A stretch of 64,000 bases of DNA from Styela clava (Eukaryota; Chordata; Ascidiacea; Stolidobranchia; Styelidae). The stretch spans positions 3,224,001 to 3,288,000 of the forward strand of contig NC_135262.1 of assembly GCF_964204865.1 (NCBI RefSeq), written 5' to 3'. The translations under genes were made by a program, and so were the position numbers. The first letter of the stretch is position 1, and every line of letters starts with the position of its first letter. Of the stretch, positions 1 to 64,000 are shown piece after piece. The notes under the pieces are model-generated. The model searched no databases. It was not told the DNA's origin and saw nothing but the letters and a program-made list of their open reading frames with translations.

Positions 1-539
1 CTCAGTTCGTTCAAATTTTAATGGATTCTTTGCTAGCGTTATGTGCAAGTCCCACTCCCGCTTTTGTACAGTTAAAGTATTTTTAATGTGTGCATAGTAT
101 GGTTTAGGTAAAAATGTGTTCATGAATAGGTTTTATAAATATAAAAAAAAAACTAAAGAACATTAGTTCCCGCTTTTGGAAAACGTCGCCTTAATTCTTT
201 TCGACTAAAAATTAAAAAAAAATAAGCATCTCAAGGTGTCACTGTGTGTCCTTGCACATAAATTTTAAATAGTGCAAGGCAAAAAACATCGTCAAAATTC
301 TTGAATTTCATTGTCTTGAAAAATGCCTGTTTGGTATCAAATGAAATGCAATGGACATTTCCAATTAAACACTGTATAAGTATAATATTACACAAGCAAT
401 GTGGTGGGGAATTCCCACTATTTAAATACAGGTAACTATAAAAAAAGAATAGGATTCAGTATTCTGGATTCGATTCAAGTATTCTAGAAGAGTAACTCAT
501 TCTACATTGTACTCCTATGTATAAAGCTTAGTTACATAC

Positions 540-703
540 TGTTGCACCCATTGCACGGAGTCCATCTGCTGGAGTTTTGACGTCATCGGCAGCTTTTCCG
601 TCAGTAATGACAAAAACAATGTCCTGAACACCAGGTCTGTTGCCACGGCCTGCCGCCAAACTAACATCCAGAGCGTGCTGAAGAGCGCGTCCAGTGAAGG
701 TCC
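540..703 (-). CDS. Exon 30: vWA domain, MIDAS Thr/Asp part
   Basis: 164 nt, phase 1 to 0, residues 925-979. Begins [15 protein letters not shown] (MIDAS threonine region) and continues to [15 protein letters not shown] (MIDAS aspartate region) and LRAMGAT, with donor ACA/GTATGT. The last helices of the vWA fold are missing; I found no convincing next exon in bases 1-539. Confidence 0.9.
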
Positions 704-3700
704 CTGGTAAATGAAGATATTACAATTTAGACATGTATAAGTACACTGTGTGAGATTTGTACACTGTTGGACTGTTCTGAACTATTGCGGCGGTGTGGCT
801 CATTGCACTAAGCGTTAGGAATACGCTCGCCACTGCACCTCTGATTACTCTGCGTGGGTTCGAATCCCATGCAGGAATAGTTATGTGCGCGAGGATTGCT
901 TGACTACTCGCCGCTGTATGGTGGTTCACGTAACCGCTGGTCGGTTACGGCTTCCTCCACCACCAAGTCCATGCTTCTGAAACAAATAATTGGCTAACTA
1001 ATCCCATACCCGACATGGGCAGGTAACCGGTCGAGAGGCCGTTGTTCGTCATATGGATAAGCCGTCTTATCGACTTTTCTCTCCGCCAGGATAAATATGT
1101 AAATCCTATCCTATCATTTCATATCTCATTGTTAATCGATAAATATTTCACACATCTCTTAGTACAGTGTGACTCAAAAACGAACTCATAAATTTCTTAG
1201 TTACTTCTGTGACAATAAAGAAAAATTCATTTAACACTTGAACTTCTGTTTGTGTATGATAATAACAACAGTTTTAGCAATCGAGGACGCTTTGCACAAA
1301 AGTTCTCTCTAGATATGTTCTAATTGACCTGGGTTTTGTTTCTTGTATGACAACTGTACATCAGTTGCTTTTTGCGCTTTATATGTTAAAGTAAGTGTGT
1401 TGTTATGATTGCTCTTTTCTATACCTACTCTAATCAATTATCAACAAAAACTCTATTAGTTTGTGACATTTTTCAAACAACTATAAAGCACCAAAAGTGA
1501 GAATACCGTTACGCACATATATTTGCAAACATACTCGATACTCAAACATTGTTCGAAGAATCTACATTTAACTAAAATAGGAGATGAAAATGCAAATGCC
1601 CTCCCATATCAAATGGTATATATTTAAAGAATGGCGCTCCGATAGTGTGTGTACCAATATGGAGGTAATTAATTTTGTTCGCCTACTTTACATCAAGTTG
1701 TGTAACGAAACTGAAACCTATGGGCAGGGGGTATATTCACCAGGCTAAAACAATCAATCAATCGTTCATTTGTCATCACAAAAACAAGTTGAAACAAAAC
1801 TGTTTCAATAAATAAATATGCAGTACTAATTGTGTTATTTGTGTGAAGGACCCAAGAAGGTCTTCAAGCAGCGAAACCTACTGAAATCGCTGTTTCAGGT
1901 TAGAATAAAAGTAACATGAATGAGGGATAAAATATATAAACCCTATGAACCAGTCACAACTGATGTAAATACAGAAGTTGCGAGAAATATTAGAACTTGT
2001 AATAGAACTAAAATAAAGGAAATCGGAATAAAATTACGGCCTAACCCTAACCTGGTACTCACACTACGAAAGTACCGAAAGAATAGTCACATTTAATCTT
2101 GCTACATCATACGCATATGAATCCACTTGCGCAAAAGCATAGAACAAGAAAAGGTAGTCACGCATAATCCCAAGTGATAGTTGCGTATTTGTTTTGAAAA
2201 CTAAAAGAAAACAAACTCACCGCTTCCATCATATGGAATTCTTCCAAAAGAATTGATCAAAGCGTCCATATCACCAGGATGACTGTCCAAGAATATCTGA
2301 GTTTCTGTGTCCACATTACGATTGTATCGGAAAATCGCAAAATTTGCAGCATCAGGGGCAACAACAAAAGATCTAAAAAAATGGATTTTAAGGAAAGTTA
2401 GTAATTACTTCTCCAATTAGGTGTTTCATACACTTGCTCTTAACTAGGTATTATGCATCTCATCGGTATGGGGTATCACACTAAGTGTTTGGAGTACGAT
2501 TGCCATCACAGCTCTGATTACCCTGCATGCGTTGGCAGGTTCGAATCATGTCAGAATAAGTATGTGTGAAAGGATTGTTGGATCGTTTTTATTATTATAT
2601 TGTTGTAAAAGAATGGATTTTCTCTTTAACTCCTATACCAATTGTTTCAAAAGTTTTAGTGTTTAAAGCTTGTTGTGGTAGCGAAAAAGTCATTTATTTC
2701 AAAAATGTCTGCGGCCCTGGGTTCATTTTTCGCTTTGAAGTTTTATGTGGTGATGTCTTTAAACTAAAAAATTGCAAGCCATGGTATTGTGATCACAACT
2801 TAGTGATCTGGTGGTCAGACTACCAGTACTGTGAAAGACTTGATACTCATACGTTTTGGTCTTTGTGTCCATATATTTGGGCATAAAGGTCTTGTCTTGA
2901 AATTAGAATCATACTCACAGTACAACATATAAATTTACTTACCTGATGATCCCTCGGACAAAGTTGGTCAGTGAAACCCAGTTTTCAGCTCCGATTGACG
3001 ATGAAGAATCAAGAACTAGAACGATATCCATGACAGCATACGGTGGACAGGGCCCTGGATATCGAATATAAGAAAAAATGATAAGGTTGAGCATAGGATA
3101 AGATTGTATAAGATTGTTCACATGGAATGAGTTTTAACAGTAATAATACTATTTTTTGGATTCTGCAATTATCTGACTATCAGCACGTTACAAAATTTCG
3201 TATTAGTTTTACGCAAAGCCTGTCATGTTATTCTAGATCACGTAGTGGCATACATACAAAATTTTGATTCTAAGCACTGGCCATGGCCTCCCTGTTTAGC
3301 GCAAGTGGGGGCTACTTAGTAGCAGTGTGGTGCATCGTGCTAAGCATTAGGAATACGCTCGCCACCACGCCTCTGATTACCCTAAGTTGGTTTGCAGGTT
3401 CGAATTCCATGCATGGAAAGTCATGTGCAAGAAGATTGCAAGACTCCTCGCCGCTGTAGGGTGAGTCATGCAACCGCTGGTCAGTTACGGCTTCCTCCCC
3501 CATTAAGTCCCTGCTTCCAATACCTAATGACAGCTAAGCATAAACTGGTTCGACGACAGGCCGTGGTTCGCCATGTGATTAAACCATCTTATTGACCTTC
3601 CTTCCCCGGGATGAATATGTGAACCCTATTATAAATCCTAGTAACGTACCAGTACATATTTTCTGAAATAAAGGAACCTGTTGTTAGTGACTTTGATAAA

Positions 3701-6700
3701 AAATGAAACTGTCCCCAAAATTTTGAATCCTAGCTTTGGGTATATCTATTTATTCAGACTTACTGGCACAGCAAGGTTTTGGCACATTCCAAAGTTGATT
3801 CGGTCTACAGACGTTGCTGTCTCTCTCAGCTGGATACAATTGATAACCTTCTTCTTCGCATCGGAAATTACAAGTTGATTGGATATTCCAAGAGTTTGTA
3901 CAAGATATCGAACCGTGCTCCAAGGTTCCCTGATTTTCGCATGGAGTAACTAATGCAGACATAAAAAGTTTTAGAATTTCTTGTGAGGTTATAGTTAATT
4001 ATGGCAGTCTTATCAACTTTCCATTCCCCCAAGATGAATATGTAAATCTCATCCTAATGTGTTCAGAAATCTAATTGATACTAATCACAAGATTCTGCTA
4101 TAAACAATTTTAATAAAAAGAATATAAGTAATGATCATATTGATCAGTGAATCAATCTGAATGGAATCAGTCTAGCCCAATTTGATATTGTAGACGTTAG
4201 AGCATTGGTTCTCAAAGTGGGGTCCGCGGTCGCTTAGGGGTCCGCCAAGTGATTTTGGAGGGACCGCGAAGCAACTTGACACCGACACAAAAGCACTGCT
4301 GTGACGGTTTTCATAAGGGATAGTGCTGAAAAACGTTTTAGTATTTACTTGTAACACATGAGACATGATAAGAGAGTAATGGCCCAAACAGAACCCCAAA
4401 TAGACGAACAGGTGGAAACCAAGCAATTGCACCCATCACAATGAACTGTACTAACAAAATGCAATACATCAATGCTCGATATAACAGGTTCCTTTTCTGA
4501 ATTTTTAGTGAACCGCGAGTCCTTAAAAAAATGCAGGGAGACCTTTACGCAAAATTTTCCAAAAAGTTTGAGAACCACTGCATTAGAGGAAGGAAAAGAT
4601 ATCTGGCTTGTATTCTGTAGTCGTGCCAGTGTATTTTCTGAGAATCATCAGAATAACCAAGTTCCAAAACTATAATTTACCCAGACAAGTTGGCAATGCT
4701 ACACTCCATCTTCCTGTGATTAAGCATTCGCTCACAGCAAATCCATCCATTCGTGCTCCTATAGGACATTCGGATCTGGATGAAGAGAATTTTTAAGGTG
4801 AACAGAGTGTTTTGAAAAGATAAAGAGGGAGAGATTTTCAACTTCACTGTTTAAATTTCACATAAACTGACATTCACTAACACAAACTGCAAAATTCTAT
4901 AGTTTCAGTAGCTTCTGGCATTTTAGTGATTGCTTGTAACTTTGCTCAGGAATGAGTCTCTTTTAATTCTTATTGGTTGCAATACTCTAAATCAGGAGTC
5001 ACCAAACTTTTTTGACCGCGGGCTAGGTATGACTCAAACTGTGTTGAAACGGGTTGCACAAATATTATTGTCAATGCAATACACAAAATTAACAAAAGTA
5101 GGAAAATACATTCAATTTATTCAACAATATAAAATCTACATTTCTGAGGACTTGAATATTAAATTCTATAGCGCAGAATATATAGTTCGAGAACATCATA
5201 GCAAAACAAATATAGCCTACAAGATTCATAAACAACTATCCTGAGGTTAACTGTTAGCAAAACATTGCTGTCATGAAAATCAGCATGTAAGCAGTAAAAA
5301 AGTTATTGTGACTCGTGAAGTGCGTGAGAGATTACAGTACGCTCGACGTTATTTTAACGCAAAAACGTACACGACAGCAGTTTCACCAAAAGCGCGCGCC
5401 ACGAGTGCATCTTTCGAAGAAAGCAATGCGTCCCTTGATTACTGCACTCAAACTACAACTCCTAAGAAGGTAGAATGGTGATTGACTTATTTGGTCCATA
5501 CTTAAATTTTAGAAACACAGCCAAAAAATAAAAAGAGTTCACAACCACTACTGAAAATCTGTCTGAGTGACAAAAGTGTCTGAACGTATTCGAAAAGACT
5601 TATTGTTATGTCACTATTTGCATCTTGCTGATTCGCCAATGTTACGAAAATAATAAGGAAGTGGCTGGACTTTCACCTAAAATTTTGATTTTTAATGCAG
5701 ATCTTCCCAAAATTGTCATAAAAAAAAACGGGAATTCAACGATTATCTTATCTATTCATGCTCTTATAGTGCATTTGTATCTGAATATAAATTATTAGTC
5801 AAATGCCAAAACTTTAAAATGACTGGCTTTGGGAACATTTTGGATGGAAAGTTTTAACAAAGATTTCTTTTTTTATCTAGGTTTTCTCAAAACTTTCAAC
5901 AAAACAAGAAACGCCAATTCAAGGAACCCTTGACGACGTCAAATTAAGGAGAAAAAAACTGCCAGATAGAAAAAGAAAGTTCCTTCTCCTCTACCTAACT
6001 TGCGCTGGCCAATCAATCGAACACAATTTACAAGAAAATGGTAATTACGCAGTTTTACTGGAGAAGGGAAGATGCAGGAAACCAGAACTGATTATCAAGC
6101 AGAGACACTCAAGGTTCCTATATCTAGTTTACAAGGCCATAATCTCATTCCATCACTTATATATATTGAGAAAATATCAGAAAAATTGAAAAACAATTAT
6201 TATTAAACAATATACTTGATATTGTCCGGTGAAAAAAAAAAAAAATTTTTTTTTAGCATGTCTGTAATCAAGTATGGTAAGTCAGTAGGTTTTATTTTCA
6301 AAGTCGGTGCTCCCGAAGTATGCGAACCAAGATGGCAAACATCGGAACGTAACATGGGTAACAGGTTAGGGTTAGGCGATAATTTTTTCCAATTTTCCTT
6401 ATTTTAGTCCTATTATCAGTTCGAAGACTAGCCAAGAGCCTCCCGTAGTATTCATACCTAAAATTATGGCCTAACCCTAACCTAGTACACATGTTACATT
6501 CCGATGTCCGCCATCTTGGTTCGCATACTTCGGGAGCCCCTCAAAGTCTAAAATTCAAAGTGTACACACAGAGTGAAAAAAAAATGCATTTTATATACTT
6601 ACGTGCAAATACTTCCATATCCATTACCGTTGGTGCATGTTACGCTTCCTCCAATAACAAGACCTCGTGGTGGACAGATGATCGCTATAAAAAATTGTTT

Positions 6701-9700
6701 CAATATAATCGTGGTTGGCAAATTTTATGTACTACTGGGCCAAATATGCACATTTCCGCTTGCGTGCTGAAAACCTCTTATGTCGACTATAAACAATCGG
6801 TATATTAAAACTCACATTATGAAGCGCCTGCGATTTTCTATTTAAATTAACTTTAAGCATGATTGGGTAATTAACACAAAACAAATACTGTATGAAAGCC
6901 ACTGTTACAACAAATATCCGTGCGCAGATGATAATAAGTTTATGATCAACTTTTACACATCAAAAGTAAAGTCGTTCGAGAGCCACAAAGAATTTGCTTG
7001 CGAGCTACATTTTGTCGACCACAGATCTAAGGTAAAAAAGTGTTTACTAGATCTTACGTTCACAGGAAGCTAGAGCAAAGCTCCATCTGTTGCTTGCTAA
7101 ACAGTTGCTGACTGATGAACCGACAAGTTGGAAGCCAATGTTACATGTGACACTGAAAGCATAAAAATGAAATGTTGAATTGATGGCGTAGTTCCCAACT
7201 AGAGACCTCAATGCTAGGCGTAAAACTGATTTTACTTTTTTCTCCTTCAAAAGAATACTCCCCGTTCTTACTACTTTCATTGTTCAAGAAGGATATTTCA
7301 CATGGGGTTTCCACTTTATTGAGCATGAATTGTTTGAACATGATAGGCTTTGGAATCTTTTATTCAAATAATACTATAAGTCCCACTAGAATGATAAACA
7401 GAGGGGCCCATGAGTGCTGAAAGCCGTAAAACGTTAAACAATCACATATCAAAGTGGCACCAACTTCTGCTTTATGGGTCACCATGTATAAAGTTTCAAA
7501 TAATTACATTTTGACTTTAAAACATCAAAGGCTGGGTAAGATGGGCATTGAATCTACATATTACTACTCAGCGTTATTTTAGTCAGATAGTATTGAAGAA
7601 CAAATACAAGTACTTGTGTCCTACCTGCACTCACTTCCTACATCATTATCATCTGAGCATGAAACGAAGCCATTTTGAACCCTTCCTCTTGGAGCACATC
7701 CCGTTTCTGTATATAAAAAAAGCATAAATGAAAATTCATTAGACGTTTAACAACGTCCCTCAGATAGACAGACTCAGTATCTCGGTCTTAGAAATTTGAA
7801 AAGAGAATTACAGGTCAAAATTTATGAAAGTAAATATTTATCTTGCAGAAGCCAGATACCACATTTTCAGAGACTTAACCGAACAGCTGTTCAGTGCTTG
7901 GCAATCAGTGGTGGAGATTCCTACCAAAAGAAATTCTTGTGAGTTAACCTACATTTAGAACCAATGGTTTTGTAATGATAAGCAATGGCAAAACAAAACG
8001 TCAAACAACTCAAAACATAACTTATGATTCTTAACTATTTACCCAAGCAAAGTGGCAATGCTGCACTCCATCTTCCATTACCAATACATTGGCTGAGAGA
8101 AAATCCTTCTAATCGAGCTCCTGCCAGACATGATGCGCTAAAAAGAGATTTCACAAAAATTACGTCCCATCATTGGCCTGACAACTACTATTTCGTTTCA
8201 AATCTAATGTCCTTAATGGTTATTGTACTAGTAATGTCGGTGTCGCAAGATTTTTTCAAATCTATGCATCTGAAAATAAAAAATATATCTGGCTAACTAA
8301 TACCATACGCGACATGGATTAGTAACCGGACAAGAGGTCAAGGTTCGCGATATGATTAGGCCACCTTATCGGCTTTCCTCTTCCAGACTTATTGACTTGC
8401 TATGGTAAGGAATAAGGATTCAGGAAATTTTACATAGGATTCCATCCGACTAACTCGGGCAGAATTTGCAGTTGGAACATGAGGATTTCTCTCATAAGAC
8501 CAGCCCCCGACAATCTCTTTACATCAAAGTGTAGCAGAACATTGTTCAGAATGCAGGTACAAGTCATTCCAGAGTATAATGTTAATTCAATATATCCACT
8601 TCAATATACTAATTCAATTCAAGCAAGATAGATAAATTGATATTGTTTAGCATTTATTTTAAGCTATGCATCTGAAACAAATGACTGACTGCCTAACTTA
8701 TCCCATACCCAACATGGACTGATACCCAGAGGAGAGGCCGTGGTTCGCCATATGATTAAGTCGTCTTATCAGCTCTTCTCTTCCCGAGATAAATATGAAA
8801 AATCCGATCCTACTCACGTGCATGTACTTCCATATGCGTTTCCATCCGAACATGAGATGCTTCCTCCTACTATTAGTCCCCGTGGTGGACAAAAGATGGC
8901 TGAGAACAAAAATGGAAACATGTTTTTGAAAGCAGTTCCATTTGGGTTTACTGGACACAAAGTGGACCTATGCACAGACAACCGGTACCATAGAAGATTT
9001 GATTTCGGTTCTACTTTGTTTGGGCTTCTGTGTCAACATATTTGTTTTCTTGTTTCAAGAAGGAAAATCAAATTCGGCTCAGTGGTGTGATGCATCATGC
9101 CAAGCATTAGGTGTTTTCAAATTTGATCCAAAATAGTTTTCAAATATTATTTTACGAATGTCCGAAAGAGTCTTAAAATTAAATGAATTCTGTGTCAGAA
9201 CGTTCGTTTATTTGCATTATTGCTTTGCGTAACTTACCTTGGCATTGAGGAAGTCTAACGCTCCATCTGCCATTTGGTAAACAACTGCTTTCAGATATAC
9301 CAACCAGTTCAAAACCGACATTACATGTGACCCTGAAAAGAAATTAACAAAATATCACATATTTGATGTGATCTGCAGTAAATAAATATATACAGTTCTA
9401 TGTGAGGCTAAAAGGTTAACGAAGATAAACATGCTCCAAACTTGTTTTAAGTCTGAAAGTCAAAATTTGATGACATACTTTGGAATTTTGGCAAACGAAA
9501 GTTAAAACGAATCAACATGTCAGTTATTTAAAATATTCGTTTAATAAATAAAATACTTTTCTTCTTATAAAGCATTTAACTTTTTAAAAAATTGTTACAA
9601 ATATTTTCACTGACGCACACAATGTGAGAAAAAATCTAAATGGTTTCTCAGAATAGTTGTGTCACCAGTTGCTGCAGAGGTCGACAATAATTATGTTACA

Positions 9701-12700
9701 ATTTTAATATTTGGTATAATATAAATGTATGGTGAGAATTAGGAATGAAATGTCCACTAATGTTCTTTTTATCAAAAGTCCGTGTTTGCCGATATTCTGG
9801 ATATCTTAGTAGTGTGATTACAATTTATCTTACAATTTAATTTCAATACCAGTCCCGGACTTAACACAATCACTGAAGGTTGTGAAAATTTTTGTAAGTT
9901 AAGCATATCCAAAAAATTCTGATCTTTCAAAGTACCAGTCTTTTTAGTAAGGTGGTTCACGTAACCGCTGGTCAGTTACAACTTCCTCCACCATCAAGTC
10001 CATGCTTCCGAAAAAACAAATAACTAACTAATCCCATACCCGACATGAAATATGGACCGGACGAGAGGCCGTGGTTTGCCATATGGTTAAGCCAGCCCAT
10101 TGTTTTTCCTTCTCCCCGGGATAAATATGTAAATTCCATCCTTAATGCCACTGGACTATCCACAGTATCAAACGAAATTGAAAATAAATGAACAAGCACA
10201 ATTTCGAAAGTATAAAAATTTTACCTAAACAAAAATGTATTCACAAGTTTTGGTATTTAATCATACGCACTATAACGACACTTACCCACAGTTGCTTCCA
10301 ATATTATTTCCATCAAAACATGAAACAACTCCATTACGAACCAGCCCTCTTGGTGGGCAAGTTATCTCTGCAAAAGAATAATTATTTTTCCAATCAATTA
10401 TTGAGAGATTATATTCTACTATTTGATCCATGTACACTCGCTCATTGAAAAATAGAAATGACGGCGCCCAAACACACATTGTGGTATTTAACGGTACTTA
10501 GCCTAGTTTTTGGATTCAACAAAATTCATGAACAAGTTTTTTTTCAATTGTTAATGTAACTCAAAATCACAGCTTTAAAAAGATAGAATTTTTTTTATTT
10601 ATTCAAGACAATGTCATATCGGAACAATCAACATGGTTATTCTATCAATTATTTATTTCTAGTCGGTTTAATCACTTCACTTTTGTTGGATTAATGTTAA
10701 ATTGTTGTTGTGAATCTTATTGTCAGGTTTGGCTGTGCAGAGCCTTGGTCAGATCAAAGATGTATGAATATGTTGTGTATAAAAATAAAGTACTTCCCTC
10801 AGTGTATATAGGCAAATCCTATCCTAATTGGGCCCAAGTGGTTTAGTTTGAAACTCGATTTCTTCAAAATCTCCAGTTTTTTCTTCATTTTTTCCAATGT
10901 TTCAAAATTTAGGGATTTAGATATTTTTGCCGCTCTCAGCGGATTTGCCCTGTTTCAATAACTTGTAAATTCAATAAATATGTTGTATATAAAAATAACT
11001 CACGCCGACATGACGGTATATTGGCAGTCCATCGTCCATTACGTTGACATCTGACTCTTTGAGAACCAAACAATTGGACACCAGTATTGCATGTGAACCT
11101 AGGATGGATAAAATGCTTATTTATTGCAAATGCAATTATTAAAACCTTCATATTAAGTGCTTACAACAGTGCTTGCTCACCCCTCGTGAGGGTGCAAAAC
11201 ATTATAAACTGGGTACTGCAGTAGTATGTGTACCTGGTTAGGGTTAGGCCATACTTTTATTCCGATTTTCCTTATTTTAATTCTATTACGAGTTCAGGGA
11301 CTGTTTGTGTTAGCCAAGTGAAGATACTCACTGCCCATAGGCTTTCGTTCCTTTACACAACTTGAAGTAGAAAAGTCGAACAAAATTGGTACACATACTT
11401 CTGGAGCGCCATAAATTGTAATCTGTTCTAGATTGTTTATATTCCTTCGCAGTTAATATATGTGCTTCACGCAAGAAACTAAATTTATTAACTTACATAT
11501 TTCTGTATATATGAACATATATCTAATCTAAGCGTCAGTATTTGACGTCAGTATTTGATCTTTTCAAGTAAGAACTCTTGCTTTTGGGTAATCAAAATGA
11601 GAAAAATATAATAAATATCCCTATCTTACGTGCAAGTGCTCCCGAAATTGAATTCATCATCGCAAATCATAAAACCAGGTTCCGCAGAGAAATCAAGTAA
11701 CGGGCATGTGATTACTGTGAAAGAATTTGAATATTATAAGTTAGATCAATGATTCAAGTTTTTTTTTTACGCGACCCGAATTTAAAAAAAACAGTTTGTA
11801 AAATCTGGCGACCCAAGGATAATAAACGCATAATAAACAGCATGTAGAGCTTTTACGGCCTCAAAATTAAATGACAAGCATAAAACACCTATTTTTATGT
11901 AACATTTATTTCCCAGAAATCTATTTAGAGTGAGAAAGCTGTGCTTGTTTGCCATCAGCGAGTTTTTGAAATCATGGCGTGGCTTTATTTAAGCAAAATA
12001 GATGATTCCAAGTTGTTACGCTGTGATACTTGCCACATATACAATTACTACCTAACAACATTCAATGCCAAATTTACTCGAAAATAAAACCACCTGCTTA
12101 GAGTAGGATAGGAAAGGATTTACATATTTATTCTGAAGGAGAGGAAAGCCAAAAAGACAGCTTAATCATATAGTGAACCACTGCCTCTCGTCTGGTTACC
12201 AGATCATGTTTGGTATGTGATCATTTAGCCAGTTATTTGTTTTCAGAAGCATGGACTTGATGGTGGAGGAAGCGTAACCGACCATTAGTTACATGAACCA
12301 CCCTATGGTGGCAAGAAATCCAACAATCCTCTCACATATAAATATCCCGGTATGGGATTCGAACCTGCGAACCCATGCTAGCAAATTCTTAACATTTAGC
12401 ACGATTTGCCACACTGCTGAGCTAGGTGTAGAAAGTTAGGTTAAAAGAAGGGTAGGCTATGTTGAACTGGTTCGATTCTGGTCTCTTCAAATACAAAGTT
12501 GTTCCTAACATATCATTAGACATCAATGGCTGATTTCTTGTTTATCTTTGGGTTATGCATCTTCAGCAAAACATTCTTAAAAACTTACGTTCACAAGATG
12601 GTAAAGTGACACTCCATTCTCCAGATGGCAAACAAGAGCTGATAGAAACACCAGAGATCTGCAATCCTGGGACACATTCGGCTCTGAAACAAAAATTATT

Positions 12701-15700
12701 CATTGTTATTCCTATTAAAATTTCTGCAAGTGCGATCTTCAACAAAATTATACAATTAATCATCTATCTAGAGTCTAGACCTTAAAATGCATTTTATTAT
12801 GAGCGCCACTCAATTGACGCAATAAAAACAAGTAATTTTTAACTCAGGCACAAAATAGATTTATATTTAGGCTGTTTTAGATTTATATTTAGACAATTTG
12901 AATCATGGTTATTTGTCTATGAGTGAATCCTATTTTTATTTATACAAGAGTAAATTTGGGACTGTGCTGTAGGCCTTGGTTTGCATCAAAGCGAACTGTT
13001 ATTAAAAGAATATCGACAAAACATTAATGAGCAGCTAGTACTAACGTGCATACGCTTCCGACAAATCGCCAATTTGTACAGAATACTTCTCCATTGAGTA
13101 TAGTTCCTCTTACAGGACATTCAATTCCTGCAAAAATATAATACCAATTGAATCAATGGTTCCCAAACCGCGGCCCGCAAGTCAATTACAGCCCCAGTAA
13201 CAATTTAATATGGCCCGCTAAACTTAAGTGAAATAGACTTGTTCCTTTACATACGGTAATAAAATACTGACTCGGCTAATTTTGTAACTGTCCGAAGAAG
13301 CCATAAATACATTCGAGTCATTAAATAAGTGTGTTTTCATAATTATAAATTAATCAAGGGGCCTTCGTAAATAATTATCAACCCTTTTATGGGCTCCATA
13401 ACACAAAAGAGAACTCCTGGTATAATAGAAAGCTATATTAAAATAAATTAGCGGGAACCTAAGGTCACATATCAAGGTCACCTTCAATAATATTGTCAAA
13501 TCGCCTTTAATGACGATATATCTCGTTCTGCTAGTTGAGAAAAATAACAAGGCGGTGATTCTTTAAGGATTGCCAACCGTCTACCAATAACATATTGTGT
13601 CAGCCAATGTGCCAATAAGGTTACCCATCCCCAAAAAGTTTACCAGTTTCATAAAATAAATCGAATTACTTTGGCACACTGGCAAGGCGACATCCCATTC
13701 TCCGTTTGCGAGACATTCACTGATTTCCAGTCCAATGAGTTGTGCATGGAGGTCACACGTTACGCTGAAATAGAATTGTTTTTGAATTAATTAAGTCCTG
13801 TATTTGAAAATTCTAATTTAAAAGAAACAAGATAATAGAAGGGATGCATTTATCAGGCACTCTAAAGCTCAAAGTCATCACAGAGAAAGATGATAAAAGT
13901 ACCATATTTACGGACTATAAATTCCTTTTTTTTTAAATAGATCCTGAGATATAGCCTGGTGCGCCTACAGTACCTGTTGTGTTTTATATCCTGTTTCCCC
14001 CTATGTATTGACAAAACCCTAACCTGAGCAATTTATTGACTAGGTGTGCTTATGTCCGTACAGTAATCTATAATGTCCGAAAATCTTATCCCCCAACAAA
14101 CGCAAAGTAAGCACAAAGGACAAGAAACAAACTTGAAATCGAATTTGGTACTAAATTTTAAAGAAATTCAATTAAAAGTAATATGCAAAACCAATAAATT
14201 GGGGCTTTCCCACAACTACGATGCTGTTTATATGAATAGGCCTACTCATAAAAACAACTTTGGTGAAATAGTGTTAGCGCTGAATATCGTGCCTGATGTG
14301 CTTCACTTTAACTTACATTAACTTACACGTTGAGTGAGAGCAATCATCATCAAGGATACATATATATATAGATAGGGCGTTTTGTAATAGTATGTCGCAA
14401 CTAGCAGAAGGATGAATAATCCAAAAAACGCAATACCTGTAAGAATATGAATACCTAAAGTTTCTGATGTACTATAAAATAAAACAATACGTACGTGCAA
14501 ATACTTCCAACAAACTCTGAATCTGAACATGAGACTTTACCATTGAGAACAAGACCTCGGTTAGGACATTGCGTACCTGTGAATAAAGATACATGATCAA
14601 TGTACAGTGAGTCCAATGCAATGAGAACTATAACTGGCGTATTTCACTAGAGCAGGACGATGATATGATACGACCTTAGCAAGGTTAAATAAGGTGGGGA
14701 TGGCTTAGAACAGTGGTTCCCAACTTTTTACGGCTCGTGGCCCCCTTCCGACGACTTTTTGCACTCGTGCCCCCCTGTTCGCAATTTAAAAAAATTAGAC
14801 GTGTTGAATTGTATGACGACCTTTTATGTAATGCAAAAACAAACCACAGACAAAAAAAGTCTAAGCGTTTTAGTATACAATCAACGGACATCTTGCGCTT
14901 GGGACTGTCTGGAGAGATTTCTTATATTAGCTATAGCCTTTGGTATAGCCTGACGAATGTCACTGTCAACATCAAGACGATTTCTAGATTTTGTTTCCTC
15001 CGACAGAACAACAATCTTGGCCAATGAAATGACAGAAACCCGATCTTGGCCAATATTGCTTTCTTGTCAAATCTAACTCGCTTGGCAGCCAACAAACCAA
15101 TGTCTTCCACCTGGGGATGATTTTTGAAAAGGGTGGTCTCGGAGTTCAGATTGACGTAATGATTAATTGCTCATCACGTTCGAGCAATGCAGGCATTGAG
15201 CACATTCTCACTCATCTCGATTAACTTTTGTGAAGCCAACGTAACCGTCGTTCCATTGGGCATTAGTACTTTTAAAGGGGCCAAGCCAGGTGGGTTGTTT
15301 TGATGGTCGAAAACCCATCTTTTGAAATGTAAAAAATTTGAGCATCTTTCTGTATCACACATGGCAATTTTTCGCAGCTTGAAACGCTCTTTATACCCTC
15401 AAGACTCATGAAAACACACATTTTCCGATGTTCGGCCGGACGCGGTTTTTGCGTCTATAATACGATACTGACGGTTGCCTTGCAGTCTAGCGAAACCGCC
15501 TGTCTGCAGGTTAGGCGACCTACTAGAGAACTATTATGATTGGTAGATTTTAAATTCCATTATGATCAAACAATTCACGCGTTGAATACACCCTGTGATC
15601 ACAAATAACTTATTTAGCTAATGAAACTGCGGTGAACGCATAAACAGAGAATTTTATTTTTAAAGGAAAGTATGCAAACAAAGTCGCTCTACGATCAACT

Positions 15701-18700
15701 ATTAGCCTTGTGTCGTGGCCCCCCTTGAACTGCTTCGTGGCCCCCCGTTAAGAACCACTGGCATAGAAGTTGAAGCGTTAGTTTTAACTGTGTTGGCATC
15801 ACAAATTACAGTTTTCGGGTTTAAATCCCATGCCCAGACCTGGGTGTAATAAATTGGGATTTCGGTCCTTCGAGGGCATGCGTGTGACACATGCGTCAAA
15901 TAAAATATTTAATTACTTATCGATCTCGATAAGTATGTTAATATGTATTTGTTTGTCTGTCTGTTAGATGCACGCGATATCTCACAAAAGCGAGGTTGAA
16001 TCTGCTCCAAATTTTGCATGTGCATTCATCATATCCCGGACCAGAAGTCTATTGATTTTGGATGAATTATGTCGTATAATTAGCGAGTTATCAATCAACT
16101 AGTGATTGGACACACGAGGTCGCTACGGAGTAAAAAGCGGGTGAATCAAAACCGCAGTTTCTGTTTTGGGGGATCCCCTAACTTTCAATCGATAAGTCTT
16201 CGGTCTCCGACCGATATTCTCGTTTAATCTATTCTGAAGTTGAAAACACAACTTACGAACACATCTTGGTAATGGCTCACTCCAGGCTGCAGTTGGTAAA
16301 CAAGAACTCTGCGAAACTCCAACAAGAGTATAACCAACGTTACAAGTTGCCCTGAAAATTAAAATTACTGAGTTTTAAAATTAAATTGACATTGTGTAAT
16401 GTCTCTATGTGTATCAATATTATGTTTTTGTTCAAATTAAAAATTGCCTAATGGTAATTGAAGGGGCTCCAATTCTACTGTGGTATTCAACATTTCCTGT
16501 AGCTTTTGCTATTTCAGTGATCAACCCTCAACTTTGCTCAAAGAATTGTATATTTTACTTCTAATTATAGGCAAGAGATTTGCTTTAATCAAATTCTCAA
16601 AAAAGTGTAATGAATCTGCATTGTGGCATCAACTTTGGCATTAATTATTAGTTAAATATACTCTCTATCCACAAAACCTAAATTGTTGAAATTAGGTAAC
16701 AATAAACATAATGCTGATGAAAAAGAAATTTAATATTGAGATTCTTTTATTGAAACAAAATGAAATTCGGTAAATACCGTATTTTATGAACAATATTGCG
16801 TATCAGGTTTTTAGGCGCACTGTCAAGAAATTGCTAAGATTTGGTTTTTATCCATACATAATGTGCACTGGACTATAACGGTCAACAACTCTTGGTTTTG
16901 AGTGTAGGCAAAGCATAAAGCACTGCCTGATTCATACATTTGGTGCGACGGATTATAAGGCACATAACTAGTTTTCGAGGAAAAAAGTATTTGGAGTGCG
17001 CCACATGGTTCGCAAAATACGGTACTTGAAAAAATATAATCATTATTTTGTCTCAAACTAGCTAACAGTATACCTTTAAAATTCTTTTATTGAAAGAATG
17101 TATAATTTAACACTCAATGAAATAATTGAAGACTTACTGGCAAATACTTGTAACTTCTTCTGCGAGTGAGCAAGATACATCTCCATGTTTGATTGTTCCA
17201 CGTACTGGGCATTGAATGACTAAAAGGAAGAACATCATAAGGCCTCGATCACAGTTGGTAAATTATTCACAGAACTTTGTCTCATTTTTTTTCAAATGAC
17301 TCTTATCGCTCTCTGGCTTCTGCACAGTTTATAATGAGTCCAGAAAAGTGTAATGCTAAATAACTGAACAATATTTGTAAAATCACATCGAATACAAAGT
17401 AATCTCTTCGAAAACAACAATAATCCTCTCCGGAAGGAAATTCATTTCCATGTGGAAAATCCTGGGCTAATTCAATACTGTAAATTCCCACAGGATTTTT
17501 TAGAAAAAATAAATTATTTAGAAATATATTGCTAAAAAATTAAAATACTTCAAGTTCAGTGAACTGAAAAACTTTTTTGCTCGAAATCATCAACCAAATT
17601 TTATTGCCTCCTGGTTCAGATAGTCAGACAGACATTTATCTTTCATTCAAGATTCTTATTCTTCTTCATTAAACATAGTTTGGCAAGGTTAAAAATGACC
17701 ACTAAGACACTAAGCTCTACTTTGCCAGAATTAAATTCACTAGCTACAAATATACAAAATTGTTTATATCTGCACAGCGTAGGTCACATTTTAATGTTTT
17801 TAGATGATGGCATTTTCATAAGTTTAAGTTTCTAAAAGCCCGAACTAAAAATGGACATAAACCTGAAATAAAGGTACTCACGTTCACATGTTGGCAAAGC
17901 ATGGCTCCATTTTCCGTTATCTTGGCAATAACTTTCAATAACTCCTGTGAGTCGTCTGAACCCTGTGCACGAAGATCTAAAGAAAAATGGAAAAAATATT
18001 CACAACAATATAGCAGTAAAAAGGATTATCAGGAAGTCAAATATACCAGATATAATCTGTGAACAGTATGAATTGATACAAAATACTTTTTATATACAAA
18101 ATTATTTCACATACTTTGTTTTTGTTTGGCAAAATCATTTAAACCACCGAGAGTGCTCACTTGAGAGTGACCTTATAGATGCAGCGGCATAGCTACGTAA
18201 GCGTAGCAAGAAGGAGGGATAGGTTAAGATTGAGAGTCAGAATACCCCTTTCAAATTGTAATAAAAGCATTCTTCATTATTATTTCCAGAACCGCCAACT
18301 GTTGCAGTCTAACTTGGCAATTGGAAGTCTCAGAACCACCCCAACCCCTCTTGGATGCAAAAATGGAATCGGTAACAGTAACCAACTAGATAAATGAATT
18401 TTTGAATGTTGTTTTGTATATTAAAGTACTGTATTTGCTTGTTTTATAGCCCGGGCCCATATTTTTTTAACCAAACTCATTAACCGGGCCCTTATTTAAA
18501 TCGGCCCTTATTCAAGCACAGGCACTTGTTATTTTTAAAGTAAAATTATACACAAAAATATATAAAAAAACATATATATATATAGATAAGATCGATCATT
18601 ACAATAATTAATATATTGTCATTTCAAGTTCTCAAAATGGCTCCTTAATTCCTATTGTTCCCTACCACTGAAAAATCAGCTTTTACATCGGGCGGGTATT

Positions 18701-21700
18701 CAAGCACCGGCCCTTATTCATACGGTATTCCATTTCTTTACCATGGACATGTTTATATCTTTATATCTACATATCTTGAGGCACAACTACAAGACCTAAG
18801 AAAAATTCGATCCGCATGTGCAATTCAGATGGGCACGCCAATCTAGGCAGTGACGTTTATTATTCGACTATTGAATTAGTTACAATTGAACAATAAAATA
18901 TAATTACTGGCATCTGCTCTGAAGATTTCTTTTATCGGAGCATTCTACGACTCCCCCATCAATTCTTCCGCGAGGTGGACACTGGAGGGCTAAAATGAAA
19001 AGGTTTTTAATTTAGTTACACGAGGGTTTCCCAATCTGGGGTTTGCGGACCTCTGCGGGTTCGTGACTGACTGCACAGGGGGTCTGCAACAATATGAAAA
19101 GAGTCTAAAACATATACAGATAGGGTATGATCTTATTGAATTGCTTTTAGCCTGCCAGTATTCAACGTTAGTATGTATTGATTCGAACTTTAATAAGTTT
19201 TATTTTGTTACAGGAAACGTTATCTATCCCGGTCGGTTAGGCACATAAATTGATACGACATAGGATCGGGGCTATCAAAAATAAGACTCACAAACAGGGG
19301 CAATGGCCCAAAAAGTTTGAGAAACCCGGAGTTAGACTGCATCCTCGAAATTCCAGTTTTACCAAATGCTAGTGCAGTTCTATTATTGGACACAAAGTGG
19401 ACCTATTGATCGTTTTGTTATTATTATTATTTTTGCACCAAGATGGCGCACAACCTGAAACCTAACCTGATACACATACTATTTTCAGGTTGTGCGCCAT
19501 ATTGATGCACATACTTCTGGTGGTCCTTATTTTTATTCTTGTTACCCTGTGAAAAATTCTCTTTTCTCATTCACTAATGGACCAATTGCTTTGAAATTTC
19601 CAGTGTTCAAAGATTGTATTATTTGCTAGAAAGCTATTGCTTTGATTTATTCCTAAATTTTCTATGAATCCTATGAGATCTGATATTTCATCCAAAAATT
19701 TCGCTTTATTTTATTTTTCATGGGAACACAGTTTTTAATACACAAAGTGTGACTTCTAACTCAGTACTCATGAGTGAGACAGGCACTGTTTGCCATAGAA
19801 CACCTTATTTCCATATAAAGCAAGAAATTATAAGCAACATTCTTATATAAAAGATCAATTCTTATATATATTAATTATATTACTTATATAACTTTTTCAT
19901 GCAAAACTTACGAATGCATCTTGGTTCTCTGTAGTAATTCCATCTTCCAGTATTCATACAACTGCTTCTGATGGGGCCAGTCAATCGGAACCCTGGTCGA
20001 CATCGAGCCCTAAAATATATAAAACAGTCAGAAATACGCTCTGCCTGAAAAGTATGTGCCATGAACAGAAAAGATAAACATTTGTATTTGTTGTACACAT
20101 GCAACATTTCAAAAGTTTTAAAATGTTATTTATTCTTTTCTTGTGGACACTCCATTTCATCCCACAATGACATCTTCATAAAAATTGTATATATATATAT
20201 ATACCGTATATACCGGAAGTCTATGTGTAGAGTAAAAAGGCAACTAATTCAACAATAGAAAATGAATAAGGCAATGGCGGTGCGAATAATACAAAAATAT
20301 CTTGTAAAATATGAAGAGAACATTTAAACATTTTGAACTTACGAGCATGCGCTACCACTCATATGGTTGTTTGTGCATATGTACCATCCATTAACGAGGG
20401 CTCTTCTTGGTGGACATTGAACATCTGTAACAGAACAATGTATATATCAATGTCAACCCACTGATTACAACTCTGAAGTCATTTTCGGTGATTTTAATGA
20501 CATGTATCGGTAAAAATGTTTTGATGTCCCATGCAAGTCCAATATGAGCAAATAAATACTGAGATAAATGTTGCTTGCACTACTACTACAGCATGTGAGA
20601 GATATCCATCTTGTTTATGATAAAATTTCAAGTAAAAAAGAGGCATTTCAGGTGTGCCAGAGAACATGCTTCTGTGTCAAATGTTAACTCTGACGTTTAT
20701 TTTGCAAATATGGATAAATACATTTTAAATGTGATTTCAGCACTCCTGATAGATAACAAAAATTTGTACAATCAGAAACACATTAAATGTGCAGTTTTTG
20801 TGAGTTACTGTAGTCTTTGATTATTTTTTTCGACTTTCTGCAATTTGTTCAATTTCTCATACTTACCGAGACATTGGGGCACAGGGTAGCTCCAGTATCC
20901 ATCATGTCTACAATATGTTGTTGCTATTCCACTCATTCGAGAATTTGAATTGCAAGAGACGCTGAAGAAACAAGGTTGGAATGATAACAAACAACAATTC
21001 ACTATTTTTTTATGATGATTCCACAAGGTCAGGGAATATTCCGTACAATCAACCACTGATCAAAGGATATTTTCCATTTCGACAAAAGCTTATGTGGCCA
21101 CATTCATCCAGATGTAAAAAAATATAGTTAAAGCATTATCATTTTTGCCTGGTGTTATTAGTTTGAAATTTGAAATGTTTGAATCACCCTGTTCTCCAAA
21201 GACCGACGGACTATATTTCATGAATTTACCAATAGTACAGGGTACACAAAAATAAAACTTGAGTCATTCAAAACTTATTCTATTGAGAACATGACATTAT
21301 ACAAAGTAGGTCCTAGATCACTGAAACTATTGGGTACAATCATACACTAACAGAAGTTTGAGTGTTGAATAAATTTTCTTTATTTTTGCAGAAGTAATTA
21401 AGAAATTTATGAGTTCTACATTTTGGAATAAAATGGCACCCTTCCATGGGCCGCACGATTTTTCATTGCGAGCCGCATTTGCCCGCGGACCGCAGGTTGA
21501 ATACCCCTGTTCTAAAATATTGATTGTCGGAGTACTGTTATTATTGATGAGCGGGCCTTTGGCAGTTAACAAACCAACATCGCGTATTATAATTCACATT
21601 TAATTAACATTTGGCCTGCCCCATGGCTCATGTGTGATTTAAACCAATTTAGGGTGCTCCCGAAGTATGTGAACCAAGATGGCGCACACTCTGAACCCTA

Positions 21701-24700
21701 ACCTGGTACACATACTATGTTCAGGTTGTGCGCCATCTTGGTGCACATACTTTTGGAGGTCCCAATTTAGTTATTCTTGGATGTCTCAATACTAATAACT
21801 TACGTGCATGAACTTCCGTAGTTTCTTCCGTTTGTACATGAGATAGAACCATGATGCACATAACTTGGTAAACGGCCACAGCCAGGTGTACCTGTTGAAA
21901 CGATATAAATATAATCATTTCCATTTCTCCGTTACTTATGTATGTATGTATGTTTATTCGTCTGGTAATAGTGATAAAAAAATAAATGAACGATTATTAT
22001 TATTTAAGACGGGATGCATGCACAAGACCGTACTGGCCTAAAACACAAATGTGCGGCATACACCCCTTTTGACAAATATGAAACAAAAAACATTAGATTA
22101 AATATGTATAATATGCTCCCTTATATAGACAGTTGTGCAAGGTGGGGCAATGGGTCGTTTGGTGTGGTGAGGATGGTAAGGGTGGAGTATACAAAACTGT
22201 TTATACAGGGGAGTTTATAAGACAAGACAATATATAAAATAGAGACAACACAACACCAAATAAACATATACATAACAATGAAATCAAAATTTAGGCGCAA
22301 ATACAGCGCCCTTGAGTGGTGAGACCATATAGTATGAATGGGCGAAGTATAAGAGATAAGTTTGCGATTCTCATGCCTATATGATATGCGTCACTCAAGG
22401 GTGCTAGTAGAGTCTTTGATAGAATATATCTATTTCAGTAAAAATGTGAACCATACAGATTTTGTTGAAATACTTCAGTTCGAGTGTCGAATTCTCAGGT
22501 ATTCTTGTTTTATTCATAAAATTGAGGCCAAATGTGGTAAAAATTAAAGGAAAAATAAACTTAAAGAAAAGCATTTCAACAAAGCCTGTCATGATTGCAT
22601 TTTTGCCAGAAGAAAATAAATGTATAAAAGTACTATTTAATTAAGGCTAATATTTTATAAAAAGAACCATTGCTTCCATGTCATGGATTGCCCTAATTGT
22701 ATTAGGATCACAATAGAGTAATATAGTTTCATGGGGGGAATGAAGTGAGGAATATATTTGATTTTGTACTATGACTTATATGAGAAAGAAAGGGCCCAGC
22801 ATGCTACTTTGACAAAGAGAACTGTTTCTATTGATGGCTGGATTCAAATTTGAAATGGAAATACAGTTCTCTTCATTTTTTTGGATATGTTATATAAATT
22901 TGTGATTAATGGTAGCATGAGGTGCTCAGAGTATTGAACAATTCACTAATGAAATCGGAATTCTTCCCAGAGAAGTCAAACACAAAGAGGAAATAGAAGT
23001 TCTCACCAGGGACGGTGCGATGGCAAGGCGCTCGATAGACCTATTTGTATTGTCATTGTGGACATATCGAAGAATATCAGTGGCAGCTTGTTCGGAGCGA
23101 AAGCTTTGAATAAGAGTCGCTCGTTGTGTTGCGATCTCTTTATTGTACATTTACTTTACTGTATTACAAATTTCCTTCATTAATTTGTGAATAACAAAGA
23201 GTCGACAACAATTTTTAAGACAATTTTTGGGAATTAAATTTACTGAGATTGCATAGATATAATCCCTTTCCTAGAACTTCTACACATTTTTTGAATTTGA
23301 ATAAATGACCAATTACTATAGCAGATACACGCGCTTACTCACCAAAGCAACTATCTCTTGCTACATTGCACTCATCCTCGTAACAGCAGCATCTACAAAC
23401 TGAGTTGAATGATTCAGGATTGCATTGACTTGGCATCCAAGCTGCCCTGGGGTTCTAAAATGGACAAATTCATTTATTTATTTTTATCGGTAGAAAGTTT
23501 CGAATAAGCAAAAATTTAAGTTTAAGAAAGCTCAGAATCAGGAGATCAAACAGAAAACAGTTCTATTAATGAACAAGTTATTTTGCCCCAGGCAAATATA
23601 AGATTAAACAGAGACTTAAAAGACTAACAGAGATTCATACAATGTGTGAAGCTATTGTTGCGCGGCGGTGTGGCTCAACGGGCTAAGCGTTAGGAATACG
23701 CTCGCCACCGCACCTCTAATTAGTCTGCATGAATTCGCAGGTTCGAATCCCATGCATGGATGGTTATGTGCGAGTGGATTGCTGGACTCCTCGCCGTCGT
23801 TGGGTGGTTCACGTAATTGCTGGTCGTTTACGGCTTTCTCCGCCACCATGTCCATGCTTCCGAAAACAAACAATATAACTAATCCCATACCCGACTTGGA
23901 ATGGTAACCGGACGAGAGGCCGTGGTTCGCCATATGGAGAAGCCGTCCTATCGACTTTCCTCTCCCCCGGGATAAATATGTAAATCCTATCCTATCCTAT
24001 CAACATATAGGAAATTTTATTCCAATATAACCAATCCTTTTTACTTTTTAAACTTGGCAAACCACTCAAATTTAGATAAATCATTTCATTTAGCTAAGAT
24101 AAATAAAAATATTGTAACTCTTTTGTCACGCACAAAGCTACACCCAAAACACGATCAACCGCCCAAGACAATGATTTTTACATAGCAAAAGAAATTGAGT
24201 AAAATGGCAAACAGTGTTGATTTCCATGTTGTTGGGACAACTTGCAAAAGTCCCATACAAGGCATACAAGTAAGCAAAACTTACCTGTACATGGTTATCA
24301 TCGCATGCCTTGGACTGCTTACAATGTTTGTAAATCTTCAAAGTGTGACCCCAGCCCTCATGTCGACGCAGCTCAATTTCACAAGCATCCTGTAAAGCAA
24401 ACAAAAGCAATTATTGCAGAGTCAAAGTCAAATTAATTTTACCCAACTACTGAACTAGTAAAGAAATTGTAGTCTACACAATTTATGAGAAAACGCTACG
24501 GTACCGTATACAGAGACTTACTTTGTTGTCAAAGTTACCATACAATTGCTCAATTTCATACACCTTAGCTTGTTGGCTTGAAGGAATGATTGAGAGTACC
24601 AGTACTTCTCTACTAATCTACATACAGGCTCTTAAATTAATATTAAAATTTTTCCCTCAATTCTACTTGTTGTCGTAAACATTCAACAACTGCAATAACA

Positions 24701-27700
24701 GAGGGGAATTCCCAGATTCTCAAAACATGGAAATTATTGCCTTGCGGCGCCATCTTGAGGCTGTGCGTTCACGCAGATCTACTAAACCTGTGTGGAGGCT
24801 TTAAAGCAGGGGTCGGCAACCTTTTGTCGCTCGCGGGCCAAAAGTGAAGGTTGCAAGTCATTGGCGGGCCGCCCATATTTTCAGAAAGGTAAAAATCGAA
24901 TGAATGACCGATGAATCACATTTTATCACACAGCTCAGAAGTTAAATTTTAAACAGCGAGCGAAGACAAACCAACTAAATTTTTTTTGCGCCAATAAACC
25001 ATTTACACTTAGCATCAACTTTTCTGCGTTTTGTTGCCATTTGTCTAAATTATAAGTAAATTATAGGCTCATTAAACGAATAATTGTGAATTACATATTT
25101 GTTACGTTATAATATAATTTAGTTTACACGTAAATTCTTTTGCGTAAAGAATATAATCAACAAAACAGCTATAATTTGTTACCATAATTCAGTGAAGCGT
25201 CGCGGGCCGGATTATATTGCTCCGCGGACCAGATCCGGCCCGCGTGCCGTAGGTTGACGACCCCTGCTTTAAAGCGATATCATACTAAAAATATTACAAA
25301 CCTCGTTGAATCTACATTGTCTAATCTTTCCTTTTGCTCGGCATTCCTCGTCAGACGAAACCCCAGAACATTCGAGACATTTCAGAGCTAAAAATAAAAG
25401 TTTTGTTTGTATTAAAAACCATGTTGTTACAATTACACACTGCTGTTTGTATGGAGCCTCTAGGTCAGAGGTGGGCAACTTCTCTAGTCGGCGGGCCAGA
25501 TGTGAGAAAATGAAGTTTTCGGCGGGCGGGATTATTACAAAAAATACTTCGGTATCCAATCTTTGTTAAATGCTGGACACTCTCTGTCAACTTTACGTTT
25601 CTCGGGATATTCCTAATCAATAAAACTTAATATAAAATTTAATTTCTAAAATCTATTTATATTTAGAATATAAATATAACTGATAACAGTAGTGGGGAAT
25701 GTTTACAGCGCTCTCTGCTTTGAACTTGTATTTTTTGTTTAACAAGTGTGCTAACGCAATTGTTTGTTCACTAAGGCAATTTCACCAGCTCGCACTAACA
25801 GTGCGGTGATCCGGCGCGCGGCCGTATGTTGCCCACCCCTGCTCTAGGTGGAATTATCTAGACTCCGAGTAAAGTCTACTAGCAAAATGAATAGAGTAGT
25901 AATAGGTGATACTCATATCATCCATTATTAGAATTTGAACCATGTTCCCAATATTTAGTCAAAATTTCGGGATTCATTTCAATTGGCGTTTACAATGAGT
26001 TAATATTTCGATTGTGGCGTCCCATCTTGTAGCGCGTGATCGTTATCAAATTTAAGCTTTGCAAAATATAACGGCGCTCCCGCCGTTTGATGACGGGAAT
26101 GTAAGATAATTTATATCGCCACATTCATATTAAGATAGTTCAAATAGCTATATATATATATTTATTTTCATGCGGACATCTGAGAATCGCCTTCACAGCT
26201 TTGGACCTTCAATACTGCGACGGAAGTAAATACAGTTACAAGCAATAAACCGATGATACAAAATAATTCCAATATTTCGAACATGTTTTTGTTTCAAATA
26301 AATCAGTAGACCTACCTAATCATAATCAACCAATCAGTATCGTAACGTTCGTTTGAGAAAAAGCAAGAAGACAGTTTGCTTAAGTTTTCATTGTTTTGCA
26401 TTTAAAAGTTATTGTTTTTTAACTGTTTATGATGGACGGGCGCGTACGTCTTTTAACTTTGTCCTTAAGTTATGCCCATCCTCCAGGTCCACTACATTTT
26501 GTTTTTCCGTTTGGTGTTGTCTTGTTTCATGTCAAAGTGCCCAAATAAACGTTCTCGAGATAATTACCAAGTTTGTCCTAATTAGATATTGTAACTCATT
26601 ATGCATCAGGCCTGAAATCGACAGTTGCCATAACTCAGAGGTCAGAGCACTGTTCTCGTAAACCAGGGAGCGTGAGTTCGAATCTCACTAACAGCATTAT
26701 ATCGCACAGCTTTTATAATTTTTACGAACATGTATTTAACTTTATCGGACGAGCATTGTACGCCGGGATTGTAGTTGCTTTGTTCTGTTGTCCGTTCTGA
26801 GTATTCTAATGATAATCGTTGGTATGTATCGCCTATTAAGTATTTGAGTGCCTTCATTGTTTAAAATGGAACAAATAGGTCAATTATCATGCAAACTTTA
26901 TACCCAACGGCAATATTTCCGTACTCCATCGGCCGCCATAGCTCAGTGGTTAGAGCACTGGTCTTGTAAACCAGGGGTCGTGAGTTCGATCCTCACTGGT
27001 GGCTTCTACTATTGCTTTGGAGTTTGCATCTGGATAACTTTCATCTTATAAATACCACGTGAAATATGGTAATTTTCAATTCATACACGCTATGCTGCTA
27101 AATAGCCGTTTTTGTGAGTACGTTCGCATTTGTATATATATATTTATATGATGTAAACAATTAATATTGTCATGTTTATATTTCAATTGAATATCTTGCA
27201 CTCTGAATGCGAGGGACCAAATTTCAATGAATTTCACGATACATCAAAGATAGGATCATCGCGATTCCGTTACTTTAAAAAAAATGTAGATATTAAGTAT
27301 CGAGAGCGTTCATATGGGTGAAAACTCTTAACAGGGCTCAAGGAAATATTCAAAATTTGACTATTATTGATTGGTGCCATAATCTCGTCAGTGGTTGAAT
27401 CCGAAGTTCACATGCGAGAATTTATGCTTTTTCTATCATCGAGAACGCATAAAACTACAGAAAAAGTAAAGTCCCCTTTCTAACTTTCTGTACCGTTTGG
27501 ATGCGACATCTTCGCGACGAGGTTGTAAACGTTTTCGGACAATTTGCCAAACTTGAATATGTTCCATAACCTACTAGCTAGGGCAGGGGTTCCCAAACTA
27601 GGGGTCGCGACCCCAAATTGGGTCGGAGTGATAAGTAGGTAGGGTCGCAAACAGATCATGGGGTCGGTGGGGTCGCTGAGGTATGATAGAGGATGGATGT

Positions 27701-30700
27701 ACAAAACATCTAAGATTTGACAAACCATGTTAAATTTAGCAGTTTGTACCATAGCTCACTGTAAAACAGGCCCATTAGCATCGCTCTATGCTTATGCTAT
27801 AGAAAATGTAGGTATTTATTGTGACATCACTGTTTGGTTTTGGCTTATTTTACTTAATACCACTACATGACCAAACTCAAAAGTCCAGTGAAAAAAGCTC
27901 TAAAGTTTCATAAAATATATATACCGGTATATAGACCTGAGGTCGAACTGAACACTTGAAAGTTGTCTTTGGGGTCGTCCTGGAAAAAGCTTGGGAACCC
28001 ATGAGCTAGGCATATGGCTAGGTGATAGAGCATTGTAAGCTAAAATTGTATTTACTCAGTTCAGTTCTGAGTATTGAAATAGTCGTTGATATATATCGCC
28101 TATTAAGTAAATACCTTCTTTGTCTGAAATAGACCAAACACGATAAATATCTTACAGACTTTATACCTATCATAATGTTCCTTTCATGTCGGCCGCCATA
28201 GCTCAGTGGTTAGAGCACTGGTCTTGTAAACCAGGGGTCGTGAGTTCGATCCTCACTGGTGGCTTTTACTATTACTTCAAAGTTTATAGCTAGATGAGTT
28301 GATCTTCCAACTTATAAATACCAGGTCAAATATAAGTAAATTTCAATTCCTACACGCCATGATGCTAAAATATTATTTTAGAGTACGTTCGCCTTTGTGT
28401 CTTTGTACATAATGTGAACAATTTACAATTTACATTATCTATACATGACCATGATTCTGACGGAGGGCGACATAAAGATAGAATTACCTTGACTAAGTAT
28501 CAAGAACTCCGCTATTTGCTACTAAATTTACGAAATCATGTATCAGGAGCGTTCATATGAGTAAAACTCTAATCTCGGGCACCAGGAAAACGCTCATTAA
28601 CGAATAACGCTCATTAAGTAATTAGTATTTCGTTCTCAAAAATAGACTAAATACAACAATTGTGCTACAATCGAACTATTTTTGACACAAAGTAATCAAT
28701 GGCAACATCTCATAGTCTCATAATTTGTAACCTATTTTACATTAAGGGAACTTGGATATTGTGTATTGAACTGCAGGTCCTTTCTCCTTGTTTACTTTCT
28801 ACTTCGGATCCGTATGTGGCACTCACCACAAGGATGCTTGAACGAGATAGTATTGGAGTGATAAGTAAAAATAACATGATCTCTTTTAACGAAATAGTAA
28901 GTAAGTAAAACTTAATTTTAAAATAAATTAAATTCTTGTGATCTTTATATTTACAGTTATATCTTATATTGTTTGAAGAAGTTAGACCATGATCTAACGA
29001 AAGCTCACAAATATACTTACTATTTCGTTGAAAGAGATCATGTTACTTTTACTTATTATTTTACATTATATAATCTAATAAGCGTAGTAGTTACTGACCG
29101 ACGACTATTTTACACATGAACAAATTACCGACAACCCCGTAATTAACATAATTACGGTAATAACGTATTATATGATTTATGTAGCGATTTATAAGACTCG
29201 TCAGCCGCCATAGCTCAGTGGTTAGAGCACTGGTCTTGTAAACCAGGGGTCGTGAGTTCGATCCTCACTGGTGGCTTTTCTTATCCAATATTTTGTCGTT
29301 TATGCTTTCTTCGCGAGATGTTACGTGCAAAGTTAATTACAATCCGAGAGAATCGTTAACGATATTCATCGAAAGAAATATTCATCTGGCAGTTCATTGT
29401 CAGTACAAATGCAAAACGCAATATTTAGTGGACGACCAAATTTCCACGTTCACAGCCCCATTTACTATGTTCTCATTTAAATGTGCTTTGTAAAAATATG
29501 ATCCGAACTCCGCCGGTCTGGTGTCAACAATTTCTAAGAAATATTTTTAACTTCCTGCAGATGTTCAGGAGCGTTCATATAAGTAAAACTCTAAGCCCGG
29601 GCACCAAATTAGATATGACGTATTTTTAATTATTGCCATTGTATCGGCGACTGAATCGATATTATCTTCAACGGAAGTTGAGTCGCTGACACTGGCAAAA
29701 CTATCACTCTTCTCGAAAAAAAAATCGGAAACCGTACGAAAACGAGGAAAAAATCTCTATATGTAATATTGTTGTAACACCGAGGTTTAGGTTCATTGCC
29801 GACCAACGAGTTATTTACCTGTTGATGATGGCTAATAATGCCTTGTCGAGTAACGTCCCTAATAATTGATTGTGCTATCTGTCTTGTGCTAACGTGTCGC
29901 AGTTGCGTCACTCGCTAGTATGTTCTGTTGCTGTAAACATCTTATGTTGTGTGTTATGCTGGTGTAATAAAGAAGTGTAAGCGTATTCAGTTGAACACTT
30001 ATTCTATAATAGCTTGGGTGTAGAACTTAACATATAACCAAGACATTATTAACATGGTGGCAGCGGTATCTGAAATTCGCTTACCGTCGACTCTTGATCT
30101 GCATGATGAAAATTTATCAGAAACATTTAAGAAATGGAAGAGACAGATTGATATTTTCATGCTAGCCAACGGTTCTACTAGCAAGTCAAAGGAAGAACAG
30201 AAGGCAATAATCTTTTATTGCGCAGGTGCTCAAATGATTGAAGCTGCCGAACACTTTGTATACAGTGATACAGAGGACGAAAATGACCCTAAAGTTCTAC
30301 TACAGAAAATGGCTGAACACTGTAATCCTCGGAAGAATGAGGTGATGGAGACTTTTCGCTTTTTCAGTATACAGTACAAAGATAATTTTGATACATTTCT
30401 CGTTGAACTCCGTAGTAAAGCCGATTCCTGTAATTTCGAAAACAAAGACCGAATGATCAGAGATAAAATCGTATTTTCAGTAAGCGGTAAATTACAAGAA
30501 ATTCTGCTGCGGGAGACTGATCTCAATATGTCAAAAGCCATAAAGATTTGCCAAACATATGAAATGTCAGAAAAGCAAGCGACGGAGATTCGTGCAACTT
30601 CAGAAAGCGAGCAACGAATTTTGTCGACTAAAAATAGACAATACCGAAATACGAACAGAGCTTCGAAAAACAAGCGTATTCCAAATGCATACCAAGAATG

Positions 30701-33700
30701 CAAATTTTGTGGACGCAGGCACAAGTTCGGGATATCCTTTTGTCCCGCCTATGGAAAAACTTGTCATTCGTGCAATGGTAGAAATCATTTCCGAGTGAAG
30801 TGTAGAAACGCAAGCTATGTTCGACAAATGAAGAAACATGACCAAAATGAAGAAACGCTTGAAGAAGACATTATTAACATTACCACACAAACACAACAGC
30901 ATTGGCAAACCCGTTATTCACGTAATTGAGTACACATAACGATCGTTTCAATATTATGTTGTTGTTCTTGTTTTTCTCCTCTTTCGTCATAATAAAATCG
31001 CTTTTCTCATCGAATACTGGACCAATTGCTTTGAAATTTTCAGTGGTGAAAGATTGATTTCTACGCCAGAAGACTATTACTTTTACTCATTTCAAAAATC
31101 TCAGAATAAAAAATATCGACACCTCGTGACGTGTCCATATATTTGAGCATAACTCTCTTGTTAATAACATATCATACAATTTATATACAGCTTAGGGGTG
31201 CACGCCAGTTGTCATGGCTCACGATCTTTACTAGTGGCTTTCAGCACTGGCCAAAAGTTTGTTTAATTGAAACTAAATAATATATATTCCCAGTGGTAAT
31301 GCATGTTGTTGTACAAATATTCGATAGTTGGAATGCCTCACAGTTGCTATTAGCGGCGTTTTTCTCCCGACCTGTTGTATTATTGAGTACGCCATCTATT
31401 ACTGACTAACAACATGATCATGACACAAAAAAGCATTGGCATCCCCATGAATAATAAAATTAGTAACATGTTATATAAGTTATGTAGCGCTACACGACAC
31501 ATGTCGGCCGCCATAGCTCAGTGGTTAGAGCACTGCTCTCGTAAAGCAGGGGTCGCGAGTTCGAATCTCGCTGGTGGCTTTATTGCTGTCTTTAATCGCT
31601 TTTGCTTTATCCACCAATCAATCATCTCTGAACGAGTTAAAGTTCATTGATCAAATCTATTGTCCTGCTCTAAAGGTAGTTTCAGTCGCCACCATAGCTG
31701 AGTGGTTAGAGCACTGGTCTTGGAAACCGGCTTTTTGTATTTAATTGTTTTAGGTCAGTACTAATTTGCGAGATGGTACGATAACGATAGAAATTAAAGC
31801 AGAGAAACAGGGTGGTTCACGTAACCAAATCAAGTCTATGCTATCGAAAACAAATATCTAACTAATCCCATACCCGACATGGGATGGAAACCGGGCAATT
31901 TCTAACAAATATTTTTAACTTTTTGCATATACTGATATGGTATGTATATACATATTTATATACTTTATTTTATGTTGTATATATAGGATTTACATATTTA
32001 TCCCGAGGAGGAGAAAAGCCGATAATACGGCTCAATCATATGACGAACCACGGCCTCTCGTCCGGTGCCGATAAAACGGCTTAATCATATGACGAACCAC
32101 GGCCTCTCGTCCGGTTACCAGTCCGCGTCGGGTGTGGGATTAGTTATTTGCTTATTAGATGCTTGGACTTAATGGTTGAGGAAGCCGTAACCGACCAGTG
32201 TTACATAAACCACCCTACGGCGGCGAGGAGTTCACAAGCGTTCATATGAGTAAAACTCTAAGCCCGGACCAGATTAGATATGACGTATTTTTAAATATTG
32301 CCATTGTATCGGCGGCTGAATTGATATTATCTTCAACGGAAGTTGACTCGCTGACACTGGCAAAACTATCACTCTTCTCGATATTAAAAAAAAAAAATTG
32401 GAAACCGTACGAAAACGAGGAAAAAATCTCTATATGTAATACTGTTGTAACACCGAGGTTTAGGTTCATTGCCGACCAACGAGTTATTTACCACACAAAC
32501 ACAACAGCATTGTCAAACCCGTTATTCACGTAATTGAGTACACATAACGATCGTTTCAATATTATGTTGTTGTTCTTGTTTTTCTCCTCTTTCGTCATAA
32601 TAAAATCGCTTTTCTCATCGAATACTGGACCAATTGCTTTGAAATTTTCAGTGGTGAAAGATTGATTTCTACGCCAGAAGGCTATTACTTTTACTCATTT
32701 CAAAAATTTCTGTGGACTTCAAGAGATTCGTTTTTTATATCTCAGAATAAAAAATATCGACACCTCGTGACGTGTCCATATATTTGAGCATAACTCTCTT
32801 GTTAATGACATATCATACAATTTATATACAGCTTAGGGGTGCACGCCAGTTTTCATGGCTCACGATCCCCACTGGTGGCTTTCAGCACTGGCCAAAAATT
32901 TGTTTAATTGAAACTAAATAATATATATTCCCAGTGGTAATGCATGTTGTTGTACAAATATTCGATAGTTGGAATACCTCACAGTTGCTATTAGCGGCGT
33001 CTTTCTCCCGACCTGTTGTATTATTGAGTACGCCATCTATTCCTGACTAACAACATAATCATGACACAAAAAAGCATTGGCATCCCCATGAATAATAAAA
33101 TTAGTAACATGTTATATAATTTACGTAGCGCTGCGCCACTAATGTCAGCCGCCATAGCTCAGTGGTTAGAGCACTGCTCTCGTAAAGCAGGGGTCGCGAG
33201 TTCGAATCTCGCTGGTGGCTTTAATGCTGTCTTTAATCGCTTTTGCTTTATCCACCAATCAATCATCTCCGAACGAGTGAAAGTTAATTGATCAAATCTA
33301 TTGTCCTGCTCTAAAGGTAGTTTCAGTCGCCACCATAGCTGAGTGGTTAGAGCACTGGTCTTGGAAACCAGGGATCGTGAGTTGGATCCTCACTTGTGGG
33401 TTTTAGTATTTAATTGTTTTAGGTCAGTACTAATTTGCGAGATGGTACGATAACGACAGAAATTAAAGCAGAGAAACAGGGTGGTTCACGTAACCAAATC
33501 AAGTCTATGCTATCGAAAACAAATATCTAACTAATCCCATACCCGACATGGAAAGAAACCGGGCAATTTCTAACAAATATTTTTAACTTTTTGCATATAC
33601 TGATAAGGTATGTATATACATATTTATATACTTTATATTATGTTGTATATATAGGATTTACATATTTATCCCGAGGAGGAGAAAAGCCGATAATACGGCT

Positions 33701-34372
33701 CAATCATATGACGAACCACGGCCTCTCGTCCGGTGCCGATAAAACGGCTTAATCATATGACGAACCACGGCCTCTCGTCTGGTTACCAGTCCGCGTCGGG
33801 TGTGGGATTAGTTATTTGCTTTTTAGATGCTTGGACTTAATGGTTGAGGAAGCCGTAACCGACCAGTGCTACGTAAACCACCCTACGGCGGCGAGGAGTA
33901 CAACAATCCTCTCGCACATAATTAACCCCACTTGGGATTTGAACCTGCGAACCCACGCCGGGTAATCAGAGGTGCAGTGACGATCGTATTCCTAACTCTT
34001 AGCGCGATGCGCCAAACCGCCGAGCAGTATTTTTCACAGGAGGGACGAATATTAATTAGATATGAAACGAAATAGAAACACAATTATTAAATATATGCAC
34101 ATCACTTCATTACATATTAAGTTTACTTGATATTATGTATCCTATGTTGGCTTTTATTGCATTCTCAATTGGCCAATTCATTGTTAATTCTATTAGTAAG
34201 TAATGAGCATAAACTCTTCTTTCATTGTTTCTCCAATTAAGCCAATTAAATTTTGTGATGAGCTGCTCTATAGGGTTCTACAGAACAAAAACAATATTTT
34301 AAACTTCTTACCTGACAAAGGAGCAGCAAACAGCGAGAGAAGAACGATTCCAGTAATCACCAATTTCAGCAT
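540..34372 (-). CDS. Secreted Ly6/uPAR - sushi (x12) - vWA multidomain protein, 30 exons, 3' end outside window
   Basis: I joined 30 exons (34312-34372 down to 540-703) by GT/AG splice sites and frame. Lengths sum to 2,937 nt, or 979 codons with no phase conflict. Order: signal peptide (residues 1-20), Ly6/uPAR domain (about 21-121), eleven two-exon sushi domains (122-774), one single-exon sushi domain (775-836), vWA domain (837-979, incomplete). The sushi domains have six cysteines, the pattern known from selectins. The vWA part has a DxSxS metal site (residues DSSSS) and a later TDGK strand end, as in matrilin/collagen-type vWA domains. Such modules act in extracellular adhesion or recognition; this role is inferred. 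No transmembrane segment is seen. The remaining vWA part and any further domains should lie left of base 540. Exon structure confidence is high; function is unknown. A complement factor B reading is less likely, because the vWA sequence is matrilin-like and there are twelve sushi domains. Confidence 0.88.
787..1115 (+). mobile_element. tRNA-derived SINE, near full length
   Basis: The head resembles a tRNA with A box (GTGGCTCATTGCAC) and B box (GGTTCGAATCCC). It is followed by a body shared by about ten copies in this window (motifs GGTGGTTCACGTAACC, ATCCCATACCCGACATG, GAGAGGCCGT) and a TCCTA-repeat tail. Lies in the intron between exons 29 and 30. Confidence 0.75.
1632..2080. mobile_element. 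Decayed MITE-like repeat
   Basis: The left side has GGCGCTCCGATAGTGTGTGTACCAA and the right side CCTAACCCTAACCTGGTAC, matching the ends and interior of the MITE family at 6306-6540. Boundaries and internal extra DNA are uncertain. Confidence 0.35.
2221..2372 (-). CDS. Exon 29: vWA domain, middle
   Basis: 152 nt, phase 2 to 1, residues 874-924. Contains [14 protein letters not shown] and [13 protein letters not shown], matching the vWA strand with F-x-x-F-x-Y-N and the I-x-Y-x-G-G loop that precedes the MIDAS threonine. Confidence 0.9.
2465..2583 (+). mobile_element. SINE head fragment
   Basis: Diverged copy of the SINE head, including the B-box-like AGGTTCGAATC. The body is absent. Downstream DNA (2584-2890) is unique or a different dispersed repeat containing GTGTCCATATATTTGGGC. 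Confidence 0.5.
2943..3054 (-). CDS. Exon 28: vWA domain, start with metal-site motif
   Basis: 112 nt, phase 1 to 2, residues 837-873. Begins [18 protein letters not shown] and has DSSSSIG, the DxSxS MIDAS motif of vWA domains, followed by the first helix ([12 protein letters not shown]). Acceptor is TATCCAG, donor TCAG/GTAAGT. Confidence 0.9.
3321..3630 (+). mobile_element. tRNA-derived SINE, near full length
   Basis: Contains the same tRNA-like head (CAGTGTGGTGCATCGTGC, then GGTTCGAATTCC) and body as 787-1115, with internal deletions and a decayed tail. Between exons 28 and 27. Confidence 0.7.
3764..3949 (-). CDS. Exon 27: complete sushi domain 12 in one exon
   Basis: 186 nt, phase 1 to 1, residues 775-836. 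Contains [23 protein letters not shown], and LWNVPKPC; six cysteines within one uninterrupted exon plus an extra Cys after the last. It is the only sushi domain here without the internal phase-2 intron and the most divergent in sequence, so it may keep an ancestral form or come from a different source. Confidence 0.85.
4003..4058 (+). mobile_element. SINE 3' end fragment
   Basis: Short match to the SINE end (TTATCAACTTTCCATTCCCC, AAGATGAATATGTAAATC) upstream of exon 27. Confidence 0.4.
4203..4580. mobile_element. hAT-like non-autonomous element
   Basis: Ends CATTGGTTCTCAAA and TTTGAGAACCACTG are inverted repeats. Flanks CGTTAGAG / CATTAGAG form an 8-bp target duplication (7 of 8 match). 378 bp, no transposase. 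In the intron between exons 26 and 27. Confidence 0.75.
4681..4775 (-). CDS. Exon 26: sushi domain 11, second half
   Basis: 95 nt, phase 2 to 1, residues 743-774. Contains [17 protein letters not shown] and [11 protein letters not shown]. Donor is CTGG/GTAAAT. The intron on either side contains hAT-like and MITE elements. Confidence 0.85.
4993..5430. mobile_element. Partial hAT-like element (left end only)
   Basis: Starts CAGGAGTCACCAAACTTTTT and ACCGCGGGC, typical of the hAT-like ends in this window. No matching right end or target duplication was found, so the right boundary is a guess. Confidence 0.35.
6306..6540. mobile_element. MITE with long inverted ends and 8-bp target duplication
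   Basis: Both ends read inward GG-T/G-GCTCCCGAAGTATGCGAACC..., at least 30 bp of inverted repeat. Flanks are TCAAAGTC on both sides (6298-6305, 6541-6548), an exact 8-bp duplication. The interior has GGTTAGGGTTAGG and CCTAACCCTAACC. 235 bp, no open frame. Just upstream of the exon 25 donor side. Confidence 0.82.
6603..6684 (-). CDS. Exon 25: sushi domain 11, first half
   Basis: 82 nt, phase 1 to 2, residues 716-742. Contains [16 protein letters not shown] and GSICT; very like exon 21. Confidence 0.86.
7058..7152 (-). CDS. Exon 24: sushi domain 10, second half
   Basis: 95 nt, phase 2 to 1, residues 684-715. Contains [17 protein letters not shown] and [11 protein letters not shown]. The usual P before the last cysteine is replaced by A-S. 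Confidence 0.86.
7625..7706 (-). CDS. Exon 23: sushi domain 10, first half
   Basis: 82 nt, phase 1 to 2, residues 657-683. Contains [16 protein letters not shown] and GSEC. Donor is GCAG/GTAGGA, acceptor TATACAG. Confidence 0.85.
8043..8137 (-). CDS. Exon 22: sushi domain 9, second half
   Basis: 95 nt, phase 2 to 1, residues 625-656. Contains [17 protein letters not shown] and [12 protein letters not shown]. Donor is TTGG/GTAAAT. Most similar to exon 26, suggesting paired duplication of modules 9 and 11. Confidence 0.85.
8287..8390 (+). mobile_element. SINE body fragment
   Basis: Matches the 3' body of the SINE (GGCTAACTAATACCATACG, TAACCGGACAAGAGG) without a head. Confidence 0.55.
8676..8813 (+). 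mobile_element. SINE 3' half abutting exon 21
   Basis: SINE body and tail (CTTATCCCATACCCAACATG, GAGGCCGTGGTTCGCC, GATAAATATG). The tail ends about four bases before the splice donor of exon 21. Confidence 0.7.
8818..8899 (-). CDS. Exon 21: sushi domain 9, first half
   Basis: 82 nt, phase 1 to 2, residues 598-624. Contains [16 protein letters not shown] and GSTCT. Donor is GCAC/GTGAGT. The tail of a SINE (8676-8813) begins about four bases into the downstream intron, so the splice donor abuts repeat DNA. Confidence 0.86.
9238..9332 (-). CDS. Exon 20: sushi domain 8, second half
   Basis: 95 nt, phase 2 to 1, residues 566-597. Contains [17 protein letters not shown] and [11 protein letters not shown], close to the consensus of the series. 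Confidence 0.87.
9951..10143 (+). mobile_element. SINE 3' half
   Basis: Starts at GGTGGTTCACGTAACC and runs to the ATAAATATGTAAATTCC tail; the tRNA-like head is missing. Upstream of exon 19 in genomic order, inside the intron with exon 20. Confidence 0.68.
10286..10367 (-). CDS. Exon 19: sushi domain 8, first half
   Basis: 82 nt, phase 1 to 2, residues 539-565. Contains [16 protein letters not shown] and GSNCG. Donor is GTGG/GTAAGT. Confidence 0.86.
11004..11098 (-). CDS. Exon 18: sushi domain 7, second half
   Basis: 95 nt, phase 2 to 1, residues 507-538. Contains [17 protein letters not shown] and [11 protein letters not shown]. Acceptor CATCCTAG has a poor pyrimidine tract. Confidence 0.84.
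11215..11415. mobile_element. MITE-like repeat related to 6306-6540
   Basis: Contains GTATGTGTACCTGGTTAGGG and, inverted, GGTACACATACTTCTGGAGC. Ends match the MITE family, but target duplications are not clear. Confidence 0.5.
11630..11714 (-). CDS. Exon 17: sushi domain 7, first half
   Basis: 85 nt, phase 1 to 2, residues 479-506. Contains [17 protein letters not shown] and GSTCT. One codon longer than its siblings; the first segment is the least like the CPPRG consensus. Confidence 0.84.
12104..12420 (-). mobile_element. tRNA-derived SINE, minus orientation
   Basis: Reverse copy of the same SINE: tail TAGGATAGG at left, body (CATGGACTTGATGGTGGAGG) and head with GATTCGAACCTGCGA at right. 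Almost full length. Confidence 0.72.
12589..12683 (-). CDS. Exon 16: sushi domain 6, second half
   Basis: 95 nt, phase 2 to 1, residues 447-478. Contains [17 protein letters not shown] and [11 protein letters not shown]. Confidence 0.86.
13046..13127 (-). CDS. Exon 15: sushi domain 6, first half
   Basis: 82 nt, phase 1 to 2, residues 420-446. Contains [16 protein letters not shown] and GSVCT. Donor is GCAC/GTTAGT. Confidence 0.85.
13156..13215. mobile_element. hAT-like end fragment
   Basis: AATGGTTCCCAAACCGCGGCC and TATGGCCCGCT resemble hAT-like termini elsewhere in the window. The partner end was not found. Confidence 0.3.
13670..13764 (-). CDS. Exon 14: sushi domain 5, second half
   Basis: 95 nt, phase 2 to 1, residues 388-419. 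Contains [17 protein letters not shown] and [11 protein letters not shown]. The usual GF/GY after cysteine 4 is replaced by LHA, so this module is somewhat divergent. Confidence 0.84.
13899..13974. mobile_element. Short DNA-transposon remnant
   Basis: ACGGACTATAAATTCC and CCTGGTGCGCC resemble the inside of the element at 16775-17024. No intact ends. Confidence 0.25.
14495..14576 (-). CDS. Exon 13: sushi domain 5, first half
   Basis: 82 nt, phase 1 to 2, residues 361-387. Contains [16 protein letters not shown] and GSICT. Donor is GCAC/GTACGT. Confidence 0.85.
14711..15760. mobile_element. hAT-like non-autonomous element, 1.05 kb
   Basis: Left end CAGTGGTTCCCAACTTTTTA with GGCTCGTGGCCCCC; right end is the inverted form, GTGGCCCCCCGTTAAGAACC then ACTG. 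Flanks GCTTAGAA / GCATAGAA match 7 of 8. I see no transposase frame. In the intron between exons 12 and 13. Confidence 0.8.
15915..16197. mobile_element. Possible MITE with ACTTATCGAT inverted ends
   Basis: ACTTATCGAT at left and ATCGATAAGT at right form short inverted ends. The interior begins TTTGTCTGTCTGTTAGATGC. Ends just before exon 12. No target duplication was confirmed. Confidence 0.35.
16257..16351 (-). CDS. Exon 12: sushi domain 4, second half
   Basis: 95 nt, phase 2 to 1, residues 329-360. Contains [17 protein letters not shown] and [10 protein letters not shown]. Acceptor is ATTTTCAG, donor GTTC/GTAAGT. Confidence 0.86.
16775..17024. mobile_element. Non-autonomous DNA transposon with TACCGTATTTT ends
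   Basis: TACCGTATTTTATGAAC at left and GTTCGCAAAATACGGTA at right are imperfect inverted repeats. The interior has TTTTTAGGCGCACTG and GGATTATAAGGCAC. 250 bp, in the intron between exons 11 and 12. Confidence 0.6.
17138..17219 (-). CDS. Exon 11: sushi domain 4, first half
   Basis: 82 nt, phase 1 to 2, residues 302-328. Contains [16 protein letters not shown] and TSICQ; three cysteines in the expected places. Confidence 0.85.
17882..17976 (-). CDS. Exon 10: sushi domain 3, second half
   Basis: 95 nt, phase 2 to 1, residues 270-301. Contains [17 protein letters not shown] and [12 protein letters not shown]. The stretch before GF is shorter than usual, but all three cysteines are present. Confidence 0.85.
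18447..18725. repeat. Repeats of a GGCCCTTATTCAAGCAC-type motif
   Basis: GGCCCTTATT plus CAAGCAC occurs several times, in slightly different forms, around 18500-18525 and 18700-18720. It may be a decayed inverted or tandem element; class unknown. Confidence 0.3.
18908..18989 (-). CDS. Exon 9: sushi domain 3, first half
   Basis: 82 nt, phase 1 to 2, residues 243-269. Contains [16 protein letters not shown] and SRCQ. Donor is GCCA/GTAATT, weaker than the GTAAGT of most siblings. Confidence 0.84.
19022..19329. mobile_element. hAT-like non-autonomous element
   Basis: Ends GAGGGTTTCCCAATCTGGGG and TTTGAGAAACCCGG are imperfect inverted repeats. Flanks AGTTACAC / AGTTAGAC match 7 of 8. 308 bp, no transposase. 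Confidence 0.65.
19436..19530. mobile_element. Short palindromic MITE copy
   Basis: CACCAAGATGGCGCACAACC at left faces its reverse GGTTGTGCGCCATATTG at right, and GCACATACTTCTGG follows. Same family as 21653-21762, with a truncated left end. Confidence 0.55.
19541..19700 (+). repeat. Dispersed repeat also present twice in intron 1
   Basis: GGACCAATTGCTTTGAAATT followed by TTCAAAGATTG recurs at about 31000 and 32620. Class unknown; related DNA is also near 43870-43905 (GCTCAAATATATGGACAC). Confidence 0.45.
19912..20009 (-). CDS. Exon 8: sushi domain 2, second half
   Basis: 98 nt, phase 2 to 1, residues 210-242. Contains [17 protein letters not shown], then [13 protein letters not shown], a typical CxxGFxLxG...GxW...PxC second half. 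It is 3 nt longer than the sibling exons. Confidence 0.86.
20343..20424 (-). CDS. Exon 7: sushi domain 2, first half
   Basis: 82 nt, phase 1 to 2, residues 183-209. Contains [16 protein letters not shown] and GSACS. CPPR plus NG is the recurring start of these sushi modules. Confidence 0.86.
20867..20961 (-). CDS. Exon 6: sushi domain 1, second half
   Basis: 95 nt, phase 2 to 1, residues 151-182. Contains [11 protein letters not shown], then [15 protein letters not shown]: the conserved C-x-x-x-G-x-W and final P-x-C of sushi domains. Donor is CTCG/GTAAGT. Confidence 0.86.
21380..21509. mobile_element. Partial hAT-like element (right end only)
   Basis: GCGGACCGCAGGTTGAATAC followed by CCCTG is a hAT-like right end. 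Left end not located. Confidence 0.35.
21653..21762. mobile_element. Short MITE with exact 8-bp target duplication
   Basis: GGTGCTCCCGAAGTATGTG at left, CACATACTTTTGGAGGTCC at right. CAATTTAG flanks both sides (21645-21652, 21763-21770). Only 110 bp: an inner-deleted relative of 6306-6540, 41 bp from exon 5. Confidence 0.8.
21804..21891 (-). CDS. Exon 5: sushi domain 1, first half
   Basis: 88 nt, phase 1 to 2, residues 122-150. Contains [17 protein letters not shown] and then GSSCT: cysteines 1, 2 and 3 of a six-cysteine sushi domain. It is 6 nt longer than the usual 82-nt first-half exon. Donor is GCAC/GTAAGT. Confidence 0.85.
22305..22405. repeat. Inverted-repeat element of about 100 bp
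   Basis: AGCGCCCTTGAGTG at the left pairs with CACTCAAGGGTGCT at the right, with further pairing inside. Possibly a tiny MITE. Confidence 0.45.
23343..23454 (-). CDS. Exon 4: end of Ly6/uPAR domain
   Basis: 112 nt, phase 0 to 1. It begins [11 protein letters not shown] and carries [11 protein letters not shown], the C-terminal CCxxxxCN signature of the Ly6/uPAR family. Donor is TTTG/GTGAGT. The following exons all use phase 1 for whole modules, so this exon is the switch from the Ly6 part to the sushi series. Confidence 0.84.
23662..24001 (+). mobile_element. tRNA-derived SINE, full length
   Basis: Best-preserved copy: head GCGGTGTGGCTCAACGGGCT, B box GGTTCGAATCCC, body GAGAGGCCGTGGTTCGCC, tail of TCCTA repeats. 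About 340 bp, in the intron between exons 3 and 4. Confidence 0.82.
24285..24389 (-). CDS. Exon 3: middle of Ly6/uPAR domain
   Basis: 105 nt, phase 0 to 0, donor CAG/GTAAGT, acceptor CTTTACAG. It encodes 35 residues beginning [14 protein letters not shown], with later Cys at KHCKQ and KAC. Cysteine spacing fits the loops between the first and last thirds of a three-finger fold. Confidence 0.8.
24807..25266. mobile_element. hAT-like element with exact 8-bp target duplication
   Basis: CAGGGGTCGGCAACC at left and GGTTGACGACCCCTG at right, followed inward by GGGCC-rich stretches. CTTTAAAG duplicated at 24799-24806 and 25267-25274. 460 bp. Its right end is 35 bp from exon 2. Confidence 0.88.
25302..25387 (-). 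CDS. Exon 2: first third of Ly6/uPAR domain
   Basis: 86 nt, acceptor TTTTTAG, donor GAG/GTTTGT, phase 1 to 0. It encodes [16 protein letters not shown] and on to FNE (residues 21-49). LxCxxC at the mature N terminus is the hallmark start of Ly6/uPAR (three-finger) domains. The exon lies between two hAT-like elements (24807-25266 and 25466-25841), only 35 bp from the first. Confidence 0.82.
25466..25841. mobile_element. hAT-like element with exact 8-bp target duplication
   Basis: CAGAGGTGGGCAACTTC at left and TGTTGCCCACCCCTG at right; CTCTAGGT duplicated at 25458-25465 and 25842-25849. 376 bp, in intron 1 close to exon 2. Confidence 0.88.
26624..26696 (+). pseudogene. tRNA-Thr(CGT)-like pseudogene
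   Basis: 73-nt match to the local tRNA family with CGT in a CTCGTAA loop. Several acceptor pairs and one anticodon-stem pair are broken, and the A-box region has changed (AACTCAGAGG). First of the intron 1 tRNA series. Confidence 0.6.
26932..27004 (+). tRNA. tRNA-Thr (TGT)
   Basis: 73 nt. Acceptor GCCGCCA pairs with TGGTGGC, discriminator T. A box TAGCTCAGTGG, anticodon arm CTGGT-CTTGTAA-ACCAG (TGT), B box GAGTTCGATCC. No run of four T follows closely (the first is about 70 nt away). Identical to the clean TGT copies in the 48-64 kb array. Confidence 0.88.
27584..28003. mobile_element. hAT-like non-autonomous element
   Basis: CAGGGGTTCCCAAACTAGGGG at left (with GGTCGCGACCCC) and CTTGGGAACCCATG at right. 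Flanks AGCTAGGG / AGCTAGGC match 7 of 8. 420 bp, between two tRNA genes. Confidence 0.78.
28192..28264 (+). tRNA. tRNA-Thr (TGT)
   Basis: Same sequence as 26932-27004, and directly followed by TTTT, a pol III stop. Flanks are diverged copies of those around 26932 (shared ATCGCCTATTAAGTA upstream, TTATAAATACCA downstream), so the two arose by segment duplication. Confidence 0.92.
28860..29057. repeat. Inverted repeat with arms of about 45 bp
   Basis: GATAAGTAAAAATAACATGA plus TCTCTTTTAACGAAATAG on the left is found inverted at 29013-29057 (CTATTTCGTTGAAAGAGATC, ATGTTACTTTTACTTATT). The spacer of about 108 bp contains a smaller palindrome, GTTAGACCATGATCTAAC. Transcripts could fold into a hairpin. 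Confidence 0.6.
29204..29276 (+). tRNA. tRNA-Thr (TGT)
   Basis: Identical in sequence to 26932-27004 and followed at once by TTTTC. All stems pair and both internal promoter boxes are intact. Confidence 0.92.
29820..30054 (+). repeat. 5' LTR of a truncated LTR retrotransposon
   Basis: 235 bp, starts TGTTGATGATGG and ends GACATTATTAACA (TG...CA). Contains AATAAAGAAGTG, a likely polyadenylation signal. It is followed by TGGTGGCAGCGG, a common primer-binding-site form in Ty3-type elements. Left target duplication TTACC at 29815-29819. Confidence 0.8.
29820..30879 (+). mobile_element. Internally deleted LTR retrotransposon insertion (1,060 bp)
   Basis: Bounded by the 5-bp duplication TTACC (29815-29819, 30880-30884). 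It holds the 5' LTR, a gag region, and then only the last 15 bases of an LTR (AAGACATTATTAACA, 30865-30879). The paralogous copy B has a single uninterrupted TTACC at 32488-32492, an empty site that proves the limits. No protease, polymerase or integrase remains. Confidence 0.88.
30054..30929 (+). pseudogene. Truncated retrotransposon gag (Ty3/gypsy-like)
   Basis: 291-codon open frame. The first ATG overlaps the LTR end, so the natural start is uncertain. About 270 codons are gag-derived: a capsid-like helical region ([31 protein letters not shown]) and two zinc-knuckle-like motifs near the end, [15 protein letters not shown] and [14 protein letters not shown] (CX2CX4HX4C). The last 20 or so codons come from the LTR remnant, the target duplication and host DNA, so this is a broken gag, not a full gene. 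Gag binds RNA and forms the particle in intact elements. Assignment to Ty3/gypsy rests on the knuckles and primer-site form; polymerase, which would settle it, is absent. Confidence 0.78.
31507..31579 (+). tRNA. tRNA-Thr (CGT)
   Basis: Anticodon arm CTGCT-CTCGTAA-AGCAG (CGT), T arm GCGAGTTCGAATCTCGC, acceptor GCCGCCA/TGGTGGC. All stems pair. It matches the clean CGT copies at 62795 and 63661. Confidence 0.9.
31688..31732 (+). pseudogene. Truncated tRNA with TGG anticodon
   Basis: GCCACCATAGCTGAGTGG then GGTCTTGGAAACC; the 3' half is deleted. Sister of 33329-33401 in copy B. Confidence 0.6.
31811..31897 (+). mobile_element. SINE body fragment, copy A
   Basis: GGTGGTTCACGTAACC directly joined to AAATCAAGTC and ATCCCATACCCGACATGG; internal deletion shared with 33479-33566. 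Confidence 0.55.
31985..32232 (-). mobile_element. SINE, minus, with internal 51-bp duplication, truncated
   Basis: The body segment with CATATGACGAACCACGGCC occurs twice in a row. The head is cut at GGCGGCGAGGAG, where copy B of the tandem segment begins. Confidence 0.65.
33148..33220 (+). tRNA. tRNA-Thr (CGT)
   Basis: Same 73-nt sequence as 31507-31579, in tandem copy B. All stems and both promoter boxes are intact. Confidence 0.9.
33329..33401 (+). pseudogene. tRNA-Thr-derived pseudogene, anticodon TGG (Pro code)
   Basis: Anticodon arm CTGGT-CTTGGAA-ACCAG pairs perfectly but reads TGG. The B box is damaged (GTTGGATCC instead of GTTCGATCC), and the acceptor and T stem have mismatches, so function is unlikely. 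Confidence 0.6.
33479..33566 (+). mobile_element. SINE body fragment, copy B
   Basis: Same deleted SINE piece as 31811-31897. Confidence 0.55.
33653..34025 (-). mobile_element. SINE, minus, with internal duplication, full head
   Basis: Copy B version of 31985-32232, here with the whole head (TTTGAACCTGCGAACCC, TTAGCGCGATGCGCCA). Ends about 290 bp from exon 1. Confidence 0.7.
34312..34372 (-). CDS. Exon 1: start codon and signal peptide
   Basis: ATG at 34372-34370 opens [20 protein letters not shown], a classic signal peptide with a basic n-region, a hydrophobic core and an AAPLS end. The exon stops at CTTTGTCAG followed by GTAAGAAG, leaving one base of a split Ala codon. The next exon gives LKCLEC, so the Ly6/uPAR domain starts right at the cleavage point, as in that family. 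The link spans an 8.9-kb intron and rests on phase and on this domain logic. Confidence 0.82.
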
Positions 34373-34416
34373 TTTGTATGAAACTAGTAAAAGATTACAC
34401 TATTGACTAAAATTGG

Positions 34417-34424
34417 ATGCAAAT
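34417..34424 (+). promoter_or_regulatory. Octamer motif upstream of exon 1
   Basis: ATGCAAAT, the POU-family octamer, lies 45 bp upstream of the start codon of the minus-strand gene. A chance match is quite possible in AT-rich DNA. No TATA box or initiator was identified. Confidence 0.15.
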
Positions 34425-34676
34425 AATTTTAATTTTTTAAATGTTACAAAGTTTTGATAACAATAAAAAAAGCAGCGATTGTCAGAAATTCTTGAATTTC
34501 GTACGACTAATTGAAACTAGACGCGTGAGAATATACTATTATCGACTAACAAATCTTAAAAATGCCGAAATAATTATTATTTAATTTATATACTGGGTTA
34601 ATGATAAAAAAGCATCAATTACACAAATGAGCTAGTCTTTCCTTGAATTCTTTATCTCAAATCCACAATGACACGA

Positions 34677-34750
34677 AATTATTGTGCCCGGTTATGAGAC
34701 GCAAAATACAACCAATTATTGTGCCCGGTTATGAGACGCAAAATACAACC
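34677..34750. repeat. Two exact 37-bp tandem repeats
   Basis: AATTATTGTGCCCGGTTATG and GACGCAAAATACAACC repeat at 34677-34713 and 34714-34750 without a visible change. Confidence 0.9.
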
Positions 34751-34831
34751 AAAATAATATATCTTTGAATCTATATCACTAACGCCAAATGATATATTTT
34801 GTCATTATTACGCTTCAAGTCGGAAGTTCTC

Positions 34832-35024
34832 AAACTTTTGGCGTTACGAAGCCCGTGGAGAGGTTATTATTTACGGAGCCCCGCAATAAATTCCATAAAA
34901 TAAAAATAAGAAAACATACCAAATTAACTAATTCAGTATTTTAATGAGTAAACGAATAGTTCGCTGTGCGCCTAGGTTCTCTCAAGGAACCGAGGGGCTC
35001 CATATAGAGCACTTTGAGAATCGA
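34832..35024. mobile_element. Possible hAT-like element
   Basis: AAGTTCTCAAACTTTTGGCG at left and AGCACTTTGAGAATC at right look like hAT-type ends. The target duplication is unclear. Confidence 0.4.
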
Positions 35025-35219
35025 AGCTTTAGGCATTATATCTCTGGATTGTTTTACCGCTAATAAATATTACACTCGAGTTTGATCTCATTTTGATGCA
35101 TCTAGTTAGCGAAATAAACTTTTTAGTTAAAATCAAACGAAACGAATTAGATGAGGGTATACCTCGAATCAATTCCTTGAATAAAACGTGGACTATTTTT
35201 GCAAATTTTAACATATTTT

Positions 35220-37260
35220 TAAGTTTTACATGAATTAAAATATTTAATAATTTCTTTCAATGTGCGTGCCCACCACTTTCTTTTTTTCTTTTCTTTACCA
35301 ACTCTCCTGGTCATCGCCTCATAAATCAATCAATTAAACTTATAGAGCTGTTTCAGCTTTGAGCGAGAAAAAAGAAATAAACATTTTCACGTTCAAAGTG
35401 TTCGGACATGATTTACGACATTTTTTTTTCTAGAAAAACGAGCGATCACAACAGGCTAGTTTATCAACAAGTATCGCATCCCAATAAAAAATGACACCTG
35501 ACCCTGTAATCAATCTCTCATACTACAGAAGAGAAATAGGAAACTTCTATTTGTGCTTGGGAAGAGCCGATTATTATATTCGCTTCGCCACTGATACTGT
35601 TTACAGATTGAAAAAATTTAAATGTTTTTTTTTTTAATTTACCAGAATGTCCGAAATTACTATTTATGAATAAAAAAATATTTTGACATACTTTGAATAG
35701 CGCTTACTTATTGATAGAGTTGTTCAGCTTTGGGCGAAAAAAAAATTAAACATTAACGCGTTTAAAACAAGCAAACAACAACGAGCACCACTTTTAATTG
35801 AGAAGTAATACCTAGTCATGTAATCAATCGGCCATATTTCGGAGAAAAATAAAAAAGTTTCATCTTGTGAAGGGGAATGCCGGTTATTATACTTGCATTG
35901 CCAGTATGTTTCGCGGTGAAAAAACAACTGTTTACCAATTCATGTATTTGAAACGTTTTTTTTTCAATTTTTTAAATAAAGCATTTTGGAATATTCAAAA
36001 GAGCGTTATTTTAAATATAAAAATTGCGTTTGGAATATGTTCTACTTTCTCTTTGTTTTTTGAAGGATTACGGGCGCCCACTGAAAAGTTCAATTTAACC
36101 TCAAAGTATATTCTGTTAGTTACCCCCAAATGATAATAACTAGATGAAAATCAATTCGTTGCAAAAACGTGATATCTTTTTACAAATTTTTTTTTTCCAG
36201 GTTTACTGAAATAGAACTACGTACTAAATGTGTGTTTCACTCTCTCTGTTATTCTTTCCTTCACTAAACCCTCTCTATCTATTGCCTTATAAATCAATTA
36301 AATGGCTTAGTGCTAAGACGAACTTTATTTTATAACACGTTATATGCAATTAAATTGATAGAGTTGTTCAGCTTTGAGAAGTAAAAAAATATTTTCACAC
36401 GTTTAAAATATTCGGACATGATTTACGACATTTTTTTTCGAGAAAACAAGCAATCACGACAGTCTAGTTTTACAACAAGTAATGTTACTAATAAAAAATG
36501 ACACTCTTTCTTCCACTTCTCATTAAAAATGACACCTGACACTTACTTAATCACCCATAAGAAAGAGAGAAATAAGAAACATTTTATATTGTTCTTCAGA
36601 AAATGCTGGTTATTATATTTACATCGCCAGTATGTCTACAACTGATACAACTGTTTACGAATTGAGGTATTTAAAATTTTTTTAATTCACCAGTACAAGT
36701 GAAATTAGCATTTAAAAAAAGCATTTGAAATATTTCAAATATTGTCTTTTTTGTATGTTTTAAAGCATTACGAGCACTTACTGAAAAGTGTGATTTCACC
36801 TTAAAAAATATTCTATTCTTTCCCCAAATGTTAATAGTTAGAAGAAAAACGATTCGTTGGAAAAACGTGCACTCGTTTCCCAACCTTTAATTTTTTTTTC
36901 AAGTTTTACTGAAATGGAACTACGTACTAAATGTGTCTTTCACTCTCTCTGTTATTCTTTCGTCCTCTAAGCTCCTCTCCATAGCCTCATAAATCAATCA
37001 AATGGCGTAGGCCTAAGACGCATCGTATTTTATATTACTGTTTGTGCAATTAAATTGATAGAGCTGTTCAGCTTTGCGCGAAAAAAAAATATTAAACATT
37101 TTCACGTTTAAAATTTTCGGACATGATTTACGACATTTTTTCGAGAAAAAGAAGCGATCACGTCTTGCTCAACAAGAAATATCGCTTCCCCTTGAAAAAT
37201 AATACCTGACCATGTAATCAATCGGCCATATTAAGAAAAGAAATAAGAAACTTCCTGAAA
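35220..37260. repeat. Four diverged direct repeats
   Basis: Units starting near 35220, 35705, 36190 and 36890 share GATAGAG-T/C-TGTTCAGCTTTG. Three also share CGGACATGATTTACGACATT, AAATCAATCAA and TTCACTCTCTCTGTTATTC. Unit lengths are roughly 500-700 bp. No coding frame. Class unknown. Confidence 0.65.
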
Positions 37261-38410
37261 AAATTAAAAAAATCGACATTAATTTATCGGTAACTTAATA
37301 AATTTATAAAATTCTTAAATTCAACTTCAATCAAGTTTGGTGCAAGACGATTACTGTAATATTATAGTAAAAGCATCTTTTTTTTAATCAAATACCAATA
37401 ACTCTGAATGAAACAAAATTTTGATTTACGCCGAAAACTTAGTAAAATATTGAATTGTTTTCACATGTAATGTAATTTGTTAACTAGCCCTCAGGGTCGG
37501 TCAAGGCTATTCAAATTTGGTGATACTTTTATATGATTTAATCTTGCTGTGAACATGTTGTCTCGCTATAATGCGGTAGTTAGATTAATAAATAATTGCG
37601 GAACATATTTAAATGAGAATTATATTTGACATTGATGTATTATCTGTCTGTGGAAAGTGATATGACTTTGCCCTGTAGAAGGCATTGGGCAACATATAAA
37701 GTTGAACGCCAGACTTTGAGAGTGTTTGCATTTGAATGTACTGAATTTTTTTTTCTGACTAGAAAACAAGTAATATGAATGCTCTTCTAGGGATTGGTTC
37801 ATTTCGGATTTATGGTCGCTGAAATTCGGATTCGGTCAAGCTCGAATAGCGCACGGCATAAGTACAAAACAAGCAAATCGGAAATTCGAATATAAATTTT
37901 GCAAATTTTTCCCGCGAAATCGACCTGTATTTTTAAATTTGCAAATAACTTCGTAACTGATGAAACACCAGTGAGTTCCTTACTTTTCTATCTAGGGTGT
38001 ATTAACTCCTCTTTGATTTTAAACACCCGACAGCAAATTTTGAGAAGTGAAACCCGCTTTGCTTTTTAACTTTAAGTGGTGTATGGTCGATCCCCATATC
38101 TTAGGTTTTGGGATGTCTTTTTAATGAGAATGAAACATTTTTTATAGTTACAGTATCCAATGCTACATACGTGATAATTTCTTCACAATTTAAAATCAGT
38201 TGCATAAAATGTTTTAAAAGAGAGAGTAGAATAATAATAAACGATAAAATGAATGTATCAGAACTTTTGGCCAAATGATTGGTTTTCAATTTTTTCTTTT
38301 CGATTTGGATATCCCCTGTTCAATCGCTCGAAAGTCGAATTTTTATATTTCACGAAACAAAACGGTTAGATTTCCGTCCTCGGGACTTAAGTCACCGTGC
38401 TGACTGGTCA
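37261..38410. other. No feature recognised
   Basis: AT-rich DNA between the direct repeats and a hAT-like remnant. No splice-consistent exon, tRNA or repeat family was found. Confidence 0.5.
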
Positions 38411-38411
38411 C

Positions 38412-38680
38412 CGGGGGTGGGCAAGGTTTTTGGACCAGGTGCCACAAATTTTATCCACCCAATGTAAGTGCAGCGTAAAAAGTTACATTTAAAAGCAAAA
38501 TAGGGCAACGATAAGCCTCGTGCCAAAACTAAATTTACCCAATCGCAATTAAACAAATTTCCTAAGCTATTTTTAGCTAAAATATCAAAATTTGGTTTTA
38601 GTTTGATTCTGGCAGCACCAGGCGGGCCAGATTAAACTACCCAACGGCCTGGATTTGGCCCGCGGGCCTTACTTTACCCA
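38412..38680. mobile_element. Decayed hAT-like element
   Basis: GGGGGTGGGCAAGGTTTTTG at left and GGCCCGCGGGCCTTACTTTA at right are hAT-like ends. No target duplication found. Confidence 0.4.
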
Positions 38681-38885
38681 TATCGGTTATACAGATGTGA
38701 TCACAATTGCGAAATCACATAAATTTACGTATTTTTTAACAGTGACAACTAGTTTCGGAAACATTCATTTACAAAATCAATTATTTTAAATTGAACACGT
38801 TACTTCCGCGGATTAAAATTAATGGTAATTATGAGTCAACAAAGGTTAATTCTTTGGCCTGAGGATCCTTTCAACACGGTATTAT

Positions 38886-39285
38886 GTTGGCAAATGGTCA
38901 ATATTGTTTCTGTATTTAATATTTTAACATGGAAAGACTTTAAACAATTTAAAATGACGTACGTATATGCCTTGATTCTCGGATTGTTTGCTTGACAGAT
39001 GGCCATAACTAATTTAGTTTTCATTTTTTTTTTATCAAGAGAATGCGTTAAACTATCTAAATTGGACTATTTATAAGTCGTTTCGGATCTTTTGTACAAA
39101 GCCCCCTCCAAAACAAAACACCGCCGCCGGCAAATGGTCATTATTGTTTCTGTATTTAATATTTTAACTTTTAATTGGCGTATATGTCTTGATTCGCGGA
39201 TCGTTTGCTTGGCAAATCGCCTTGCTAATTTTATTTTTAAGTATTTTTATCAAGAGAAGGCGCTAAACTATTTGAATTGGCCTAA
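38886..39285. repeat. Diverged tandem duplication, period about 240 bp
   Basis: GGCAAATGGTCAATATTG, TTCTGTATTTAATATTTTAA and ATCAAGAGAA-T/G-GCG-T/C-TAAACTAT occur near 38890-39060 and again at 39128-39285. Confidence 0.6.
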
Positions 39286-39289
39286 ACAC

Positions 39290-42120
39290 ATTGCTTGTTG
39301 CGTTTCACTTCCTTTTCGAATAAGACCCAAACAAGTAATAACTTGAATATTTAAGGCTTCATTAAAAGTTACCTCAATTTCTGAAATCCGTTCTCGAGTG
39401 ATTGTGCTAAGTTAATCTAAAACGCTCAGTTAGGATCTTTTCCCTAATCCCTCGCGAAAAAAAAAATTTTATTTTTAGTAGTTACTTATTACTAATCCAA
39501 TTAGGGTTATGAATGCAGATTGCGTTGAAAAGTCAAATTTTTAATTCATTGCCAACTGGAACCTAACTATAAATGAAGAATTACTAATATTTCTTTTTAG
39601 AATGTTTCGGTTTTTTCATCCCCCCATCCTTGCATTGGTGGTAGAGGCTTTTCACAAAAGGATCCATTGTTTCTCGTATCGTTTATTGCGCGTGGTATCC
39701 TTTATCACAATCATGTTCCAAACAACTTCACAATTATCCCAGCTATGTGTATGCTTCGGCCATGAACAGTGGGTTCGTACAGATTGATCTAAAATCGTAC
39801 ACTTCGTTGACCAAAACGAGATGGTGATCACTCATATCGTTTAGGTGGGTCCCAGGTATTCCCCCTTTCTATATCCTGATTCCTCATTTCCCCTTCATAG
39901 AGTGAATGTAATATACAAGGCGTCCAAAAATATTGCCCAATTTGATAATAATAACAATTAAAAATTCCTTTGTCTTTGTTTATTAACAGTTCTTATTATT
40001 CTTGTAGTTTTCATTTATCATACAATAAAATTTATTCAAATATATAAATGTTATTACTATATAAAATCGTCGAGCGAAATTTTTTGAACATCTTGTTGCA
40101 AAGGCAACTTTTAATTTTTATTTAAACTTTATTACCGATTCACCAAACTCATATTATGTATTTAATTGGTATAAATAGTATGGGATATTGTGAAGTTTTA
40201 ATTGTGACAGACTTTTAACGAATTTGTTGTTTTCTGTAATTTAAGTTTTATTAATTATACTATTCTTCTGAAATACGCACACATATCATTCAGCACTAGA
40301 ACACGTGAAGGCATACCTGTACAATTAACTGTACATATTTGAACATATTTAAAAAAAAGTGTAGAAAGCAGCTGGCAATTGTGATTCAATAATATCCTTT
40401 TACTTTTTTTTCAATAATCCTGGCTACATATGACAAAGTGTACATCGTGCATGGTCGTTGCTGTCGAATGAATCAGCACGTGAAGTAATTTTGCAACGGG
40501 TTTTAAATTTGTAATCTGACTATAATCAAGAAAAAACTCAAAACTTGATCATCGCGAGATTAAGAGGACGTAATTTACAAATAAAAATGGTTTTGGTCAT
40601 GTCGACACATTCTTGTCCTTGTTTTGTATACAGTAATATTACCACAAAAATGTCGAACATGTGTTACTAAGAGTAAGTCACCAAACTTATCTACATTTAA
40701 ATCAATTAGGTGATTCTTTATTTTTTTGTTTATTGATGTCGAGTTATTTGAGATATTGAAATAAATATATTAGTTAGGTGAACTTAAAATTGTTGTTATT
40801 GAATAAATGAAATAATAAATTTCTGTGCTTCTATCCCTCCGCCTGGATATGTCATTATAATTTTACTATTAGAACACCTTTTATAAATGATTTGGCAATG
40901 ATTTTAGTTTGCTAGCAACTGAATTCTATGAGAATGTCTTTATGGGATAAAACGTGTACGAAACTACCACCACAGTTGAAGCCACTTTGGTATGCGATCT
41001 CTGTGATCTGAATTCCATGAGAATGTATTTATAAGAATTAACACATTCCATAGCGTGCGCCACAATTTGTAACACATTGCTATCACTCACATCTATAAGT
41101 TGTTACTCCTTCTTTCTCTGGTGTTTTGTAAGGATCCCAGCTTAACTTCAGCTAGAGCGGCGTCAAATAAACAAATAAATACCAAAATACATGCGATGGA
41201 AGTAATGTTAAGCAAGTGAGATCACATACCAAAATGGCACCCTAGTTTTTTCTGCGCTAATTTTTTATTTTAATTTTCTGAGAATGTATCGAGTACAAGA
41301 TAACGTCACATTCCGGACGTGTTTGACATGCTTGTAACTGTGATTAAATCAGTTCGCTGTCTGGCAATCTGAGTTCGGTAAAACAATATTATAATGGCGA
41401 TTAATAGAGGCGAAAGTTCACAAAAGAAGAGTATAATGAAAATTTGTGCGGCGCAAGGTCATCGGGCCTAATGAAAAAAAGGATGACCACTGCTAAAACA
41501 AAAGAGAGCGTTGTTCAAATGTGCGGACACAAAGACAAAAACGTAGAAATACGCTTATCTGTCAAAGTAGACTACCGATACCTCGGCCTTCACGACTAAC
41601 GCGAAAGCGTCACAAGGTGCGAAATATTTGATGACGTTATTGCAAACAACAAACAAATCTCATATTTTCATAAAAATAAGAAGAAAAATACAACTAAGTA
41701 TAACAACATGATAACAAAACAATCTATATATATGTACACTAAGTGGCCAACGAGTCTACAGCGACTTAGAGTTGTTATTTGGAAGAATATAGACATGTGT
41801 ATCCACCGTATATGATATACAAAAATGAACTACAAATAGTCTTATAAAAAGACCGATGTTTCAATAAATGGTTTTGCTGATGAAAACGGTGGTGACATTT
41901 TACTTTCACGTTATTTCAAAGCTTAATATTCATTAAAGCAGTCATAATGAATAGTTCGAAAATTTTGATTTTGTCATTCGATCAGTCGCTGGATGGCGCC
42001 AGTGACTTTTTGTTCAAGGTTGCAAAACGTCGTAACTGTAGCTTACAAAAATTGATTTGCACTATTTCCGATTAATTTGCAGATCGCATGACACTGTCAC
42101 ACTATCATTTGGAAGAGTAT
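39290..42120. other. No gene recognised
   Basis: AT-rich sequence with only short open frames of no recognisable family and no repeat family identified. Confidence 0.5.
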
Positions 42121-42123
42121 GGA

Positions 42124-42197
42124 GAGTCAAAAGTGGGGATCGAACTCAAGACCTCTGATTTAGGAGAGCGTTGCCTTAACCACTGAGCTACGGGTCC
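42124..42197 (-). pseudogene. tRNA-like pseudogene (CCT loop)
   Basis: On the minus strand GGACCCGTAGCTCAGTGG starts a tRNA-like 74-mer with GAGTTCGATCC as B box and a CTCCTAA loop. Anticodon stem and acceptor do not pair, so this is probably a relic, about 2 kb from the array. Confidence 0.5.
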
Positions 42198-43161
42198 GAC
42201 TGAAGGCGTGACCTGAACAAGACATAATTGCCTGAGGCATTTTTTATGCATCGATGAGCCCAATGCCAACGCAGAAGGAAGCCACAAGTGACTTGCTACA
42301 TGCAAAAATTTTACAGAAGTGAATTTACCCCTTAGTTTTGATTATCTTTGTTTCAACTGCCATGTTTAAAGTTGCTCTCGTTTACTTATTTATTTGTCCA
42401 TCCTAAGAACCCCAGACAGAGAAAAAATTGTTTTCAGCAATAGTGAAGCAAAACTTCCTTATTCCAGCTGTTTGTGTTGGAGACAGTGCATTGATGCCAC
42501 CTGGTGGCGTTAGTTTCATTGCAAAGACTGTCAAGATTTTTTTATATGATTAAACGTCGAATTAATTCCCAAAATTATCCAATACATCTAGATTAAACTA
42601 AGTGCAAATCTGAAGATGATTCAAGTAAATTTACAATATTCAATGTACAATTAAGCTTTTTTGCAGTAACGCTTTCAAGTCGCTATGGATTTTTCCCCGA
42701 CCTTTGATCCTCGTAAAATTCTTTCTATACTTTACCATTGCCAAATTTTTGGTGCTTATTTTAAGAGTGGTTTTGTGAGTTGGCGCTTGTAAAATGCGGT
42801 GTGTGTTTCAAACCATGATTCTGATTCATAGCATTCGACAATCTGTTTTTTAAAAGTACTGGTAAAGAACTTTAGCATAGTCTATCACAGCTATTTCTGC
42901 ACTAATTTTTCATTACTGCGATTAAACTGAAACTCGAAGACAAAGTGATCATTGAATCATTTGATATATATTAAAATATCAGGAATACAACTGAAAACTA
43001 AAGAATATAATTCAAAAACGCGAAAACGAGGTAATGTTTACGATCACGCCTGAAAATCTGTCTGTGCGAGAAAAGTGTCTGAGCGGATGCGAGTATACAT
43101 CACTTTTTGCATCTAGCTGATTGGCCAACGTCACGAAGTAGACAAGGAACTCGATGCTCGG

Positions 43162-44241
43162 CGATACATCCATAGGTTAGTGGTTAGAGCAGCATTTCCC
43201 AAACTTTTTTCGCCACGGAACACTTACACATTTTATCTCGCCTCGCGGAACACCAAAAAATGAAAGAATAAAATTGATAAAGAAAAACGGTCTAATGTAG
43301 TGGTTCCCAATGGATTGGCGAGTTGAAAAATGCGCCGCCAAAACTAACAGAATTGTGTTAAACATACTTAAAATATGATTGAATATTCTACATATAGCAT
43401 TTAATATAAATGTTTTATTGTTTCTTAATTTAAATGCTGTGTATATGATTCAATAAATTCATTTTACTTTTCTACGTCGTTTTTTTTATTACGTAGTGTT
43501 TGCCTGTAATGTTACGTCTATTGGACATAGAAGCACTTGATGCAATTTCGCGAGCTGCAGACCTACAGTTTATTTATCAGCTGAATCGAGTTTAGCGAAC
43601 ATGAGTAATTTTTCAGCATTTCAAAGTAAAACCAGGCAAAGATGAAGCAAGAAGAGTTGACCTTTTGCTTTTATTCTTTAGACCTACTTGTTTGTCTATA
43701 GCAAAACCAAGAGAATTGCTGTAAACTTGATAATGAACCTAACAGTCAAAAATCTAGGCCGACAAAATTTACGGATTTTGTTAACTTTATATTCATAAAT
43801 ATTATACATTAGTCTATCAGCTCCTTCACGAAGTATATTATTAATGCTGAATATATTTTGCTCTTTATAACTAATAAGAGAGATATGCTCAAATATATGG
43901 ACACAGAGTCCCTAACGAAATGTTTTACCATCATTTCCCCGAGAATCATATGGTTGTCGTGTCCAATGGAAAATACAAATGTTTACTGTCCCATCCCACG
44001 GGATGTTTTCCATGAACAAGTCTGAAAATACCACTACCCTACCTTAGTTAGGGACGCGGAATTGAACGTTCAGTTGGGTGACAACTTCACGATCCCTAGA
44101 TCGCTATGGCGACCAATTTAGATGTATTTCTGATTCCCTTTCAACACTCGAGAGACGGTCGCAGAACACTAGTGCTCCGCGGAACACAGTTTGGGAAACG
44201 CTGGGTTAGAGCAGTGCTCTAACCACTGAGCTATAGCGGCG
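43162..44241. pseudogene. Head-to-head tRNA 5' halves split by the hAT element
   Basis: Left piece (CCATAGGTTAGTGGTTAGAG, plus) and right piece (CTCTAACCACTGAGCTATAG, minus) are tRNA 5' halves in opposite orientation. Without the element they would join as a near-palindrome around AGTGGTTAGAGCA. Confidence 0.6.
43190..44203. mobile_element. hAT-like element inserted in a tRNA-derived palindrome
   Basis: CAGCATTTCCCAAACTTTTT at left and AGTTTGGGAAACGCTG at right; GGTTAGAG duplicated exactly at 43182-43189 and 44204-44211. 1,014 bp, no clear transposase. The target is the D-arm/A-box end of tRNA-like sequence. Confidence 0.88.
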
Positions 44242-45085
44242 ACTGAACACGCGAATGAAACAAGTCAATGTGTGGATTTGATTAACTAATTTCGCTCGTT
44301 CCGATTTGATTGGCGCCGACTGAAACTATGCATGGGACAAGATAATGTATAGATTTCATTAACTAAATGTAAGGTTTGTTGTTTCATTTACTCGATAGAT
44401 GGACATCAAAAAATTAGGAACCAAAGCCACCAGTGAGGATCGAACTCACGACTCCTGTTTTACAAGACCAGTGCTCTAACCACTGAGCTATGGCGGCGAC
44501 TGAAAACGCTAAGGAAACAAGACAATGTCTGGATTTGATTAACTAATTCCACTCGTTCGGATTTGATTGGCGCCGACTATGGCGCCGACTGAAACTATTC
44601 ATGAAACAAGATAATGTATAGATTTCAGTAAGTAATTGTCAGGTGTGTTGTTTTATTTACTCGATAGATAAGACATAAAAAAACAAAGAAACAAAGCCAC
44701 CAGTGAGGGTCGAATTCACGACCCCTGGTTTACGGGACCAGTGCCCTAACCCCTGAGCTATGGAGGCGACTAAAATAGCGAATGAAACAAGACGATTTGT
44801 GAATTTGATTAACTACTTCCACTCGTTCGGATCCGATTGGCGCCAACTGAAACTATGCATGGAGCAAGACAATGTATAGATTCCATTAACTATGAATGTC
44901 ATTTTTTTAATTTCTTGATAGATAAACAACACAAAGGGAGCATCCAAAGACTCCAGTGAGGATCGAACTCACGACCCATGGTTTACAAGACCAGCGCCCT
45001 AACAGCTGAGCTATGGCTGCGACTGAAACGCGGGTGGAACATGACAATGTGTGGGTTTGATTGATTGATAGATAAAGGAAAATAT

Positions 45086-45158
45086 AGCCACCAGCGAGAT
45101 TCGAACTCGCGACCCCTGCTTTACGAGAGCAGTGCTCTAACCACTGAGCTACGGCGGC
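45086..45158 (-). tRNA. tRNA-Thr (CGT), near intact
   Basis: CGT in CTCGTAA loop with paired CTGCT/AGCAG stem and T arm GCGAGTTCGAATCTCGC. One change in the acceptor (GCCGCCG) still pairs as G-T. Confidence 0.75.
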
Positions 45159-45239
45159 GTCGAAAATGCAACGGAACGAAACAGTTTATAGATTTCAATG
45201 ACTAATTGCCATTTTCTTTTTTTCTTGATAGATAGACAT

Positions 45240-46683
45240 CACGGAACGAGCATGCAAAGCCACCAGTGAGGATCGAACTCACGACCCCTGGTTTACAAGA
45301 CCAGTGCTCTAATTACGGATGTATGGCGGCTACTTAAAAGACCGTTGAAACAGGACAATGTATAGATTTGAATAACTACTTTCACTCGTTCGGATTTGAC
45401 GGATTGTTAGATATACCATAAGAAGCCGTCCAGAACAGCAATAAAGCCACCTGCTCGGTTACAATTCGCGACTCCTGCTTTACGAGAGCATTGCACTAAC
45501 CATTGAACTATGGCGTCGACTGAAACTATACATGAAAGAGGATAAGGTATAGATTTTGTTAAATAGTTGTTATTTTTCAATTTTCTTGAAAGATAGACAT
45601 AAACAAAGGGATATCCAAAGCCACTAGTGATGATCGAACTCACGACCCCTGGTTTACAAGACCAGTGCTCTAATTGCGGATGTATATCGGCTACTGAAAA
45701 GACCGTTGGAAAAGGACAATGTGTAGATTTGATTAACTACTTTCACTCGTTCGGATTCGACGGATTGTTAGATATACCATTAGAAGCCGTCCAGAACAGC
45801 AATAAAGCCACCTGCTCGGTTACAACTCGCGACTCCTGCTTTACGAGAGCACTGCACTAACCATTGAACTATGGAGTCGATTGAAACTATGCATGAAACA
45901 AGATAATATCTAGATTTCGTTAAATAGTTGGTATTTTTCAATTTTCTTGAAAGATAGACATAAACAAAAGCGACATCCAATGCCACCAGTGAGGATCGAA
46001 CTCACGACCCCTGGTTTACAAGACCAGTGCTCTAATTACGGATGTATGGCGGCTACTGAAAAGACCGTTGAAACAGGGCAATGTATAGATTTGAATAACT
46101 ACTTTCACTCGTTCGGATTTGACGGATTGTTAGATATACCATAAGAAGCCGTCCAGAACAGCAATAAAGCCACCTGCTCGGTTACAATTCGCGACTCCTG
46201 CTTTACGAGAGCATTGCACTAACCATTGAACTATGGCGTCGACTGAAACTATACATGAAAGAGGATAAGGTATAGATTTTGTTAAATAGTTGTTATTTTT
46301 TAATTTTCTTGAAAGATAGACATAAACAAAGGGATATCTAAAGCCACTAGTGATGATCGAACTCACGACCCCTGGTTTACAAGACCAGTGCTCTAATTGC
46401 GGATGTATATCGGCTACTGAAAAGAACGTTGGAAAAGGACAATGTGTAGATTTGATTAACTACTTTCACTCGTTCGGATTTGACGGATTGTTAGATATAC
46501 CATAAGAAGCCGTCCAGTACAGCAATAAAGCCACCTGCTCGGTTACAACTCGCGACTCCTGCTTTACGAGAGCACTGCACTAACCATTGAACTATGGATT
46601 CGATTGAAACTATGCATGGAACAAGATAATATCTAGATTTCGTTAAATAGTTGGTATTTTTTTATTTTTTCTTGAAAGATAGA
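45240..46683 (-). repeat. 723-bp four-tRNA tandem duplication
   Basis: Units at 45258, 45445, 45619 and 45806 recur at 45981, 46168, 46342 and 46529, each shifted by exactly 723 bp, with few changes. All eight tRNA-like units are damaged (dead A box or broken B box). Confidence 0.88.
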
Positions 46684-46707
46684 CATAAAAACAAAAGCGA
46701 CATCCAA

Positions 46708-46780
46708 TGCCACCAGTGAGAATCGAACTCACGACCCCTGGTTTACAAGACCAGTGCTCTAACTACTGAGCTATGGCGGC
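46708..46780 (-). tRNA. tRNA-Thr (TGT), near intact
   Basis: TGT anticodon arm and B box (GAGTTCGATTC) intact. Small changes in D loop (CAGTAGTTAG) and at the discriminator. Confidence 0.6.
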
Positions 46781-46888
46781 GACTGAAGAGACTGAAACAA
46801 GACAATGTGTGGATTTGATTAACTACTTTCACTCGTTCGGATTTGATTGATTGGTTGATAGAGCAAAAGCAGCTAAAGACAGCAATTA

Positions 46889-46961
46889 AGCCACCAGTGA
46901 GGATCGAACTCGCGACCCCTGCTTTATGAGAGCAGTGCACTAACAAATGAACTATGGCGTT
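46889..46961 (-). pseudogene. tRNA-Thr-derived unit with CAT anticodon
   Basis: Anticodon arm CTGCT-CTCATAA-AGCAG pairs fully but reads CAT (Met code). D arm is the variant type (GTTCATTTGTTAGTGC), acceptor 5' end AACGCCA mismatched. Sisters: 48253, 50672, 50959, 53122, 55541, 55828, 57990, 60700, 60987. One C-to-T step from the CGT type explains the anticodon. Confidence 0.7.
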
Positions 46962-47323
46962 GACTGAAACTATGCATGGAACAAGATAAGGTGTAGATTT
47001 CATTGACTAATTGTAAGGTTTGTTATTTCATTTACTCGATAGATAAGACATAAAAAAAACAAAGAACCAAAGCCACCAGTGAGGATCGAATTCACGACCC
47101 CTGGTTTACGGGACCAGTGCCCTAACCACTGAACTATGGCGGCGACTAAAATCGCGAATGAAACAAGACAATGTGTGGATTTGATTAACTAAATTCACTC
47201 GTTCGGATCCGATTGTCGCCAACTGAAACTATGCACGGAGCAAGACAATGTATAGATTTCATTAACTATGAATGTCCCTTTTTCAATTTCGGGATAGATA
47301 GACAACACAAAGGGAGCATCCAA

Positions 47324-47396
47324 AGCCTCCAGCGAAGATCGAACTCACGACCCTTGGTTTACGAGAGCAATGCATTAACCAATGAACTACGGCGTC
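47324..47396 (-). pseudogene. Chimeric tRNA unit
   Basis: The 3' half (CCTCCAG..., CCTTGG) matches the TGT-type units such as 47740, while the 5' half (GACGCCGTAGTTCATTGG, GCATTGCTCTCG) matches the variant CGT/CAT type. The resulting anticodon stem has a mismatch. Confidence 0.65.
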
Positions 47397-48431
47397 GACT
47401 AAAATTATGCATGCAACAAGATAATGTATAAATTTCATTAACTAATTGTGAGGTTTGTTGTTTCATCTACTCGATAGATGAACATCAAAAAAATCGGAAC
47501 CAAAGCCACCAGTGAGGATCAAACTCACGACCCCTGGTTTACAAGACCAGCGCCCTAACAACTAAAATCGCGGATGAAACAAGACAATGTGTGGATTTGA
47601 TTAACTAATTTCACTTGTTCGGATCCGATTGGCGCCAACTGAAACTATGCATGGAGCAAGACAATGTATAGATTTCATTAACTATGAATGTCATTTTTTC
47701 AATTTCTTGATAGATAGACAACACAAAGGGAGCATCCAAAGCCTCCAGTGAGGATTGAACTCACGACCCTTGGTTTACAAGACCAGCGCCCTAACAGCTG
47801 AGCTATGGCTGCGACTGAAAACGCGGGTGGAACATGACAATGTGTGGATTTGATTGATTGGTTGATAAAGCAAAAGCAGTCAAAGACAACAAAACAGCCG
47901 CCAGCGAGATTTGAACTCGCGAACCCTGCTTTACGAGAGCAGTTGTCTAACCACTGAGCTATGGCGGCGTCGAAAATGCAAATGGAACGAAAACATTTAT
48001 AGATTCCAATAACTAATTGCCATTTTCTTATTTTCTCGATAGATACACATCACGGAACGAGCATACAAAGCCACCAGTGAGTATCAAACTCACGACCCCT
48101 GGTTTACAAGACCAGTGCTCTAATTACGGATGTATGGCGGTTACTGAAAAGACCGTTGGAAAAGGACAATGTATAGATTTGATTTACTACTTTCACTCGT
48201 TCGGATTTGATTGATTGGTTGATAGAGCAAAAGCAGTTAAAGACAGCAATTAAGCCATCAGTGAGGATTGAACTCCCGACCCCTGCTTTATGAGAGCAGT
48301 GCACTAACCAACGAACTATGGCGTTGACTGAAACTATGCATGGAACAATATAATGTGTAGATTTCATTACCTAATTGTAAAGTTTGTTGTTTCATTTACT
48401 CGATAGATGGACATCAAAAAACTAGGACCAA

Positions 48432-48504
48432 AGCCACCAGTGAGGATCGAACTCACGACCCCTGGTTTACAAGACCAGTGCTCTAACCACTGAGCTATGG
48501 CGGC
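48432..48504 (-). tRNA. tRNA-Thr (TGT), intact
   Basis: Identical to the intron 1 gene at 26932. Followed 14 nt later by a T6 run on the minus strand. Block 1. Confidence 0.86.
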
Positions 48505-49360
48505 GACTGTAAACGCTAAATAAACAAGACAATGTGTGGATTTGATTATCCACTCCCACTCGTTTGGATTTTAATGATTGGTATATAAAGCAAAAGCAGT
48601 TAAAGACAGCAATAAAGCCATCAGCGAGATTTAAACTTGCGACCCCTGCTTTACGAGAGGAGTACTCTAACCACTGAGCTATGGCGGAAAATTAAAATAC
48701 GGTTTAACTAAGTGTCATTTTTTTAAGTTCTTGATAGTTTAACATCACAAAGGGAGCATCCAAAGTCACCAGTGAAAATCGAACTCACGACCCCTGGTTT
48801 ACAAGACCAGCGCCGTAACAACTGAGCAATGGCGGCAAATGCAAACGCAAATAAACAAGACAATGTGTGAATTTGATTAACTACTTTCACTCTTTCGGAA
48901 TTGATTGATTGGTGGATATAACAAGAGAAGCCGTCCAAAACAGCAATAAAGTCACCAGCGCGATTCCAACTCGCGACTCCTGCTTTACAAGAGAAGTGCA
49001 CTAACCAATGAACTATGGCGTCGACTGAAACTATGCGTGGAAGAAGATAATGTATAGATTTCGTTAAATAATTGTCAATTTTCTATTTTCTTGAAAGACA
49101 GACATAAACAAAAGGGACATGGTAAGCCACCAGTGAGGATTGAATTCGCGACCCCTGCTTTACGAGAGCAGTGCACTAACCAATGACCTATTACGTCGAC
49201 TGAAACTATGCATAAAACAAGATAATGTATAGATTTCATTAACTAATTGTAAGGTTTGTTGTTTCCTTTACTCGATAGATAAACATTAAAAAAATCGCAA
49301 CCAATAATTGTCATTTTTTTATTTTCTTGAAAGACAGACATAAACAAAAGGGACAACCAA

Positions 49361-49433
49361 AGCCACCAGTGAGGATCGAATTCACGATCCCTGGTTTAGG
49401 GGACCAGTGCCCTATCCACTGTGCTATGGCGGC
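49361..49433 (-). pseudogene. tRNA-Thr-derived unit with CCT anticodon
   Basis: Loop CCCCTAA between CTGGT and ACCAG reads CCT (Arg code). D arm is altered (GCACAGTGGATAGGGC) and the T stem has a mismatch. Sisters at 54230 and 59390. Confidence 0.68.
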
Positions 49434-49769
49434 GACTAAAATCGCGAATGAAACAAGACAATGTGTGGATTTGATTAACTACTTTCACTCGTTCGGATCC
49501 GATTGGCGCCAACTGAAACTATGCATGGAGCAAGACAATGTATAGATTTCATTAACTATGAATGTCATTTTTTTAACTTCTTGATAGATAGACAACACAA
49601 AGGGAGCATCTAAAGCCTCCAGTGAGGATCGAACTCACGACCCTTGGTTTACAAGATCAGCGCCCTAACAGCTGAGCTAAGGCTGCGACTGAAAACGCGG
49701 TTGGAACATGACAATGTGTGGATTTGATTGATTGGTTGAAAAAGCAAAAGCAGTCAAATACAACAATAC

Positions 49770-49842
49770 AGCCACCAGCGAGACTCGAACTCGCGACCCC
49801 TGCTTTACGAGAGCAGTGCTCTAACCACTGAGCTATGGCGGC
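49770..49842 (-). tRNA. tRNA-Thr (CGT), intact
   Basis: All stems pair; T loop GTTCGAGTC keeps the B box. CGT in CTCGTAA. Block 1. Confidence 0.84.
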
Positions 49843-50125
49843 GTCGATAATACAACGGAACAAAACAGTTTATAGATTTCAATGACTAATTGCCATTTTC
49901 TTATTTTCTTGACAGATAGACATCGCGGAACGAGCATGCAAAGCCACCAGTGAGGATCGAACTCACGACCCCTGGTTTACAAGACCAGTGCTCTAATTAC
50001 GGATGTATATCGGCTACTGAAAATACCGTTGGAAAAGAACAATGTATAGATTTGATTCACTACTTTCACTCGTTCGGATTTGATTGATTGGTTGATAGAG
50101 CAAAAGCAGTTAAAGACAGCAATAC

Positions 50126-50198
50126 AGCCACCAGCGAGATTCGAACTCGCAATCCCTGGTTTACAAGACCAGTGCTCTAATTACGGATGTATATCGGC
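50126..50198 (-). pseudogene. Chimeric tRNA unit with CGT-type T arm and dead TGT-type D arm
   Basis: T arm GCGAGTTCGAATCTCGC is from the CGT lineage; anticodon arm (TGT) and D arm (ATCCGTAATTAGAGC) are from the dead TGT lineage. Copies at 54995 and 60154. Confidence 0.68.
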
Positions 50199-51828
50199 TA
50201 CCGAAAAGACCGTTGGAAAAGGACAATGTATAGATTTGATTAACTACCTTCACTCGTTCGGATTTGACGGATTGTTAGATATACCATAAAAAGACGTCTA
50301 GAACAGCAATAAAGCCACCTGCTCGGTTACAACCCGCGACTCCTGCCTTACGAGAGCATTGCACTAACCATTGAACTATGGCGTCGAATGAAGCTATACA
50401 TAAAAGAAGATAAGGTATAGATTTCGTTAAATAGTTGTTATTATTCAATTTTCTCGGAAGATAGACATAAACAAAAGGGACATCCAGAGCCACCAGTGAG
50501 GATCGAACTCACGACCCCTGGTTTACAAGACCAGTGCTCCAATTACGGATATATATCGGCTACTGAAAAGACCGTTGAAAAAGGATAATGTATAGATTTG
50601 ATTAACTACTTTCACTCGTTCGGATTTGATTGATTGGTTGATAGAGCAAAAGCAGCTAAAGACAGCAATTAAGCCACCAGTGAGGATCGAACTCGCGACC
50701 CCTGCTTTATGAGAGCAGTGCACTAACCAATGAACTATGGCGATGACTGAAACTATGCATGGAACAAGATAATGTGTAGACTTCATTAACTAATTGTAAG
50801 GTTTGTTGTTTCATTTACTCGATAGATGAACATCAAAAAACTAGGAACCAAAGCCACCAGTGAGGATCGAACTCACGAGCCCTGGTGATTTTCTACTTTC
50901 ACTCGTTCGGATTTGATTGATTGGTTGATAGAGCAAAAGCAGTTAAAGACAGCAATTAAGCCACCAGTGAGGATCGAACTCCCGACCCCTGCTTTATGAG
51001 AGCAGTGCACTAACCAACGAACTATGGCGTCGACTGAAACTATCCATGGAACAAGATAATGAGTAGATTTCATTAACTAATTTTAAGGTTTGTTGTTTCA
51101 TTTACTCGATAGATGGACATCAAAGAACTAGGAACCAAAGCCACCAGTGGGGATATAACTCACGACCCCTGGTTTACGAGATCAGTGCACTAACCACTGA
51201 GCTATGGCGGAAAATTAAAATACGGTTTAACTAAGTGTCATTTTTTTAAGTTCTTGATAGATTAACATCACAAAGGGAGCATCCAAAGACACCAGTGAAA
51301 ATCGAAGTCACGACCCCTAGTTTACAAGACCAGCGCCCTAACAACTGAGCTATGGCGGCAACTGCAAACGCAAATGAAACAAGACAATGTGTGAATTTGA
51401 TTAACTACTTTCACTCTTTCGGATTTGATTGATTGGTGGATATAACAAGACAAGCCGTCCAAAACAGCAATAAATTCACCAGCGCGTTTCCAACTCGCGA
51501 CTCCTGCTTCACGAGAGAAGTGCACTAATCAATGAACTATGGCGTCGACTGAAACTATGCGTGGAAGAAGATAATGTATGGATTTCGTTAAATAATTGTC
51601 AATTTTTTATTTTCTTGAAAGACAGACATAAACAAAAGTGACTTGGTAAGCGACCAGTGAGGATTGAACCCACGTCCCCTGTTTTACGAGAGCAGTGCAC
51701 TAACCAATGAACTATTACGTCGACTGAAAATATGCATGAAACAAGATAATGTATAGATTTCATTAAATAATTGTAAGGTTTGTTGTTTCATTTACTCGAT
51801 AGATAAACATTAAAAAAATCGGAACCAA

Positions 51829-51901
51829 AGCCACCAGTGAGGATCGAACTCACGACCCCTGGTTTACAAGACCAGTGCTCTAACCACTGAGCTATGGCGG
51901 C
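51829..51901 (-). tRNA. tRNA-Thr (TGT), intact
   Basis: Consensus sequence; T7 run about 14 nt downstream. Block 1. Confidence 0.86.
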
Positions 51902-52084
51902 GACCGAACACGCAAAGGAAACAAGACATTGTGTGGATTTGATTAACTAATTCAACTCGTTCGGATTTGATTGGCGCCGACTGCAACTATGCATGGAACA
52001 AGATTATGTATAGATTTCATTAACTAATTGTAAGGTTTGTTGTTTCATTTATTCGATAGTTAAACATAAAAAAATGGGAACCAA

Positions 52085-52157
52085 AGCCACCAGTGAGGAT
52101 CGAACTCACGACCCCTGGTTTACAAGACCAGTGCTCTAACCACTGAGCTATGGCGGC
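52085..52157 (-). tRNA. tRNA-Thr (TGT), intact
   Basis: Consensus sequence; T7 run downstream. Block 1. Confidence 0.86.
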
Positions 52158-52356
52158 GACTGAAAACGCTAATGAAACAAGACAATGTTTGGATTTGATT
52201 AATTAATTCCACTCGTTCGGATTTGATTGGCGCCGACTATGGCGCCGACTGAAACTATTCATGGAACAAGATAATGTATAGATTTCAGTAACTAATTGTC
52301 AGGTGTGTTGTTTCATTTTCTCGATAGATAAGACATAAAAAAAAACAAAGAACCAA

Positions 52357-52429
52357 AGCCACCAGTGAGGATCGAACTCACGACCCCTGGTTTACGGGAC
52401 CAGTGCCCTAACCACTGAACTATGGCGGC
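52357..52429 (-). tRNA. tRNA-Thr (CGT) with CCCGTAA loop
   Basis: Second CGT type: stem CTGGT/ACCAG of the TGT lineage but loop CCCGTAA, so it gained CGT independently of the CTCGTAA type. D arm GTTCAGTGGTTAGGGC is slightly changed. Block 1. Confidence 0.7.
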
Positions 52430-52764
52430 GACTAAAATCGCGAATGAAACAATACAATGTGTGGATTTGATTAACTAATTTCACTCGTTCGGATCCGATT
52501 GGCGCCAACTAGAACTATGCAAGGAGCAAGACAATGTATAGATTTCATTAACTATGAATGTCTTTTTTTAATTTCTTGATAGATAAACAACACAAAGGGA
52601 GCATCCAAAGCCTCCAGTGAGGATCGACCTCTCGACACTTGGTTTACAATACCAGCGCCCTAACAGCTGAGCTATGGCTGCGACTGAAAACGCGGGTGGA
52701 ACATGACAATGTGTGGATTTGATTGATTTGTTGATAAAGCAAAAGCAGTCAAAGACAACAATAC

Positions 52765-52837
52765 AGCCACCAGCGAGATTCGAACTTGCGACCCCTGCTT
52801 TACGAGAGCAGTGCTCTAACCACTGAGCTATGGCGGC
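52765..52837 (-). tRNA. tRNA-Thr (CGT), one T-stem mismatch
   Basis: T arm GCAAGTTCGAATCTCGC has one A-C mismatch; otherwise as the clean CGT copies. Last unit of block 1. Confidence 0.7.
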
Positions 52838-53300
52838 GTCGAAAATGCAAATGGAACGAAAACATTTATAGATTCCAATAACTAATTGCCATTTTCTTAT
52901 TTTCTCGATAGATACACATCACGGAACGAGCATACAAAGCCACCAGTGAGTATCAAACTCACGACCCCTGGTTTACAAGACCAGTGCTCTAATTACGGAT
53001 GTATGGCGGTTACTGAAAAGACCGTTGGAAAAGGACAATGTATAGATTTGATTTACTACTTTCACTCGTTCGGATTTGATTGATTGGTTGATAGAGCAAA
53101 AGCAGTTAAAGACAGCAATTAAGCCATCAGTGAGGATTGAACTCCCGACCCCTGCTTTATGAGAGCAGTGCACTAACCAACGAACTATGGCGTTGACTGA
53201 AACTATGCATGGAACAATATAATGTGTAGATTTCATTACCTAATTGTAAAGTTTGTTGTTTCATTTACTCGATAGATGGACATCAAAAAACTAGGACCAA

Positions 53301-53373
53301 AGCCACCAGTGAGGATCGAACTCACGACCCCTGGTTTACAAGACCAGTGCTCTAACCACTGAGCTATGGCGGC
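53301..53373 (-). tRNA. tRNA-Thr (TGT), intact
   Basis: Block 2 copy of 48432-48504, unchanged. Confidence 0.86.
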
Positions 53374-54638
53374 GACTGTAAACGCTAAATAAACAAGACA
53401 ATGTGTGGATTTGATTATCCACTCCCACTCGTTTGGATTTTAATGATTGGTATATAAAGCAAAAGCAGTTAAAGACAGCAATAAAGCCATCAGCGAGATT
53501 TAAACTTGCGACCCCTGCTTTACGAGAGGAGTACTCTAACCACTGAGCTATGGCGGAAAATTAAAATACGGTTTAACTAAGTGTCATTTTTTTAAGTTCT
53601 TGATAGTTTAACATCACAAAGGGAGCATCCAAAGTCACCAGTGAAAATCGAACTCACGACCCCTGGTTTACAAGACCAGCGCCGTAACAACTGAGCAATG
53701 GCGGCAAATGCAAACGCAAATAAACAAGACAATGTGTGAATTTGATTAACTACTTTCACTCTTTCGGAATTGATTGATTGGTGGATATAACAAGAGAAGC
53801 CGTCCAAAACAGCAATAAAGTCACCAGCGCGATTCCAACTCGCGACTCCTGCTTTACAAGAGAAGTGCACTAACCAATGAACTATGGCGTCGACTGAAAC
53901 TATGCGTGGAAGAAGATAATGTATAGATTTCGTTAAATAATTGTCAATTTTCTATTTTCTTGAAAGACAGACATAAACAAAAGGGACATGGTAAGCCACC
54001 AGTGAGGATTGAATTCGCGACCCCTGCTTTACGAGAGCAGTGCACTAACCAATGACCTATTACGTCGACTGAAACTATGCATAAAACAAGATAATGTATA
54101 GATTTCATTAACTAATTGTAAGGTTTGTTGTTTCCTTTACTCGATAGATAAACATTAAAAAAATCGCAACCAATAATTGTCATTTTTTTATTTTCTTGAA
54201 AGACAGACATAAACAAAAGGGACAACCAAAGCCACCAGTGAGGATCGAATTCACGATCCCTGGTTTAGGGGACCAGTGCCCTATCCACTGTGCTATGGCG
54301 GCGACTAAAATCGCGAATGAAACAAGACAATGTGTGGATTTGATTAACTACTTTCACTCGTTCGGATCCGATTGGCGCCAACTGAAACTATGCATGGAGC
54401 AAGACAATGTATAGATTTCATTAACTATGAATGTCATTTTTTTAACTTCTTGATAGATAGACAACACAAAGGGAGCATCTAAAGCCTCCAGTGAGGATCG
54501 AACTCACGACCCTTGGTTTACAAGACCAGCGCCCTAACAGCTGAGCTAAGGCTGCGACTGAAAACGCGGTTGGAACATGACAATGTGTGGATTTGATTGA
54601 TTGGTTGAAAAAGCAAAAGCAGTCAAATACAACAATAC

Positions 54639-54711
54639 AGCCACCAGCGAGACTCGAACTCGCGACCCCTGCTTTACGAGAGCAGTGCTCTAACCACTGA
54701 GCTATGGCGGC
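54639..54711 (-). tRNA. tRNA-Thr (CGT), intact
   Basis: Block 2 copy of 49770-49842, unchanged. Confidence 0.84.
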
Positions 54712-56697
54712 GTCGATAATACAACGGAACAAAACAGTTTATAGATTTCAATGACTAATTGCCATTTTCTTATTTTCTTGACAGATAGACATCGCGGAAC
54801 GAGCATGCAAAGCCACCAGTGAGGATCGAACTCACGACCCCTGGTTTACAAGACCAGTGCTCTAATTACGGATGTATATCGGCTACTGAAAATACCGTTG
54901 GAAAAGAACAATGTATAGATTTGATTCACTACTTTCACTCGTTCGGATTTGATTGATTGGTTGATAGAGCAAAAGCAGTTAAAGACAGCAATACAGCCAC
55001 CAGCGAGATTCGAACTCGCAATCCCTGGTTTACAAGACCAGTGCTCTAATTACGGATGTATATCGGCTACCGAAAAGACCGTTGGAAAAGGACAATGTAT
55101 AGATTTGATTAACTACCTTCACTCGTTCGGATTTGACGGATTGTTAGATATACCATAAAAAGACGTCTAGAACAGCAATAAAGCCACCTGCTCGGTTACA
55201 ACCCGCGACTCCTGCCTTACGAGAGCATTGCACTAACCATTGAACTATGGCGTCGAATGAAGCTATACATAAAAGAAGATAAGGTATAGATTTCGTTAAA
55301 TAGTTGTTATTATTCAATTTTCTCGGAAGATAGACATAAACAAAAGGGACATCCAGAGCCACCAGTGAGGATCGAACTCACGACCCCTGGTTTACAAGAC
55401 CAGTGCTCCAATTACGGATATATATCGGCTACTGAAAAGACCGTTGAAAAAGGATAATGTATAGATTTGATTAACTACTTTCACTCGTTCGGATTTGATT
55501 GATTGGTTGATAGAGCAAAAGCAGCTAAAGACAGCAATTAAGCCACCAGTGAGGATCGAACTCGCGACCCCTGCTTTATGAGAGCAGTGCACTAACCAAT
55601 GAACTATGGCGATGACTGAAACTATGCATGGAACAAGATAATGTGTAGACTTCATTAACTAATTGTAAGGTTTGTTGTTTCATTTACTCGATAGATGAAC
55701 ATCAAAAAACTAGGAACCAAAGCCACCAGTGAGGATCGAACTCACGAGCCCTGGTGATTTTCTACTTTCACTCGTTCGGATTTGATTGATTGGTTGATAG
55801 AGCAAAAGCAGTTAAAGACAGCAATTAAGCCACCAGTGAGGATCGAACTCCCGACCCCTGCTTTATGAGAGCAGTGCACTAACCAACGAACTATGGCGTC
55901 GACTGAAACTATCCATGGAACAAGATAATGAGTAGATTTCATTAACTAATTTTAAGGTTTGTTGTTTCATTTACTCGATAGATGGACATCAAAGAACTAG
56001 GAACCAAAGCCACCAGTGGGGATATAACTCACGACCCCTGGTTTACGAGATCAGTGCACTAACCACTGAGCTATGGCGGAAAATTAAAATACGGTTTAAC
56101 TAAGTGTCATTTTTTTAAGTTCTTGATAGATTAACATCACAAAGGGAGCATCCAAAGACACCAGTGAAAATCGAAGTCACGACCCCTAGTTTACAAGACC
56201 AGCGCCCTAACAACTGAGCTATGGCGGCAACTGCAAACGCAAATGAAACAAGACAATGTGTGAATTTGATTAACTACTTTCACTCTTTCGGATTTGATTG
56301 ATTGGTGGATATAACAAGACAAGCCGTCCAAAACAGCAATAAATTCACCAGCGCGTTTCCAACTCGCGACTCCTGCTTCACGAGAGAAGTGCACTAATCA
56401 ATGAACTATGGCGTCGACTGAAACTATGCGTGGAAGAAGATAATGTATGGATTTCGTTAAATAATTGTCAATTTTTTATTTTATTGAAAGACAGACATAA
56501 ACAAAAGTGACTTGGTAAGCGACCAGTGAGGATTGAACCCACGTCCCCTGTTTTACGAGAGCAGTGCACTAACCAATGAACTATTACGTCGACTGAAAAT
56601 ATGCATGAAACAAGATAATGTATAGATTTCATTAAATAATTGTAAGGTTTGTTGTTTCATTTACTCGATAGATAAACATTAAAAAAATCGGAACCAA

Positions 56698-56770
56698 AGC
56701 CACCAGTGAGGATCGAACTCACGACCCCTGGTTTACAAGACCAGTGCTCTAACCACTGAGCTATGGCGGC
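56698..56770 (-). tRNA. tRNA-Thr (TGT), intact
   Basis: Block 2 copy of 51829-51901, unchanged. Confidence 0.86.
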
Positions 56771-56953
56771 GACCGAACACGCAAAGGAAACAAGACATTG
56801 TGTGGATTTGATTAACTAATTCAACTCGTTCGGATTTGATTGGCGCCGACTGCAACTATGCATGGAACAAGATTATGTATAGATTTCATTAACTAATTGT
56901 AAGGTTTGTTGTTTCATTTATTCGATAGTTAAACATAAAAAAATGGGAACCAA

Positions 56954-57026
56954 AGCCACCAGTGAGGATCGAACTCACGACCCCTGGTTTACAAGACCAG
57001 TGCTCTAACCACTGAGCTATGGCGGC
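56954..57026 (-). tRNA. tRNA-Thr (TGT), intact
   Basis: Block 2 copy of 52085-52157, unchanged. Confidence 0.86.
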
Positions 57027-57225
57027 GACTGAAAACGCTAATGAAACAAGACAATGTTTGGATTTGATTAATTAATTCCACTCGTTCGGATTTGATTGGC
57101 GCCGACTATGGCGCCGACTGAAACTATTCATGGAACAAGATAATGTATAGATTTCAGTAACTAATTGTCAGGTGTGTTGTTTCATTTTCTCGATAGATAA
57201 GACATAAAAAAAAACAAAGAACCAA

Positions 57226-57298
57226 AGCCACCAGTGAGGATCGAACTCACGACCCCTGGTTTACGGGACCAGTGCCCTAACCACTGAACTATGGCGGC
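57226..57298 (-). tRNA. tRNA-Thr (CGT) with CCCGTAA loop
   Basis: Block 2 copy of 52357-52429. Confidence 0.7.
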
Positions 57299-57633
57299 GA
57301 CTAAAATCGCGAATGAAACAATACAATGTGTGGATTTGATTAACTAATTTCACTCGTTCGGATCCGATTGGCGCCAACTAGAACTATGCAAGGAGCAAGA
57401 CAATGTATAGATTTCATTAACTATGAATGTCTTTTTTTAATTTCTTGATAGATAGACAACACAAAGGGAGCATCCAAAGCCTCCAGTGAGGATCGACGTC
57501 TCGACACTTGGTTTACAATACCAGCGCCCTAACAGCTGAGCTATGGCTGCGACTGAAAACGCGGGTGGAACATGACAATGTGTGGATTTGATTGATTTGT
57601 TGATAAAGCAAAAGCAGTCAAAGACAACAATAC

Positions 57634-57706
57634 AGCCACCAGCGAGATTCGAACTTGCGACCCCTGCTTTACGAGAGCAGTGCTCTAACCACTGAGCTAT
57701 GGCGGC
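57634..57706 (-). tRNA. tRNA-Thr (CGT), one T-stem mismatch
   Basis: Block 2 copy of 52765-52837 with the same T-stem mismatch. Confidence 0.7.
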
Positions 57707-58861
57707 GTCGAAAATCAAATGGAACAAAACAATTTATAGATTTCAATAACTAATTGCCATTTTCTTATTTTCTCGATAGATACACATCACGGAACGAGCA
57801 TGCAAAGCCACCAGTGAGTATCAAACTCACGACCCCTGGTTTACAAGACCAGTGCTCTAATTACGGATGTATGGCGGTTACTGAAAAGACCGTTGGAAAA
57901 GGACAATGTATAGATTTAATTTACTACTTTCACTCGTTCAGATTTGATTGATTGGTTGATAGAGCAAAAGCAGTTAATGACAGCAATTAAGCCATCATTG
58001 AGGATTGAACTCCCGACCCCTGCTTTATGAGAGCAGTGCACTAACCAACGAACTATGGCGTTGACTGAAACTATGCATGGAGCAATATAATGTGTAGATT
58101 TCATTAACTAATTGTAAAGTTTGTTGTTTCATTTACTCGATAGATGGACATCAAAAAACTAGGAACCAAAGCCACCAGTGAAGATCGAATTTACGACCCC
58201 TGGTTCACAAAACCAGTGCTCTAACCACTGAGCTATGGCGGCGACTGTAAACGCTAGATAAACAAGACAATGTGCGGATTTGATTATCCACTTCCACTCG
58301 TTTGGATTTTGATGATTGGTATATAAAGCAAAAGAAGTTAAAGGCAGCAATAAATCCATCAGCGAGATTTAAACTTGCGACCCCTGCTTTACGAGAGGAG
58401 TGCTCTAACCACTGAGCTTTGGTGGAAAATTAAAATACGGTTTAACTAAGTGTCATTTTTGTAAGTTCTTGATAGTTTAACATCACAAAGGGAGCATCCA
58501 AAGTCACCAGTGAAAATCGAACTCACGACCCTGGTTTACAAGACCAGCGCCGTAACAACTGAGCTATGGCGGCAAATGCAAACGCAAATAAACAAGACAA
58601 TGTGTGGATTTGATTAACTACTTTCACTTGTTCGGAGTTGATTGATTGGTGGATATACCAAGAGAAGCCGTCCAAAACAGCAATGAAGTCACCAGCGCGG
58701 TTCCAACTCGCGACTCATGCTTCACGAAAGCAGTGCACTAACCAATAAACTATGGCGTCGACTAAAACTATCCGTGGAAGAAGATATTGTATAGATTTCG
58801 TTAAATAATTGTCATTTTTTTATTTTCTTGAAAGACAGAAATAAACAAAATGGACAACCAA

Positions 58862-58934
58862 AGCCACCAGTGAGGATCGAACTCACGACCCCTGGTTTAC
58901 AAGACCAGTGCTCTAGCCACTGAGCTATGGCGGC
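58862..58934 (-). tRNA. tRNA-Thr (TGT), one D-arm change
   Basis: Consensus except GGCTAGAGC for GGTTAGAGC. Found only in block 3. Confidence 0.75.
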
Positions 58935-59798
58935 GATTGAACACGCGAAGGAAACAAGACAATGTGTGGATTTGATTAATCAACTTCACTCGTTCGGATT
59001 TGATTGGCGCCGACTGAAACTATGCATGGAACAAAATAATGTATAGATTTCATTAACTAATTGTAAGGTTTGTTGTTTCATGTACTCGATAGATGGACAT
59101 CAAAAAAATAGGAACCATAGACACCAGTGAGGATTGAACTCACGACCCCTGGTTTACAAGACCAGTGCTGTAACCACTGAGCTATGGCGGCGACTGAAAA
59201 CGCTAATGAAACAAGATAATGTTTGGATTTGATGAACTAATTCCACTCGTTCGGATTTGATTGGCGCCGACTATGGCGCCGACTGAAACTATTCATAGAA
59301 CAAGATAATGTATAGATTTCAGTAACTAATTGTCAGGTGTGTTGTTTCATTTACTCGATAGATAAGACATAAAAAAAACAAAGAACCAAAGCCACCAGTG
59401 AGGATCGAATTCACGATCCCTGGTTTAGGGGACCAGTGCCATATCCACTGTGCTATGGCGGCGACTAAAATCGCGAATGAAACAAGACAATGTGTGGATT
59501 TGATTAACTACTTTCACTCGTTCGGATCCGATTGGCGCCAACTGAAACTATGCATGGAGGAAGACAATGTATAGATTTCATTAACTATGAATGTCATTTT
59601 TTTAACTTCTTGATAGATAGACAACACAAAGGGAGCATCTAAAGCCTCCAGTGAGGATCGAACTCACGACCTGTGGTTTACAAGACCAGCGCCCTAACAG
59701 CTGAGCTAAGGCTGTGACTGAAAACGCGGTTGGAACATGACAATGTGTGGATTTGATTGATTGGTTGATAAAGCAAAAGCAGTCAAAGGCAACAATAC

Positions 59799-59871
59799 AG
59801 CCACCAGCGAGACTCGAACTCGCGACCCCTGCTTTACGAGAGCAGTGCTCTAACCACTGAGCTATGGCGGC
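59799..59871 (-). tRNA. tRNA-Thr (CGT), intact
   Basis: Block 3 counterpart of 49770-49842, same sequence. Confidence 0.84.
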
Positions 59872-61856
59872 GTCGAAAATGCAACGGAACAAAACATTTA
59901 TAGATTTCAATGACTAATTGCCATTTTCTTATTTTCTTGATAGATAGACATCGCGGAACGAGCATGCAAAGCCACCAGTGAGGATCGAACTCACGACCCC
60001 TGGTTTACAAGACCAGTGCTCTAATTACGGATGTATATCGGCTACTGAAAAGACCGTTGGAAAAGGACAATGTATAGATTTGATTCACTACTTTCACCCG
60101 TTCGGATTTGATTGATTGGTTGATAGAGCAAAAGCAGTCAAAGACAGCAATACAGCCACCAGCGAGATTCGAACTCGCAATCCCTGGTTTACAAGACCAG
60201 TGCTCTAATTACGGATGTATATCGGCTACTGAAAAGACCGTTGGAAAAGGACAATGTATAGATTTGATTAACTACCTTCACTCGTTCGGATTTGACGGAT
60301 TGTTAGATATACCATAAAAAGACTTCTATAACAGCAATAAAGCCACCTGCTCGGTTACAACCCGCGACTCCTGCCTTACGAGAGCATTGCACTAACCATT
60401 GAACTATGGCGTCGACTGAAGCTATACATAAAAGAAGATAAGGTATAGATTTCGTTAAATAGTTGTTATTATTCAATTTTCTCGGAAGATAGACATAAAC
60501 AAAAGGGACATCCAGAGCCACCAGTGAGGATCGAACTCACGACCCCTGGTTTACAAGACCAGTGCTCTAATTACGGATATATATCGGCTACTGAAAAGAC
60601 CGTTGAAAAAGGATAATGTATAGATTTGATCAACTACTTTCACTCGTTCGGATTTGATTGATTGGTTGATAGAGCAAAAGCAGCTAAAGACAGCAATTAA
60701 GCCACCAGTGAGGATCGAACTCGCGACCCCTGCTTTATGAGAGCAGTGCACTAACCAATGAACTATGGCGATGACTGAAACTATGCATGGAACAAGATAA
60801 TGTGTAGACTTCATTAACTAATTGTAAGGTTTGTTGTTTCATTTACTCGATAGATGAACCTCAAAAAACTAGGAACCAAAGCCACCAGTGAGGATCGAAC
60901 TCACAAGCCCTGGTATTTTTCTACTTTCACTCGTTCGGATTTGATTGATTGGTTGATAGAGCAAAAGCAGTTAAAGACAGCAATTAAGCCACCAGTGAGG
61001 ATCGAACTCCCGACCCCTGCTTTATGAGAGCAGTGCACTAACCAACGAACTATGGCGTCGACTGAAACTATCCATGGAACAAGATAATGAGTAGATTTCA
61101 TTAACTAATTGTAAGGTTTGTTGTTTCATTTACTCGATAGATGGACATCAAAGAACTAGGAACCAAAGCCACCAGTGAGGATAGAACTCACGACCCCTGG
61201 TTTACGAGATCAGTGCACTAACCACTGAGCTATGGCGGAAAATTAAAATACGGTTTAACTAAGTGTCATTTTTTTAAGTTCTTGATAGATTAACATCACA
61301 AAGGGAGCATCCAAAGACACCAGTGAAAATCGAAGTCACGACCCCTAGTTTACAAGACCAGCGCCCTAACAACTGAGCTATGGCGACAACTGCAAACGCA
61401 AATGAAACAAGACAATGTGTGAATTTGATTAACTACTTTCACTCTTTCGGATTTGATTGATTGGTGGATATAACAAGAGAAGCCGTCCAAAACAGCAATT
61501 AATTCACCAGCGCGTTTCCAACTCGCGACTCCTGCTTCACGAGAGAAGTGCACTAATCAATGAACTATGGCGTCGACTGAAACTATGCGTGGAAGAAGAT
61601 AATGTATGGATTTCGTTAAATAATTGTCAATTTTCTATTTTCTTGAAAGACAGACATAAACAAAAGTGACTTGGTAAGCGACCAGTGAGGATTGAACCCG
61701 CGACCCCTGCTTTACGAGAGCAGTGCACTAACCAATGAACTATTACGTCGACTGAAAATATGCATGAAACAAGATAATGTATAGATTTCATTAACTAATT
61801 GTAAGGTTTGTTGTTTCATTTACTCGATAGATAAACATTAAAAAAATCGGAACCAA

Positions 61857-61929
61857 AGCCACCAGTGAGGATCGAACTCACGACCCCTGGTTTACAAGAC
61901 CAGTGCTCTAACCACTGAGCTATGGCGGC
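61857..61929 (-). tRNA. tRNA-Thr (TGT), intact
   Basis: Consensus sequence in block 3, T7 run downstream. Confidence 0.86.
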
Positions 61930-62112
61930 GACTGAACACGCAAAGGAAACAAGACATTGTGTGGATTTGATTAACTAATTCGACTCGTTCGGATTTGATT
62001 GGCGCCGACTGCAACTATGCATGGAACAAGATTATGTATAGATTTCATTAACTAATTGTAAGGTTTGTTGTTTCATTTATTCGATAGTTAAACATAAAAA
62101 AATGGGAACCAA

Positions 62113-62185
62113 AGCCACCAGTGAGGATCGAACTCACGACCCCTGGTTTACAAGACCAGTGCTCTAACCACTGAGCTATGGCGGC
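62113..62185 (-). tRNA. tRNA-Thr (TGT), intact
   Basis: Consensus sequence in block 3, T7 run downstream. Confidence 0.86.
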
Positions 62186-62385
62186 GACTGAAAACGCTAA
62201 TGAAACAAGACAATGTTTGGATTTGATTAATTAATTCCACTCGTTCGGATTTGATTGGCGCCGACTATGGTGCCGACTGAAACTATTCATGGAACAAGAT
62301 AATGTATAGATTTCAGTAACTAATTGTCAGGTGTGTTGTTTCATTTTCTCGATAGATAAGACATAAAAAAAAAACAAAGAACCAA

Positions 62386-62458
62386 AGCCACCAGTGAGGA
62401 TCGAACTCACGACCCCTGGTATACAGGACCAGTGCCCTAACCACTGAGCTATTGCGGC
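62386..62458 (-). tRNA. tRNA-Thr (TGT) variant with altered loop
   Basis: Counterpart of the CCCGTAA units, but the loop reads CCTGTAT (TGT). The base after the anticodon is A, then T replaces A at the loop end. Acceptor GCCGCAA has a mismatch; function doubtful. Confidence 0.45.
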
Positions 62459-62794
62459 GACTAAAATCGCGAATGAAACAATACAATGTGTGGATTTGAT
62501 TAACTAATTTCACTCGTTCGGATCCGATTGGCGCCAACTAGAACTATGCAAGGAGCAAGACAATGTATAGATTTCATTAACTATGAATGTCATTTTTTTA
62601 ATTTCTTGATATATAGACAACACAAAGGGAGCATCCAAAGCCTCCAGTGAGTATCGACCTCTCGACACTTGGTTTACAAGACCAGCGCCCTAACAGCTGA
62701 GCTATGGCTGCGACTGAAAACGCGGGTGGAACATGACAATGTGTGGATTTGATTGATTTGTTGATAAAGCAAAAGCAGTCAAAGACAACAATAC

Positions 62795-62867
62795 AGCCAC
62801 CAGCGAGATTCGAACTCGCGACCCCTGCTTTACGAGAGCAGTGCTCTAACCACTGAGCTATGGCGGC
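62795..62867 (-). tRNA. tRNA-Thr (CGT), intact
   Basis: Identical to the intron 1 gene at 31507. Block 3 end; here the T-stem mismatch of blocks 1 and 2 is absent. Confidence 0.86.
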
Positions 62868-63330
62868 GTCGAAAATCAATTGGAACGAAACAATTTATAG
62901 ATTTCAATAACTAATTGCCATTTTCTTATTTTCTTGATAGATAGACATCACGGATCGAGCATGCAAATCCAACAGTGAGGATCGAACTCACGACCCCTGG
63001 TTTACAAGACCAGTGCTCTAATTACGGATGTATGGTGATTACTGAAAAAACCGTTGGAAAAGGACTATGAATAGATTTGATTAACTACTTTCACTCGTTC
63101 GGATTCGATTGATTGGTTGATAGAGCAAAAGCAGTTAAAGTCAACAATTAAGCCACCAGTGTGGATCGAACTCGCGACCCCTGCTTTACGAGAGCAGTGC
63201 ACTAACCAACGAACTATGGCGTTGACTGAAACTATGCATGGAACAAGATAATGTGTAGATTTCATTAACTAATTGTAAGGTTTGTTGTTTCATTTACTCG
63301 ATAGATGGACATCAAAAAACTAGGACCCAA

Positions 63331-63403
63331 AGCCACCAGTGAGGATCGAACTCACGACCCCTGGTTTACAAGACCAGTGCTCTAACCACTGAGCTATGGC
63401 GGC
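63331..63403 (-). tRNA. tRNA-Thr (TGT), intact
   Basis: Consensus sequence in shortened block 4, T6 run downstream. Confidence 0.86.
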
Positions 63404-63660
63404 GACTGAACACGCGAACGAAACAAGACAATATAGATTTCATTAACTATGAATGTCATTTTTTTTATTTCTTTATAGATAGACAATACAAAGGGAGCAT
63501 CCAAAGCCTCCAGTGAGGATCGAACTCACGACCTTGGGTTTACAAAACCAGCGCCCTAACAGCTGAGCTATGGCTGCGACTGAAAACGCGGGTGGAACAT
63601 GACAATGTATGGATTTGATTGATTGGTTGATAAAGCAAAAGCAGGCAAATACAACAATAC

Positions 63661-63733
63661 AGCCACCAGCGAGATTCGAACTCGCGACCCCTGCTTTACG
63701 AGAGCAGTGCTCTAACCACTGAGCTATGGCGGC
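63661..63733 (-). tRNA. tRNA-Thr (CGT), intact
   Basis: Identical to the intron 1 gene at 31507. Last unit of block 4. Confidence 0.86.
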
Positions 63734-64000
63734 GTCGAAAATGCAAATGGAACGAAACAATTTATAGATTTCAATGACTAATTGCCATTTTCTTATTTTC
63801 TTGATAGATAGACATCACGGAACAAGCATGCAAAGCCACCAGTGAGGATCGAACTCACGACCCCTGGTTTACAAGACCAGTGCTCTAACTACGGATGTAT
63901 GGTGATTACTGAAAAAACCGTTGGGAAAGGACTATGAATAGATTTGATTAACTACTTTCACTCGTTCGGATTCGATTGATTGGTTGATAGAGCAAAAGCA

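Follow-up and report, generated by a model that had tools for sequence, protein, structure and literature searches.

What maintains a dense, satellite-like array of tRNA-derived units at one locus: the genes that it contains, or the repeat itself? The question is raised by a 64,000-nucleotide stretch of Styela clava DNA (hereinafter the window, on contig C17), in which an earlier note had described, from position 44404 onward, about 104 units of a tRNA-Thr gene family, amplified in a single orientation to form a satellite with higher-order repeat structure. Using an iterated nhmmer unit model, we recovered 105 tRNA-Thr-derived units inside the window, in close agreement with that estimate, and 385 in the array as a whole. 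The array starts somewhat earlier than had been proposed, with a truncated unit at 44207, occupies the rest of the window (44207..64000, minus strand), and continues for 55 kb past its end to window-equivalent position 119009 (C17:3268207-3343009), giving a total of ~75 kb located at 3.3 Mb of the 20.3 Mb contig. Every one of the 385 units is on the minus strand, the only strand scanned with this model; the single orientation is confirmed by a self-comparison of C17:3262001-3360000, where none of the 32819 matches is inverted. Rfam tRNA matches at or above the gathering score mark 74 places of the array in the window (81 window hits less seven plus-strand genes) and 203 places over the 60 kb that follow, where all of the 150 listed are on the minus strand. 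Successive units are spaced by a median of 181 bp (mean 195 bp).

The repeats are organized at several levels. Within 45250-46300, shift identity has maxima at 723 bp (73%) and at 361 bp (69%), in a region of 361 bp dimers and 723 bp tetramers (45104..47208, minus strand). Self-alignment, which had been suggested as a check on the periodicity, recovered two higher-order block shifts at ~97-98% identity on the same strand: the block at 47386..54111 reappears, displaced by 4868 bp, at 52236-58979 (97.8% across 6747 bp), and that at 54205..58271 reappears, displaced by 5161 bp, at 59365-63432 (97.6% across 4069 bp). Near-identical blocks of the array include ones of 8.3 kb (98.0%) and 6.7 kb (97.8%). 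Long blocks match head to tail, and near-identical units recur at unit lags of 2, 4, 8, 16, 26, 27, and 42. TGT-type and CGT-type units adjoin in 237 of the 384 neighboring pairs. When each unit was written as a subfamily letter, 176 positions of the resulting string fell inside 6-letter words occurring at least three times, against a mean of 0.045 and a maximum of 3 positions in 200 shuffles; that is, monomer types follow a set order and the order is itself repeated. Monomer identity averaged by lag over the whole array showed no dominant period, and the periods are therefore local; we used block alignment and subfamily letters in its place. The periods of the earlier note accordingly hold locally (a median spacing of 181 bp, 361 bp, 723 bp, and 4868/5161 bp), but not array-wide, and these shift peaks and block matches bear out its view that a tRNA-Thr family has expanded into a satellite-like array organized in higher-order repeats.

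Edit distances of the units to the two tRNA-Thr genes (TGT and CGT) are bimodal, with 113 of the 385 units at ≤3 edits and most others at 7-14. Defining as intact a unit within ≤3 edits of an intact tRNA-Thr (TGT or CGT) gene, about three in ten are intact (n=113) and 272 are decayed, including 84 of the 105 in the window. Intact units are concentrated in two subfamilies: A (108 units, 75 with ≤3 edits), whose consensus is a tRNA-Thr(TGT) gene also present on C13, and D (39 units, 38 with ≤3 edits), whose consensus is a tRNA-Thr(CGT) with the anticodon arm CTGCT/AGCAG. Representatives in the window, both on the minus strand and exact matches to the reference genes, are an A unit at 48432..48504, which satisfies all fold, box, and terminator criteria, and a D unit at 62795..62867. 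Decayed units belong mostly to recurrent subfamilies that were copied along with the blocks; B, C, and E, with 45, 44, and 36 copies, are about as numerous as D. The consensus anticodon of subfamily B is CAT, and one decayed unit (50672..50744, minus strand; Rfam 36.9 bits) is called by ARAGORN as tRNA-Met(CAT). The two classes differ in the attributes expected of a Pol III gene: all 21 cloverleaf pairs are standard in 78 of the 113 intact but only 6 of the 272 decayed units, and a T4 run lies ≤40 nt downstream in 109 intact versus 157 decayed units (Fisher p=1e-16). Both the A and the B box were found in 89 intact units and in just 11 decayed ones, so that a uniformly high density of A and B boxes over the region finds no support. 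Cloverleaf, both boxes, and T-run terminator, i.e., every sequence criterion for a gene, come together in 66 of the 385 units.

The integrity of the tRNA is also reflected in its variability. Across 12 syntenic families, which overlap in part, intact units are about half as variable as spacer and decayed units vary like spacer (mean pi: intact units 0.037, decayed units 0.069, spacer 0.067). Intact pi is below that of spacer in 12 of the 12 families and decayed pi in 6 of the 12 (p=0.0005; permutation of labels within families). With the context kept fixed, subfamilies D and A have tRNA-to-spacer divergence ratios of 0.24 and 0.58, respectively, as against 1.16, 0.85, and 1.12 for the decayed B, C, and E, with wide bootstrap ranges (D 0.15-0.94, A 0.40-0.88, C 0.69-0.97); low ratios also appear in the decayed F (0.49), G (0.30), and J (0.61), from five, three, and one contexts, respectively. 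The syntenic families and equal-context pairs replaced a monomer-level test of tRNA and spacer divergence with an outgroup, which left the classes unseparated and gave ratios >1 at low divergence in both, we think because the tRNA and its adjoining spacer lack a single common history. Among duplicated block pairs, the four youngest (~2% divergence) show intact units that are not less variable than spacer (53 of 2151 sites, 2.46%, versus 265 of 13671, 1.94%; p=0.12) and decayed units that lie below intact ones (100 of 6330 sites, 1.58%; p=0.011). Gene conversion between intact copies could also imitate part of the constraint.

On the whole, with 385 same-strand units, repeated units, and common spacers, the locus is probably a tandem Pol III tRNA-Thr gene array in which a working minority of genes is under selection and the rest hitchhike neutrally. 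Blocks would be gained and lost through unequal crossing-over, selection for tRNA-Thr output would hold the minority intact, and the decayed units would be carried along neutrally as the array grew. Of the roles proposed in the earlier note, tRNA supply is the one favored by the constrained intact units with their retained promoter boxes and terminators. By further extension, the array might supply tRNA-Thr at high capacity, perhaps to oocytes, with a few isolated tRNA-Thr genes existing alongside it.

The genes outside the array bear on this last point. A search for Thr-CGT with ≤3 mismatches returned 36 matches, all 36 at the array locus; a looser search placed 44 of 46 there, but full tRNAs stand at the two other places, C1:2438288 (73.7 bits) and C17:3662859 (72.9 bits), ruling out the array as the sole source of Thr-CGT. 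These two isolated genes are of another isodecoder, and the D isodecoder was found at the array locus only; the TGT isodecoder is identical between array and isolated genes. A search for Thr-AGT, limited to the same D-loop pattern, gave no match, and AGT or CGT genes with other loops may exist. It is conceivable, though less likely than not, that the locus is a dedicated tRNA-Thr factory, perhaps of the oocyte or growth phase, evolving as a true higher-order satellite, with D as its locus-specific isodecoder and the isolated Thr-CGT genes serving other tissues. Selection would then act on how many intact genes each block contains, making blocks of mixed good and dead genes the units that spread. 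Being different in sequence, the Thr-CGT isodecoders of the array and of the isolated genes could be told apart by sequencing tRNAs from oocytes and from body tissue, a direct test of whether repetitive clusters feed the egg.

Several copies also lie outside the array on the plus strand of the window. A tRNA-Thr(CGT) at 31507..31579, opposite in orientation to the array and followed by array-type spacer, may be a founder or an escaped copy. An isolated array dimer (33148..33401) comprises a tRNA-Thr(CGT), array-type spacer, and a tRNA-Thr-like unit with the anticodon now TGG, and three dispersed tRNA-Thr(TGT) copies (26932, 28192, and 29204; 26932..29276) share 72 nt identical to the subfamily A consensus. 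Close to the plus-strand copies is a gag-like open frame (30024-30929) with no Pfam match. Four open frames with sushi domains were also found.

Alternatively, selection might keep A and B boxes rather than tRNAs, with the array acting as a chromatin boundary or TFIIIC platform, as the human 1q23.3 tRNA tandem repeat, bound by CTCF, has been proposed to do (PMC4041453). The B-box core GTTCGA does persist in 137 of the 272 decayed units, and in decayed TGT-type units (n=166) the B box is slightly less mismatched than the remainder (0.083 versus 0.101). However, their A box is mutated beyond the rest (0.216 versus 0.101), and in decayed CGT-type units (n=97) both the A box (0.195) and the B box (0.231) exceed the 0.134 seen elsewhere. 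As decayed tRNAs, taken as a class, vary like spacer and few keep both boxes, we see no sign of array-wide selection on TFIIIC sites; the proposed Pol III boundary role is not supported by these sequence comparisons, and we consider it improbable.

A centromeric or selfish satellite that began from tRNA genes, another of the roles put forward, would account for the higher-order repeats, the one orientation, and the regular spacing. Alpha satellite higher-order repeats likewise consist of distinct monomer types in a set and repeated order; unlike them, the Thr array occupies one locus, and its monomer is a Pol III gene, itself constrained, or the remnant of one. A sequence common to all or most chromosomes is not what we observed: genome-wide matches to two common spacer words (≤3 mismatches) were confined to the array among those listed (100 of 101 listed for one word and 83 of 83 for the other), and the arrays on C2 and C10 are of unrelated Lys and Cys genes. 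Given also that constraint follows tRNA integrity, and the size and position of the array in its contig, a centromeric or selfish satellite appears very unlikely, though the spacer result would be compatible with a chromosome-specific centromere.

False multiplication of a few units during assembly, which the near-identical 8.3 and 6.7 kb blocks could have favored by misleading the assembler, deserves little credence: block copies differ at ~2% of sites and older copies at 3-10% of spacer sites, no N interrupts the 204 kb that we read, and the array is flanked on either side by non-array sequence within the contig. Finally, a tRNA-derived SINE turned tandem, as the tRNA-derived units with repeated tails and the nearby gag-like frame might suggest, is scarcely believable, as dispersed copies sharing a non-tRNA tail did not emerge (the spacer words were array-only among the matches listed, and DNA matches outside C17, in a search that skipped common words and left the array itself unlisted, comprised the tRNA part plus at most a few bases) and the intact units comprise whole tRNAs that match genes elsewhere exactly.

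tRNA arrays are already known from a few organisms, and the tandem gene array favored here does not represent a new kind of system but a variant, well resolved and unusual for its satellite-like higher-order layout. Among animal genomes, comparable arrays are those of Hydractinia and Nematostella, reported as roughly evenly spaced head-to-tail tRNA copies of many isotypes with similar spacers (PMC11067881), a description that the Styela array shares in its even head-to-tail copies and similar spacers. Entamoeba also has tandem array units, described as holding up to five tRNA genes with microsatellite-like short repeats between them (PMC2652664), whereas the Styela units all derive from genes for a single amino acid, their spacers are complex, and many copies have decayed. 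The tandem repeat at human 1q23.3 likewise carries tRNA genes, but its GC-rich, CTCF-bound units are reported as 7.3 kb long with tRNA genes making up <6% (PMC4041453), as opposed to ~181 bp here. The tRNA-Ser/Tyr and tRNA-Cys clusters of Arabidopsis (27 units spanning almost 40 kb and four units of ~0.42 kb) resemble the Thr array in their repeating tRNA units, copy-number change, and a pseudogene beside the cluster; higher-order blocks, present here, are not part of the description cited (PMC10701932). On zebrafish chromosome 4, large repetitive tRNA clusters occur beside isolated genes, and the clustered tRNAs are reported to be of maternal origin, suggesting that such clusters feed the egg (PMC11417395, PMC2888827). 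The Styela array parallels this in pairing a repetitive cluster with isolated genes and in its distinct Thr-CGT isodecoder, and departs from it in the shared TGT isodecoder. Read through in one chromosome-scale contig, it indicates that one and the same object can be both a functional gene array and a satellite, and it offers a way to measure the number of copies retained by selection, the hitchhiking of dead copies, and the emergence of higher-order repeats at a gene locus.

The same genome offers further arrays for comparison, namely the Cys-GCA array on C10 and the Lys-TTT array on C2. The terminator pattern of the Thr array is not general, since many intact genes of the Lys array lack a T4 run within the 30 nt shown; the Lys array also contains a recurrent decayed class among its intact genes.

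Using an iterated tRNA-Thr gene profile on the minus strand of C17:3262001-3360000 (C17, the contig carrying the window at 3224001-3288000, spans 20.3 Mb of a 376.6 Mb assembly in 379 contigs), we recovered 386 tRNA-Thr-derived units. Of these, 385 form a minus-strand array at C17:3268207-3343009, with 105 of the 385 lying in the window; the 204 kb examined around the window contain zero N. The remaining unit, a solitary tRNA-Thr-like sequence on the minus strand (window 42125-42193), lies 2 kb away from the array. Units are spaced at a median of 181 bp, with frequent values of 156, 173-187, 253-257 and 270 bp, and their tRNA parts cluster into 39 groups, the 14 largest of which were assigned subfamily letters (30 units remain without a letter). 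Read as letters, the array contains recurrent words such as CDEAAA, ABCDEA and DEABAF; 6-letter words occurring at least three times cover 176 positions, as against a mean of 0.045 over 200 shuffles. Self-comparison of the array yielded no inverted matches, and the 45 longest matches listed have lengths of 2.2 to 8.3 kb, at shifts including 1488, 2972, 4868, 5161 and 8109 bp. No single period common to the whole array was found. The distance from a unit to its nearest relative is most commonly 42 units (68 of 385), 26 units (53) or 55 units (25), pointing to duplication of blocks that contain several units.

Edit distances of the 385 units to whichever gene is closer, Thr-TGT or Thr-CGT, fall into two modes: 113 units lie within 3 edits (hereinafter intact; subfamily A accounts for 75 and D for 38), and most of the others (decayed) lie at 7 to 14. 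The consensus of subfamily A (108 units) is the exact Thr-TGT gene and that of subfamily D (39 units) the exact Thr-CGT gene; subfamilies B, C, E, F and others each bear their own recurrent lesions (e.g., a CAT anticodon in B and a rewritten A box in C). The A box is retained in 104/113 intact and 50/272 decayed units, the B core in 98/113 and 137/272, and both together in 89/113 and 11/272; a T4 run occurs within 40 nt downstream in 109/113 and 157/272. All fold, box and terminator criteria are satisfied by 66 of the 385 units (43 A and 23 D), 16 of them in the window.

Across 12 partly overlapping syntenic families, each with 4 to 16 copies, mean pi was 0.037 in intact units (1725 sites), 0.069 in decayed units (4543) and 0.067 in spacers (10344), falling below the spacer in 12/12 families for intact and 6/12 for decayed units (within-family label shuffling, p=0.0005). 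With the 5-letter context held constant, the tRNA/spacer divergence ratio (bootstrap range) was 0.58 (0.40-0.88) for A, 1.16 (0.55-1.98) for B, 0.85 (0.69-0.97) for C, 0.24 (0.15-0.94) for D, 1.12 (0.88-1.51) for E, 0.49 (0.43-0.82) for F and 0.30 (0.00-0.50) for G; the values for H (1.05), I (1.61) and J (0.61) come from only one or two contexts each. Homogenisation through copy number alone does not account for the low value of D, since B, C and E are about equally numerous. Subfamilies F, G and J are at odds with a simple picture of constrained intact and neutral decayed units. Constraint is absent from the four youngest block pairs, where divergence is 2.46% in intact units, 1.94% in spacer and 1.58% in decayed units. 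In eight older, overlapping block pairs, divergence is below that of the spacer in 8/8 for intact and 3/8 for decayed units, where scoring a unit pair as intact if either copy is intact biases the comparison toward intact below spacer. The older copies carry a signature of selection acting on a minority of units.

The exact Thr-TGT gene has 32 genomic copies, 23 in the array and 9 elsewhere on C13 and C17. The Thr-CGT gene (up to 3 mismatches) has 36 copies, none of them away from this locus: the array contains 34 and the plus-strand flank two. A looser Thr-CGT anticodon pattern gave 46 matches, 44 at the array locus and two elsewhere; as the latter two are tRNAs with full scores that belong to another isodecoder, the CGT anticodon is not confined to the locus, and the D isodecoder was found at this locus alone. 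Two 24-base spacer words (up to 3 mismatches) gave 101 matches, with all of the 100 listed in the array, and 83 matches, 83/83 in the array.

The window's plus strand holds seven further tRNA calls (26624 to 33401). Among them, the same Thr-CGT gene as in the array is followed by array-type spacer at window 31507, and at window 33148-33401 by array-type spacer and a Thr-like unit 181 bp on; the latter is an isolated array dimer, either the array's founder or an escaped copy.

Arrays of tRNA genes recur in the genome, as seen from 15 kb of a Lys(TTT) array on C2 (L001-L008; 15.881-15.902 Mb), 8 kb on C10, 10 kb on C13 and 3 kb pieces around single matches. In the C2 array, units of a recurrent decayed class, changed in the B box, are interspersed in alternation with intact genes, and many intact copies are followed by TCTTTGTTCC, with no T4 run in the 30 nt inspected. 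The Cys(GCA) array on C10 (L032; C10:6886001-6894000) comprises 13 same-strand calls within 8 kb; one SeC-type call there lies on the strand opposite to the Cys(GCA) calls. C13 has a looser Thr/Gly cluster. Separately, a 71-nt tRNA recurs at ~44-46 kb intervals on C98, C154, C191, C216, C296 and C318, a spacing suggestive of a tandem repeat with a very long unit, and occurs once each on C54, C125, C131, C137, C138, C276, C340 and C360.

Taken together, the locus is best read from its sequence as a tRNA-Thr gene array laid out like a higher-order satellite. An excerpt of PMC11067881 calls tandem tRNA arrays unusual outside Entamoeba and describes them in Hydractinia and Nematostella; part of PMC2888827 describes large tRNA clusters, and pseudogenes, in several animals. 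A search of titles and abstract openings in open-licence literature, which is weak evidence, returned no tRNA array with higher-order repeats.

Elsewhere in the window, a 301-codon open frame (30024-30929) resembles a retroelement gag, with a CCHC-like zinc knuckle at its end by eye and no Pfam match. Pieces of a dispersed repeat (~70-340 bp, 76-87% identity) lie at 787-1115, 3322-3517, 8666-8816, 9947-10142, 12104-12387, 23650-24000, 31983-32237 and 33651-34026, the copies at 32018 and 33686 containing an internal 49-bp duplication. Four minus-strand open frames with sushi (CCP) domains (3750-21059) are probably exons of at least one gene.
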